Assembly: GCA_905250025.1 (NCBI GenBank)
Contig: CAJNOJ010000158.1
Location: forward strand, 182,890 to 246,889
Direction of reading: 5' to 3'
Length of the DNA stretch: 64,000 nucleotides
DNA from: Adineta ricciae
Taxonomy: Eukaryota; Rotifera; Eurotatoria; Adinetida; Adinetidae
Of the stretch, positions 1 through 64,000 are shown piece by piece. The position numbers and the translations under genes are program-made. Under the pieces are notes generated by a model. The model was not told where the DNA came from and ran no database searches. It saw only the letters and a program-made list of their open reading frames with translations. Positions within the stretch are counted from its first letter, which is position 1; every line of letters starts with the position of its first letter.

Positions 1-2228
1 GATGCAACTCGACGCTGATGTTCTCAAAGAGAAAATTCAAACATTGAATAAACAGTTGGAAGCGATTGAGTATGCATTGTCGTGTTTTTGAAAAAAAGAT
101 CTTCTCCACTATATTTTGTTCTAGTGAAGAGATACAACAGCTCACCGAACGATTGAATAATGAAAAGGAAAACGTTAATCGACTGGAGCAGCAATTACTT
201 GAAAATGACAATGAGAAAAAAGCATTGGAGACTACCAGACACGAACTTATCAAGCGCAAGCAAGAACTTGACGATGAACGTGTCACTCTTGTCAATCAAC
301 AAGATGAATTAAAAGTTAAACAAACTGCTACTGAGAATGCGTTGCAAGAAATTAAAACAAAAATACTCGATATCGAAGGTAAACAGCAGAGATTACAGTC
401 ACTGTTAGCCGATTTGGATAAACAAGAAGAACTGTGTCAAGCAGCTCTCGTTCAAAAGGCCAATGAATGCGAAAATTTATCGGAGAATCGAGACGAAGCG
501 AATCGAAATTTACAACGAATCGAAAATGAACGACGAGAAAGCGAACAAAGATTGCAACAAACTAAACAACAGTTAATGGAAGCGAATCGTCAGTATGAAC
601 AGGCGACAAGCGAAGAGCAAATGGCATTGGTACAACTGAATGATGCAGCACATGAAATGCGGATAGCTGAAGAAGAAGTGCGCGCGAAACAAGAAGCACT
701 TGAAGCTAAGCAAGCGCTTGCTGCCGGGTGTACGGTAATTAGTATATTCGGTTTATTTAGTTTTGGCAAAGCCGCTAAGGCAGCACATACAGCCGCAGTT
801 CAACATGCGCAACGAGAACTGAGTGAAGCCAAATCACGCTTAGAAACAGCACGGCATCAACATCGAGATGCTCAACAACGACATTCAACAAGCAAAAATA
901 AAACTACCGACGCTGGTCGACAGTTAAGATATAAAAAAGATGAACTTGCCAATCAAGAACAGATATTGCAAATGAAGATCGACGAAGTGACTCAAGCAAA
1001 GTGCAAATTCGACGGGTTGAAGATAGCCTACCAACGAGCTCAATTGAAAAAAAGCGAATTAGAAAACGATTTGAAAAGAGTGGCGAAGAGAATTACAGAA
1101 ACTCGATCTAATATTAGCGTTGCAGAAACCGAATTACAAAAACACCAACAAGCTGAAGCGACGTACGAAGCTCAAAAGGATGATCTTATTTCCAGATTGA
1201 AGACTATGGATACTGAAATTACAAAGCACAATCGAACGATCAAAGATCACAAGGAAATAATGAATCAAAACGAATTGAATTTAGCTGGAAAATTAAAAAA
1301 ACAGCAAGATCTAACTAGAGAGATTCAGCAAGGAAAGCAGAAGGTACGATCAACAAAGCAAGCGCTAGGAGCCAAAGAAAACGAAGGGAAAGCGAAGAAA
1401 CGTGAAATTACCATGGAGGAAACACATCTGGCATCGCAAAAGCAAAGTATCGTTGAGTTGCAACAGCAGATTCAAACTCAACAGGGACGATTAGCCGAAG
1501 TTCGACAGCAGAGTGCAACGAATCGATCCGAACTAAATGCTGTTGCTGACAAGTTGACAGAATTAACCGAAGAAAAGAGTCGAACGCAACAAAACTATGA
1601 TGAATGTACGAACGATATAAAAAAGAAAGAGAAAGTCTGCCATGATAGATATGCTCGTGTCTTACAACTCAACAACGAAATCCGAAGTTTAGAACGAAAA
1701 TTAGCTACGCTGAATGAGCGTGACAATCAATTAATGAAACAAATCTCCAATCTGGACAAAGAATTGCAAAACAAGAAAACAGCAACGGACAAAAGCCGTT
1801 TACGTCTGGAGAAAGCCAAAGATAAAAAGAAGTCCGTTGAGTCAGAACGTACTGCAGCAGCGAAAATATTGGAAGAAACGAAGTCTCGAACAGAAGATCT
1901 CAGATTGAAACTAGATCAAAATGTAAAAAAATTCAACGAAAATGAGCAAGTTTTTCATCAATTACAAGATAATCTTAATCAATCAAATGAACAAATCGAC
2001 ATGAATGAGAATAAGCGTACTCAAGTTCTTGATGCGCTTCACGGACATGAAAAAACAATGACAGATATAAAAATCTATTATGCTCAAACGCATGACGAGT
2101 TGGAAAAGAGATCATTTGAACTGATTGATCAAGATATCCAACGGCGTCCGAATCATCGCTGGAATCCAATAACACAAGTTCAACAGACTCCTGTCTTTCG
2201 TTCCAACCAACAAAATCGATATCAATGA
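1..2228 (+). CDS. Large coiled-coil protein (5' end outside window)
   Basis: Two exons are visible: 1-69 (frame beginning at base 2) and 125-2228, joined across a 55-bp GT-AG intron (70-124), which keeps the heptad-rich frame open. The product is almost entirely charged coiled coil (E/K/Q/R-rich with regular Leu). It is broken near the first third by a hydrophobic Gly/Ala/Phe stretch (bases about 715-775, containing ISIFGLFSFG) that could be a membrane hairpin or hinge. The C-terminal ~40 residues are polar and non-coiled. No catalytic motif is seen. The next gene, 150 bp downstream on the same strand, also carries a coiled coil before an AAA+ domain, so the two might act together; that is inference only. 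Function unknown; a structural or scaffolding role is plausible. Confidence 0.8.
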
Positions 2229-2377
2229 CATCGCACATGACTAATAAAAGTAATCCGATTTGTTTTTCGTTTCAATATATTTTCATTTTCACCTATTGTT
2301 AATAAATACCGAAACCGTTTACTTTTTCATCACAAGAAACGCTTGTTGCGGGTATTTTCAGATACTTTGAGAGAGAA
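2229..2377 (+). promoter_or_regulatory. Short intergenic spacer with poly(A) signal and possible trans-splice acceptor
   Basis: Only about 150 bp separate two same-strand genes. The spacer holds AATAAA (about 2301-2306), suitable as a poly(A) signal for the upstream gene, and TTTTCAG about 16 bp before the next ATG. Bdelloids are known to use spliced-leader trans-splicing, so this AG may be an SL acceptor and the pair may be a small operon. No promoter element is recognisable. Confidence 0.35.
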
Positions 2378-5300
2378 ATGCCGTTTGTGAAGATGGAATC
2401 GTCGTTTCTTCCTTCTCCATCACCGACGAGAAGTACCTCCGCTTCGACTTCTTCCCCAACATCGCCACCAACAGCAACAACGGTCATGATCATCAATGAT
2501 CTGATTCTACGTGTAAAATTGAATTATCCTTACAAGGAGATTCGTGATTTTTACAATGAATTATCAACGCCAAATGAAGATAAGGCTATTGGTAATCCAA
2601 CGTTATCTATATTACAACTCTACGCATTACACGCACTCAACACTCCCGTCGATATGAGTAATCAGAGTGTACGTACCGTTTATCGGCCGATATTGAACAT
2701 ACATCGGAACGATGAATTTAGTCCATTTAAGCATAATTTTCTTTTGAATTTACTCGATATCGAATATACTATTGATGGAGAAAATGGTGGTCAATTTCCA
2801 GTACTATGGAAAACAACATTTGACACTAATGTGACTGTTCGGTTGATCGAATCGAACAGTACCGACAATTGCCAAACGACATCGGCAGCAAATGTCAATA
2901 AATACAATAGTCCTACGACATTATTAGACTTATTTAAGACGATTTGTCGAGAACAGAAGTACGACGAATCACATGCAACTCTGTGGGAACATAGTTTCAA
3001 AGGTATGCACTGCACTCAGACAATAATTAATGACATCTTTTCTCATTTAGCTGAACATATCAATACACTCAATCACTTACGAAGCGTGACAAAGAGTAGT
3101 TGGGAGAAACTCTCGAGAGTTCCCGAAGTTGTGAAACAATTAATCAAGAATTACATTGAAATGAATGTAGATACTGCTGTCAGTGGATTGAATCCGCGAG
3201 CGAGTGATCCATATCAACATTCGAAAGCAACATTATTTGCTGATATTCATCGAGTTCGTCGATACTTTTATTATGCCATACAAAAACTTCATTTACTTGC
3301 ATATCTCTCACGGCAGGCAGTGACTTTAGCAATTGAAGAGGTTAAAAAAACATATGACGACGACGGGAATATTTTGATTAACATCCAAAACTATCTCAAT
3401 ACATTCTGTTTAGAAAATCGACTCGAAGACGTAGCTTCGTATGAACAGAAGAAGGCTGACTGGCAACGCGAATTAGATAGATTAACGCAGGCTGAGTTGA
3501 ACAATGAAGACAAGGTAACGAAATTAAAAGCCGAAGTTCAGAAAGCTGAGGAAAAATGGAAACAATCGGAAGAACGTAGAGAACGTGTATGTCACAGTAC
3601 GAATGAGGAACTGTTGAATAAACAAATTCAGACGATATTGCAAAGGAGAACTATGAACGAACGTGAAAGACAAGCGAATATACAAGAAGCAAATCGAATT
3701 AGAGCTGATCATGAACAGAAGAGACGAGAAGCAGATGAGAACGCCAGACGAGATTTCAACGAATACAATGAAAAGAAAGAAGAGCACTGGAATTTAATTG
3801 CGCAAATACCAAGTGAAAAGGCTCAAATTGAACATCTACAAAGTTTAATTGACATGAAATTCGAAGAAGCAGAGAAGAAATTGATGGTCAAATATGGACG
3901 AGGATTGTTACTCTACGGACCACCTGGCACAGGCATGTCGTTCTTATAGTAAACCATTGAACAGATCTATTTTTCTCTATCTAGGTAAATCTGAGTTACT
4001 TAAACGAATTGCCGTTTATGCTGGTATCACTATGATTACTGTACCATTATCTGCAGGTGAACTCAATCGTCCATTAGTTGGCGAAACGGAAAAACTTCTC
4101 GTGGATATCATGAATCGCGCTCACACGATACCTTTTCTCATCTGTGCAATGACTATCGATGAGATCGATGGACTCGTACCGAAGCGAGATAACAACGCTC
4201 AACAATCGAAAGTCGATGGCATCTCGGTCTTACTTTCTCATATTGAAGGTGTCAAAAACATTCCGAATTTGATTGTTTTCGGTGCAACAAACCGTCGAAA
4301 TATGATGGATGAAGCGTTTCTTCGACGCATGCAAGCGAAAGTGTTTGTTGGTCGACCATCTCCAACAACACGCAAGAAGATGCTCAATCCTCTTGTTTGT
4401 ATATCGAAGACTTTTACAGCGCAACTCATCGATTCGTTAGTCAAAGTAACTACCAATTTTAGTGGTGCTGCTGTTGGTGCACTTCGATCAAGTATCGTTG
4501 TCGAAATCGACCGTAATCGAGACATTCATGATCGACGTCTTTTGGAACTAGCGGACACAGTTGCCAGAGAATATAATATTTGGTTTGGCATCACAACATT
4601 GCCGGCTATTTGTCGTCTCAACCCGAAAATCTTTAGTTCGGAGAACGAGGATGAACACTATTCACTTGATTTCCGTGATGTACCGCCAAGTGGACGTATT
4701 CTGATCGATTTGCAAGATAAAAAATGTTTGATCGAACTTCAAGAAAACGAACCGACGATAGAACGTAATTTAGAAGCAAAAGAAACCGCAGTTCAATCTC
4801 TTCTAGCGCGATTAATTCAAGGCTGTTCGACACGTAACATTGATACTATTCAAGTAATTGATTTAAATTTTTTAACTAAACAAAACGCCACCGATGAAAA
4901 CCAAATATTCGAATCTTTAACGACACTGTTTTTGGAATGCGATGAGTACAGTAAATCCATGCTCGTCTTCGACATTGATTCGTTGATTATGTTGAATAAA
5001 TCAGATTCAGATATGACCAAGTCTACGTCGATCTCGAACATCCGTCTCTATCAATTTATCCGTGAGAAATGTAAAGAAGCGATTGTCGAGCAAGAAAAGA
5101 ATGAAGCATGTGCTAATCGGGTGAGTTTCTCCAAGAGATGACATCAAGTTAACCACATCTTTTTCATTTTGAATTTAGAAGAATAGTGCTAAGCTAATTG
5201 AAAAATGGATCGTTATGGTTGTTAAAGATCCTTATCTGAAATCGACGTTAATCAAAGATATTGAATTTAAAAAGACGACGGCACAGATCAATGAAGAGGA

Positions 5301-5784
5301 GTACGAAAAAGAGAAGAGTGAAGATGACGAACGTTCAAGAAAGTGTCCAAAATGTTTTCGAGATTATGTCCCAAAGGATACGAAATTTGGTGACTGTCAC
5401 TATCATGATGGTTTTATTATCGATTGCGATAAACCAATCGAAGCAGCGGTGGTCACCATTGAAGTCGCTCGACTGAGAATGCAGCAGGCGGAATTGCTTA
5501 AAGAAGAGGAGGAACATACGCCAGTGAAAACACCTGTTCCAAAACTTTTTTGGTCTTGCTGTCAACATCGTTATGGTGGCACTCACCCTGAGTGCCGAAT
5601 CTCAAAATGCGGTTTACCAGAAGAGCTGGAAAGTCAAGTAAACATGAAACGCGATGATTACATGACTATCGTCGAACAACACTTCATGAAAAATAAAATG
5701 GCGATTAATAATGCGAAGAAGATCATAGAAGAATACAAGAAGCGACCAAAACCAAGACTTAACTTGCCAACCAGTAGTAAATAA
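2378..5784 (+). CDS. Coiled-coil AAA+ ATPase with C-terminal Cys/His zinc-binding-like region
   Basis: Three exons, 2378-3932, 3985-5120 and 5179-5784, give 1098 aa. Order: Ser/Pro-rich N-terminus; a helical region of ~350 residues with no recognised domain; a coiled coil (~residues 345-505, RERQAN/EENAR-type heptads); then the AAA+ core with Walker A GPPGTGKS, Walker B TIDEIDG, sensor-1 GATNR and an Arg-finger-like FLRRM. The C-terminus has a C..C..C.YH..F..C...WSCC...H..C cluster that resembles, but does not exactly match, CHORD-type zinc modules. The family normally uses ATP hydrolysis to remodel protein complexes; the substrate is unknown. The Walker A codons are split by an intron with a GC donor. 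No ATG nearer the upstream gene keeps this frame, so 2378 is the chosen start. Confidence 0.8.
3933..3984 (+). other. GC-AG intron inside the Walker A motif
   Basis: This 52-bp intron begins GCATGT after ...ACAG and ends ATCTAG. Removing it restores GPPGTGKSELL exactly; unspliced, the frame ends in a stop a few codons on. No GT donor nearby restores the motif. GC-AG is a known minor variant of the U2-type intron. Confidence 0.75.
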
Positions 5785-6111
5785 TTTTTTTTCAACTGAT
5801 AGTATTCAAAATTCTGTGCCTTTCATCATTGTGCAACATTCACCCATTCCTGTTTCATGCACGTAAATATAGCAACTATTACACGTACACACTCAGTGGA
5901 TGACTCAGTTGATTTTATCATGGCAGAAAGCAATTAGATCAAAACCTTATAACAAATATGAAAGACAGAGGCAGTAGAGATAGTATCTACCGATGTTTGG
6001 TTTAGATAAAAATACAAGCGCTACACTCTCTTGATAAGTGAAGCATATCTTTGAGATTAATGTTTATTCATAAGAAAGAGAAAAATTCATGGTCTGTTCA
6101 AGTTTTGAAGA
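5785..6111. other. Intergenic, convergent genes
   Basis: This is AT-rich sequence between two convergent genes. I see no open frame of note, no RNA gene and no repeat. It should contain both 3' UTRs. Confidence 0.5.
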
Positions 6112-7152
6112 TCACATATTCGCTGAGTATGAAATATCATGTTTGTCTAGTTTATAGTGCGGCGAGACTGATTTACTCATAGATAATCCACGTGCCATCT
6201 CCACTCGTCTGAGAAACTCGAGTCTTGTTTCTCCATTTCGTACGGCAATAGGCTTTGATCCAGGAAGATTACGAAATACTACATTTCCAGCAGCCATTAC
6301 TTCATTTTGCTTCTTACTACTCAAATTCTTCAGCTGTTCGACTGTACACACTTCATACCACATTGTCAGTCGAATGCCGGCAGTTTGAGGATAAACAACT
6401 CGATGAATACCTGCCTTCAACCGGTTCTCCGTTGCTCGAACTGCTGCTTCACCCAACCAAATAACACCCACATTCGATTCCATTGGTCCATCGATCCATT
6501 CATTTCTTCTCATATCTTTCAGCTGTAGTCCTTCATGTGTTGATAGAATACTGATCGACAGCAGACCAGGATCATAGTGTGGAACACAGTTGACTTCTTC
6601 GGTCGATTCTCCATTTTCTGGTGCTTTGAAGCCATTCTTCTTGTTGAAATAGGAGACAATGTCGAGCATTCCAAAGTGTTCATCTTTCAGTGGCAGATCT
6701 GCTTTCTCGATGAGTGTAGACAATGATGGTTGTGATTGAAAGACACAATGTTGATCGAGAAGTTCGATGAGTCGTTTTGTCACTGCATCGAATGCTTGCG
6801 AGAGATAGTTCAATGGTTGGATAAGATTTCGGGGAACTAAACCTTTGTTGGCAAACTGTCCATAGTAACTACCTGTTAACAGTTTTAGTCCTTCTTTATG
6901 ATTGACTTGAGAATAACCGTAGATTGGATCGAATTGAGAATATCTCTTCTTGGTTGCATCACTTTGGAAAAACGTCTGGAGTTCCTGAGTCAAAGTGGAT
7001 GTTGGAATAAGTTCTTTTGGTAACGACACGAAACACCAGCCATTAGATTCGAATTCTTGCTGCATTCGTTGGATTTCAGTTGAATCATTTGAAGTTAAAA
7101 TTTTGTTCAAATCAATGATCTCCCTTGTACTTGAGTTTAATGACGACGCCAT
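6112..7152 (-). CDS. 2-oxoglutarate/Fe(II)-dependent dioxygenase, isopenicillin-N-synthase-like
   Basis: Intronless, 346 aa. The N-terminal part (residues ~10-130) matches the DIOX_N pattern (substrate-side helix, GWCFVSLP strand). The double-stranded beta-helix core shows the iron triad His-x-Asp in VPHYDPG and the distal His in GIHRVVYP, followed by the 2-oxoglutarate-binding Arg in the R-x-T/S position (GIRLTMWYEV). All key residues are present, so an active soluble oxygenase is expected. Substrate specificity cannot be read from sequence; relatives include gibberellin/flavonoid oxidases and fungal and bacterial IPNS-like enzymes. Absence of introns and the family's patchy distribution in animals would fit acquisition from a non-animal donor, but this is inference. 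Confidence 0.9.
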   Translation of the reverse strand: MASSLNSSTREIIDLNKILTSNDSTEIQRMQQEFESNGWCFVSLPKELIPTSTLTQELQTFFQSDATKKRYSQFDPIYGYSQVNHKEGLKLLTGSYYGQFANKGLVPRNLIQPLNYLSQAFDAVTKRLIELLDQHCVFQSQPSLSTLIEKADLPLKDEHFGMLDIVSYFNKKNGFKAPENGESTEEVNCVPHYDPGLLSISILSTHEGLQLKDMRRNEWIDGPMESNVGVIWLGEAAVRATENRLKAGIHRVVYPQTAGIRLTMWYEVCTVEQLKNLSSKKQNEVMAAGNVVFRNLPGSKPIAVRNGETRLEFLRRVEMARGLSMSKSVSPHYKLDKHDISYSANM

Positions 7153-7985
7153 TGTGAAAGCAGGTTGTTTTCTTATTGTCGAATAATTTTACGTATAATA
7201 TTTCTTCTCTTTGATTACAGTAGCGTTAGTGAGCATACGCTTCATTTTATAGAGATACTCAAACGTGAATTGTGCAATATTTCTTTCTTTTTCTGTAATA
7301 GCGACAAATATACAAAAACGTATTCTGACTATTTGCTCATCGATGAGTCATTTAAAAAGAATACTTTTTCTTTTTTTTTCATAAATGGAAAAGGTTGCCA
7401 CGAATAACCATTGTCGATCATGAGTCACTGAGTCTATTTACTTTTCAAAGAACTATGACATACTTTCTTCATCCTACTCGAGAAGAACAGAGTTTTAATA
7501 ACTCCATTTGAGGCAATAATTGTAATAGCAGAAAGCTTGACTGTTGTGTTCACAATTTCTTTTCAGGGAGTAGTACTGTCTCAGTTGTGTTACCAGCAAC
7601 GATCGTTTAATGCACAATTCAGTGTTTATTTAGAACCAAACTGCTATTCTTTTCATCAAATCCTAGTTTTAATCATATATTTTTCATAACAGAACAGAGT
7701 TCCGACTGCCTGAATCTTATTCTCTATTGGATTCGGATTACGTAGAACAAATCTATTCATAGTAGCACTTTTAGTACAAACCACATTCATTGCTTTGTTT
7801 TATATCATATGATCTTTCGAAAAAGGCAAAGCTACTGAGGCCTCGATTAGTTATGAATACGGAATATTTTCATAGGTCGGCATTTCTAATCAAAGGTTTT
7901 TTCATTCCTTTATGTGAAAAGCTATCATGAGTTTGTTAAATAGTATAATCGGTTAACATTTTTGCACGTATTTCAATTGTTACCA
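7153..7985. other. Intergenic between divergent genes
   Basis: About 830 bp of AT-rich DNA lies between the divergently transcribed dioxygenase and MFS genes and should include both promoters. Short frames are present but have no recognisable content. No tRNA, repeat or clear TATA element was identified. Confidence 0.4.
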
Positions 7986-9467
7986 ATGACCAACGATTCG
8001 TTAGAACTAGATCCATTGACGCTGTTAAAAGCATCGGATACACCGACAGTAATCGACGATAAGTCATTTATTAGTATTTATGATGTTCGCAGCAACCGAC
8101 GGCGTCTTTTCATATTGATTATGATAGCTTTTTCGTCTCTTATACTTCCATTTTGCGATACGGTTTACTTGCCAGCATTAGCTCAATTAGAACACGATTT
8201 GAAGACAAGTACAACATTGGTGGATTATACCATTTCATCGTATCTAGTAACATGTGGAAGTTTTGGTCTGCTTTGGGGTCCATTAAGTGATCGATTCGGC
8301 CGAAAGATTATACTTTTAATCTCGTTTGCCTTCTTTACAGCGTTTACTATCGTGTGCACGCTTGCCCGTTCGATAACCGTTCTATTAATTTTCCGTTCAT
8401 TACAAGGAGGAGCAATATCTGCATCGTTGATTGTGGGACAGAGTGTTGTTGTAGACATGTATCCACCGGAACGGCTCGGTTTCGCCATGGGCCTATTTCT
8501 TGTTCCGTTACTAGTCGGACCAATCATCGGTCCATTTATTGGTGGTGCTCTTGCGAGCTCATTCGGATGGCGAAGTACATTTGTCGCTTTGATAATTATG
8601 GCTGCAATTTCGACAATTGTTATTCTCGTATTCGTACCGGAAACTCATCATTATTTTATAACGCAGCGTCAGTTGAAATCAGGAAAGAAAATCGAAACGA
8701 AAACAATTCGCGAGATTCATTCAATTAGCAAACCTACTTTTATGCCACCATGGCGACCGTTCGTCTTCTTACTCGATATAACCATAACACCGCATATCTT
8801 CGTATGCGCTACTATTTTCGGTACTCTATTTATTTCGCTTACTCTGATAGCCAATCGAGCAGCTGACAAACCATATTCACTCTCGCCATTCCTCATCGGT
8901 CTCTGTTATATTCCAACTGGTACTTCTTCATTGCTCGGCAGTCTGTGCGGTGGTTATGTGTCCGATTGGTCAGCGAAACGTTTTTCACGAATACCGGAAG
9001 GCCGTCTGGTTATTAGCTTATTGGGTTCGACTTTATGTCCAATGGGATTGTTACTATGCGGGTGGACATTTCATTTCAATGTTCATATAGTGGTGCCACT
9101 GATTGGTGCATCGATGTTTTGTTTTGGTGAAACGTTTATATTCACAAGTGTTGCCGCTTTCGTCAACATAAAAAAATCAACAATGGCCGGTGCAATTCTC
9201 GCCCTTATCAACGCACTCAGTTTTGTATGTGCTGGCCTGGGAATTATCGGTGCAATTCCTTTAGTAGCAGTGATTAAATTCGGACCTTTGTTTAGTCTTT
9301 TAGCTGGACTATCATTCTTTACCATTATCATCGCGATGGTAGTCGTAGCGAATCAATTTCGAAAAACAACATTCATCATCAGGGCATCCGATCTACCGAA
9401 AGCTGAATCGTTCTCTATCAAAAATAGGCAAATTATAGAGGAATCAACTGCACTGCAATGGTTTTAA
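7986..9467 (+). CDS. MFS drug:H+ antiporter-like transporter (DHA1 type)
   Basis: 493 aa, single exon, starting at the first ATG of the frame (7986). Twelve hydrophobic segments are apparent. MFS motif A lies in loop 2-3 (GPLSDRFGRK), a motif-C-like GPIIGPFIGGAL lies in TM5, and GWRSTF...VPET precedes the central loop; this pattern is typical of fungal and bacterial DHA1 multidrug/polyamine exporters. The cytosolic N-terminus (~45 residues) and central loop are polar. The likely role is proton-coupled efflux of small molecules at the plasma membrane. Lack of introns plus a fungal-like signature hints at horizontal origin. The substrate is unknown. Confidence 0.88.
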   Translation: MTNDSLELDPLTLLKASDTPTVIDDKSFISIYDVRSNRRRLFILIMIAFSSLILPFCDTVYLPALAQLEHDLKTSTTLVDYTISSYLVTCGSFGLLWGPLSDRFGRKIILLISFAFFTAFTIVCTLARSITVLLIFRSLQGGAISASLIVGQSVVVDMYPPERLGFAMGLFLVPLLVGPIIGPFIGGALASSFGWRSTFVALIIMAAISTIVILVFVPETHHYFITQRQLKSGKKIETKTIREIHSISKPTFMPPWRPFVFLLDITITPHIFVCATIFGTLFISLTLIANRAADKPYSLSPFLIGLCYIPTGTSSLLGSLCGGYVSDWSAKRFSRIPEGRLVISLLGSTLCPMGLLLCGWTFHFNVHIVVPLIGASMFCFGETFIFTSVAAFVNIKKSTMAGAILALINALSFVCAGLGIIGAIPLVAVIKFGPLFSLLAGLSFFTIIIAMVVVANQFRKTTFIIRASDLPKAESFSIKNRQIIEESTALQWF

Positions 9468-9695
9468 CGATGTTTTTATACAACAAATACACCGTATAAT
9501 ACGCCATGTAATTAATAAATCTAAATATATCTTTTCTCACGTCATATGTTCTCTTAGTTTTTTTCTTTCTTTTTCTTATTATTGGTTGATAATAAACAGG
9601 TATATATTATTCAACGATGACAGAAAACAAATTTCGTATATATGTATGCCTTTTATATAATGCGCATCGTTAATATCTGAGGACATTTGATAAAA

Positions 9696-12600
9696 ATGGA
9701 TCATTTGAATATTTCAGCTTTCCCACAACGAACATCGATTACTACAGAGCATTCTTCGAATGCATCGAGAAATACGTCAATTCAGTTTGTCCACCCGTAC
9801 GATAACAAATATGTCCTAGAGAAAACATCGACGAATTCCAAAATCAGGTAAGTGTCACGTAAGTTATTTCATCGAATCGTGTTTCCTACACATTTTTCTT
9901 CAAGCTGTTGTCCGTTTCTTTCATCATCGGTTAAGCGCATAGTTTTCTTCAGTATATTCACAATCGTAATCATAATCATTGCTGTTATCGTAGTTTGTTT
10001 AACATCACCAGAACCGCCAAGTATGTTGTTCACACTGAGTCGAATTCTTCGTTATTTAAATCCGAATTTAGGTGCAACATGTCGATATATCATCAAATCG
10101 GAAGTTGAAATTTTCATCAATACCGATTCGTATCCAAACGGAATGGCAACCGGTGATTTTAACAATGATGGTCGAATTGATATTGTTACAGCAAATTCTG
10201 GAGCAAACAAAATGGGACTATTCCTTCGACATGATGCACAAACATTTCAAAATCAAATCACTTACTCTACTGGAAGTGGCTCTCGTCCATATTCAGTAAC
10301 AGTAGCAGATTTCAATGGTGACGAGCAATTAGACACTGCTGTAGCGAACTATGGTACAAATAGTATCGGAATTTTCTTCGGAAATGGTAATGGTTCATTG
10401 ACATTCTACAAAACTTTTTCTCTTCGATCATCTCGCCCACAATGGATTGATCATGGTGATTTTAATCACGATACTTTCATTGACTTAGTTGTAGTTAACA
10501 ATGGTACGAACAATATCGGGATTTTGTTCGGAGATGGACTTGGTAATTTTGCCGAACAAGTTACTTACTCAACTGGATTCGATTCCGAGTCGTCTTCATT
10601 GACTGTTAACCATCTTAATAACGACAATAATCTGGATATTATTGTTACTAATCGCGGAACAAATACTCTTCTGATCTTTCTTGGAGACACAAATGGAACA
10701 TTTGCTAATCCAATGAGTTTCTATACTGGCATGAATACTCACCCGTATGCAATCGCTGTGAATGATCTGAACAATGATAAGCACATGGACTTTGTCGTGA
10801 CATATTCCGGTACAAATCAAATTGGTGTTTTTCTTGGTTTCGGTAACGGAACTTTTACATTGTCAAATCTGTACTCAACTGGAAACAATTCTTTACCGTT
10901 ATCAGTCGTTGTTGGTGATTTCAACAATGATGATCAACCCGACATCGCTGTCGGTAACTATGATATTCGCAATATCGGCGTCTTCTACGGAAATGGAACC
11001 GGCCTCTTCGCTGCTCAAACGGTATTCTATACGAACAGTGATTGCAATCCACATTTAATTGCCACCAATGACTTTAATAATGATACTCAATTAGACATCG
11101 CAATAGTCAATTATGATTACAACTATCTCGATATTGTTTTGGCGCATAAAAACTATGCTTATTTAAAGCAGATTTCTTATCCAACCACTCGCGGTACATC
11201 TGGATCTTGTCCTCAATCCGTTGCAGTTGGGGATCTGAATAATGATCATCGACTGGACATGGTTGTTGAAAACTATTGCAGCAGTACGGTGGATATTTTT
11301 TTAGGAGATAACAATGGCAATTTTGTCAAAAATAAGAGTTACTCAACGGGAAATAGCTCAGGGCCGTACTTCGTTGCAGTAAGCGACTTAAACAATGATC
11401 AACAATTGGATATTCTTGTTACAAATTACGATGTAGATAATATCGGAATACTCTATAACGACGGAAATGCAACATTTCGAAATATAGTGACTTATCCAAC
11501 TGGAAATGGTTCATATCCGTACTCTCTTGCCGTTGGAGATCTAAATAATGACAATAGATCGGACATTGTCGTTGCGAATTATAACTCAGACAACATAGGA
11601 ATATTCTTTGCTGATGCGAACGGAAATTTTAATGAACAAATAACTTATTCGACTGGAGATAATTCTGGTCCGCAGATGATAGCTGTTGGACATTTTAATA
11701 AGGATAATTATCTGGATATCGCTGTTGTCTGTCAATATTCTTCCAGTTTGAATATATTTCTTATGGAGGACGATGGAGTATTTTCTAAACAAAATGTTTA
11801 TCCGTTGGGAGCTAGCATTGAACCAAATAGTTTGGCCACTGGTGATTTGAATGAAGATGGTCACTTGGATGTAGTTGTGACCACTCTTTACGGCCGTAAC
11901 ATTCACGTTCTAATTGGATCCAGTGATGGTACATTTCGAAAGGTAGCGATCTATTCAACTGGTAGTGGATCTCGACCATATTCATGTGCTATCACAGATT
12001 GGAATAATGATCAACATTTAGATATTGTTGTAAGCAATTGTCTCACAGATAACATAGTATTATTCGAAGGGTATGGAAATGGAACATTTTCTCTTGAACA
12101 GAATTACTCAACTGGTGCCGGTTCGTGTCCCATGTCAATCGCATTCGGGTATTTTAATAATGATAGTCTAGTTGATATTGCTGTTACAAATTCTGATAGT
12201 GATAGTCTTGGTGTTTTCCTTGGATACACTTATATGAACGGTAAACGTGAAGCAGCGTATTCAACTGGATCTGCTTCTCTACCGCGAGCTGTGACACTTG
12301 GTAATTTCAACAACGATGATTATTTGGATATCGTTATGGCAAATTATGGATTGGGCAACATTGACATTTTGTTAGGACACGCCAATGCAACTTTTCCGAT
12401 GCAAACGACATTCTCAACTGGCGTCTTATCATTTCCAACTTCACTTGCTATTGGTGATGTTGATAATGATGAGAAATTAGATGTGATAATTGCAAACTCG
12501 GGTACTGAAAGTATACTTATTTACTATGGGTATGAAAACGAGAATTTTACAAGAATGAAGTTGTATTCGACTGGCGTTGGTTCATCACCACAATCATTGG

Positions 12601-14378
12601 CTATCGGTGATTTCAATAATGATAAGAAACTTGATATTGCTGTCGTGAATTCTGATACAAATAATGCTTTAACACTGATGAAATATGACATAGGGGCATT
12701 CAGACAGCAAGTATCTCATTCGTTGAGTGAAAATTCTTCCCCACATTCAGTAGAAGTCGGCGATTTTAACAATGATAATCGATCGGATTTTGTTGTTGTA
12801 AACAGAGATAGTAGCAGTATTGCTGTTTTTCTAGGACAAGGTAATGGAACTTTTTCCAATCAAACAACCTATTCAACTGGTCAAAGATCGAATTCCTGGT
12901 CAGTCACAACTGCTGATCTCACGAATGACAGTTATATAGATATTATTGTTAGTAATTATTGGCAAGATTATATCAGTATTTTTCTTGGTCTCGGTAATGG
13001 GACTTTTTCCAATGAAATAACTTCTTCAACTGGTGATGATACCGGATCATCTGATACTGCCGTCGGTGATTTTAATAATGATGCTCAATTGGATATAGTC
13101 GTTTCTCTCCAGTTTTCTTATAAAATATGTATTTTGTATGGATATGGTAATGGCACTTTTTCATATGGAGAAGATTATTCTACAGGCAGCGATTCCTATC
13201 CATCATCAGTGGTCACTGCCGATTTGAATCTCGATGGATATTTAGATATTGTCGTTGCCAACTATGGAACGTGGAATCTATATGTATACCACGGACAGCA
13301 AGATGGGACTTTTATACGTATATTCATTTTGTCTACTGGTAGTGGTTCATCTCCACAATCACTTGTTATTGACGATTTTAATAAGGATGGTCGTTTGGAT
13401 ATTGCTGTTGCCAATAGTGGTGCGGATAACGTTGGAATATTCTTTGGCGCTGTCAATAGTACATTTCTCAATCAAACCACTCTTTCCACAGGCAAAGGTT
13501 CTGCTCCATATGGTATTTCTATTGGCGATTTTAATGGTGATATGCAATTGGATATTGCTGTTGCCAATTATGGCTCTAATAGTCTAGGAATTCTCCTCGG
13601 ATGTATGAATGGTACTTTCTTCAATCAGTTAACGTACAAAACTGGTGATTATTCTCAACCGTGGAGTGTAGCCGTTGCTGACTTTGATAATGATCATCGT
13701 TTAGATGTTATCATCGCTAATTTGGGCACTAACAATGTGGGTGTGTTTTTTGGATATACTATGGAAGATTTTCTAACAGCGCCTGCTTATTCCATACCAT
13801 CTTCGTCACAACCGGCCTCGATTGCCATTGGAGACTTCAATTACGATACTCGGTTGGATATTGTGATTGCTAACGAAGGAGCAAATAACATAATGATATT
13901 GTATGGATCAGGCTATGGAACTTTTATTGGTGAATCAGTCTACTCGACTGGTAATGATTCTCGGCCACATTCAACCGCTACTGCCGATGTAAATAACGAT
14001 CAGCGATTGGACATTATCGTAGCCAATTCTGGTACGAACAACATCGGAATATTCTTAGGAAGCAAAAATGGAACATTCTCCAATCAAATAATATACTCTC
14101 TTGATGTCTATGCTCGACCAAGTTCTCTCGTAATTTTAGACATTAATAATGATACATACTTGGATATTGCTGTCGCTAACTTTGGCTCAAGCAGTATCGC
14201 TGTTTTATTCGGTGATGGCAATGGAAATTTTGGCAATGGATTGGTATTTAACACCGGCTATCGTTCGTATCCATATGCACTCAACGTGGGCGACATCAAC
14301 AAAGATAATCTAACTGATATCGTTGCGACAAACAGTGGCTTTGGAAATATTGATATTATCATGAAAACATGCTCTTAG
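9696..14378 (+). CDS. Type II membrane protein with 28 FG-GAP/VCBS-like Ca-binding repeats
   Basis: Two exons: 9696-9847 (cytosolic tail, starts MDHLN) and 9905-14378, joined by a 57-bp GTAAGT...AAG intron; total 1541 aa. A basic residue pair precedes a single TM helix (about residues 60-90, IFTIVIIIIAVIVVCL). The remainder is an extracellular array in which I count 28 D-x-N-x-D-x-x-x-D loops, each in a ~48-residue unit of the form YSTG..S.P.S...GDFNND..LDI.V.N.G...IG.F.G.GNGTF. Such loops bind calcium in integrin-alpha and VCBS beta-propellers, so this is likely four propellers of seven blades. It is probably an adhesion or recognition surface protein. The ligand is unknown. Confidence 0.88.
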
Positions 14379-14933
14379 AATGTACGGTAAAACTTCTCTA
14401 TAGTGAACACGTTAACAAGCTAATCTTCGGATATACTCGCAATCATCCAACTGCTACGATTTGATCGCCATGTTACAAATGTGAAGAGAAAAACATGTTC
14501 TCCTTACAGATGCAGAGAATCAATCCATAATTAACTTTTCATTATCATTGATCCTTGATTTCATGCACACGACGGGTTTTCTTATATCAAATAGACCATC
14601 AATGAATTTTATCACAATTGCTTCCAAATGTACGCTTCTTTTTCTCTTCTCTTCAATTTGTAACACTATATGCATATATTTTATTGAATATGTATTCATT
14701 ATATAAAGGTTATTTTATCATTGGGATAAAAAAGAAGCGTTCACTCTTCAAAGCTTAGAAGTGTTCGCTAAGAGTAGCTCTACTACATCAATACTCTACT
14801 TGTAAAATGACTGATTCTGTTTTTGTTGTTGATGATAACAACTTCTTTTCATCATGATGATGTTAATAATCAGTGTTCTCGATAAGATATATTCTTATCT
14901 AGCTAGTTTGCATATTCACATCGACTGTGAAGC
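14379..14933. other. Intergenic
   Basis: 555 bp of AT-rich spacer, containing the 3' UTR of the FG-GAP gene and the promoter side of the cathepsin-like gene. No gene, repeat or RNA feature is seen. Confidence 0.4.
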
Positions 14934-16232
14934 ATGATGAAGATACGTTTCATTTGTGAGCTTATTCTGGGTTTTACCCTGGTTAGTATAATCCTCGCTG
15001 ATTTATCGACTGAATGGGATAACTTCAAACACAAATATAACAAGCAGTATAAAACTATCAATGAAGAAAACGAACGAAAACAGATATTTTTTGAAAATTT
15101 GAATGAAGTACATACATTTCAACAAATGCATCCTGATGCAAGTTTTACATTAGCAATTAATCACTTATCAGATCGACGTATCCAAGTATTTCACAAAATT
15201 TCATGTAGATCAGTATTTAAATCAATTTCGTCTTTCTCATAGGAAATCGTACCTCCACGAAGAAAGTCGATTCAATCTTATGCATCGCCATCATCATTCA
15301 AAACTTCAACTGACGTTCAAGATTTACCCAGCAAACTTGATTGGCGTGAGAAAGGTGTTATTACAGAAGTGTATCATGATGAAGCAGGAATGATTGTTAC
15401 TGCTGTTGTCAGCACCGGTGAGTATCAATAAAGAAAAGGAAAGACTTGAGCATATTTCTTCTTTGTTTAGAACTCGTTGAAACACTTCATGCGATCGAAA
15501 CCGGTAAACTTATTGCAGGCAGTATCTCACAAGTATACGATTGTTGTCCACAGCCTGCTGACGCTTTTGATTGTATCAAGAATATGAGTGGTATTTGCCG
15601 AAAAGTAGATTATCCGAAGGAATTGGGCAAATGTCAACCGAATACATGCACACCATTTGCTAGTGTATGAGTCGATTTGATATTTCGAATGAGGGCAAAG
15701 ATTGGTTTTCTTTATTTGTAGTTTGATACAATTAAACGAATGGGAAAACCAGATGAAAAATTGATGCTAGAATGGATTCAAGATTCGACTTTATGGGCAG
15801 AGATGAATGTTCAGGGGAAAGGTTTCGTTACGTATAGCGGAGGTATTTACGATGAGCCATCGTGTGCTCAACATGATTTGAATGATGTCGTAAGAAAATT
15901 AAAGAATACTCTGTAGTTAAATCGAGTTGATATTGTTGTACAGGTACAAATTGTTGGATATGGCAGCGAAGAAGGAAAACCGTACTGGATATGCAGAAAT
16001 TACTGGGGTACGTATTGGTGAGAGATACATTTCGCTATTCTTTCTTGTGAATTTAGGCTCAAATTGGGGTGAAAAAGGGTATTTTCGAATTGCACGCGGG
16101 AAAAATATGTGCGGAATTGCTGATCTCATTATACAAGTGGCAAATACGAAGAAAAGTGTCGCTACTCAACAAAGTCCTCTTCTTTTCATCCTTTTTGTAG
16201 CAACGATCATCCCAATGATTATTAATCATTAA
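14934..16232 (+). CDS. Catalytically dead cathepsin L-like (C1A) pseudoprotease, probably GPI-anchored
   Basis: Six exons, 14934-15185, 15243-15417, 15471-15664, 15722-15889, 15944-16007 and 16057-16232, with 49-57 bp GT-AG introns, give a continuous 342-aa frame. Order: signal peptide; I29 inhibitor propeptide (TEWDNFKHKYNKQY...ERKQIF..N...I..); papain fold from KLDWREKG to the C-terminus. The oxyanion/active-site block that normally reads CGSCWAFS is AGMIVTAV, so the nucleophile Cys is Ile. The catalytic His position (LNHAV in relatives) is LNDVV, so His is Asp. The Asn of the NxWG block is kept (RNYWG). After the fold (MCGIADL), a short linker and a hydrophobic tail (SPLLFILFVATIIP) suggest GPI anchoring. 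All splice sites and the frame are intact, so this is a maintained non-enzyme. A binding or decoy role is possible. Confidence 0.82.
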
Positions 16233-16874
16233 CGAAACTAATACAAAAATAATAAATCAATGATATTTCTGTTGATATGCTAGTAAAGTGTACTAAACCT
16301 CGCCGATAACTAACTTCTTTGATGATTAAGAGCGAGCATGCTCGTCAGTTCTTGATCTTCATTGCATCTAATGAAAGAAAACACAAAATAAATAAAATCA
16401 TACCATCCAGACTCTTAAACGCATAACTTGGACAATAAATGTATGATTGAGATATGTTTACACATTCCGCTCTGTAATTGTCGATATAAAATTGCTTGAC
16501 GAATTGTCTATAAACTATAATGCTCAAACAAACTAGTAACTTCTCTGACGTCATTTTTTTGTTACAATGATCAGCCACGGAACTTCCAGCAATTTCATAA
16601 TCTGGAATGTATAATTTACTCAAAATTACTAGACCATCGAAAAAGTTAAGAAATCATGTTATGTTCGATGCTCGAGAGTGAAGAGGCGTGTGTTCGATAG
16701 TAGTTAGAACATAACTGACTTTACTTTTATTTCACCAGGTTATATAGAAACAACACACAAAGGAAAGAAAGAGATGATCACGGCCACGAAAGATCTGTGG
16801 ACGTGCCATCAGATGGCGGGATGTAACAAATCAACACAGCGATTATGCCAAATTTTCTTGCCTATGTTTATGTA
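16233..16874. other. Intergenic
   Basis: Holds an AATAAA near 16250 for the cathepsin-like gene and a 92-codon minus-strand frame (16345-16623) with a mid hydrophobic segment but no homology I recognise; I do not call it a gene. No repeats are evident. Confidence 0.3.
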
Positions 16875-17330
16875 CTAATCAGCTGCTTGTATGCCAAGTT
16901 GAGCTGCCTGTACTTCGCCGTGTAGTATTCCATGTGTATGTCTCAAACGTTCGAATGCGTTTTCAGCAAAATTGCTTCGTATATAAGATCTCCAATCATG
17001 CCGATATATGGCATAGCCAATTTTCACCCATAACACATCCTCTTCGAACTTTTCAATCCACATCCACGGATCTTCACCATTTTCAGAAATATAATTCGTA
17101 GTTGGATAATAAATGTGAAAAAAGATATTAGAAAATAATACTAAATCATTTCCGATAATGTTCTTATGTTGTGAAGGAAGAAAAAGATCGATTCGTTCGT
17201 AATTTTTCATTTGATTTCGTACATACTGGATGCATTCGTTTTGGTTGAAATAATACTGTACACGATAACCGAGATGACTTTCGATAGTCCGATGTCGACG
17301 TTCGATGTCAAGAAGAACAACAAGTTGCAT
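16875..17330 (-). CDS. Small Rossmann-like protein, unknown function
   Basis: 151 aa, single exon, ATG at 17330. The N-terminus (MQLVVLLDIE..) followed by ...NECIQYVRNQ and ..IDLFLPSQ has the strand-helix-strand layout also seen in the adjacent minus-strand gene (IIFWLDCS...CICLSII..., KRIFLLIS). It may also match the N-terminal part of the tandem-ART proteins in this window. The C-terminal half is Trp/Arg-rich, with LRHTHGILHGEVQAAQ. I do not recognise a named family. The neighbouring gene lies 160 bp upstream on the same strand, so the two may be co-expressed. The similarity is by eye and weak. Confidence 0.5.
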   Translation of the reverse strand: MQLVVLLDIERRHRTIESHLGYRVQYYFNQNECIQYVRNQMKNYERIDLFLPSQHKNIIGNDLVLFSNIFFHIYYPTTNYISENGEDPWMWIEKFEEDVLWVKIGYAIYRHDWRSYIRSNFAENAFERLRHTHGILHGEVQAAQLGIQAAD

Positions 17331-17489
17331 TGTTCATATGGAGAAAAGAAAAGACGAGGAAATCTACAAAAGGAATCAAAAATGGGTAATATGCGTGTTT
17401 AAGTATAGAAATTACGTTGTTTATTATTCGTTAAGATGATTACAGTAAATGAATTGATGTGAAATAAAAATTACTGTCTACATCCAAGA

Positions 17490-18698
17490 TTACTTGACAT
17501 TGATTTCACCAAAGGCATTCAATTGATCAAGAATACCGATACATTGATCATAATCGTGTACCGCACTGTTCTGATTTTGTTCTCTAGCATGTCGATAGCC
17601 AGAGATTCGATGTTTAAGAGCCATATCGATTGCGATTTGAATGGTTAACTCTTCTGGATCATCCGACATGTAACGAATTGAGTAATATTTCGTAAAGAAT
17701 GTTTTCTTCTCGTTCGGAGTAACAGGCTGGCGTCCCAATATATAAATTACAGATGGATGACTACACGAACATAAGTTGTCCAAGAGTAGTGCATCATCAT
17801 CATTGGACGACGATAAAACGATAATTGTTGAATCAGTTCGCTTTAATAGTTGTTGATAATTCCGGTGTTCTGTTATATATATCGAGTTTTTACCAAACAG
17901 ATTGGTCAGATTTGTACAAATTTTTCGAAAATTTTCATCTGGACATGATGGCTTGAAAAGAATGATCTCCACATCAAAATTTAACGAAATACTACCTGAG
18001 TGACAGGATTGCTTGACATCGACAGCAGTGCCTTCTATGATATTTTCATAAGAATTCGGTCGATACAGTTGTTCACGTTCTTGGCTGACAATTACTTGTT
18101 CGAGTAGTTGTTTGGCCTTCGTTATATATTCTTTCGCAATCGATATACGACCATTTAATACGATAGATGGGTAATAATGATTAAATCTTTCGAAGATCGA
18201 CACAACTCGATTAAAGTTTTTGCATGCTTGCGATAGAGATTGGTATGTGTTCTTATTGAGTTGTTCTTGCCCAAGACAAACGAAGTAATCTCCGATATCT
18301 TGTACTAATCGGGCTAGAAGGTTAGTAGCACTTTCGTCAATTCGTACATGGTGTTCAAGTTGTTCTTGTATTTCGGAAGTACTCTCGCAGAGTATATAAA
18401 TTGAGATGTTCTGTGAATTTCCGTGATCTTCAACTATCTTCTTTGGAAAATTTGTTGACGAATAGTTTGAAATGAGCAAGAAAATTCTCTTCGATCTGCT
18501 GTTTTGTAAACATTGGGTACACTCCATTTCGTCGCTAAACGTACAAATTTCAACAGCATTGATTATTGACAAACATATTGAGTGTATCCATTGAAGATGT
18601 AAAACTTTTGACAAAAGTGCTTTTAGCGTTTGATACCGAGTTTCTCCACCAATACTGCAATCAAGCCAGAAAATAATTGGTTCTGATGTATAAGACAT
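17490..18698 (-). CDS. Protein with two receiver/TIR-like alpha-beta domains flanking a helical segment
   Basis: 402 aa from the ATG at 18698 (MSYTSEP). Residues ~5-110 form an alpha-beta domain (IIFWLDCS..., SKRIFLLISNYSS, SIYILCES). Residues ~120-225 are helical (DIGDYFVCLGQ..., ISIAKEYITKAKQLLE; TPR-like in character). Residues ~245-345 form a second alpha-beta domain (VEIILFKPS, TIIVLSSSN, SVIYILGRQ), and the C-terminus is helical again. The spacing of hydrophobic strands resembles response-regulator or TIR folds, but no conserved Asp or NADase Glu can be assigned with confidence. The first domain is the type found N-terminal to bdelloid ARTs. A truncated duplicate of its N-terminus lies at 20053-20265. 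Confidence 0.6.
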   Translation of the reverse strand: MSYTSEPIIFWLDCSIGGETRYQTLKALLSKVLHLQWIHSICLSIINAVEICTFSDEMECTQCLQNSRSKRIFLLISNYSSTNFPKKIVEDHGNSQNISIYILCESTSEIQEQLEHHVRIDESATNLLARLVQDIGDYFVCLGQEQLNKNTYQSLSQACKNFNRVVSIFERFNHYYPSIVLNGRISIAKEYITKAKQLLEQVIVSQEREQLYRPNSYENIIEGTAVDVKQSCHSGSISLNFDVEIILFKPSCPDENFRKICTNLTNLFGKNSIYITEHRNYQQLLKRTDSTIIVLSSSNDDDALLLDNLCSCSHPSVIYILGRQPVTPNEKKTFFTKYYSIRYMSDDPEELTIQIAIDMALKHRISGYRHAREQNQNSAVHDYDQCIGILDQLNAFGEINVK

Positions 18699-19027
18699 TG
18701 TAAAGATGCTTCTATTGCTGTGTACTTTAGAAAAGGAATGAAATGACGACTTTGTTGTAATTCGACTTTTTAACGTTCTGTATGTGATAAGATCAAAATG
18801 ATACATAACTGCATCTGTGATTTTGTGGGAAGTGAAAACAATCTCAATGACCTTTGATCGACCTTCGGAAGAGAAAAATATCAATGATAGCGTGCGAAAT
18901 TGACGCATTTAGGAAGCACCCTGTTCGATCAATAACGATAAAATAACTTCTTCACAAGTTTTTCGGGAAATTTACGTTTCATCCTGTGACGATTTCTGAT
19001 GGAAGAGATGTGTATCCTAATGGAATC

Positions 19028-19339
19028 ATGTCTTCCTTTATTCTTCCTATCATAAGTCGCCTCGTTTTAATACAAAGCATGCGTTTATATACTCATCCAC
19101 AGAGAATACGAAAAGGAAAGGTGATCCAAAATGCATCGAAATATGCACCGGGTTAAAGGCAAATAACATGCGTACAAGGTATGGAATAGATAGATCGTCA
19201 CACATCCCATGTGTCCGTTTCCGAACACCCGGTCACGTCGCCACAAGGTAACGTAAAATCCTGGTTCTTATATTCGTTTATCAGTTTCCTTGCTGTCAAT
19301 CTTCGAACGAAATTCTGTCCACTCGAATTATATTCTTAA
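19028..19339 (+). pseudogene. Small secreted protein, copy A (nonsense-mutated)
   Basis: This is colinear with the intact gene at 20570-20881. It opens with an equivalent signal-peptide ATG (MSSFIL..) but meets TAA at 19154-19156, where the intact copy has a Tyr codon (APGY). The downstream frame (..VKSWFLYSFISFLAVNL..) is retained to the shared stop, so the loss is recent. Confidence 0.55.
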
Positions 19340-19370
19340 TTCATGTTTTATTCATCAATTTCAGCTACAT

Positions 19371-19740
19371 TTAGTTATTAGCGAGCTGTCGAAGAGCAGC
19401 AATATCCTTTTGAACATCTCGTGTGCTTCCCGAACACGAATGTGCTCCTTTGCTTTCTGTTAACCACATTTGCCAACACTGACTAACTGGAGTTTTACTA
19501 CGACCACATATTGCTTCTTGTAAACTAGTACGAACAATAATTTCATCGCCAGCTGTTACGCCCTGGAACAATTCATACTCTACTTTCATAAAAAAAGAAC
19601 ATTGTGTATCTTATTCACGAACCTTGAATACTTCTTCCACTTTCATAGTTATGTCAGCATAACCCATAAATGGATTGGGTGATGTCACAGTTCTCGAAAT
19701 GGCTCCTCTAACGAGAATAATTGGTATTCAAGCGATAGTT
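19371..19740 (-). pseudogene. TIMP/NTR-like gene remnant, copy A (5' end deleted)
   Basis: The 3' exon (19371-19589) encodes YELFQGVTAGDEIIVRTS..AICG...WQMWL, resembling the second half of a netrin/TIMP module (E-x-F-KG..I-x-T...CG). The preceding piece (19611-19737, minus) encodes ISRTVTSPNPFMGY..ITMKVEEVF and is cut by the deletion at 19737. A TGA stands where copies B and C share one. Non-functional in this form. Confidence 0.45.
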
Positions 19741-19802
19741 ACTAACAACAATCAACTCGGCCTAATTTGCGAACGTTTTCGTTCTATTTGAGTATATGAG
19801 AC

Positions 19803-20051
19803 AACATGAAAACAAAGACTATTATCATCCGTTATGCATTCCAAGATCTATGGATACATTCGATATTTACCAAGGAAGAGTCGAAGCGATGGTATCTTGT
19901 TGACCACTTTTGTTGGATCAAGCGAAGGAAAAACATTTGCAGCCACATTAGGACAAGTACCGGCATATACGTACATGCACAGAAATATCTGAGTTGGATA
20001 AAGATAGATGAATTTTTTATTCGTTTACAAATTCACGAAAGCTTTTGAAGA
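19803..20051. repeat. Copy of 42347-42970, with ~390 bp missing
   Basis: 19806-19965 matches 42347-42505 and 19972-20046 matches 42892-42966 by eye; the intervening ~390 bp are absent. In the second copy this sequence leads straight into the 3' end of an FG-GAP gene, but here it is interrupted by the N at 20052. Confidence 0.7.
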
Positions 20052-20052
20052 N
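20052..20052. other. Single-N contig join
   Basis: Left flank belongs to the 42.9-kb-type sequence; right flank starts mid-gene in the 18.5-kb-type sequence. There is no biological continuity across this base. Confidence 0.8.
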
Positions 20053-20265
20053 CTCCATTTCGTCGCTAAACGTACAAATTTCAACAGCATTGATTATTGA
20101 CAAACATATTGAGTGTATCCATTGAAGATGTAAAACTTTTGACAAAAGTGCTTTTAGCGTTTGATACCGAGTTCCTCCACCAATACTGCAATCAAGCCAG
20201 AAAATAATTGGTTCTGATGTACAAGACATTGTATACGGGATTGAAAAAGATATTTGTTCCGTCAC
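20053..20265 (-). CDS. Truncated N-terminus of a second two-domain (receiver/TIR-like) gene
   Basis: Near-identical to the first ~55 codons of the gene at 17490-18698 (IIFWLDCSIGGGTRYQTLK, then CLSIINAVEICTF). It has a slightly longer 5' region that includes an upstream in-frame ATG (20265). The 3' part is missing only because the contig ends at the N, so it should be treated as incomplete and not as a proven pseudogene. Confidence 0.55.
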
Positions 20266-20569
20266 AAGATGCTTCTTTTGCTGTGTACTTTAGAAAAGGA
20301 ATGAAATGACGACTTTATTGTGATGGGATTTTTAACGTTCTGTATGTGATAAGATCAAAAAGATACATAAGTGCATCTTTGATTTTGTGGGAAGTGAAAA
20401 CAATCTCAATGACCTTTGATCGACCTTCGGAAGAGAAAAATATCAAAGATAGCGTGCGAAATTGACGCATTTAAGAAGCACCCTATTCGATCAATAACGA
20501 TAAAAATAACTTCTTCACGAGTTTTTCGGGAAATTTACGTTTTATCCCGTGACAATTTCTAATGGAATC

Positions 20570-20881
20570 ATGTCTGTCTTTATTCTTCTCATCATAAATC
20601 GCCTCGTGTTAATACAAAGCACGCGTTTATATACTCATCCACAGAGAATACGAAAAGGAAAGGTGATCCAAAGTGCATCGAAATATGCACCGGGTTACGA
20701 GCAAATAATATGCGTACAAGGCATGGAACAGATAGATCGTCACACATCCCATGTGTCCGTTTCCGAACATCCGGTCACGTCGCCACAAGAAAACGTAAAA
20801 TCCTGGTTCTCATATTCATTTATCAGTTTTCTTGCTGTCAATCTTCGAACGAAATTCTGTCCACTCGAATTGTATTCTTAA
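20570..20881 (+). CDS. Small secreted/anchored protein, copy B
   Basis: 103 aa. The start is the ATG at 20570, which begins a signal peptide (MSVFILLIINRLVLIQS). The middle is basic and polar (RRIRKGK-type, then YEQIICVQGMEQIDRH), and the C-terminus has a hydrophobic stretch (WFSYSFISFLAVNL) that could be a TM or GPI signal. No family is recognised. This is the only one of three copies with an undamaged frame: A has a nonsense codon and C lost its 5' half at the fold-back element. Reading-frame conservation downstream in all copies supports past coding function. Confidence 0.45.
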   Translation: MSVFILLIINRLVLIQSTRLYTHPQRIRKGKVIQSASKYAPGYEQIICVQGMEQIDRHTSHVSVSEHPVTSPQENVKSWFSYSFISFLAVNLRTKFCPLELYS

Positions 20882-20906
20882 TTCATGTTTTATTTATCGA
20901 TTTCGG

Positions 20907-21340
20907 CTACATGTAGTTATTTAGCGAGCTGTCGAAGAGCAGCAATATCCTTTTGAACATCTCGTGTGCTTCTTTGTTTTCTGTTAACCACATTTGCCAA
21001 CGTTGACTAACTGGAATTTTACTACGACCACACATTGCTCCTCGTAAACTAGTACGAACAACAATTTCATCGCCAGCTGTTACACCCTGGAACAAATCAT
21101 ACTCTACTTTTATAAAAAAAGAACATTGTGTATCTTATTCACGGACCTTGAATGCTTCTTCCACTTTCATCGTTATGTCAGCATAACCCATAAATGGATT
21201 GGGTGATGTCACAGTTCTCGAAATGGCTCTTCCAACGAGAATAATCGGTGTTCAAGCGAAGTCATACATGAGGAACCAGAGGTTGAACCAACAAAAGTAA
21301 AAAGAAATATCAACGCGAGAAACATCTTATCGATCGAAGA
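20907..21340 (-). pseudogene. TIMP/NTR-like gene remnant, copy B
   Basis: On the minus strand, an ATG near 21327 begins a signal peptide (MFLALIFLFTFVG). The frame then breaks: copy B has lost ~22 bp where copy C reads a CSC-type N-terminus, and a ~17-bp deletion near 20970 shifts the last exon so that the C-terminus differs from A and C. The last exon otherwise keeps GVTAGDEIVVRTS and MCG. Probably dead. Confidence 0.45.
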
Positions 21341-21534
21341 AAAATGAAATGTAAATTAAAAGCTTACAGTCTTATTATTTATAATTGAATACAATGAAAG
21401 CAAATCTAGTAAATATTTTCGCAGAACTAAGGAAAAATATGAATCCATCAATTTGGTAGCGCAGGTTTTACTCATTAGATACTAACAACAATCAACTCGG
21501 TCTAATTTGCGAACGTTTTCGTTCTATTTGAGTA

Positions 21535-21953
21535 CATGAGACTTGTATCCATTCTGATAACGTCTTATTTAAGTACTTTCGATATTACCTCCAGCGAAAA
21601 GAAGCACAAAATATTTTTATTTTACTTTCAAGGTTATGGTCATTTCAACAGTTCAGGAGTTATACCTCCTGAGCTTAGTTACTGAATCCAGCTTCACAGT
21701 CGAAAGTGACAAATTGTGTTGTGTTGAGTACGAATTTACGTGGTATGAACATTTTAAATATGATATAAGTCAACCCGACAGCTCGATTCGCGTTAGTTGA
21801 GTCTATCAGCAACAAGAAGATGTTGATTTTAGTATTGCATTCAGCAAAAGTTTGGCGGCTTGCAGTAAACAGAATTGCGATGTGCTCTCTATTTTCCTCA
21901 ATGGCAGTAAACAAGCTGTAGTGACAATTGGAAGCGGATGGGACAACAAGTGA
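21535..21953 (+). pseudogene. Cys-containing secreted protein, copy B (nonsense)
   Basis: Colinear with 26365-26805. The frame carrying ESSFTVESD...CVEYEFTW runs to a TGA at the position where copy C has Cys (RVTC). Downstream it stays open to GSGWDNK-stop. Copy C carries an extra ~85 bp between two AAACAA repeats near its 3' end. Confidence 0.4.
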
Positions 21954-22281
21954 AGATTTCTCGAATTGCTGTTGATCATCAGCGTTAGACGATAAAAATA
22001 CATGTCTTTCTACTGTACACAGTTATTTCTTGCGTCTCATTTAGGCAGAAGAGTCCATATGGCATCGTTGAAATAGATGAACAAACTATCATGATGATTA
22101 TACCGCACACATGTACAAATAACAAAATAACTTAACCTTCGATCATTTCGAACAGTTCTGAATATTCAATTCGTCTGTCGCGTATGTTCGCAGAGAAGTT
22201 TCATACATAGCAACCATGTGTGAGTGAGAACGAAAGTGTTCTTTTCTTTCATCAGGTTGTCAACGAACAGAACTATTAACA

Positions 22282-23084
22282 ATGCATCTCGACGATCTCG
22301 CCAATGAATTGTTTCTCGAGATTTTTCAATACTTATCAACTTTTGATCTTCTTCGATCATTCTATGACCTGAACCATCGCATCAATCAACTTCTCTTTGC
22401 TCATTTTCGCACTGCTGTCATTGATTTTGGATCAACATCTCTGGATGATTTTCGTCTTGTGTGTCGAGATTATTTTCCATCATTCGTCAATTGTGTAACA
22501 TCATTACGATTGTCCAATGATGATGAGACACCGCAACAAATGGAAGTTTTCCTTGAGCACGGTTTAGCACTTCCTCAACTGTTGAATTTACGATCACTTA
22601 CATTGCATAATATCCGATCTAATAGTAATGTTCTGCATACAATGATATCAGAATGCAGATCTCTTCCTCGTTTGACCCGTTTAACATTATCGGATTGCTA
22701 TTTACCTGGTGATCGGATGAATACTCCGACTTTCTTTAACAACATATGGAGTTTATCAAATCTGATCTATTGTTATCTGAGCATCGGTTTCACATCGGGA
22801 GGCTTCGTTTTACCAACAGTCAAATCAACGTCGTTGAAATCTTTATTCGTCCCCTATGTTAAATTTGATCAAATTGAATTCAGCATGATCTGTCAACAAA
22901 CGCCTAGCCTAGAACAATTTGATAGTTCATTTAAACTGAAGTTCTCTGATCAGGTCGTGTCCTCAACACATCAATGCGCATCGATAGTTCGTCTGAAACT
23001 GTTCTCAATCGATATATCAGAAAATCACCTGAATCAATTATTTGAGATGGTGCCGAACTTACGTCAATTAGTTATTGACATAAA
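22282..23084 (+). CDS. F-box/LRR-like protein, copy B (3' end lost at N)
   Basis: The start MHLDDLANELFLEIFQYLS is a clear F-box (residues ~1-45), which in eukaryotes binds Skp1 to recruit substrates to SCF ubiquitin ligases. The following Leu-rich segments (LTHNIRSN..., LTRLTLSDCYLPG...) look like irregular LRRs. 267 codons are present, nearly identical to 27175-27975; the rest is cut at the N at 23085. The open frame continues past the N only by chance into a different gene on the other strand. Confidence 0.8.
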
Positions 23085-23085
23085 N

Positions 23086-23217
23086 GAATGGTTAACGAAA
23101 GAAGAAAAAGAAACAGATACAATCGAGTTGATTGCCGTTCGTTTTCAACCACTTCTTCATCTTCGATTCCACTTTGAAAAAGATTTAGTTGAAAGAAATA
23201 CGATTTCAAACTAACAA
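23086..23217 (-). CDS. Fragment of a two-TM 'CPC' module gene
   Basis: Matches 53772-53888. Read on the minus strand it gives KSYFFQLNLFQSGIEDE.. and the start of TM1 (RLYLFLFLLSLTIL). A splice acceptor (CTTGTTAG) sits at its 5' side near 23217. The rest of the gene is missing because of the N at 23085. It shows that at least one more copy of the multi-module membrane gene exists. Confidence 0.6.
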
Positions 23218-24865
23218 GCAAGAAGAACAGTTTAGCAGTCAACATGATTTGTCGCTCACTGTGAAATGAGCTGATGAAAGTATTTAGTTAATGATTTTTT
23301 CCCTAAAACATATGGATTCTGATAAAGGAACAATTTGCTTAAGTTAAATGATTATATTTAGTATTTTAGAGAATTGTAGCAAAAACGAGGCGTACTGATA
23401 CAATTTTTTAACGGTATACGAACGTGTTGATGTTTAGCGGGACAAATATTCATTGTTCTCAGAATAGACTACAGTCCGATCTGAGCTTTGACTATTGTTC
23501 GTCATCAGGTCTTACGCTGATGTCTCGTATTTGTTGTTTCATTCTGTAGACAAATACAAGGAAACACGTCAGCCATTAGAAAAGTGTTTTTTTTTGTATC
23601 AGGATTTGTTACTTTCAGATAGACGTAAGAATATCTTCATGGTCATATAGCGGCACATAAAAGCCAATGAAAGATTTTCTCGGGCGTTAGAAAAACGCGA
23701 GCGTCATCGAAATGGAGCAAAGAATCAATTTAGTCGATGTCGTCATTTTAGCCACGTTCTATCCGTGCATATGTTCTGCTAATAGTTTTGCTTCTTTCTA
23801 TATGTCACCATTGTTAGCTTGAAAAACGATGCCTGATTAATTGAAATCAATAATTGATTGTCTTAGAAAAAAAAATGAAAGAATATTGATGAGATTCACT
23901 TAGTACCTAAAAATATACGATGTGCATTTTCTAGAAGTCTTCAAAATAAAGCATAGGAACGTTTTTGTCATGCTGAAAGCTTATTATTTAACCATATGTG
24001 TGCAGGATAGTCTAATAAAAGAATTTCCTTCTCGTTTTATATTGCCGAACTTGAGTAACATAGATGAGTGTGAATAAATTCGATCTTTTAGTCTTTCATG
24101 GTACAGCTCCGAGTTTAATCGAAACTATCTGTTATGTTACTGATAGAATTGACTGGAGTGGTTCCAAGTGCTTGGCTTCCTTGTTGAAGTTTGATACTAC
24201 TTGTCTCTCATCAATATCAATAGAATGTCAGAACAAGAATAAAGATCGCTGTTGCTACATTAAATTATCATTTTATATTGATATTTTTGGTTTGCAGGCG
24301 ATAGTTCTATTCGTTGTACTTCATGTCTAAGTACGAAGAACTCACACGATCGTTAGTTCACCTGCTCTTTTTACATTAATTGAGCTTCTGACCTGTGCCA
24401 ATCAATGCAGTTTATTTCTATACGTAAATGTTCACATATGTGTGATAAATATTTCAGACCCTGTGGATGAAATAAAATAATACAGTATTGCCTATGTTAC
24501 TCCGAGGACATTTTAGATGTGCTGCTGACATTCGTACTTTCAAAGTAATGCACCGATTTATTAAAAAAGCTTTTAGCGCAATCCCTTGTGGGGTTGAAAA
24601 TGTTAAACGTGATAAATCGGTTTTGTATCATTGCAACGGAGGTTTTCCCATCGAGGGTGAGGGTGGCCTCAGCATAGAATCGTTGCGTCTGTCCGTGGGG
24701 GTCCACATTTCTGCTTTTGAACAACACTCTCTTTTAGATTGTGTTTCACAAAAGTGCTAATTACTTTCATCAGACGAATATGTGCTTATTCTTAACCATA
24801 AAGAAAAGTAGTCACACACAGACACAGCACGCGATCTTTTATACCGCGACTAATTTACTAAAACG
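23218..24865. other. Long region without a supported gene
   Basis: About 1.6 kb, AT-rich. Its end from about 24698 (GGGGGTCCACATTT..) is shared with 53941 onward, so the 52-N gap at 53889 probably stands for about 1.5 kb of this sequence. Two open frames (24064-24330 plus, 24497-24727 minus) have no recognisable content. It probably contains 5' exons or promoter of the module gene, but I cannot place them. Confidence 0.4.
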
Positions 24866-24932
24866 GCCATGAATAAATAGTTAGATTGTCCGACACGAAG
24901 TGACAAGGCACTGTGTTCAAATCTCAGTACCA
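24866..24932 (+). repeat. tRNA-like element (SINE head or tRNA relic)
   Basis: An A-box-like TAGTTAGATTG (24878-24888) is followed about 25 bp later by a B-box-like TGTTCAAATCT (24914-24924), the order and spacing of a Pol III promoter. No full cloverleaf or acceptor stem forms by eye. The same block is present at 54108-54174. Confidence 0.4.
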
Positions 24933-25170
24933 TCATCCATAGAATGATCCTAGACACGTCACTAACGCCTAAGTTATCTACGTGGCTCTTGGTACGGAAG
25001 CCATTGATATTGATTGCACACTTCGTCAGTATGTTGAACGGAAGAGAGTACAGATACCACTGTTCACAAGGCAGAAACGACGGCAGGACCTGGCCGCATG
25101 TGGAAAAATACCAATAATAACAACGGGCGTCAATTCTATGAGACGCTATAATTATTAACTTACTAATAGA

Positions 25171-25454
25171 GAGCAGTCATCCTATTCCGCAATGTTGAAC
25201 ATTTGGGAACCAGTTCCGCACACGGAATCGATTCCTACGATTCCGGAATTCCGTAAACGAAATTCGGTCGTGTATAGGGGAGATGATATGTGAGGGTGTG
25301 GGTGTGGGTGTAATTCTGGAATTGGTAGGAATTCCGCGGAATTGTGTGTATCGATTCCGGAATTGCTTCGGGTTAATTCCGGAATCGTAGGAGCTGATTT
25401 CGTGTGCGGAACTGGTTCCCAAATGTTCAACATTGCGGAATAGAATGACTGCTC
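25171..25454. mobile_element. 284-bp fold-back (MITE-like) element with interstitial telomere-like repeats
   Basis: The left arm (25171 to about 25240, starting GAGCAGTCATCC) and right arm (about 25385-25454, ending GACTGCTC) are inverted copies over ~70 bp with only a few mismatches. The centre contains several ATTCCGGAATT-type palindromes and a G-rich strand tract with two perfect TGTGGG units (25297-25308) plus variants. It has no coding capacity. It sits exactly at the 5' boundary of duplicate copy C. No target-site duplication is evident. Confidence 0.75.
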
Positions 25455-25655
25455 GCGTACAAGGCATGGAATAGATAGATCGTCACACATCCCATGTGTC
25501 CGTTTCCGAACACCCGGTCACGTCGCCACAAGGTAACGTAAAATCCTGGTTCTTATATTCATTTATCAGTTTCCTTGCTGTCAATCTTCGAACGAAATTC
25601 TGTCCACTCGAATTATATTCTTAATTCATGTTTTATTCATCAATTTCAGCTACAT

Positions 25656-26115
25656 TTAGCTATTAGCGAGCTGTCGAAGAGCAGCAATATCCTTTTGAAC
25701 ATCTCGTGTGCTTCTCGAACACGAATGTGCTCCTTTGTTTTCTGTTAACCACATTTGCCAACGTTGACTAACTGGAGTTTTACTACGACCACATATTGCT
25801 CCTTGTAAACTAGTACGAACAATAATTTCATCGCCAGCTGTTACACCCTGGAGCAATTCATACTCTACTTTCATAAAAAAGAACATTGTGTATCTTATTC
25901 ACGAACCTTGAATGCTTCTTCCACTTTCATAGTTATGTCAGCATAACCCATAAATGGATTGGGTGATGTCACAGTTCTCGAAATGGCTCCTCTAACGAGA
26001 ATAATTGGTATTCAAGCGAAATCATCATTCAATGCTGGTGAAATCATGCATGAGCAACCAAAGGTTGAACCAACAAAAGTAAAAAGAAATATCGACGCGA
26101 GAAACACCTTATCGA
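25656..26115 (-). pseudogene. TIMP/NTR-like gene remnant, copy C
   Basis: The most complete copy. A signal peptide (VFLASIFLFTFVG) precedes a mature CSC N-terminus, the hallmark of TIMPs, whose Cys1 chelates metalloprotease zinc. This is followed by ISRTVTS...YADITMKVEEVF and a last exon ending in RQLANS. The start codon seen in copy B is GTG here, and a TGA interrupts the frame after NDDFA. The TIMP assignment rests on the CxC start plus the NTR-like strand pattern and is moderate. Confidence 0.45.
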
Positions 26116-26466
26116 TCGAAGAAAAATGAAATGTAAATTAAAAGCTTACAGTCTTACTATTTATAATTGAATACAATGAAAGCAAATCCATGAAATATTT
26201 TCACAGAATTAAGGAAAAATATGAAGCCATCGATTTGGCGGTGCAGGTTTCACTCATTAGTTACTAACAACAATCAACTCGGCCTAATTTGCGAACGTTT
26301 TCGTTCTATTTGAGTACAGAAATAGCTCTTGTTAAATAACAAACAATGATATTTTTATTTCAGTACATGAGACTTATATCCATTCTGATAACGTCTTATT
26401 TAAGTACTCTCGATATTACCTCCAGTGAAAAGAAGCACAAAATATTTTTATTTTACTTTCAAGATT

Positions 26467-26805
26467 ATGGTCATTTCAACAGTTCAGGAATTATACCTCC
26501 TGAGCTTATTTACTGAATCCAGCTTCACAGTCGAAAGTGACGAATTGTATTGTGTTGAGTACGAATTTACGTGGTGTGAACACTTTAAATATGATATAAG
26601 TCAACCCGACAGCTCGATTCGCGTTACTTGCGCCTATGAGCAACAAGAAGATGTTGATTTTAGTATTGGCTTCAGCAAAAGTTTGGCGGCTTGCAGTAAA
26701 CAGAGTTACAATGCGCTCTCTATTTTCCTCAATGGCAGTAAACAAAGCCGACAGAACTATGGATTCACACGGAAATGTATAAAAATCCACTGTTCTATCA
26801 AGTAA
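26467..26805 (+). CDS. Small Cys-containing protein, copy C
   Basis: 112 aa with six Cys; the N-terminus (MVISTVQELYLLSLF) is weakly signal-like. The body (ESDELYCVEYEFTWCEHF, RVTCAYE, AACSKQ, RKCIKIHC) is compatible with a small secreted disulfide protein. A second upstream ATG (26367, MRLISILIT..) in another frame has a better signal peptide and may be an upstream exon, but I cannot find a convincing splice. The homologous copy B is nonsense-mutated. No family recognised; low confidence. Confidence 0.35.
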   Translation: MVISTVQELYLLSLFTESSFTVESDELYCVEYEFTWCEHFKYDISQPDSSIRVTCAYEQQEDVDFSIGFSKSLAACSKQSYNALSIFLNGSKQSRQNYGFTRKCIKIHCSIK

Positions 26806-27174
26806 TGGGTTATCAGCTTACGCCTGGTAAACAAGCTGTAGTGACAATTGGAAGCGGATGGGACAACAAGTGAAGATTTCTCGAATTGCTGTTGATCATC
26901 AACTACTGTATACAATTATTTCTTGCGTCTCCTTTAGGCAGAAGAGTCCATATGACATCGTTGAAATAGATGAACAAACTATTATCATGATTATACCGCA
27001 CACATGTTCAAATAACAAAATAACTTAACCTTCGATCATTTCGAACAGTTCTGAAAATTCAATTCGTCTGTCGCGTGTGTTCGCAGAGAAGTTTCAAACA
27101 TAACAACCGTGTGCGAGTGAGAACGAAAGTGTTCTTTTCTTTCATCAGGTTGTCAACGAACAGAACTATTAACA

Positions 27175-29157
27175 ATGCATCTCGACGATCTCGCCAATGA
27201 ATTGTTTCTCGAGATTTTTCGATACTTATCAACTTTGGATCTTCTTCGATCATTCTATAATCTGAACCATCGCCTCAATCAACTTCTCTTTGCTCATTTT
27301 CGCACTACTGTCATTGATTTTCGATCAACATCTCTGGATGATTTTCGTCTTGTGTGTCGAGATTATTTTCCATCATTAGTCAATTGTGTAACATTATTAC
27401 GATTGTCCAATGATGATGAGACACCGCAACAAATGGAAGTTTTCCTTGAGCACGGCTTAGCACTTCCTCAACTGTTGAAATTACGATCACTTACATTGCA
27501 TAATATCCGATCTAATAGTAATGTTCTGCATACAATGATATCAGAATGCAGATCTCTTCCTTATTTGACCCGTTTAACATTATCGGATTGCTATTTACCT
27601 GGTGATCGGATCAATATTCCGACTTTCTTTAACAACATATGGAGTTTATCAAATCTGATCTATTGTTATCTGAGCATCGGTTTCACATCGGGAGGCTTCG
27701 TTATACCAACAGTCAAATCAACGTCGTTGAAATCTTTATTCGTCCCCTATGTTAAGTTTGATCAAATTGAATTCAGCATGATCTGTCAACAAACGCCTAG
27801 CCTAGAACAATTTGATAGTTCATTTAAACTGAAGTTCTCTGATCAGGTCGTGTCCTCAACACATCAATGCGCATCGATAGTTCGTCTGAAACTGTTCTCA
27901 ATCAATATATCAGAAAATCACCTGAATCAATTACTTGAGATGGTGCCGAACTTACGTCAATTAGTTATTGACATCAANTTTGATCAAATTGAATTCAGCA
28001 TGATCTGTCAACAAACGCCTAGCCTAGAACAATTTGATAGTTCATTTAAACTGAAGTTCTCTGATCAGGTCGTGTCCTCAACACATCAATGCGCATCGAT
28101 AGTTCGTCTGAAACTGTTCTCAATCAATATATCAGAAAATCACCTGAATCAATTACTTGAGATGGTGCCGAACTTACGTCAATTAGTTATTGACATCAAA
28201 TATGTTGATCCACCTCCTCCAACTCCAGTTTTAGATGGCTATTCATGGGAAAAGATCTTCCGCTGCCATTTGCCTCAACTTCATGTGTTTCAGATGAGAA
28301 TGGATATCTTTTTCTTCGATGCATATATCTATGACGAACAAATGATTGGTTTCCTTGAATCCTTTCGAAGTTCGTTTTGGCTTGAAGAACGCCAATGGTT
28401 TGTTCAATGTCATTGGCAGCCAAAAAGTCAAGCTTATCTATACACACTACCTTACAAATTTACAGATTTTCGACTTGATTCCACAATGAACTCTCTATCG
28501 ACATGTTCAAACAATAATCTTTGTCTTTCCTATGATCATGTGACTGAACTTGATTACCGATATGTACCTGATCAGCCACAAATTGCATCACCTATTCGTC
28601 TCGTTAATATCGGCCATTTAGAAGTTCGTTCTCCCGAATCAAATCGATTTTTATCTCATATTCCTCGATTAGACCAAATCATTTCATTGGCAATTTACAC
28701 CGATAGTAAAACTTACACTGAAGTTGAACTTCAATGTCTGATTAATCAAATGCCTCATCTTGCAACATTCAGCTTTTACACAGATTCATTATCGTTTATG
28801 AACAATGCTTTCTGTTACTTGGCTCACCCGAGAATTCGTCGACTAAATCTGCGTTGTTGGCATGATTGTTTTGATGTCGAACGTTGTGCTGCATTGTGGG
28901 GTTCATCACTAGGCAAACAATGCCAAATTCTGTGTATAAGAGTTAAAAAACCTATAGTCGTACATGAATTTGTCAACAACATGAGAAATCTTCGTGCATT
29001 GACGGTTGAGTTTCAAGGTGATCATCTTTGGAGAGCAAATGACGACAAAGTTGTTTGTTGGCTGCAAAAGCATTTGTCATCGGCATGCCTAATCAAAAGA
29101 GATTCTATGTGCACTAAAAATATACATATTTGGATTGGATCAAACCGAAATATATGA
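27175..29157 (+). CDS. F-box/LRR-like protein, copy C (inflated by assembly repeat)
   Basis: F-box at residues ~1-45 (LDDLANELFLEIFRYLS), then LRR-like and WD-poor alpha-beta segments to RDSMCTKNIHIWIGS. As assembled the frame encodes 660 aa, but the exact 221-bp repeat around the N at 27978 inserts 74 surplus codons; the real protein should be about 586 aa. It probably acts as a substrate adaptor of SCF-type E3 ligases. It is convergent with the ART gene 37 bp away, and the same arrangement is kept at 43.9 kb. Three copies in the window indicate an expanded family. Confidence 0.85.
   Translation: MHLDDLANELFLEIFRYLSTLDLLRSFYNLNHRLNQLLFAHFRTTVIDFRSTSLDDFRLVCRDYFPSLVNCVTLLRLSNDDETPQQMEVFLEHGLALPQLLKLRSLTLHNIRSNSNVLHTMISECRSLPYLTRLTLSDCYLPGDRINIPTFFNNIWSLSNLIYCYLSIGFTSGGFVIPTVKSTSLKSLFVPYVKFDQIEFSMICQQTPSLEQFDSSFKLKFSDQVVSSTHQCASIVRLKLFSINISENHLNQLLEMVPNLRQLVIDIXFDQIEFSMICQQTPSLEQFDSSFKLKFSDQVVSSTHQCASIVRLKLFSINISENHLNQLLEMVPNLRQLVIDIKYVDPPPPTPVLDGYSWEKIFRCHLPQLHVFQMRMDIFFFDAYIYDEQMIGFLESFRSSFWLEERQWFVQCHWQPKSQAYLYTLPYKFTDFRLDSTMNSLSTCSNNNLCLSYDHVTELDYRYVPDQPQIASPIRLVNIGHLEVRSPESNRFLSHIPRLDQIISLAIYTDSKTYTEVELQCLINQMPHLATFSFYTDSLSFMNNAFCYLAHPRIRRLNLRCWHDCFDVERCAALWGSSLGKQCQILCIRVKKPIVVHEFVNNMRNLRALTVEFQGDHLWRANDDKVVCWLQKHLSSACLIKRDSMCTKNIHIWIGSNRNI
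27757..28199. repeat. Exact 221-bp direct repeat around a single N (assembly overlap)
   Basis: 27757-27977 and 27979-28199 are identical base for base, and the second copy then continues into unique sequence. This is two contig ends overlapping without being merged. The length (221 + 1 N = 222) is a multiple of three, which is why the frame survives. Confidence 0.9.
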
Positions 29158-29194
29158 ACAGATTCCATTCGCGTTTATTTAACATATGTCGCTT

Positions 29195-31163
29195 TTAAGA
29201 AAAATGCAATGTGAAATCATTCCATTGTTCATCTTCTATTGATGCTAACGCTAATTTAATAGTCCATAATCGATCTCTCAGTTGTTTCCTTTCTCCAACA
29301 CTGAAAACTGCACTCATCGAGAAGAGAACTTCATCTTCATCTTTGAAAATACTCTGATAATCAATACTTGCAAAGCGAATCGATTGTTTCATTGTTGTAT
29401 CAACAACGATACGATAAATAACTGAGATCGAGTTTCCCTCCTCATTTCCATCACCAGAAAATGCCAGAGCAGCTTCATAATCACTTGTTGTTGACAGAAA
29501 TGTGTTTGTTGAAACAAGTTGTCCTCGATTTTGTTGTAACTGATGCAGTTCACACAAGTGCATCCTCAAGCCTCGATAAAGTTGTAGAACTCTTTGATTT
29601 GATGGTAATTGCCGAAGAAATTCCATCTGCATCTGAGCAAGTTGATTGTGAAGATCATGAATGAAGTAACGTAGTTTAAAAATCCAATCAATATTTTCAT
29701 TTCGAAGTGCGCGATTAATTAGTTGATAAAGAAAACAATCAACAGTGTACCATTTTATTGCATCTCGAGGATCGTAAGTGGCATCGAAATGATAAATTTT
29801 CTTCAATTCGACAGTATCTTTAGCATAAGCTTCTCGACAAACGTCAAGAAGTTCTTTTCGAGCAAAGTCATTTTGATCTAAACGTAGCATCATATCGATG
29901 AACAATTGAGACGCTAAAAACGATCCTTTTTCGAATGTGAGATAATGAAAGAAGTTTTTCTTTGATTGAATGTTTCGTACCGTAAAGAATGATTGTTGAT
30001 TGAGAATATCTTTCGTTCGCAAATACCATGGATTCATAATCGAAATATATTGTTCGTCATTTTCATCAATTAACGTCAAATCAATATACCAAAATTCGTC
30101 GAGAGTATTTTTTGTCACTCGTTCAATACGAAACAACGAACGAAACGAGAACAAAATTTCCAACTCGTGATCTGCAACACTTATATACTGTGATATATCG
30201 CAATAAGCAGCCTGGATATGTTGAGGAATATCGATCGAAAATAGGACTTGTCTGATCAGGCCTGTTCGATGGGGAGACGAGATGCTTGCGAAGTTAAAAG
30301 CTGTTTCTCTCGACAACGTTGTTGACAAAAAGGCTGTTAATCCAATAAGACCACTGACATTGGCTTGAATTTCTAGGATTTCTTCCAAATGCATCTGCTG
30401 GCCGCGATAGACAGTGGCAATTGAATGGATTTCATGACGATGGTTTTGTATATAGTTTTCTAGATCAGATATGACATCACGCATAGCGAAAATATGATTA
30501 ATATATTCGGATCTGAGTGTACGATTCAACAAAATATAGAAGAAGGATTCTCTTGTATATCATTTAATAATTTCATTCGACTTATAAGTTCGTACGAATT
30601 CTGAGCATGATCGTTGAATGATTTCAGTTTGTTTTGTATGAAATGCTTTGACATTGTTTAACTTTTTTTTTTCAGCTACATCAGTTTGTTTTAAACATGA
30701 CAGGATAGTAGAAATATTGATACCAAAGATATTTAGTAGTGTGCATGTTAAGATCGTATGATGTTCGTTCAACAGGCCAAGAATCGAATGTTATGTAAAG
30801 CCGATGTCGGTTACCTATTGTCAATGACAGATGATCAACAAGTGATTGAGTATTCGAAAAATATTCGACATTTTCATACGAAAATCGTCGTGTGCCAACA
30901 ATAATCGTGCGAGTAATTTGAGGAAATATTGGACGATAATTATCGCATACAAGAGAAGAAATAAGATCCGACAAAACCAAAGTTATTTGTAGATCTGCAT
31001 TTAAAACAAGGTAATCGAAAAGATCATCGACGTCGATAAACCAGTGTTTGATGTAATAAGATAATCGAGGATTTGATCGAAAATCTTGTTCAGTTAGATC
31101 AAAACTGATAAAACACTGGCCAAACGAATCAGAATTTTGAATACGTGTGTAAAATCGCTACAT
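29195..31163 (-). pseudogene. Tandem ADP-ribosyltransferase gene, decayed copy
   Basis: Colinear with the intact gene 43988-45955. Lesions seen: the start ATG is followed directly by TAG; a 2-bp deletion near 30705 shifts the frame; and TGG is replaced by TGA at 30560-30562. The C-terminal two thirds (29195-30532) remain open, with both ART domains (YRGQQM / STTLSR; YRGLRM / LSTTSD / EDEVLF) intact. Either a recent pseudogene or a shortened product using an internal start; the triple damage favours the former. Confidence 0.75.
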
Positions 31164-32305
31164 ACTTGATGGAAAATAAACCGTCTTTTTCGCCTCCAGT
31201 TTATGTAAACACGTGGAGAAAACAGCCAAATATTATAATGTTATGCTGTTCACTTACCATTCTTTCATTGGCAGAAAAAAAGCGATGAAACAACGGCATC
31301 TTTACATTCAACTATATATGTTATTTCTTCTAGTTTCCGATATCAGATAAAGAGAATAACAGAATATCGATTAGTAGAATCGCAGTTTTCAGTATGCTAA
31401 ACATGAGATATACAAGGGAACTTCAGTAGATGATATTTACGCAAAGCATTTATATCCTAGTAAATTAAAAGAAGATACCGGAACTTTTTCATAAAAGGCT
31501 CCATTCAAACACTTGGCTCATTGTTCTGATATCAAGCCATGACATGTATCATGTACCCGTGCCTTTCAAACGCAAATATTCTATAGGATGCGAGCGTGAA
31601 GGTTTCGGCGAGAGTATATTTTCTATACTTCACTATATCATCATGCTCGTTCTATATGGATATTTTCACCCACACGCTCACCCCCATCCTTACCCAAACC
31701 CTCATTCTACGAAAAATAACATTTTTTCCAACTTATAGCTGATAAGCAAAAACTACATGATAACATGATATAGAGCGATAAGTGTAACGTATTTACACAG
31801 AATGAAAAAGACAAGCTTTCTTTGTATAAACCTATCCATTCAATCGTGAATCATTCATTCACCTGAGTGGTAGAAAGAAGTCGAAATCTCTGCTGCAAAA
31901 AATTAGAAAGTGCGTTTCATTTGTTTCATTGGTTGTACTAGCTAAAGGGTGAGCGCAAATACTAAACAGGTCTTTTTTCGCGTATCTTTTAGAACATCAA
32001 GTTCTATACACTTTCCTATCCCACTCACATTGGTGACATCCATCTATATACATTCATAGGGAAGAGCTGTTGCGAATGCTAAGTTTCGGCTTCATGCACT
32101 TAGATATGCATCAGTGTGGAAAGTCACCCACTTACATTCTCTACATCCGATGTAGGCTATATACTATTCCACAATGTTGCATACTCGAATATCAGTTTCG
32201 TCACCGGAATCCCATATTGTTACAATTACAGCTAAAACACATACCCCATGCTTATGTATTTCCTCAGTCTGAGATAACTTTTCTCTTGTTCTTCCAGTTA
32301 GAGTC
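31164..32305. other. Intergenic; partly duplicated
   Basis: 31164-31740 is colinear with about 45960-46720 except for a MITE present only there. It includes a C-rich tract (31671-31710) with CCCACA-like units. The remainder up to the WWE-ART gene shows no gene; TTCTTCCAG just upstream of 32306 may be a trans-splice acceptor. Confidence 0.4.
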
Positions 32306-33322
32306 ATGGCGTGGAATCGGAACCCTAACGTTGAATGGATTTTCAATAACAGTCCGGACCCATGGTCGTCGACTGCGACGGAAGCTGTATGGGAAAGATA
32401 CAATGACATAGATTCAGATATACTTGAAAAAGCCTTTCAAAACAAGCAGAAAACCGTCTCCTTAGGTAACTATTATGTTAGCTTGGTTCCTAACAAAATG
32501 GTTCAAGTTCATAAACTCGATGAGTATCGTCAACGTCCAATAAGACGCCGTGAAGGAACACCAGTAAGTCGAATAGCACAGCGTCAAGATCGTTTCAATT
32601 TCACCGACAAATTGGGCTCGAAAACATTCGGTAACACAGGCGTTTGCATGTCACCTTTTGTCGAAGAATGGATTCGCAGAAATCCTAATTACAAATTTAA
32701 AGAAGAAACTATTGAACAATTAGCTTCCGGATTAGAGCAAGAAGGCGTCGCCATAGGGGAAGCAGATGCGGCAAAATTTATTGCTTTAGAAATTCGTCAA
32801 CATAAACACGAAGAGCGGTCAAAAATGATTGAATACTGTGTTCGGCTATACACGGCTGATACATGGATTTACCGTTTAGTTAATTCTACTCTGCGAGAAA
32901 ATGATATGAGTAAAGTCGATACTTTAGGACCTTTCTGTTGCTTTATTAGAAATTTTCTACACGCTTCACAAAAAGAACATGAAGACGAAGAGATGGTTGT
33001 TTATCGCGGCATGGAACTCGAACCTAAAGACATACAAGTGTACAAGGATTGTGTGGGAGAAGTTCATTCTTGGTTCGCCTTTTCGTCAACAACTAAAAGC
33101 AGAGCTGTTGCCGAAAACTTTGCAGTAAATGTCCTATTCGAGATTCACTTCGATGGATTTTCTGCATCACATTATCCTGGCAGAGACATCTCAATTTTGT
33201 CAAATTATCCGAAAGAAGAAGAAATTCTGCTGCAGCCCGGAGCTGATTTTAGAATTGATGAGGTCAAAGAACAGAAAATAGGAGGAAGAAAGCTGACCAT
33301 TATTCGATTGGCCTTGATGTAA
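32306..33322 (+). CDS. WWE-domain ADP-ribosyltransferase (R-S-E clade)
   Basis: 338 aa, single exon. Residues ~5-75 are a WWE domain (NVEWIFNN, VWERYNDIDSDILEKAF, VSLGNYYVSLVPNKMVQ), a module that binds (poly)ADP-ribose or iso-ADP-ribose in ubiquitin and PARP proteins. Residues ~175-338 form the ART fold: Arg in VYRGME (~231), Ser in FSSTTK (~260) and the E-x-E motif in EEEILLQPG (~304). The enzyme should transfer ADP-ribose from NAD+, with E-x-E implying arginine specificity. No signal peptide is present, so an intracellular location is likely. WWE joined to an R-S-E ART is unusual outside rotifers. An intact gene by all visible criteria. Confidence 0.9.
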   Translation: MAWNRNPNVEWIFNNSPDPWSSTATEAVWERYNDIDSDILEKAFQNKQKTVSLGNYYVSLVPNKMVQVHKLDEYRQRPIRRREGTPVSRIAQRQDRFNFTDKLGSKTFGNTGVCMSPFVEEWIRRNPNYKFKEETIEQLASGLEQEGVAIGEADAAKFIALEIRQHKHEERSKMIEYCVRLYTADTWIYRLVNSTLRENDMSKVDTLGPFCCFIRNFLHASQKEHEDEEMVVYRGMELEPKDIQVYKDCVGEVHSWFAFSSTTKSRAVAENFAVNVLFEIHFDGFSASHYPGRDISILSNYPKEEEILLQPGADFRIDEVKEQKIGGRKLTIIRLALM

Positions 33323-33936
33323 TGTCTTTTTTATTATGTTTGCGACTATTGAATGAAGAAAGCGGACTACGAACAAATCCTTTTCAATAAATCTAGCACG
33401 ACGTGCCAGAATTTACTTTACTAAATTAAATTTTACACCGATTTCTTTTTCAGATTTGTGAAATATTCAACAGTATATAAGTTTCAAAGCATTACATCAT
33501 TGATTACTCCGCTATTCAATCTTGAAACTTTTCAAAAGATCGCTGACATTAGTCGACGGAGATTGTAATTAATTTTGCCATTTGGTAAATCTGCTATTCA
33601 TCGGTAATTGAGAGATATTGGTAAGAAAAGTAACTAAACGCACTGGCTCCATACATGTAGAAGTCGAGAGGGCGTTTCGAGTACTGAGGATGGGTGAGGT
33701 GAAAGAGATGTAACGCGGTGATATGTTAAACAAAAGTTTCGAATTTAGAAACCTAATGGTCCAAGTGATGAAGTTTGAAACTCGAGTATTCGAATTGTTA
33801 AGCTAGAATTTAAAAAGTCAAACATGTTTAGTACTCGAATCGAATTAACGATTTTTAGAGGACTCTTCTTGTAGATACATCCAGAACAATTCCTTTTTTT
33901 CTTCGAAGTGTTCATCTAAAAGATTTGTCGGAATCG
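33323..33936. other. Intergenic / promoter region of NACHT gene
   Basis: About 610 bp between two same-strand genes. An AATAAA at about 33387 probably ends the WWE-ART transcript. No other feature was identified. Confidence 0.4.
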
Positions 33937-36900
33937 ATGGACTACTCGAAAACTCAGCGAAGTCATACATCCAGATCCTCAACAGCAAATAATACCATCG
34001 ACTGGATCATCCAACAATGTGAAAAGGTGACATTACACCGCGATATTATCTCCTTAATAGTAAAAAGACTCAATCGTATAAAAATTATAATAAAAGAAAA
34101 GAGCGATGTTGATGGGAAGATCGTGGAACATGTTCTGGTTGAACTACACCGTACATGTACTGCTTTTAAGGAATTTTTGCAGCAAGAAGACGTTATCTAT
34201 CGGTCAAGCGGCAAGAAGCTTGATAATGCAGCAAAAAAATATATAGACACGTTCCTTAACAATATTCTTTCACGTTTGGTAAAACAGGAAGTCGATCTCA
34301 CTCAAGATCATCAAGCGAAAATTCAAATTTATAGTGAGGCTATTTCTGAACAACAGGCCATCAAACATACGACTTTGGATGAAGAAATTAGAAAACGAAT
34401 TCGAGAAGCGGGAGACAAAATGAAGATAAATGCACAAAAACGACTTCTTCATTTAACAAAGCAGTACTCACACATTACTGGGCCATATTTAACTCGGTGT
34501 TTTGAGTTGTACAGCACCATTGTAATTAATGGGCTAGATGCTCAAGTAACTGGTGAAGTGGCACAGAATTATTATGAAATTTCATCTTATCAGAGAAATA
34601 AGTTTGAATGTGCGTGGAAATCATTCAAAATGCCGCTTAAATACATGCCAATCCAACTTCGAATCGATTCCTCTACTTCGTTTGAACGAAACGCTGCTCG
34701 ACAGATGGTTATGACTGATCATCACGATTTGAGGACGTTGTTGTTCAAAGAGGCGCCAGTAGGTACTTGGCGGCAACGCCTTTTAGTAGCACCTTATATG
34801 CCTTCAATGCTCGAACGAGATCGTCTCAGTGACAACAGCAAAAGTCAATCGGCAGCTCTCGAAGATGTTTTACAACAGCATCGCTGGATTGTGATGCTGG
34901 GTGATCCTGGTAGTGGTAAAACAAGTTTCGTCCAGTGGTTGTGCACTAAATACATTCGAGCTGCTGAGAACGTTCAAGAGAATTTTGAATTTGGTCCTTT
35001 TAGAATGCCCATTGTTATTCGAATTGGTGAATTTGCTGATGCTCTGCGGAAAAAGCAGAACTTGACACTTTTCGAACATATCGGCGAGCACAAATGGTTC
35101 GGAAGATCAATGTTGTCGAGAGTTGACAGTTCAAAGATTTCCGAAAGAGAATTAGCTATGGTTTTACAAGATTATGTGAGAGAAGGACACGCTCTAATTA
35201 TTTTAGACGGTCTAGACGAAATTGTGGTTTCTCAGGAACGTATGCGACTTGTCAATCTTGTTGAAACATTTGTTGAGACATACGTACAAACACCATCTCA
35301 CAGAGCAGTTTTGGATGACTGTTTCCAAGTTGAAATCTTAGACGAACCGGGTCAGCTGGGTGGCAATCAACTTATTGTAACGAGCCGCATTGTGGGTTAT
35401 CATGCGGCTCCACTAGGTGGTCGATTTGCTCATTATATAATCGAGAAGCTAGATACTGAGCGTATAAGTGGCTTCATAGACAATTGGTTCAAGACAGTTC
35501 ATGCTGAAATGATTCGAGTAATCAGAAAAGTAGATACATCCGTTCATATATCAAACAATAAATGGGAAGGGCAAGCAAAATTTCTTAAAGTTGAATTAAG
35601 TAATCCGGATCAAATTGGTTTAAAAGAGCTGTCCTCGAATCCTTGTCTGCTTTCGTTTATATGTAGTATTGCCTTTAGTTCTAAAGAATCATCTCTGCCC
35701 TCGCAACGTATCTTACTGTACGAAAAGACGGTCAATGCAATGTTAGATTCGTGGAAGAATAAAGAAACAAATGATACAACTATTCAAGGATCTAAAGTAA
35801 TTCGAATATTTTGTGACATTGCATGGTACATACACATGAATTCAGCTGCTGGATTGATTGAAGAGAACCGGTTAAAAGAACTTTGCGTTCGATCTCTGCA
35901 AGTATATGAAGGAAAGAAGGCTCCAACAGCTGCTGATGAGCTGCGTGTCGAAAAGGATGCAGAAGATTTCGTACAGATAGTCCGTAGAGACGTTGGTGTT
36001 CTAGCGGAGCGCGGCGAATCTTTCTACGGGTTTCTTCACCTTACATTTCAAGAATACTTTGTTTGTCTCGATCTTACGAATGTCACAAAGCAAAGACATA
36101 GCATTATCTCGCCTGACGGCAAGGTACTCGATGATGTTCAGGTACTTATACATTCACTCCATCGCCATATGAATGATCCTAGGTTCCGCGTACCAATTGC
36201 TCTCGCTTTTGGACGACTAAGTTCGAAATGGAAAAAGAAGCCAGAGACGTTGGATCGCTTATGCTATGAATTTTTAAAAACTGACTCAACATCGTTCTTT
36301 CCAATCAACGCATTATTCGTAATAAACAATCTAAGTGATTTCGTCCAACGACCATCATTAGATGTTCTCATTATAGCTTTGAATCAACTATTGAAGATTG
36401 CTACTAAAGAAAAATGGGCTAATACGAATCCTGCACTTCATTCGCAGATAAAAGACGCCATACACAAGTTACCAGACAATGATATCTCTAAATGGGTGCG
36501 ATCAATACTTGCCACAAGTCACAACCAATTCAATCACTCAATACCTACTCTCTGTAGTTTGTTAGTGAGACAAAGTGAGGATTCGTTTGAAATTCGAGGA
36601 ATCGATGCATCCACTTGCGAATCGCTCATTTCATTTCTGAAATACGATGATGAGGACAATAACTTTGCCATCGATATGATTCTGATGCAAATTGCTTACA
36701 AAAATCATCGTTTACTACCAACTATTCCAACAGGTCTTAAAGCACTCTTAATACGTGAAAAAGTCGATTTCGCAACAATTCATCCATCCATTTTGGCTGT
36801 CATTATTATAATCTATGGTGGGCTGAAGCGATATGAAGATACAGTCATGTTTGATGTATCCCGAATGTACCGAGAATCGAACTTTCTAACACCGCTGCTG

Positions 36901-39900
36901 ATCGGATATTTCAGTACTAAAAATCAAACACATGATTCAAAAATAGTCTTTATAGAACGACAATGTGTAAGCTGTTTATCAACGGTTATCAACAGCGACA
37001 ATCAAATGAAAGCCGTAGATGCACTTGTCACTATGCTTTGCTTATTTGGAGTAAGCAAATTATGGACATTATCGAGTCTTTCGTCGACAACTGTTTTCTC
37101 GGCAGCACTAGTCAAGCTGAAACGTACTTCAATGATCCTCCGACAGTTTTACATGCAATCAAGCACTCAAGTAGCAGCGGATGTGCTAACAACTTCTGTG
37201 AACGACCATTTATCAAACGAATGTAATTCAAAACCTAAGAATAATCAATCGAAAGCAACAGATGTAATAGCGTATACTAAAGCAATGACTTCTGCTCTTG
37301 CACGTTTACGATCTTCTAAGAAATCCATAATTGTACTGAGCAAAAATGAAGAACATGGACTTACGTTTCCTTTACCCAAGTTATTACGAGATCAGGCGAT
37401 ATTTGAACAATTACTTCGAAAGAATATGACACTTTCATCTAACCAGTTATCATGTAAGACTCTTCCAGAATTTGCTCGTCTCTTTTGGATTTTGAACGAC
37501 GATGAGACTACTGATACTCAATATCGAATGGCTGTTGCAGCCGATACTATTCCGACTTTTTTATTAGTCCATAGCAATAGTGATCCGATTTTTGCACTGA
37601 CATTTGTTGCTGATCATCTTAGACCACTCTATTGTCATCTCTTAGAACAATATCAGATCATTCTGAACAATTCATCAACTGAATCGTCTAAAAAACAACC
37701 ATTTCTCTTATTCCAACACATCCTGATACAATCTATAATGGAACTATCAGAGTCTTCCTGTAAGCGACTCTCTCTAACATTAGCATTATGTGCTATGCTG
37801 CCTGTTCTTCGTATGAATCGTCTTGAAAACGTTGCAATAGGTCTAGCGTCTAAATTGAACACGGATAACAATTACAGAGCTATGATCGAATACACAAAAC
37901 AAAGGCCGGTAGATTCAAATACAGGTGAATATACTGATGGGTTGGGGGATTTTCCCTCACCGCCGGAGGATTACGAGATTGCGTACAATCATCAAAAGAC
38001 TATTCGTATGTGTATTGAAGAAGAAAGACAACGTCTTCAAGTTGCAATGAGACTTCTCAATGAGAAGAACAAGGAAGTAAATGCAAACTCACAATTATAT
38101 TCAGCTTCTGTTTCTTTATCCTATTTGTGTTGGTTTTCCGGTGATACGGAATTATCTCGTTTGTTTGCAGAATCTTTAAATGCTGTGGACTGCATCACCG
38201 ATCCGTTGCTTCGTTTTGATGCTTTGTGTGCATTGGGTGTCAGTCCACAAGGATGGACGACTTCTTATCGATTGAAAAATGGTCGTACTTTGATGGAAGA
38301 ACTTGAAAAGCAACTAGTAAAAATAACTTCTGATTTACATTGTACCCTTCATGCGGCTGTATTACTACGTTGCTGTTCATCTCGTTTGCAAAAGGAAATG
38401 ATTGAAAAGAGTTTACGAGATCTTCTGAAAAAAGTAACGAAAGCAGATCAAGCTGACCAATTAGTCATTAACTCTGCACTCTTCGGTATCTTACGCTCTG
38501 ATCCTCTGGTAGCGACACATTTAATCCAGTTTCTTCAAAAGTCCAAATTACCCATGTATGACATCTGCAAAGAATTATTTCAGTCGAAATCGTCCATTTT
38601 TCAGCGATTTTTCGCAAACCAGAACTTCATCAATAATACATTATTAGCATCAATGTTCATCGTCGAATTAACAAGCGAGACACATCTGATTCTCGAATGG
38701 CTCAACTCAACTGAAATACGTCCATCAATCGATCCGTCGCTCAAGACAACGGGCAATATTAATGAAAAGATCATTTTAATTCATGATAATCTTACATTAT
38801 CTCAAGCCATTTCCATCAATCGTATGATGCAGCCCATTGGTCAGTCACCAAATAAGCAAGATATTGCAAATATAAAGTGTTTAGTTTCTCAACTGCACTC
38901 TGTGTCTATGCTGGAATTGGAAGCGCGAGAAATTGCCGAAAGTTGGCTTAATCTTGAAGTAAATCCCACTCTAAACGTTTTCGCGTGGCATGCAGCTTTA
39001 TTATTATTGAAATCAAATTATTGGAGTCCTAGGGCGGTCCGTATTGCGGCTGATCTTTTACTATGTGAACAGGATAGATTTCGACAAAGAGCAGAGAGCG
39101 TTTTTCTCCTGAACAATAATGATCATATTCAAACTAGTACTCAACTGACGTTAGAGGTTATATTGCAACTGCATGAGTATGGGTCATTGTTGTGCAGGAA
39201 ATCAGCATATGCTGCATTAATGCTTTTAAGAAAGCACGAGCATATCGAAATTGATCAGCGATCTCATTTGGATGCACTTCTATATCTAGAGAAGCAACGT
39301 ATTCTACTAACCAACAACAAAACGCTCTCTAATGCTGAACAAAGACTTCCTTCACCTCTAAATGAAATATTTGATAATTGCATCAGAACAAATAATACGG
39401 AGTTCTCATTTATTAAGACAACAGTGAAACATTTCTCATCAGATGTTATTGAATATGTAGTTGAACTAATCGAAGATGGCTTCAATAAGTTCTGGAAAAA
39501 TGAGATTAGTCGACAAAACATTCAACAACGTGAACTTCGAGAAAAATTTATTGAACGCGTATTACTTTCTCTGCATTGTATTTTAAATAACTCAAAATGC
39601 GGCACATCTAAACTAGTGGAATCTCTAGCAGATCTAATAAGCAATAACTCATCAGATCTCATCAGAAAAGCTGCCATCTTCACTTTGGGCTTTAGCAAGA
39701 ATGAAGACACTCTGTCCATTATATTTACTATCATCGAATTAGTTGCTAGAGACTTGTCTGATACTTCACACGGTTATTCCGATGAGTTAATTAGTACTGC
39801 CATTCGATCTTACTGTTACAATGCATCAACTGTAGGTTATGATGTTTCTCCGAATGGCGAAATAGAAACATTGCAAAGATTACTCGATCATCCGTCTGTC

Positions 39901-40875
39901 ATTGTTTCTACTGCAACAATCTATGGTCTAGGTCGTATACTTGATGTTGATGCATTAATGAAAATACTAAGTTCGAATTGTATTCAGTGTTATAAGGCAT
40001 TTATCGCAGGAACATCCGATTCATTTTTGCACTCAGCTTCTACTCGCTGTGTGAAGGCAGCAGCAGCACTTATTGAACAACATCCTGATCTATTACCAAT
40101 ACTTATACAAGAACTCTACGAACACATTCGTTACTTTACGGATGTGATTTTCAATGATGTCAGCGTAGAATATTTATACAACTATAGTTATCCTCACTAC
40201 GCCAATGTGGCTGCTGTGGTTGCTGAATCTATGCCTGCAGCATTTTGTACTGCTGTAAATGATTTTGTAAACGGCGAAAACCTAAAGCGTTCACTTTATT
40301 ACACTAGCAAACAACATCATTTTCCTCGCCGTGCTGCTTGTCTCACCGTTCTCTCTGTGTTTGGTGAACTTACTGCTGAGCTCTGCGAGATGTTAATTCG
40401 CGCTCTTCTCGATGATCCTTCTATACAAAACACGTGCTATCGTTGCTTATCTCGTATCCAATCAGTTAAAGATGAAAAGGTCATTGTCAAAATTAAAGAA
40501 TATTTACGTTCAAAATCAATGAATGCACGATATGTATCCTGCAAATTGCTACTTATCCTTTCTAGACTACCGAATACAATATCACTAGATAAAATACAAA
40601 AACTCTTTAACGATGTTATGCGCGATCCAGAATCCGATGAAGACCTCTGGTTAATTGTCGAACAAGATGATATCTTTTGCGGAAGCATATACTACAATGC
40701 TGGCAAGTTAAAGAATGTTGTTTACGCTTTGCTTGTCGATCATTTCATAAGTAGTGGTAAAACTGGAACAACGACGATGCAAAAAGAAGCCGCTACTCAG
40801 AGTATTCTACAACAGGACTTCATTGCATCTGAAAAAGCGGCCAGACTTGCTGCTTGTTTATTCAAATCAACTTAA
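33937..40875 (+). CDS. Giant NACHT NTPase with C-terminal HEAT-like repeats (NLR-like)
   Basis: 2312 aa in one uninterrupted exon; ATG at 33937. Residues 1-300 are helical with no named domain. The NACHT has Walker A GDPGSGKT (~322), Walker B LIILDGLDE (~420), a sensor-like IVTSRIVGY, and a winged-helix end at HLTFQEYF (~700), which is the classical NACHT/HetE signature. The remaining ~1500 residues are helical repeats resembling HEAT/ARM arrays (pairs of amphipathic helices, LDHPSVIVSTATIYGLG...). STAND NTPases with this layout act as ligand-gated oligomerising switches in immunity in animals, fungi and bacteria. A 7-kb intronless frame in a genome where neighbouring genes have many introns suggests retro- or horizontal origin. 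N-terminal effector unidentified. Confidence 0.88.
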   Translation: MDYSKTQRSHTSRSSTANNTIDWIIQQCEKVTLHRDIISLIVKRLNRIKIIIKEKSDVDGKIVEHVLVELHRTCTAFKEFLQQEDVIYRSSGKKLDNAAKKYIDTFLNNILSRLVKQEVDLTQDHQAKIQIYSEAISEQQAIKHTTLDEEIRKRIREAGDKMKINAQKRLLHLTKQYSHITGPYLTRCFELYSTIVINGLDAQVTGEVAQNYYEISSYQRNKFECAWKSFKMPLKYMPIQLRIDSSTSFERNAARQMVMTDHHDLRTLLFKEAPVGTWRQRLLVAPYMPSMLERDRLSDNSKSQSAALEDVLQQHRWIVMLGDPGSGKTSFVQWLCTKYIRAAENVQENFEFGPFRMPIVIRIGEFADALRKKQNLTLFEHIGEHKWFGRSMLSRVDSSKISERELAMVLQDYVREGHALIILDGLDEIVVSQERMRLVNLVETFVETYVQTPSHRAVLDDCFQVEILDEPGQLGGNQLIVTSRIVGYHAAPLGGRFAHYIIEKLDTERISGFIDNWFKTVHAEMIRVIRKVDTSVHISNNKWEGQAKFLKVELSNPDQIGLKELSSNPCLLSFICSIAFSSKESSLPSQRILLYEKTVNAMLDSWKNKETNDTTIQGSKVIRIFCDIAWYIHMNSAAGLIEENRLKELCVRSLQVYEGKKAPTAADELRVEKDAEDFVQIVRRDVGVLAERGESFYGFLHLTFQEYFVCLDLTNVTKQRHSIISPDGKVLDDVQVLIHSLHRHMNDPRFRVPIALAFGRLSSKWKKKPETLDRLCYEFLKTDSTSFFPINALFVINNLSDFVQRPSLDVLIIALNQLLKIATKEKWANTNPALHSQIKDAIHKLPDNDISKWVRSILATSHNQFNHSIPTLCSLLVRQSEDSFEIRGIDASTCESLISFLKYDDEDNNFAIDMILMQIAYKNHRLLPTIPTGLKALLIREKVDFATIHPSILAVIIIIYGGLKRYEDTVMFDVSRMYRESNFLTPLLIGYFSTKNQTHDSKIVFIERQCVSCLSTVINSDNQMKAVDALVTMLCLFGVSKLWTLSSLSSTTVFSAALVKLKRTSMILRQFYMQSSTQVAADVLTTSVNDHLSNECNSKPKNNQSKATDVIAYTKAMTSALARLRSSKKSIIVLSKNEEHGLTFPLPKLLRDQAIFEQLLRKNMTLSSNQLSCKTLPEFARLFWILNDDETTDTQYRMAVAADTIPTFLLVHSNSDPIFALTFVADHLRPLYCHLLEQYQIILNNSSTESSKKQPFLLFQHILIQSIMELSESSCKRLSLTLALCAMLPVLRMNRLENVAIGLASKLNTDNNYRAMIEYTKQRPVDSNTGEYTDGLGDFPSPPEDYEIAYNHQKTIRMCIEEERQRLQVAMRLLNEKNKEVNANSQLYSASVSLSYLCWFSGDTELSRLFAESLNAVDCITDPLLRFDALCALGVSPQGWTTSYRLKNGRTLMEELEKQLVKITSDLHCTLHAAVLLRCCSSRLQKEMIEKSLRDLLKKVTKADQADQLVINSALFGILRSDPLVATHLIQFLQKSKLPMYDICKELFQSKSSIFQRFFANQNFINNTLLASMFIVELTSETHLILEWLNSTEIRPSIDPSLKTTGNINEKIILIHDNLTLSQAISINRMMQPIGQSPNKQDIANIKCLVSQLHSVSMLELEAREIAESWLNLEVNPTLNVFAWHAALLLLKSNYWSPRAVRIAADLLLCEQDRFRQRAESVFLLNNNDHIQTSTQLTLEVILQLHEYGSLLCRKSAYAALMLLRKHEHIEIDQRSHLDALLYLEKQRILLTNNKTLSNAEQRLPSPLNEIFDNCIRTNNTEFSFIKTTVKHFSSDVIEYVVELIEDGFNKFWKNEISRQNIQQRELREKFIERVLLSLHCILNNSKCGTSKLVESLADLISNNSSDLIRKAAIFTLGFSKNEDTLSIIFTIIELVARDLSDTSHGYSDELISTAIRSYCYNASTVGYDVSPNGEIETLQRLLDHPSVIVSTATIYGLGRILDVDALMKILSSNCIQCYKAFIAGTSDSFLHSASTRCVKAAAALIEQHPDLLPILIQELYEHIRYFTDVIFNDVSVEYLYNYSYPHYANVAAVVAESMPAAFCTAVNDFVNGENLKRSLYYTSKQHHFPRRAACLTVLSVFGELTAELCEMLIRALLDDPSIQNTCYRCLSRIQSVKDEKVIVKIKEYLRSKSMNARYVSCKLLLILSRLPNTISLDKIQKLFNDVMRDPESDEDLWLIVEQDDIFCGSIYYNAGKLKNVVYALLVDHFISSGKTGTTTMQKEAATQSILQQDFIASEKAARLAACLFKST

Positions 40876-41308
40876 AAGATATTACATACTTAGAGATGAA
40901 CTCTGTTGGTTTTAATAGCATAACAATTTTCTGAAACGAAATCCGAGCACACGAGTACCACGAGATCAAGATAAAAAAAGTAATCCTAAAGAACGAAAAG
41001 TTGCTTCTCAGAGTATGCGTTCAATTATGAACTAATGTCTTCTAAACTAAATCAGTCCGGTGAGGATGAGGATGAGTAAGAGAGAAAATATTCACACTTA
41101 CATCTTTATCGAAGTGCATTTCTGCCTTTCGAACTGGAATCTCTGAAGTTTTAATTTCCTTCATTTTCGTTTTTATTCCTCATCTACAATATTGGGAAAT
41201 CAATCCCTTTATTCAATCACATTCGCATTTTCAAAATAATTTCCTTACAAAATCATTTAATTGAAACTATATAAAAACAACACAATAGTTTGATCGATAC
41301 GCCAGGGA

Positions 41309-42304
41309 TTAATCTTCTTCGCAAACTTGTTGATTATAAATTTCTGTTAATGTCATTGGTTCAATAATATTCTCACTACAAAAACCTAATTTGTTCGATA
41401 GTTTTCTCTAACTCTCAATATCCAATCTATTGAATTCATAATTAGCAATCAGTCGACCTTTCCGCAGTAGAGCTCGATCGACAATTGTTAAATCACAATT
41501 AAATGTAGCAATAATCTGTTGATGCATCGCATCACCTAATAACCCATCCGACCTACAAAAGAAATCTATGAAACATAATGAATATTCAGATGAAAACTTA
41601 CAAGTTAAGAAGATTCGCAACAGCTTGTGGTGATGATACTGTCGTTCCACTGCGATCTCTAATGATATTCTCTGCATCTTCACTGATCAAAATAGCATTT
41701 TCATATTCCATAAAAAATGGAAGAAATTCAGGAGATGAAATTTCTTTTGCCATATCAGGTGGTATGTAAATCAACGTTTTATCTTGGATTTCGTGAATAA
41801 GGTATCGAATATAATTTGTTCTACTTGATCCTGGAACGCCACGCAAAAGAACGATGCCTTCTGAGTCATTTGTATTGAGCTTTTTGAGAATTTTTTCGTG
41901 TAATGGTACAAATGCTTCACCATAGTGAAGAGCATAAGGTTAGTGATTAGTGGCTTTTGTATTGTAATTTCATTTGTATAATATCCAGATGCATTACGAC
42001 AAACCATTCGTAATGTGCACGTCCTCGCAGTGAAAACAGTCATTTCTTTGAACTGATTCGCCAAGTTTTCAACGAATGAATTATGCTTTGGTAAATGATA
42101 TATTTTGATTACTTGGCAAACGAGAAAATAATCATCCGAATGGTCTGATTTGAGTTTCTTTGGATTTTGAACATCATTTCTCAATTTTGATGCACTGAAT
42201 TCAATTATAATACCATTACCGAGGTCGATTGCACGATAAGAAACATAATTTTGTTTAGTTTTTTTTATTATATTTCCATACAACACGATCTTTGTCGAGA
42301 TCAT
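41309..42304 (-). pseudogene. Decayed bacterial-type AAA ATPase
   Basis: Order on the minus strand: N-terminal domain (42304 to ~41945), LHYGEAFVPLHEKIL, degenerate Walker A GVPGSSRTN, Walker B-like ILISEDAENII, then ANLLNL, a 49-bp GT-AG intron (41553-41601), SDGLLGDAMHQQIIATFN, LLRKGRLIANYEF and TLTEIYNQ. This motif order is that of a AAA family common in bacteria. Damage: a frameshift near 41940, Lys and Gly of Walker A replaced by Arg and Ser, and an in-frame TAG at 41408-41410 before the conserved tail. The acquired intron shows it was once domesticated. Confidence 0.7.
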
Positions 42305-42372
42305 GATCAAATTCATTGTGAAGATAATCGAGAATAGTCGTAACATAAAAACAAAGACTATTATCATCGGTT

Positions 42373-42552
42373 ATGCATTCCAAGATCTATGGATACATTC
42401 GATATTTACCAAGGAAGAGTCGAAGCGATGGTATCTTGTTGACCACTTTTGTTGGATCAAGCGAAGGAAAAACATTTGCAGCCACATTAGGACAAGTAAC
42501 GACATATGGTTCGTCATTTCTTTCTGTCATGTTAGACGATGAACAATTATGA
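42373..42552 (+). CDS. Short unrecognised frame, part of duplicated block
   Basis: 59 codons starting MHSKIYGYIRY and ending VMLDDEQL; the composition (GSSEGKTFAATLGQ) looks protein-like. The related block at 19817-19965 keeps the same start but diverges near the end. No homology recognised, and it may be a fragment of an older gene. Confidence 0.25.
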   Translation: MHSKIYGYIRYLPRKSRSDGILLTTFVGSSEGKTFAATLGQVTTYGSSFLSVMLDDEQL

Positions 42553-42970
42553 GAGAATGGCTGTTTTTATAGAATAACAACTGAAGCAGAAGTCTTCTTG
42601 CTCATTTTGTTGTGAAAGAACGTATGTTTTTATGCAAGTCTCTGGCAATACACTCACTATTACTCATACGCAAGGCAATAAGTAATGGCGATGGTGAAAT
42701 TACTAACATCTTGAGAATGAACATAGAGGCGTCTATATAAAAGAGTATTGCGACTGGAATAATTGTTCATGTATTTATGTTTCTCAACATTTTTCAGAAC
42801 TTTCCTCACCACGGTGATATTTCCTAGCCTCTTTTTTTGTTAAAATGCAAACAAGTCAGTAGAGTACCTATCCAAAGTTATACGATTATGTACATGCACA
42901 GAAATATCTGAGTTGGATAAAGATAGATGAATTTTTTATTCGTTTACAAATTCACGAAAGCTTCAGAAGA

Positions 42971-43300
42971 TTAATGACAAGCTGCTCCTAGCGAAACTCG
43001 AATACTGTTCATTTCTGTGTCAATGAAAACCAGATCATCTTTTCCATCTTGATTTAAATCAATAACTTTTAGTGATTGAAAACATTTACTATTGTTAATT
43101 CTATCCATATGAAATGACAAATAGTTTTTATCAAAAAATCCAATTTTGGTTCCGAGAAAGATTGTTACTGTTCCATTGCAATGCAACAGAGCTATATCGT
43201 CAATCTGATCGTTGTTGAAATTGATTCGACTAATTGATGTTGGAAAATCGCTCGTTAAGTAAATTTGCTGCGTAAAATTTCCTTTGAGGTACGCAAGTAA
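42971..43300 (-). CDS. 3' end of a second FG-GAP gene (5' cut at N)
   Basis: Near-identical to the last ~110 codons of the gene ending at 46841 (NFTQQIYLTSDFPTSISR, FNNDQIDDIALL, DLNQDGKDDLVF, stop after GAACH). The frame is cut at the N at 43301, where unrelated F-box sequence begins. It is the tail of another copy of the multi-module FG-GAP gene. Confidence 0.7.
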   Translation of the reverse strand, partial: LLAYLKGNFTQQIYLTSDFPTSISRINFNNDQIDDIALLHCNGTVTIFLGTKIGFFDKNYLSFHMDRINNSKCFQSLKVIDLNQDGKDDLVFIDTEMNSIRVSLGAACH

Positions 43301-43301
43301 N

Positions 43302-43950
43302 AAATAATCACCTTTGTCTTTCCTATGATCATGTGACTGAACTTGATTACCGATATGTACCTGATCAGCCACAAATTGCATCGCCTATTCGTCTCGTTAA
43401 TATCGACCATTTAACAGTTCGTTCTCCCGAATCAAATCGATTTTTATCTCATATTCCTCGATTAGACCAAATCATTTCATTGACAATTTACATCGATAGT
43501 AAAACTTACACTGAAGTTGAACTTCAATGTCTGATCAATCAAATGCCTCATCTTGCAACATTCAGCTTTTACACAGATTCATTATCGTTTATGAACAATG
43601 CTTTCTGTTACTTGGCTCACCCGAGAATTCGTCGACTAAATCTGCGTTGTTGCCATGATTGTTTTGATGTCGAACGTTGTGCTGCATTGTGGGATTCATC
43701 ACTAGGCAAACAATGCCAAATTCTGTGTATAAGCGTTGAAAAACCTATAGTCGTACATGAACTTATCAACAACATGAGAAATCTTCGTGCATTGACGGTT
43801 GAGTTTCAAGGTGATCGTCTTTGGGGAGCAAACGACGACAAAGTTGTTTATTGGCTGCACAAGCATTTGCCATCGGCATGCCTAATCAAAAGAGATTCTG
43901 TGTGCACTAAAAATATACATATTTGGATTGGATCAAACCGAAACATATGA
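43302..43950 (+). CDS. F-box/LRR-like protein, C-terminal part (5' cut at N)
   Basis: Colinear with 28520-29157 (LDYRYVPDQPQIASPI..., CFDVERCAALW, NIHIWIGS) at high identity with scattered substitutions. The F-box half is missing only because of the contig join at 43301. Convergent with the intact tandem-ART gene 37 bp downstream, exactly as in the other copy. Confidence 0.75.
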
Positions 43951-43987
43951 ACAGATTCCATTCGTGTTTATTTAACATATGTCGCTT

Positions 43988-45955
43988 TCAAGAAAAATGC
44001 GATGTGAAAACATTCCATTGTTCATCTTCTATTGATGTTAACGCTAATTTAATAGTCCATAATCGATCTCTCAGTTGTTTGCTTTCTCCAACACTGAAAA
44101 CTGCTCCCATCGAGAAAAGAACTTCATCTTCATCTTTGAAAATACTCTGATAAACAAGACTTGCAAAGGGAATCGATTGTTTCATTGTTGTATCAACAAG
44201 GATACAATAAATAACTGAGATCGAGTTTTCCTCGACATTTCCATCACCAGAAAATGCCAGAGCAGCTTCATAATCACTTGTTGTTGACAGAAATGTGTTT
44301 GTTGAAACAAGATGTCCTCGATTTTTTTGTAACTGATGCAGTTCACACAAGTGCATCCTCAAACCTCGATAAAGTTGCAGAACTCTTTGATTTGATGGTA
44401 ATTGTCGAAGAAATTCCATCTGCATCTGAGCAAGTTGATTGTGAAGATCATGAATAAAGTAACGTAGTTTAAAAATCCGATCAATATTTTCATTTCGAAG
44501 TGCGCGATTAATTAGTCGATAAAGAAAACAATCAACACTGTACCATTTGATTGCATCTCGAGGATCGTAAGTGGCATCGAAATGATCAATTTTCTTCAAT
44601 TCGACAGTATCTTCAGCATAAGCTTCTCGACAAACGTCAAGAAGTTCATTTCGAGCAAAATCATTTTGATCTAAACGTAGCATCATATCGATGAACAATT
44701 GAGACGCTAAAAACGATCCATTTTCTAATGTGAGATCATGAAAGAAGTTTTTCTTTGATTGAATGTTTTGTAATGTAAAGAATGATCGTTGATTGAGAAT
44801 ATCTTTCGTTCGCAAATACCATGGATTCATAATTGAAACAAATTGTTCGTCATTTTCATCAATTAACGTCAAATCAATATACCAAAATTCGTCGAGAGTA
44901 TTTTTTGTCACTCGTTCAACACGAAACAACGAACGAAACGAGAACAAAATTTCCAACTCGTGATCTGCAACACTAAACTGTGATATATCGCAATAAGCAC
45001 CCTGGATATGTTGAGGAATATCGATGGAAAATAGGACTTGTCCGATTTGGTCTGTTCGATGTGGAGACAAGATGCTTGTGAAGTCAAAAGCTGTGTCTCT
45101 CGACAACGTTGTTGACCAAAAGGCTGTTAATCCAATAAGACCACCGATATTGGCTTGAATTTCTAGGATTTCTTCTAAATGCATCTGCTGACCGCGATAG
45201 ATACGTGCAATTGAATGGATTTCATGACGATGGTTTTGTATATAGTTTTCTAGATCAGATATGACATAACGCATAGCGAAAATATGATTGATATCTTCAG
45301 ATCTGAGTGTACGATTCAACAAAATATAGAAGAAGGATTCTCTTGTATACCATTTAATGATTTCATTTGAGTTATAAGTTTGTACGAATTCTGAGCATGA
45401 TCGTTGAATGATTTCAGTTTGTTTTGTATGAAATGCTTTGACATTGTTTAACATTTCTTTTTGAGCGACATCAGTTTGTTTTAAACACGACAGAATATAG
45501 TAGAAATATTGATACCAAAGATATTTAGCAGTGTGCTTGCTAAGATCGTATGATGTTCGTTCAACAGGCCAAGAATCGAATGTTATGTAAAGCCGATGTC
45601 GGTTACGTATTGTGAATGACAGATGATCAACAAGTGATTGAGTATTCGAAAAATATTCAACATTTTCATACGAGAATCGTCGTGTGCCAACAATAATTGT
45701 GCGAGTAATTTGAGGAAATATTGGACGATAATTATCGCATACAAGAGAAGAAATAAGATCCGACAAAACTAAAGTTATTTGTAGATTTGCATTTAAAACA
45801 AGATAATCGAAAAGATCATCGATGTCGATAAACCAGTGTTTGATGTAATAAGATAATCGAGGATTTGATCGAAAATCTTGTTGAGTTAGATCAAAACTGA
45901 TAAAACACTGGCCAAACGAATCAGAATTTTGAATACGTGTGTAAAATCGATACAT
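43988..45955 (-). CDS. Tandem-domain ADP-ribosyltransferase, intact copy
   Basis: 655 aa, single exon; ATG at 45955. Residues ~1-150 are an alpha-beta domain (CFISFDLTQ, LVLSDLISSLV, RTIIVGTRR) of the type also seen alone at 17-18.7 kb. ART-1 (~200-400) has YRGQQM, FWSTTLSRDTA and HELEILFSF. ART-2 (~440-655) has YRGLRM, FLSTTSDYEAA and DEDEVLFS. Both keep Arg, Ser and E-x-E, so both could be active mono-ADP-ribosyltransferases. There is no signal peptide. The conserved N-terminal domain may sense or recruit the target. The damaged homologue lies at 29195-31163. Confidence 0.88.
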   Translation of the reverse strand: MYRFYTRIQNSDSFGQCFISFDLTQQDFRSNPRLSYYIKHWFIDIDDLFDYLVLNANLQITLVLSDLISSLVCDNYRPIFPQITRTIIVGTRRFSYENVEYFSNTQSLVDHLSFTIRNRHRLYITFDSWPVERTSYDLSKHTAKYLWYQYFYYILSCLKQTDVAQKEMLNNVKAFHTKQTEIIQRSCSEFVQTYNSNEIIKWYTRESFFYILLNRTLRSEDINHIFAMRYVISDLENYIQNHRHEIHSIARIYRGQQMHLEEILEIQANIGGLIGLTAFWSTTLSRDTAFDFTSILSPHRTDQIGQVLFSIDIPQHIQGAYCDISQFSVADHELEILFSFRSLFRVERVTKNTLDEFWYIDLTLIDENDEQFVSIMNPWYLRTKDILNQRSFFTLQNIQSKKNFFHDLTLENGSFLASQLFIDMMLRLDQNDFARNELLDVCREAYAEDTVELKKIDHFDATYDPRDAIKWYSVDCFLYRLINRALRNENIDRIFKLRYFIHDLHNQLAQMQMEFLRQLPSNQRVLQLYRGLRMHLCELHQLQKNRGHLVSTNTFLSTTSDYEAALAFSGDGNVEENSISVIYCILVDTTMKQSIPFASLVYQSIFKDEDEVLFSMGAVFSVGESKQLRDRLWTIKLALTSIEDEQWNVFTSHFS

Positions 45956-46031
45956 ATTTGATGCAAAAATAAACCGTCATTTTCGCCTCCATTTTATGTA
46001 AACACGTGGAGAGAATAGGCAAATATTATGT

Positions 46032-46187
46032 TGGCTTCCCACTCGTCTTCTTTTTTTCTTTTCTTTCTTCTTTAGTTTTCTCAATTTTCTTATCTACGTT
46101 ATTACTTCGCAATTTTTTTATAAACTTATATTTGATGATGTTTAACTTTTTGCAAAAAGAAAAGGAAAAAGAGGAAGTGGGAAGCCA
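46032..46187. mobile_element. ~156-bp MITE upstream of the tandem-ART gene
   Basis: The ends TGGCTTCCCACT (46032-46043) and AGTGGGAAGCCA (46176-46187) are perfect 12-bp inverted repeats with pyrimidine- and purine-rich inner arms. The block is absent from the otherwise colinear 31.2-kb copy, which supplies the empty site. TTATG on both flanks is a plausible target duplication. It has no coding capacity. Confidence 0.75.
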
Positions 46188-46840
46188 GATCTTATGTTAT
46201 GCTGTTCACTTAACGTTCTTTCGTTGGCAGAAAAAAAGCGATGAAACAACGACATATTTACATTCAACTGTATATGTTATTTCTTCTACTTTCTGATATC
46301 AGATAAAGAGACTAACAGAATATCGATTAGTAGAATCGTAGTTTTTAGTATGCTAAACATGAGATATACAAGGGAACTTCAGTAGATGATATTTACGCAA
46401 ATCATTTATATCCTAGTAAATTATAAAAGAAGATACGGGAACTTTTTCATAAAAGGCTCCATTCAAACACTTGACTCATTGTTCTGATATCAAGCAATGA
46501 CATGTATCCGTGTCTTTCAAACGCAAATATCCTATAGGATGCGAATGTGAAGGTTTCGCTAAGAGTATATTTTCTATACTTCACTCGATATCCTCACACT
46601 CGTTCCATCTCGATGTTTTCATCCGCACCCATAACATCATCCACTGCGAGTATGATCATAGAGGAATCTATACAAAAAAGAACAACGAATATTGCTACTG
46701 CAATTAAATATATAATCGTAGCATATAGAAATGTTCTTCAACAACTTGCAGAACCTTTCTTATAACCGTGATATCTATCCTATCTTCCTTGTTTAGATAC
46801 ATATACGTCATTTATTTTATTTACGAAAGCTTTCTGAAGA

Positions 46841-48476
46841 TTAATGACAAGCTGCTCCTAGCGAAACTCGAATACTGTTCATTTCTGTGTCAATGAAAAC
46901 CAGATCATCTTTTCCATCTTGATTTAAATCAATAACTTTCAGCGATTGGAAACATTTACTATTGTGAATTCTATCCATATGAAATGACAAATAGTTTTTA
47001 TCAAAAAATCCAATTTTGGTTCCGAGAAAGATTGTTACTGTTCCATTGCAATGCAACAGAGCTAAATCATCAATCTGATCGTTGTTGAAATTGATTCGAC
47101 TAATCGATGTTGGAAAATCGCTCGTTAAGTAAATTTGCTGGGTAAAATTTCCTTTCAGGTNAAACATTTACTATTGTTAATTCTATCCATATGAAATGAC
47201 AAATAGTTTTTATCAAAAAATCCAATTTTGGTTCCGAGAAAGATTGTTACTGTTCCATTGCAATGCAACAGAGCTATATCGTCAATCTGATCGTTGTTGA
47301 AATTGATTCGACTAATTGATGTTGGAAAATCGCTCGTTAAGTAAATTTGCTGCGTAAAATTTCCTTTGAGGTACGCAAGTAAGACTTGTAATGTGCTCGA
47401 TTGAGATGAAATCGTTGCTAAATCTTCGCGATCATCGTAATTAAACTTTCCTTTAATTAATATTGACGGATCCTCGTAAATATCGTACCTTGATAGAGGT
47501 TTTACTTGTAATGATCTATCAATCGAAACTGTGTAAAGATCATTATTACGACTACAAAAACTTATTTCATTTTGTTTTCCATTATTGTCAAAATCACCAC
47601 CAACTATTGATAAAATACCTTGCTTAGCAACTTTTGAATATACTCGTATCCCACCAAAATTAGAACCATTACCATAATTGACGAAAAGTATCACGTTATT
47701 TAGTGCATGTATTCGATTTGTCTGACGACTTACAATCAAATCAATAAATCCATCATCATTTACATCATGGGCTAGAATTGCCTGTGGCTTATCTGTGGAA
47801 TTATAAGCAGAGAGTTCGATCGGAGATGAAAATATTGTATCACTTCCTGTAAGACCAAAGAAAAAAATGATTTTCTTCGCTTCATATAATGTAACCGCTA
47901 AGAAAAAGGAAAAATGTCCTCGTTATGCGAATTTCTGTTTCTATTAATTACCTAAATCTAAACATGTATCATGGTTAAAGTCAGCGGCGATGACCTGTTG
48001 CGGCGATGTTTCATCTCCAGTTCGATAAATTAACTGTGTTTCAAACGTCCCATCACCTTTACCTAACAAAACGCTCAAACTATGAGAATCAGCATTGGTT
48101 ACCACCAAATCTATCATCGAATCTTGATTAAAATCACCCGTCGCAATTGATGTTGGACGTTGACCTACTCGATAAGTTTTATCTTGATATTTGAAAGTCA
48201 TATAACAATTATCTAAGCATAATTCAAACTAATTATTAGTATCGGACCCTTTCTCCATTCGGCATACTTGCTGTTGTTGCTGTTGGTGATGATGATGTTT
48301 GCAATAGCGTATCATTGACATCAATCGTCGTCGTTGTTGTTATGATTGCTGTAGTTGATTTGTGTTGTTTCTTATCTCGATTGACCGCAACAATAATAGA
48401 AAGTAGAACGATAGCAGTGAGAGACAAAGAAATCAAGCACATGATCAATACTCGGTGTTGATGTCTTTGTTTCGAT
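46841..48476 (-). CDS. TM segment and FG-GAP ectodomain: 3' exons of the multi-module gene
   Basis: Exons on the minus strand: 48476-48268 (basic stretch, then TM helix ISLSLTAIVLLSIIVAV and a Thr-rich stalk), 48212-47952 and 47897-46841, with introns of 55 and 54 bp. FG-GAP loops: GDFNQDSMIDLVV, ADFNHDTCLD, HDVNDDGFIDLIV, GDFDNNGKQ, FNNDQIDDIA and DLNQDGKDDL. The 48476 exon has no ATG at its start. It is entered in phase 2 from the 38-bp exon 48565-48528, which links it to the membrane modules upstream. The N at 47161 joins two overlapping contigs (46950-47160 and 47162-47372), adding a false 212 bp and breaking the frame. Confidence 0.75.
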
Positions 48477-48527
48477 CTTCAATATGAATATAAACAGACG
48501 AGTTCTATCAAATAGAATATCTCTTAC

Positions 48528-49989
48528 ACATTTCCTCGTTGTTTATCAACGCTATCTCCTTTTATCTAGAAAAATATTCTCAGAAAAAAAGTGAAGTCTC
48601 TATCTATCAATCTTACCGTTGTATCTGCTTCTACATCGATCTCATCTTGATTTATCGGTGGAATATCGGACATTGATGGTACACTTATCGATAATTGTTT
48701 TTCTTCGTTCTTTCGACGTTTAACAATTGTACGCACCGCTAAATCCATATAGAAAACAAAGAAATACAAACCTTTTGTCAATCCACCAAAAAGGCCGAGT
48801 AATGTTGTTATAACATACATTAAATTACGATCTTGTACGTATGAATATTCGCATAAATAAGGACTGCACTCATTAAAATATTGTTCAAATGAAATTTTTT
48901 CTTTCCATCTAATAACGAAAAGTTGATTAAGAAGTGTTTCAATCGTGGCATTCATCGGTGATAATGGCGAAGGATGTAATGCATTAACTGGATATGGTTT
49001 TGCATAGAAGATTGATGCACGCATCATGTCAATGCACGTTTGACTATAGAGACAAGCTAAAGTCGATTGAAGTATTGAATCTAAAAGTATGCAACCAACA
49101 CGAAATCCAGCAATACTTTGTCTTGATGAAGTACTCGACGATCGAAACGGAAAGCCGATCAATTCTCCACAAGTTGACTGTAATCCACATGAGCAGTTTT
49201 CGTCTTCATAGGTTTGTGCTGTAGTTAGAATATGTATGGGTTGATCAAGAAAGCCGTTAAACACTTTTATTGGATATCTCGAAATAAATTTCCAATTTGA
49301 TGAAAATAAACTTGTCAGCTGATTTGCTTGATTAGTTAATTGTAGCAATTTCAATGTTTCGGCGAATTGATTAGCTGTTGAAAGTCTGAATTGTTCAATA
49401 ATGATTGGTACGCGTTTCGAAAATTCTTTTTCCGATACAATATTTCCACTGATAAAATCTGTTTGATGAAAAATCTGTAATGATGTTTTTAACGTAGTTT
49501 CTGAAAGTAAGCATAATTGAGACAAAATTTGAAATAATAAACGAATTACTGAACGAAAATCAGTTCCGTATGCCTCATTCGTAAATAAACCTTCGGAATC
49601 GTCAAAAGTCATAAGCCATTTTAGTGAGACAAAATCACTTGCACACACAGAATGATATTTCGGTTGAAGTTCAACTATGAATTTATGATATTTTATAGCT
49701 GTTTGAGTGCAGGGACAGTAAAGTGTGTGTTCGTATTGAGAATACAAGTGTTTATATTTGCTAATCGATGGTGATTTAACAATAATTTGTTTTGTTTCTT
49801 GTTCTAATGATGTATAAATGATGAGAATAGAAAATGCTGTTATTAAGAAAATGAGATATATCCGTGTTTTGTATCGATCTCGGCGTAGAACATTTTGGTC
49901 ATTGGATAGTGGAATACGAATAAAAAGATTTAATTTCATAACATACTCTTTGCTCATCATAGTAAATGAAGAGAGTTTTTCATACAATC
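48528..49989 (-). CDS. Two-TM 'CPC' membrane module 3 plus linker exon
   Basis: Exon 49989-48617 (about 457 codons) and linker exon 48565-48528, intron 48566-48616 (51 bp). TM1 is LIFLITAFSILIIYTSL. The ectodomain starts with a CPC motif (LYCPCTQTAIKY), has CSCG..C and GFRVGCILLDS..STL.CLY..C blocks and FNECSP..C, and ends at TM2 (VITTLLGLFGGLTKGLYFFVFY). The family is very common in bdelloids in my recollection; topology resembles DEG/ENaC-type channels but I cannot assign it. The first codon is completed from the previous module (phase 1), and the apparent start in this frame is TTG, not ATG. The TAG at 48566-48568 is the splice acceptor and not a stop codon. Confidence 0.75.
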
Positions 49990-50243
49990 CTAGAAAATAT
50001 TCAAAGGTGCACCAAAGTTGAGCAGATTCTCAACATTTTAGACAATGTAAAACGGTAAGGGTTCAAAAGAATCTCTGCTGTCCAACAGAGACAGCTTACA
50101 GTGTAGATGAATACACTCGACCTGTGATGTAATCGTTAAAATAAATGCGACAACTTCGGACTTTATCCGAAAGTTATGTGTACTTCAAAAAGTGTATCAG
50201 ATGGCACACAAAAATCTGAGAATTTTTCTGTAAGTTAGTAGTA

Positions 50244-50404
50244 TTACAGTCGATCGGGCTCATCTTCGAACTCGTCTGCGGCATTGACAATATACTGCTA
50301 TGTACTAAATTTCACGACAATTGGATCATTCTTTCGGGAGTTATCGGATTAACAGTGAGACGGACCTATTCTATAGTATACTCACTTTTTGAGTACACAA
50401 AAAC
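50244..50404. repeat. Direct repeat, left copy
   Basis: Shares with 51010-51177 the series CATCTTCGAACTCG, ATGCTATGTA-like, AGTTATCGGATTAAC and CTCACTTTTTGAGTACACAAAAA. The two copies bracket about 600 bp. The outer ends contain a small palindrome around ACTTTTTGAGT. Possibly LTR-like or terminal repeats of a non-autonomous element. Confidence 0.6.
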
Positions 50405-50930
50405 CAGCACGCAAAGTTTGACTACCTTATCTGCCATAGAATCACTTGGATAATAACTCACCGACGCCAACCTTATCCATCTACCCTTCCATATGTCCAC
50501 AAAAGTAGCACGGAGGGTTTGGCGTACAGTCTTGACACGAAATCGCGTGGGTGAAATTTCACTCAGACACCACCCATGTCGTCAACACCTATCGTCCTCA
50601 CTAGTATGCGAACAGTCGTTTGAGGCTTTCTAGACATATGGAACCAGCATGCAAAGTTTCGCGGCGTTTTCAGTTATAGGACCACTTGGGTGAGATTGCA
50701 CCCACACCATCCTTACCCACCCTCATCACTGGTCCACTAACTCTCTTTCGATGTTTCCCTACATTCACAGAAGCACTATGAAAGATTTCGTGACTTTTTC
50801 TGATGCAAAATCGCTGGGGTGAAATTCCACCCAGGCCTACCCCTTCACTGGCCAATCAGCATTTTTCTGGATCCAAAGAAACAGTACAGAAGCTTTCGTG
50901 GCCATGGCTGATACAAAAAGTGAATGCAAA
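50405..50930. repeat. Degenerate ~120-bp tandem array
   Basis: Four to five divergent units start near 50405, 50500, 50640, 50765 and 50880. Each contains an AGCAC/AGCATG..AAAGTTT/AAGATTTCG start, a GTTTTCAGTTATAGG-like centre and a GGGTGAAATT-C-CACCCA end. Degeneracy suggests an old array carried inside the element bounded by the direct repeats. Confidence 0.5.
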
Positions 50931-51009
50931 TCGAATAAGCGGATAAACAGGCAAATCTTCAAGTTTTTCATATAGGAATTAGAGAAAACTTTATCAAAAG
51001 TCAGCAAGA

Positions 51010-51177
51010 GTACAGCCGATCAGGCTCATCTTCGAACTCGACCGAGATATTTACAAGATAATGCTATGTATCAAATTTCATGAAAATTGGATTATTCATT
51101 CAGGAGTTATCGGATTAACGGCCGGACGGACATACTGACCGATTCTATAGTGTACTCACTTTTTGAGTACACAAAAA
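51010..51177. repeat. Direct repeat, right copy
   Basis: Second copy of the 50244-50404 repeat. Slightly longer, with GGACGGACATACTGACC-type sequence between the shared blocks. Confidence 0.6.
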
Positions 51178-51266
51178 GATGATTTAAACTGTGACAATCT
51201 CTCACGCTCACAATAACACGTAGTGCCAGTGGTGAAAAAAGTCCCTTGTAAGATAATCTGACTTAC

Positions 51267-52595
51267 GTGTTCGTATAGATTCGAGTTCATTGATATTCAT
51301 TTGTCGATGTTGAAATATAAAAGTTTGCATCTTTACTAATATGAGAATTATTATTGGTAAAACTAATCGAAGAGCAATTTGAAGGCCACCCATTACACCA
51401 ATAAGATTTGTGACAATATAAATAGTTTGAAATTTTGTTTTATAAGTATATTGACATGATAATGGTCGGCATTGATTAAAATAAGATTGATATGAACTTC
51501 CACTAAGCCAAGATCGAATGAATAACTTATTTGTTAAATTTTCTATTGGACTAAATGTTTCATTCTCTGATAAATCTGTTAAAATATTATAGTCATCTAA
51601 TGATATGTTTGATAGAATAAATTTTTTGATCTCAGACAGACACGTGTGATTATAAAGACATTCTAGTGTTGATATCAAAACTGCTTGTAATGGAAACCAT
51701 GTTTGATACATTCCTGGTATAATAATAGAGTCAAACCTTTTGTCTTTAATGATTGTTTGTTTATGACATAGATCATAGGAGAGTAGAGAACACGAATAAC
51801 CAAAGGGATCTTCTGATGAAGCATCACAAGTCGGTCTTTCTTTCGAATTATAACGAAAATACAGTAAACGAAGGACGTAATTTCCGTTTGAATCTCTGTA
51901 ATCGTATAAGAACCACGAGTTTGTTGGTGTAACAAATTGATTGATTTCAAAATTCGATTTTAATAAACCAATGATACGTTGGTATGATTCAGGAATTGTT
52001 TGTTGGAATTGCTTCATAATTAAATCCGTTTGCATATTAAATACTTTGGAATGATACAATTCCTTACTCACAAATTTCGTTCGATAGAATAGCTCAAGAG
52101 ATTCATTAATCGTTTGATTAGCCATAGTGCATAATGTTGATAAAAGTTGAAAATAGAATTGAGATTGATAACGATAATCCTGTGTGAAAATCGGCGATTG
52201 AGAGAATCGCATATTTATCCATTCTGATGAAAGAAATTTACTTGAACATATCCCGTAATATTGAGGAGTAAGCGACAAAATCGATTGATAATCGATAGCG
52301 GTATGTTGACAGGGACAATGAAGCGTTAAGAGATGCTTTTCATAAAGCTCTTCAAAGAGTTCTCTTGATGGATGTTTAACGGTTACTTGTCGAGTTTCTG
52401 ATTGTATCGATGTAAAACTTATTAGAATTAGTACGGCTACGAGCAAAACAAATAAATAAGTCCATGTTGTGTAACGCTCAATCCGACGAATCGTTTCTTT
52501 ACTTGTCGGAGGAACTTTCTCGAATAAATTCAACTCCACTAACTGTTTTCTGGTCAATTGAAGTGATTTTGTTAGGAACTGCTTCAAAGAAGACT
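51267..52595 (-). CDS. Two-TM 'CPC' membrane module 2
   Basis: One exon of 1329 bp entered in phase 1 at 52595 (A|AG = Lys) and left in phase 1 at 51267. TM1 is YLFVLLVAVLILISFTSI. The ectodomain has CPCQHTAIDY, an SSEDPFGYSCSLL block, QAVLISTLECLYNHTC and FNQCRPLSCQYTY; TM2 is IVTNLIGVMGGLQIALRLVLPIIILILV. There is no ATG at its 5' end (the frame opens at a TTG codon), which supports its being an internal exon. Same family as modules 1 and 3 but clearly divergent, so the duplication is old. Confidence 0.75.
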
Positions 52596-52648
52596 CTAAA
52601 AGAAAACATCGAAGTTTACATAAAAGTCTTCATACAAAAGATATTTAC

Positions 52649-53888
52649 TCGGCTTAGTCTCAGATTCATTCTGAAACGTGTAAGAGTGTTTTCGTTGTGA
52701 AAGAAATCTCCATATCATTGGCCATACGGTTTTTATAATGATAGGTACGATTATTTTTAATACTGTTGATAATCCTCCGGCTAAACCAATCACTGTGGTT
52801 ATAATAATCAACACACTATGTCGATTGGTAGCATATTGGCATAAATTCGGTTTACAATTGTTGAAATATCGATCGTAGAATGTTTCATTGGACCACTGAA
52901 TAACCAACATTTGACTGAGTAGGTTTTCAATTGTGAAATTTGAGCTTGATGAATCATTCAAGTTCTTGTATTTATTTACTGATCCTGTCAAGTTATTAAC
53001 AAATTCTTGATCGTATAATATTTCCAATGTAGATTTCAGGAGTGCACTGAACATGTAACAACCTGTTTGAAAACCGGGAACAGTTTTATTATTTAACATT
53101 GCTGAACCGAGACAATGGGTCGATGTTGAACTCGAACACGTACAGTTCGATCCATCTGGAAATGTGTAGTGTATTCCATCGTAAGGAACACCGTCTTCGT
53201 CTTCGAGTAAACTAAAAAGTTTATAGTGATTTCTTGGCAAAACACTTGTTAATGAAGCTCCGGTCATGAGTAAACTCTGAGCTGTAATATTTTGAATAAA
53301 ACTTAATGTTCTCAAAAATGGCTTTGGTGTCAGAATGATAAAATCATTGATTAAAGAAGATATTTGAGAATGAAATAGATCTGATGGAACTAAATTTGAT
53401 TGAATCAATTCAGTGTGCAGGAACTCTTGCAGATTGTATTCAACTGTTTTCTGTGTTAATTCGCAAAGTGTGCGAAGAGTTTGAAATTGAAAAGTAGCAA
53501 TTCGATAAACATCAGTCAAAATCGACTTGTTCGACGTTTGCTCGTAGAAATCGTATAAATTACGAATAAAATCATCAGAAATGAACTGACTTTGACAGAA
53601 TTCATGATAAATCGGTTGAATACGAAGGAATGTTTCGTATCTTATCGAGATTGTCGTGCATGGACATTGTAATGAACGAGTTTCTGATAGAAAGAGATAT
53701 CTTTTGAATGAAGGGGATTTGATCACAACTGTTCGTGTGGAACTTGTGACCGAATAATAAAAAATCAGAATGGTTAACGAAAGAAGAAAAAGAAACAGAT
53801 ACAATCGAGTTGATTGCCGTTCGTTTTCAACCACTTCTTCATCTTCGATTCCACTTTGAAAAAGATTTAGTTGAAAGAAATACGATTT
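52649..53888 (-). CDS. Two-TM 'CPC' membrane module 1 (5' side lost in N gap)
   Basis: Exon ends at 52649 (CCG A|GTAAAT). The 53-bp intron 52596-52648 leads in frame to module 2, and the TAG at 52596-52598 is its acceptor. TM1 is RLYLFLFLLSLTILIFYY; then CPCTTISIRY, CTCSSSTSTHC, PGFQTGCYMFSALLKSTLEIL, FNNCKPNLCQY, and TM2 IITTVIGLAGGLSTVLKIIVPIIIKTV. A duplicate of the start lies at 23086-23217, where a splice acceptor precedes it, so further exons lie upstream. The protein's true N-terminus is not visible. Confidence 0.72.
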
Positions 53889-53940
53889 NNNNNNNNNNNN
53901 NNNNNNNNNNNNNNNNNNNNNNNNNNNNNNNNNNNNNNNN
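53889..53940. other. 52-N assembly gap
   Basis: Both flanks occur in the same order at 23086-23208 and from 24698, there separated by about 1.5 kb. The gap therefore probably hides about 1.5 kb and not 52 bp. Confidence 0.75.
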
Positions 53941-54205
53941 GGGGGTCCACATTTCTGCTTTTGAACAACACTCTCTTTTAGATTGTGTTTCACAAAAGTG
54001 CTAATTACTTTCATCAGACGAATATGTGCTTATTCTTAACCATAAAGAAAAGTAGTCACACACAGACACAGCACGCGATCTTTTATACCGCGACTAATTT
54101 ACTAAAACGACCATGAATAAATAGTTAGATTGTCCGACACGAAGTGACAAGGCACTGTGTTCAAATCTCAGTAACATCATCCATAGAATGATCCTAGACG
54201 CGTCA
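53941..54205. repeat. Duplicate of 24698-24961, including tRNA-like element
   Basis: Near-identical to the earlier block through GATCCTAGAC, after which the copies diverge. Includes the A-box/B-box-like pair at 54122-54168 described for the first copy. Confidence 0.7.
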
Positions 54206-55009
54206 ATTCGATGAGAGGCCATCATTATTAATTTACTAATATATATTAAAAAATAATTCTGATTCATGACTTTCCTTTGTTTTTCCTAAGCGTATCAAAC
54301 ACGCACAATAAATTCAGCATTCGATTACTCTTCCAAGCAAAGAACAAAAATCCGTATTTTGGTCGACGCGCCTTTTCTTCTTTCGAACTCTAGATCGCGT
54401 TTGGACTAGCAATGTAAGTTCTAATGCGAACCACAAAAACGTAGAAGATATTTTCTTATGATCAAGAAACGATACGTGATACGAGAATTTCATATGGCGA
54501 TTGATAATTGATAACATCGCCAAATCGTGAGCAACGTTAAGTATAAGTTCATTTGATAGATTGTTAATATTCGTTTTTAAACGGAAGTTTTGTAATCTCT
54601 TTTTAGATAAGTACAGACTTCAGAACTATTATGAATTTCTGTGGAGCGAAGTCTTTTCCATTAAGTATAATGGTTCTTCGTTTCTTCCCGTTGATTTGAA
54701 AAGAGTTGCTAATCTGGCAGACCGACTAATTAATACTGATTATTATTATCGCACACGCTGTATAGTAAATTGTCACGAGATTTCTTCTGCTGTCATGGAA
54801 TTCGTTGTGTGACAATCTGACCGTTGTAGTATTGAGTTCTATTCTTCGAAGAGATGTTACAGAGCGTAACTGTTAAGTTAAACTTCTTCTGTCTCCATGT
54901 CAGTTATACCTTCTAGTCTGAAAGAGACTGCGCTCATCTACAAATACTTGAGCGGATGTTTAATTAGACAAGTACATCTTCTTTATTTTATCTTTTAGCA
55001 AAAGGAGCG
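54206..55009. other. Intergenic upstream of the 7TM gene
   Basis: About 800 bp. A plus-strand frame to 54812 (DKYRLQNYYEFLWSEVF...) is preceded by an acceptor-like CTCTTTTTAG at about 54605 and could be a terminal exon, but no upstream exon was found. TTTATCTTTTAG just before the 7TM ATG is a plausible trans-splice acceptor. Confidence 0.3.
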
Positions 55010-55933
55010 ATGGCAAAGAGCTCCATGTCAATCTCTGTCGATGCGATATTGAACATAATTTCAACTACTGCAGAGTCGATGAGCTTATTGATCTCATGTT
55101 ATTTTACTATTATCATTACATACCGTATTACTCAAATCAAAGTTCGTTCGCGACGAGCGAAAATCGAAGTACCAGTGATCCTTTCATTAAATACACTTTG
55201 TATACTCGTCGTGGAAAGTGCTTTGCAAATACTTGATGTGAATTGGCCAACGATACAGCGGGATTTCTATGAGTTCATTCGTGAAGAGAATTCATTCTTT
55301 TGTCAATTCCGTTCCTATCTATATTACTCAGCAGTCAGTGCTCTCTATTGGAGTTGTGCACTTCAAGCATTCTTTCGATTCGTTCGTATTGTCCATCCCG
55401 AATGCGTACGGATGCATCAAGCGAAAATCTATTACAATATTTTCATACCCGGTCAGATTCTGTTTGCGTTTGGCAGCGTTCTGCCTTATCTTCTGATTTT
55501 CAAAGGTATTCAACTGATACCTAATGAAAATTATTGTACAGCATTGATCAGCGAATTTAACTCATTGTTATATTTGATTTTCATTTTGTTTGCTTTGCCT
55601 CTTTTGGTTATGTTTTTATGTTATATTTGTATTATTTTCAAAATACGTCGAACATCAACATCGAAGTTGTATTATCGAAAACGAAGTCGACGAGAATATT
55701 TCATTATTCAACGAATAATGACAGTAATGCTGATTCTGAGTGTGGCATCGCTTCCTTCGATTGTTGATTTGATCATTTATGCACCACATGGTCGACTTGA
55801 TTCGCGTATTTATCGGATTGAATGGATTTCAGCTTCATTAAATGCACTGTTTCTCGGCCTTTGTCAACCGTTTGTGAATCCGCAATTACGAAAATTGCTG
55901 AAAAGTAGAAAAACAGTCAGAAGTAAAATATAA
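55010..55933 (+). CDS. Rhodopsin-like 7TM receptor (bdelloid orphan type)
   Basis: 307 aa, single exon, ATG at 55010. Seven hydrophobic helices are evident. TM3 begins after a Cys (SFFCQFRSYLYY) and ends in FFRFVRIV, where class A receptors have DRY: only the Arg is kept. ICL3 is short and basic (RKRSRREY), and TM7 ends LGLCQPFVNPQLRK, an NPxxY variant. A TM4-5 loop Cys (NENYC) can pair with the TM3 Cys. A G-protein-coupled sensory or peptide receptor is likely. The ligand is unknown. The degenerate DRY suggests a divergent lineage-specific family. Confidence 0.82.
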   Translation: MAKSSMSISVDAILNIISTTAESMSLLISCYFTIIITYRITQIKVRSRRAKIEVPVILSLNTLCILVVESALQILDVNWPTIQRDFYEFIREENSFFCQFRSYLYYSAVSALYWSCALQAFFRFVRIVHPECVRMHQAKIYYNIFIPGQILFAFGSVLPYLLIFKGIQLIPNENYCTALISEFNSLLYLIFILFALPLLVMFLCYICIIFKIRRTSTSKLYYRKRSRREYFIIQRIMTVMLILSVASLPSIVDLIIYAPHGRLDSRIYRIEWISASLNALFLGLCQPFVNPQLRKLLKSRKTVRSKI

Positions 55934-56107
55934 ACCTGGATTTAGTTTTTTATTCTTGTTATCACAAAAATTAGACAAAGAATCATTGCGCCAAAGTTAT
56001 TTCTTCGTGCATAATGCAAGTGCATTGCGTATCTACATCGCCTTGTACCGTTTCACACGAATAGGTTCGTCATGGAATTCACGCTTTTAGACATCGATTC
56101 AACTCAT

Positions 56108-57590
56108 CTACTGTATTTCTCTTTCCGAAATGAACGATTGCTTAGGATCGCTTGGACCGAGGTCTTCTAATTTATTCTCAACAGCGTTAATTTGTTTCGT
56201 TGTGTACCACTTGTGAGCAGGTAGATCTTGCAATCGTATTAATACTCGATAGACGAAAACGAGCAACAAGATGCCGAGAACTTCACACGCACATGTTGCA
56301 ATAAGGTAATCGTATTTCTTCGGTAACCAGTTCGATACGTAGAGAACTATGGAGGAGTTGATAGCAGCGCCTAGATTACTGATCGTGACAAGGAATGTCA
56401 TGTAAGTACCACCAATACGCGGTTCACAGATTGAAGCAAAGAATCCGACACAAGCAGCCGATATTAAGGTCTTAATAAAGTCACTGATTGACAGAAGTAG
56501 AATAAGTATCGGATAGTAATAACCCGAAGCGAGCATTTTATCGGTAAAATGAATATAAACAGAAACTGGAATGGCAATAAGAAGGTTCAGTATATACATT
56601 TTAATCAGCCAGAGAAGAGGTCGTTTGGTACGACGGATAATCAGAGGTACAAATACTGTGATCAGAGTGACTGGAATATTGACAAGAGCCAGATTGTCTC
56701 TCGGTACACCATGACTGAAATAGAAACGGGAACTTCATGTTACTATGCTAACGAAGCACGTACCTTATCAGTGCTAAATTACTCATCGCTTGAAATGGTA
56801 CAAAAGGAATCGGTAAAAGTAACATGATGATAGCTAACTGTTGAATACATTTCTTTTTCAATAATTTGAGGATGGAATGATAGACTTTTGTCAAAGAAAG
56901 ATCACTGGCTTTATGGTCATCTGCGTGAACTGTTTCTTGTTTTTCACGAACAAATATCACACAGACAGTAACAAATACGAAAATGACAGCGACGACACGT
57001 ACGAATTGTGCAAGAGAGAACAAGCCTGATGTTTGCGATGGCAGTGAAAGCGGTGCGCGAATAAATTTATTCGTAAAATTCGCTGATTCCAATGTCAACA
57101 GAAACGACGAACCAAGAAATCGACCAAACGTTTGTCCTATACCTTGACTCGTCGAGGCCCATTGCGGATTAGTCGCCGCGAACAAAGTTATTGCGAATCC
57201 GTCAATACAAACATCATCAGTCGCAGTGAGAAAAACCACAATAAAGAAAATAATTGTCAGAGTTAGAACGTGATTCTGGATGACTAGCGATTCGATGAAA
57301 AACGAAGCGATCAACAGAACAACAGCTATGATTAATTGAATTGGTACTATCCATGATTTTCGTCTTCCGAAACGTTTAATATAAAAAACATCGACCAGCG
57401 GTGCCCAAAGTAACTTCATCGAAAATGGATAAAACGTAAAATTAAACGTCCCGCGATCTTTCCACGTTGCACCATAATAAATTAAAAACAACGGAATACT
57501 CATCACTAGTCCAATGTTTAATCCTTCTAACGTATAGAGAATAGTAATTAGACAGATGTTCGACAATGACGTGCCAGATTTCTTAACCAT
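56108..57590 (-). CDS. Acetyl-CoA transporter, SLC33A1 (AT-1) family
   Basis: Two exons, 57590-56764 and 56714-56108, with a 49-bp GT-AG intron, give 477 aa. The start is the ATG (MVKKSGTS) just after a TTTTTTTTCTAG acceptor. Family blocks: YPFSMKLLWAPLVD, FGRRKSWIVP, TATDDVCIDGFAI, WASTSQGIGQTFGRFLGSS, and across the intron ISHGVPRDNLALVNIPVTL, as in AT-1 proteins. About 12 TM helices. SLC33A1 moves cytosolic acetyl-CoA into the ER/Golgi lumen for acetylation of gangliosides and proteins. The C-terminus (to SEREIQ) is slightly shorter than in vertebrates. Well supported. Confidence 0.9.
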
Positions 57591-58034
57591 AGTTCGTTTT
57601 AATCTAGAAAAAAAACCCAAGGACAACGCATCGTTGTTTGAGAAGTTTTACTGAATAACAAAGCACATGGTTTGAAGTCATTCTTATCTCGTTTTCTTTC
57701 TTCCTTGGATACCTGTTTATCGTTTTATATATATGCCAGCGTGCATTGAATAAAATCCTTGAGTATTTCTTATGTGAAAATATGAATAAACTAATGCATA
57801 TTTTTAAACCAAATATTAGAACTGAGAGTCTCTATGTCAACTCAACTAATCTTGCTTTTATTCCTTTCATTTCAAATCTTCAAATACGAAAGAGAAAATA
57901 TAGTCTTTATGTAATCACGAATGGTTATCATGCTCTTCTCAATAATCAGCAGTTAGTTGGTTTGCAAGGAACGAGAGTATATATTTATTAAATAATTGAA
58001 ACGGGGTAAAAGGATAATTCGTGGTTTATGAAGT
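57591..58034. other. Intergenic
   Basis: AT-rich promoter side of the SLC33A1-like gene. An 81-codon plus-strand frame has no recognisable content. Confidence 0.35.
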
Positions 58035-58850
58035 TCATTTTGAATATATACTGACTGTTTTGGCAGCAAGAGTACCATCCATAACGTTTGGATTATGAAC
58101 ATCGGCATATGGTGCTAAAACTGCACCGGGAATTTGTGAAGCAATGGTGATCTTCTTAACATCACAGAAGTTCCAAAGTACACTTGATTTTGCCACGTTT
58201 TACCATTGAAATCATTAAAAGCGCCGACATTTTGTCCTTTGTATCAATATTCGTGCCCCTTATATTCATTACAAGGAATTGTAACGTCATAGTTTTAACC
58301 GATAGGTCAATACTGGTTAGTACAACCGAACACCAAACAATTCATCGTTTGCTATATTGTATATGGCTATTCTATTCTTATCAGCATTACTAACTTCAAA
58401 AACATAATTCTGATTGCTACCTTCTTTCCATCCATGATAGTTGCCAGGCATTACTTCAGATTTGCAAAATACATTTGATCAACTTTGAAGATTCTCTTCA
58501 ACGTGTTGACAAGCTGCATTAATACAACAGTCTTCCGTTACAGTAGCGCCGATGTTTTTATCCTGGATGTTCATATTTTGGCCATCGACTATGTATCCGA
58601 GTGAATTGGATGGATCACGTTATATACTACGACCATCGCAACCAACACCTAATGAGCCGTGCATTACTCGAAAACCACCATTTAGTTTTCCTTGTCACCA
58701 CTATTGTGCGAATTCGGCGCTTGCACCAGAAAAGAAGTTGCCGTATACCAAACTGTTCAAGTCAATATGTGACTTCGACGTCAGACCGCCAATAACGATT
58801 AAACTGTAATTCGGTAAATTAAAGTTGCTTGATGGTACCTTACAATTTCC
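58035..58850 (-). pseudogene. Choice-of-anchor-A-like domain gene, decayed
   Basis: Reading the minus strand from 58850 downward in shifting frames gives, in domain order, NYSLIVIGGLTSKSHIDLNS..VYGNFF, then VFEVSNADKNRIAIYNI, TLQFLVMNIRGTNI, VGAFNDFNGKTW, and WNFCDVKKITIASQIPGAVLAPYADV followed by MDGTLAAKTVS. This succession (VxGxL..GN.., ..VINVSGTxV, SILAPxAxV, ..GxVxAKS) is that of the bacterial choice-of-anchor-A fold. At least four stops or frameshifts separate the pieces. It is probably a relic of a gene of bacterial origin; the original would be a secreted or surface protein. Confidence 0.55.
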
Positions 58851-59633
58851 GTGTGATGTATTTAAAATGTATATTCATATACAAAAGAACCCACTCTACG
58901 TCAGCTCCTATCAATACTTGATTATACTCGTCGTTATCGCAGCACCTAATGAAGTATCTGTCACAGATAATTCAAAAGCTAGTCTCTACAATTAATCTCT
59001 CGGCTACTTTCAGCAGACAAAGAACATTTACAACTACCTGACTCAATTAAGATGATACCGAGATCTGAAAAGAAATTTAAAAAAGTATCTCCATCATTTA
59101 ACTACTAATTTCTACACACCAACAGTACTTGCTCTTGATTCTTTTAATAATCTTCGTCTTCGTCCAAATAATGCAGCTGTTGTATCTTTTCCTACCATTT
59201 CTGTTGGCTCTGATGCTTTTGTCAAGATTGTTGTTCGAGCTGTAATCGTCGATGACTGATGCGATGATCCCATGGTTAAATGAGTTGTTCTAGGCGTAAT
59301 ACTCGAAGCGGATGAAAACAAAGTGAAGAGTGAAGCAATGGAACTGACGATTTATTGAAAATGAATCATTGGTATAAATATTGCAGAGAACAAAGACACA
59401 GAGATGATGAAAAATCACGAAGAAAAAAATGTGATGACATGAAAACAGGCAAAGCAAGAAATGACGATATATAAATGAACAAGGAAAAACTGATGAAACG
59501 CGATGAGCAGAGAGAAGCTGATGAAATGTACGAAGTACGTCATCATATGTTAATAGAACAGATAACACCTGTTGAACATAAGTGACTTATTTGAAGAATG
59601 AAGAACAAAAGACAAGAGGATAACAAATGTCAT
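58851..59633. other. Intergenic
   Basis: A minus-strand Ser/Thr-rich frame (59112-59321, TTHLTMGSSHQSS..) is open but I cannot link it by splicing to the upstream gene. Purine-rich plus strand from about 59320 to 59560. No other feature. Confidence 0.35.
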
Positions 59634-61472
59634 TCACTCGCAGTCGTAGAGTGACCCGAAAATCCAGTTGTTCAACTGATCTAAGTTTAAGTTGGTGAAG
59701 GAGTTGTAGAATGGGTTGTTGAATGGGTGGTGGAATGAGTTGTTGAGTGCGTTGTTGAGTGAGTGCTGGAATGAGTTGTTGAGTGCGTTGTTGAATGAGT
59801 GCTGGAATGGGTAGTGGAATGAGTTGTTGAATGAGTGCTGGAATGAGTTGTTGAGTGCGTTGTTGAATGAGTGCTGGAATGGGTAGTGGAATGAGTTGTT
59901 GAATGAGTGCTGGAATGGGTGCTGGAATGAGTTGTTGAGTGTGTTGTTGAATGAGTGGTGGAATGAGTTGTTGGGTGCGTTGTTGAATGAGTTGTTGAGT
60001 GCGTTGTTGAATGAGTGGTGGAATGGGTAGTGGAATGAGTTGTTGAGTGTGTTGTTGAGTGTGTTGTTGAATGGGTAGTGGAATGAGTTGTTGAGTGTGT
60101 TGTTGAATGGGTAGTGGAATGAGTTGTTGAATGAGTTGTTGAATGAGTGCTGGAATGAGTGCTGGAATGGGTGCTGGAATGGGTGCTGGAATGGGTGCTG
60201 GAATGAGTTGTTGAGTGTGTTGTTGAACGAGTGCTGGAATGAGTGGTGGAATGGGTAGTGGAACGAGTTGTTGAGTGTGTTGTTGAACGAGTGCTGGAAT
60301 GAGTGGTGGAATGGGTAGTGGAACGAGTTGTTGAGTGTGTTGTTGAACGAGTGCTGGAATGAGTTGTTGAGTGTGTTGTTGTATGAATCTTTGTGGTGGT
60401 GGTTCGTGTTCTTCTCCGATATAAATAATCTATTAGACAAAAACAAGAGATTCCTATCAATGAAGGCATTCTGCGTGTGAGCTTAAGATAAAAGAACTGA
60501 ACAGAAATGAATGAAAAGTAGGGATGGTCTTCAATTGTGGAGGCAACTTACAATTCTTGTTGTAGTATTGCTTCTCTGGATAACGAGGACGCGAATTATA
60601 GTTTTCATATTCTTCAGAATCGTCATCGTTCAGACAGTTTTCTTCAAAATCTGAGTGATATCTAGTGCGAACTGCTTTCTCAAAAGCATGTTTTCCATGA
60701 TCATATCTCGGCATATTGCGAAGAAAACCTAAATCAAATAAGCATATATTTTTGCAGGTTACCGAAAACAATGCAAATGAGATACGAACGTGGATCGTTA
60801 CGAAGAAAATAGCGAATATCGAAAGAAGGTAACATTGGTACGCCATTGCTCAATAAAGTTGCGTATCCGTATACTAGCAATCGAGCTACTGGAATAAGAT
60901 CTCCATAGAAATTAACCAATGGAGGTATTAAATAAGCTATAATTGAGAATAACAACCAACAAACTTCATTTTCTAGAAGATCTTACCTCCAGTTGGTCCA
61001 TAGATCATCGTTTGTCGGGTAAACCGTTCAACATAAATGTGCATATAAGGTGAATATTTTATCCAAGAACTGGATAATTCTAAATATGGAAATCAACGTT
61101 TCATTTTCAACCATACGGATAATCCGTACCATATCTACGACGATCAAATCGTTTGTATGGAAAACGTGTGGGCTTTTTCGCGTATCCACTTTCATCATCA
61201 CACGATTCACGAACATAAAGGTTCAAATAGCCTCGATCGTCGTCCGAATCCTGAAAGAAAACACAATATTATACGGAATGAAACATTTGTTTATCGATAT
61301 TTCCTACATCGTATGATCGACGAATTCTTGAATCGTGATGTTGATCATTAGCTTCTAATAGAATGAATATAATATGTTTACATAGAACTGAAATCAGTAT
61401 CTTACCGTCTGTGCTTGCTTGATTTATATTGATTACGCATATGAGTATCGAAATGAGAAAATAGTTTCTCAT
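59634..61472 (-). CDS. Secreted protein with Asn/Phe/His-rich 12-bp-encoded repeat domain
   Basis: Seven exons with consistent phases: 61472-61406, 61351-61308, 61250-61130, 61079-60987, 60936-60763, 60728-60552 and 60481-59634, about 507 aa. Signal peptide MRNYFLISILICVINI; acidic then basic spacer; a Tyr-rich region (YSPYMHIYVERF, YLIPPLVNFYGD, RPRYPEKQYYNK); then ~230 residues built of four-residue blocks (NNSF, NNTL, HYPF, HHSF, QHSF); C-terminus NWIFGSLYDCE. One intron is either 34 bp (60729-60762) or 73 bp (60729-60801), both in phase. Likely a structural or adhesive extracellular protein; function unknown. A second ATG (61493) would extend the signal peptide by seven residues. Confidence 0.65.
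59690..60385. repeat. 12-bp minisatellite (~58 units) inside a coding exon
   Basis: Plus-strand units are variants of GTTGTTGAATGA, GTGCTGGAATGA and GTAGTGGAATGG. A 60-bp higher-order unit (five 12-mers) is repeated about two and a half times at 60205-60380. No minus-strand frame contains a stop, because the unit length is a multiple of three; splicing phase selects the Asn/Phe/His reading. Confidence 0.9.
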
Positions 61473-63066
61473 TGTTGAGAGAGAGAAAATCATTGTGCGG
61501 ACAAATGGAAGAATCTGTCATTTTATATGCTTCGAAAGGGAGAAAATATTTCGGGAAGTAGGAGGGAAATCTCATAGTTTACTGATTTGATTGTTCTGAA
61601 TGTTTACATGTGAATATCTGTGATATAAACAAACCAACAGCGTTATTTTACTTGTATAGAACAAATATCTCTCAGATGGCAGAAAAGAATGAAGAGGATA
61701 TCGTTATTCATTCCGAATTATTTGTTTCCTACTGGAATAACTTCAGATAATGAAATGTTTGTCAGCCGTTGAATTCACAATACAATCACGTACAGTATAC
61801 AAAATGAAACATACCGAACGAGTTATGTATTGAGTAGGATTCACTCCCACTCATATGATAAGACGTGTTTCGTTATTCTGTTTTTTTTTGCACGTACGCA
61901 CGGGTCCGTTGATTTTATATGATTTATTCATGTAATAGTGAAACGTTTGGAGTTCTGCATCAAAATACTGCTCGTTGTATTGCTCTATTCACATTGAGCA
62001 TGTGAGTTATTACCTCAAAAAGTTGTTTTATATTAACGTGTTGATTTGGCCAATAAACATCAATATCATCGGTTAGATGATGACAACGTACTGATTTCTT
62101 TTCATTTTCGTCGCTTTATTTGTTTGATTTCGAAAAATCTGCTGCCGTGTCAGTTTTGCTTCTTGAAGCGTCGTATTTGTAACAAATCTTGTAACCACTT
62201 AATACTTCAGAGATAACTCCCAACATAACGGAAGGTGAAATTAATCTATTCTCGAGACATCTTCGATTCATTATAGCATTTATGAATGTGATTAAATATA
62301 TTGTTGATAAATCTATTAGAAACCGTCCGTACTTTCATCGTAAACCTGAATCTTTGATCCCAGCGACTCTTTTGTATTACTACTACAATCATTGGAAGAG
62401 CAGAGAATCTAAGAAAACTGCGCGAACAAGTCATTGGTTTTAAATCTCTGCTCCGGTTCATTTATTTATTTTTTGTTGAAACCGGTGGCCATATCCGTAC
62501 AATGCAAATGCTTGTAATACTAATGGTATATTCAATCGACAAACATTTTCAATATGCATGGCTTTATTGTAAAAGCACAATTACGTATCCGAATCCAAAG
62601 AATGTTCTTTACAGCAGCAATGCAACTTTCTTTTAGTTTTATTTCTTTACCTTTTATTTAATATCTCAATCAATGGACTTTAGACAGACAGGAAAGCATA
62701 ACGTGGTAATCGATCTTCTTTGTTGTCAACAGGGCCGTAGAAAAGCAAAAACAAATGAGATTAGTTGCAGTAATAAATCCATATATTTAAGGTGTATGAA
62801 ACGATGTCAAATATTCCAGGCGATCTGGAACAGAGATTTATTTGTAATTATTATCGTGACAATCTATGGTTTTCGAAATCAATGGACTTCGGATGATTCA
62901 GCATTTCGAAGATAAATGCTCTTTCTTTGTTCGTCAAACAAGGCGAGATATATATTGGTCATATATAATGACCTAGAACGATCACTGACAAAGAAAAGAA
63001 AACATCTTTCTCTCTCTCTCTAACCCTCGATCAATTGTTATCGAAAACAAAGACTGAATCGAACAC
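61473..63066. other. Intergenic, 1.6 kb
   Basis: AT-rich region between divergent genes. Short frames at 62246-62461 (minus) and 62673-62915 (plus) lack recognisable content. No repeats or RNA genes were identified. Confidence 0.35.
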
Positions 63067-63074
63067 TATAAATA
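63067..63074 (+). promoter_or_regulatory. TATA box of the CBM14 gene
   Basis: TATAAATA lies 56 bp before the ATG at 63130, with a CTCTCTCTCT tract about 50 bp further upstream. This is the clearest core promoter in the window and fits a highly regulated secreted-protein gene. Confidence 0.5.
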
Positions 63075-63129
63075 CCCGGATCGAATGGATCGATGACATA
63101 ATCTTTTCGTGGTTACATAACCGAGTCAG

Positions 63130-63465
63130 ATGGCTTCGTATCGATCTATTCTAATGATTTGTGTGATTGTCACAAGGTCAGTAGAAAGTTTTTTTTTTCT
63201 TTATTAATATAAACCATTTGATAACTTTTGTTCTAGTTTATTCCTTGCAATTCATGGTCGAAAGGGTTTTGTCTGCCCGGAAAAAGATATTCTCGGAGGA
63301 TGCAAAGATCCAAAAGAATGCATCTATCAAAATCCCAACGATTGTGGCGGATTTATTCAATGCGATGATTCTGGAAAAGTTTATTATAAGAAATGCAACG
63401 TTGGACTTAAATGGAATAATCGAATAAAAAACTGCGATATTCCACGGAAAACAACATGTCACTAA
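63130..63465 (+). CDS. Small secreted chitin-binding protein (CBM14 / peritrophin-A)
   Basis: Two exons, 63130-63176 and 63237-63465, with a 60-bp GT-AG intron in phase 2; 91 aa. The signal peptide (MASYRSILMICVIVTSLFLAIHG) spans the intron. The mature part has eight Cys with the CBM14 core C..YQNPNDCGGFIQCDDSGKVYYKKC..GLKWNNRIKNC, including the aromatic and Gly positions of peritrophin domains. It should bind chitin in the extracellular space, for example in jaw (trophi), gut lining or egg shell. One domain only. The reading was easy to miss because neither exon is a long open frame by itself. Convergent with the next gene, 59 bp away. Confidence 0.88.
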
Positions 63466-63524
63466 TCATGTAATGATGCTGAAGACAATGCGAATACTGA
63501 TGAATAATACTGTAAAATTTGTAT

Positions 63525-64000
63525 TTATTTCACCATGTAATAAAATAGAAATATAATAACAAAAGTTATTGCGAGACGTCGAAAAAAAGTAGTGGACAAT
63601 TTTTCAATAATCACGAGCAACAGAAGAAATATCACAATAAAAACATAGAAACCGATTTCTCTTCTTATCAAACCACGTGGTTGGGAATTTCTATATGAAG
63701 GCTGTGCATTCGGTAATGGTGAATATGTTTGTCGGATAGGTGATGGACTTCGCGGATAATGAAACTGTAATTGTGAAGTGGGGAAGCTGATGTTTGTAAT
63801 TTGATTGTTTTTTCTTCGACATCTCGATCGAACGCTGCTTCGCAGGCCATCCCAACGAGTTTTGAATAAATCTGAAACAGTTTGAAGTCGTCGTTTTGAA
63901 CAATGCTGATAATGTTTGGCGAAACGGCTTCGTTGAATATTTGTCTTTTTACATCGAAGACATCGAACAAGAAATTCATCGAGTTGTTTGTTGAGAGTTT
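63525..64000 (-). CDS. Zinc-finger protein with two C-terminal TM helices (5' end outside window)
   Basis: Open for 156+ codons from the window edge to TAA at 63525-63527, with no ATG inside because the start lies beyond 64000. Order: LNKQLDEF helix; C-x2-C-x(12-14)-H-x3-C finger (CLRCKKTNIQRSRFAKHYQHC); basic Arg-rich segment (RSRCRRKNN); Pro/Ser linker (PRSPSPIRQTYSPLP); two hydrophobic helices (IGFYVFIVIFLLLLVII and LAITFVIIFLLYY). It may be a membrane-anchored ubiquitin-ligase-like protein whose RING lies upstream; that is speculation. A shorter ATG-initiated frame (63668-63979) on the same strand is a shadow. Confidence 0.6.
   Translation of the reverse strand, partial: TLNKQLDEFLVRCLRCKKTNIQRSRFAKHYQHCSKRRLQTVSDLFKTRWDGLRSSVRSRCRRKNNQITNISFPTSQLQFHYPRSPSPIRQTYSPLPNAQPSYRNSQPRGLIRREIGFYVFIVIFLLLLVIIEKLSTTFFRRLAITFVIIFLFYYMVK

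Follow-up and report, generated by a model that had tools for sequence, protein, structure and literature searches.

Three homologous two-transmembrane modules and a membrane-anchored FG-GAP region in a single predicted gene of the bdelloid rotifer Adineta ricciae

Homology to annotated proteins shows that a predicted spliced gene of the bdelloid rotifer Adineta ricciae joins three homologous modules with two transmembrane segments (TMs) each, a linker, a seventh TM and a region of FG-GAP repeats, and comparison of its relatives by sequence shows that the module recurs almost always in threes. The gene lies on the minus strand of a 64,000-nucleotide stretch of the 130-Mb genome (contig C158:182890-246889), which we refer to as the window and in whose coordinates all positions are given. 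The first-pass annotation of this DNA had proposed a single gene with these parts in this order, and the same order is found in annotated proteins, P0016 and others.

The window modules appear in the open reading frame listing as three minus-strand frames of 473-487 aa each. As had been claimed, the frames of modules 1 and 3 end at TAG triplets (52596 and 48566), and TTG is the first codon of the module 2 and module 3 frames when ATG, GTG and TTG are all allowed as starts. Exon 1 (52649..53888) carries module 1, that is TM1, a Cys-rich ectodomain and TM2, and has lost its 5′ end at an N gap; it is followed by intron 1 (52596..52648; 53 bp, phase 1), whose junction aligns in 12 homologues with small gaps nearby, and by exon 2 (51267..52595) with module 2, of which a 97% partial copy on contig C289 retains the donor site. 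Intron 2 (49990..51266; 1,277 bp, phase 1) contains a direct repeat of about 165 bp in two copies (50245-50403 and 51011-51177) and leads to exon 3 (48617..49989) with module 3. Beyond intron 3 (48566..48616; 51 bp, phase 0), exon 4 (48528..48565) encodes a linker that would lie on the cytosolic side; intron 4 (48477..48527; 51 bp, phase 2) separates it from exon 5 (48268..48476), which encodes a Thr/Ser-rich stalk and the seventh TM, homologous to a TM at residues 1357-1375 of P0016. The FG-GAP region starts in exon 6 (47952..48212; PF13517, E 3.8e-14) behind intron 5 (48213..48267; 55 bp, phase 1), and its remainder and the stop codon occupy exon 7 (46841..47897), which follows intron 6 (47898..47951; 54 bp, phase 1) and spans an assembly join at 47161. 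All six introns have GT-AG ends, and both the lengths and ends previously assigned to the five short ones and the in-phase 1,277-bp intron proposed between modules 2 and 3 (GT-AG at 51266-49990) are correct. With phases of 1, 1, 0, 2, 1 and 1, the spliced frame runs for 1,728 aa without a stop up to the N at 47161; the earlier statement that exon lengths sum correctly does not hold for the last exon as assembled, in which the frame breaks at 47161.

The single N at 47161 sits within an apparent assembly artefact (46949..47373), in which a flank of about 212 bp is duplicated and the frame is broken; the near-duplicate flanks are 47162-47373 and 46949-47160 (212 bp). Because the A. steineri homologue P0016 carries this stretch as a single copy, the duplication most likely marks an assembly join, with a break in frame that is not biological. 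At the other end of the gene a gap of 52 Ns (53889-53940) adjoins exon 1, and the start codon is probably in or near this gap.

In-phase splicing, taken alone, is weak evidence that these exons form one gene, since it is possible by chance: five of the 30 GT-AG pairs of 45-80 bp at the junction of modules 1 and 2 keep the frame, as do 3 of 33 at the exon 6-7 junction and, again at 45-80 bp, 1 of 17 at the exon 5-6 junction, this one being intron 5 itself. Each window module is moreover an open frame of its own, as would be expected if three or four separate genes stood in tandem, with a TAG closing each or with trans-splicing as the only link between them. It is homology that decides the matter, and it supports the one-gene model. 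The spliced window frame aligns end to end (1,624-1,709 positions, 39.6-45.4% identity) with 12 annotated proteins of A. steineri and A. ricciae, which are 1,714-1,794 aa long and comprise three modules and an FG-GAP region. The exon 6-7 junction (DTCLDL/AVTLYE) is gapless in all 12, and alignment of the linkers elsewhere is looser; P0048 is without the stretch at junction 2, and P0053 is without the seventh TM as annotated. P0016 (1,784 aa, PF13517) was annotated independently with the same order of parts, P0041 is a chain of 1,757 aa with three modules and FG-GAP, and the architecture recurs in annotated relatives from A. steineri, A. ricciae, A. vaga and Rotaria sordida (partial). Ranked by module identity, A. 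vaga P0049 comes first (66, 55 and 58% for modules 1, 2 and 3) and likewise contains three modules and PF13517; no entry for the window gene is among the 163 proteins returned, whose best module identities are 55-66%. Within the A. ricciae genome, the nearest complete paralogue by module 2 (C720, 48%) has its three modules in a single uninterrupted frame (1,330 aa) closely followed by FG-GAP sequence, and intronless three-module frames are also present on C422 (two), C345 and C747; module 1 of the C259 paralogue is 53% identical to window module 1. Separate genes were rejected on the strength of the single C720 frame and of the relatives annotated as one chain, and the TTG starts of the module 2 and 3 frames also stand against them; we see next to no chance that this reading is correct.

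A search of bdelloid proteomes for repeated modules together with FG-GAP, suggested by the first-pass annotation, matches dozens of unnamed public proteins. The accompanying remark that no described protein has this architecture is borne out in the literature searched, where none was found among the matches listed, but it needs the qualification that dozens are already present, unnamed, in public proteomes.

A module profile was run over the 163 proteins returned, and in a set of 83 relatives (P0001-P0083), obtained with queries that were themselves three-module proteins, 77 have three modules, some with one of them incomplete. Two modules are found in five (P0013, P0026, P0032, P0033 and P0063, of which P0026 and P0032 are marked partial), and the remaining one, P0068, gives four broken module pieces. 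One query admitted proteins of up to 1.75 x 1,784 aa, so that longer arrays could have surfaced, and P0079, P0081 and P0082, at 2,244-2,828 aa, still have three modules. In a search for short proteins (n = 54) there are 39 with one module match, 12 with two and 3 with three; many of the short single-module matches are unnamed metagenome frames or are marked partial, and because some, for example P0124, are annotated as whole, free single modules may exist.

Three modules are likewise present at 17 of 19 fetched loci, for most of which a few kb of flank were read: C158, C259, C720, C678, C736, C227 twice, C422 twice, C345, C747, C199, C336 twice, C402, C710 and C407. Module 3 is interrupted by a gap in one of the C422 copies, and C710 has its third module divided between two frames. 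The exceptions are C289, a scaffold fragment with a 2.2-kb piece beside a single N, and a second gene on C407 that is cut by the fetched stretch; this gene has one module inside the stretch, another outside and no further module in the 3 kb downstream, and may be a gene with two modules. The nearly fixed number of three does not figure in the first-pass annotation. Two short extra module pieces, left uncounted, lie behind the triple of locus L022, one of them 90% identical to the third module of C345, and locus L019 has FG-GAP sequence at its start, 4.7 kb before the triple, also uncounted.

Across the A. ricciae genome there are at least 240 merged module matches on 96 contigs, six of them shorter than 900 bp; about 100 candidates were scored per search, such that 240 is a lower bound and cluster sizes are undercounts. 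At a gap of 2 kb we count 140 clusters (69 single, 42 double, 29 triple and none larger), and at 3.5 kb there is one cluster of five, which is the two C407 genes taken together. Because the genome-wide cluster counts are undercounts, it is the fetched loci and the proteins that carry the argument for three modules.

Each module consists of TM1, a Cys-rich ectodomain of about 330 aa and TM2, and the window modules are 27-32% identical to one another. Hydropathy gives two TMs per module, with a threshold that missed TM2 of window module 3. The ectodomain has 12 recurrent Cys columns, and because 11 of these are common to at least half of 50 proteins at every module position, it looks like a conserved disulphide-rich unit. 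The TM2 consensus is TxLIGLxGGLxxxLxxxxP, with Gly at position 401 in 40 of 48 modules and at position 402 in 45 of 48. In the P0016 group (n = 25; the window and 24 annotated proteins, of which P0051 and P0058 are without a listed FG-GAP domain), TM2 position 404 is Ser in 21 of 25 for module 1, Asn in 20 of 25 for module 2 and Thr in 20 of 25 for module 3, and position 408 is Arg, Lys or His in at least 17, at least 18 and at least 22 of 25, respectively. A basic residue is present at position 408 in at least 10, at least 22 and at least 20 of the other 25 proteins for modules 1, 2 and 3; window module 3 has Tyr at this position.

Modelling of one module, another check put forward in the first-pass annotation, was carried out on module 3. 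The AlphaFold (AF2) model has a pLDDT of 84.2, the modelled protein has helices containing the TMs at residues 31-61 and 389-434, and a strand runs directly into TM2. Foldseek finds no known fold for this model at E≤0.001; the best PDB match is PAC, at an E of only 2.9, with 65 and 338 as the first and last aligned chain residues, which we take to extend from TM1 to TM2. ASIC5 and ASIC1 are also listed, and against ASIC chains the rmsd is about 10 Å. No P2X or CD36-type chain is among the matches listed in a looser Foldseek look, an absence that excludes nothing. At the sequence level there is no convincing Pfam, NCBIfam or PDB match for the module, and Pfam scans give no channel signature.

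Known channels whose subunits combine two TMs with a large ectodomain and function in groups of three include ASIC/ENaC, PAC and P2X. PAC and ASIC are both described as built from three two-TM subunits whose ectodomains are rich in beta structure, a likeness that does not extend to their sequences (PMC8809534). DEG/ENaC/ASIC proteins have two TMs around a large Cys-rich ectodomain and both ends inside; the window modules have the two TMs and the Cys-rich ectodomain, and the inside position of their ends is a prediction. In Pfam at E≤1, window modules 1-3 match neither the ASC profile (PF00858) nor the TMEM206 profile (PF15122), and no P2X family is among their matches; ASC is also absent among the best 25 of 37 Pfam families matched by 48 modules, and hhalign of the module against four ASC proteins ending before TM2 gives nothing convincing. 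A search of the A. ricciae genome with PF15122 gives no match, and the control is equally silent. The genome also holds ordinary ASC genes (92 matches, exon by exon). In the proton-activated chloride channel TMEM206/PAC/ASOR there is one module per chain and three chains assemble, whereas the window gene has three in one; compared with trimeric two-TM channels as a whole, it has three two-TM units per chain, and their packing and a pore in the window protein are putative.

Three pieces of the window tail match PF13517 (E 3.8e-14, 3e-9 and 8.5e-8), and the tail fits the FG-GAP repeat profile with about seven repeats. Six FG-GAP motifs precede the join at 47161 (exons 6-7) and a seventh (DLNQDGKDDL) follows it, with a spacing of 46-57 residues and Ca-site-like motifs; P0016 has six by the same kind of pattern and a gap where a seventh would fit. 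The region is likely a seven-bladed propeller. It shares FG-GAP repeats with the integrin alpha-type propellers (PF13517, PF01839) but differs in being C-terminal, behind the seventh TM and three modules, and Pfam finds no integrin stalk domain in the window pieces scanned. We infer an N-in topology with both module ends cytosolic and the ectodomains outside; because the seventh TM is an odd one, the FG-GAP region would also be outside if both module ends are inside.

At six further A. ricciae loci (C720, C259, C678, C227 twice and, first part only, C736), module 3 is followed by FG-GAP sequence. Counting the window gene, seven of the 17 three-module loci have a tail, and the seven are mutual closest relatives by module identity; tblastn of the short fetched flanks finds no FG-GAP behind the other ten. 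Annotated relatives also have other partner pieces (P0081 carries PARG_cat_microb, P0020 an ART fragment), and because relatives carry such different partners the triple behaves, judged by its sequence context, as a self-contained unit.

A quick-search tree covers the 63 modules of 21 proteins, three from each; in it, window modules 1, 2 and 3 fall in position-specific eight-row clades with SH-aLRT 100, which argues for an old triple in the FG-GAP subfamily whose positions evolve separately. Module position is also clustered in the tree as a whole (8 changes vs 30.1 in shuffles), yet there are not three clean clades. The intronless triples of C345 and C747 differ with a dN/dS of 0.27 overall (0.23, 0.30 and 0.29 by module), and this whole frame is therefore under purifying selection. 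For window exon 2 and the C289 piece dN/dS is 0.69 on 20 differences, which are too few for a verdict, with 4.1% difference in the compared part of intron 2 and 1.8% in exon 2. The use of C289 as an allele comparison was set aside, as it is only the 2.2-kb piece beside a single N noted above.

We propose, with confidence and doubt in about equal measure, that the protein is a single-chain pseudo-trimeric two-TM channel or receptor with an extracellular propeller. The three modules would pack around a pseudo-threefold axis as in ASIC/ENaC, PAC and P2X, but pre-joined on one chain, and the three TM2 helices would line or gate a central pore, each with GLxGGL followed by a small polar and often then a basic residue. 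In a threefold bundle a ring of small polar residues and a ring of basic ones would suit a pore, the basic ring favouring anions. A pseudo-trimer of channel-like subunits is suggested by the module count and the topology, and the fold evidence points weakly the same way. We are least sure of the last step, in which the seventh TM would hang the FG-GAP propeller beside the triple head and the propeller would bind a ligand or partner there and open, close or place the core.

The same gene could encode a receptor without a pore, a seven-TM adhesion or recognition protein whose ectodomains and FG-GAP propeller bind surfaces or particles and whose three modules are an inherited accident of ancient triplication. 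FG-GAP propellers are best known from integrin-type adhesion, which fits such a receptor, as do the size and divergence of the family (at least 240 merged module matches) and the lack of a channel signature in Pfam scans of the module. A 2013 A. vaga paper (PMC3846280) lists FG-GAP among expanded multigene families and assigns such families likely roles in defence and chemosensory perception, as well as in extracellular signalling and communication between cells, again in keeping with a receptor. A helix serving only as an anchor would, however, hardly be expected to have the conserved glycines and frequent basic residue of TM2. The copy number of free tandem repeats is often unstable, whereas here three are kept in branches that share just 24-30% identity and differ in their partner pieces, and we regard a receptor without a pore as rather unlikely. 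The fixed number of three argues for threefold packing and not for ion flow as such, and the fold match is too weak to discriminate; a covalent trimer acting as a fusogen, as a surface enzyme or in the handling of lipids or sterols would also account for it. Two TMs per unit, a strand running directly into TM2 and a Gly-rich TM2 nonetheless fit the channel pattern, and a threefold machine of this other kind seems to us quite improbable.

Should the single-chain channel reading hold, bdelloids would carry a large family of natural single-chain trimeric channels, probably anion-preferring, each read from one frame, kept at three subunits, varied by module position in TM2 (rings of Ser, Asn or Thr and of basic residues) and fitted with plug-in end domains (the FG-GAP propeller, or the PARG-like and ART-like pieces of annotated relatives), a broader conclusion that we advance tentatively and rate at somewhat below an even chance. 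The four-repeat voltage-gated Na/Ca channels are channel subunits joined in one chain, with each repeat free to diverge; they differ in being fourfold, with six TMs per repeat and without a large ectodomain, and no homology is implied. If the three modules do form one pore, a trimeric channel would here have been concatenated naturally, as happened in the four-repeat sodium and calcium channels, whose repeats thereby became separately tunable. We know of no such concatenation for threefold channels so far, and a natural concatemer of this kind would to our knowledge be without precedent, the threefold equivalent of the four-repeat sodium channel. With at least 240 module matches in a single animal genome and no Pfam family found for the module, these genes would constitute a large and hitherto unrecognised family of surface proteins in animals that tolerate desiccation and have long been asexual, and even without a channel, a repeat number held at three over deep divergence calls for a structural reason.

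The 1,277-bp intron of the main gene, which lies between modules 2 and 3 (49990-51266), carries a direct repeat of about 165 bp in two copies, at 50245-50403 and 51011-51177. In cross matches to C289, another A. ricciae contig, the repeat scores 82-86%, and it is perhaps a small mobile element that has lengthened the intron. Part of module 2, together with its intron, recurs at 97% on the same contig (7778-9999; genome G000, stretch L009), adjoining a single N; the scaffold stretch around this piece is otherwise without match to the window, and the piece may be the other haplotype's contig, misplaced.

Single Ns also mark the midpoints of two tandem near-duplicates within the window, one at 46949-47373 (N at 47161, in the last exon of the main gene, where the frame breaks) and the other at 27757-28199 (N at 27978). 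Both are probably scaffold joins at which the flank has been duplicated. Further single Ns occur at 20052, 23085 and 43301.

Immediately downstream of the main gene, on the same (minus) strand, is a 662-aa frame (43988-45976) whose two halves both resemble ADP-ribosyltransferases, the first matching PF03496 (E 1.7e-7) and the second PF01129 (E 1.4e-9). Upstream and on the opposite (plus) strand there is a rhodopsin-type 7TM receptor frame (54968-55933; PF00001, E 1.1e-8). Elsewhere on the plus strand, a 1,508-aa frame (9852-14378) with FG-GAP_3 matches at about 11844-12032 and 12762-12950 is a predicted second FG-GAP gene of the window, and a 2,338-aa frame runs uninterrupted across 33859-40875. 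A long tandem array of 12-bp and 72-bp periods at 59690-60386 keeps several frames open.

Other N-terminal pieces are annotated on three-module cores, the three tandem two-TM modules: in the A. vaga protein P0081 a microbial-type PARG domain is placed far upstream, and the A. steineri protein P0020 is given an N-terminal ART fragment. These could be either real fusions or gene-model joins.
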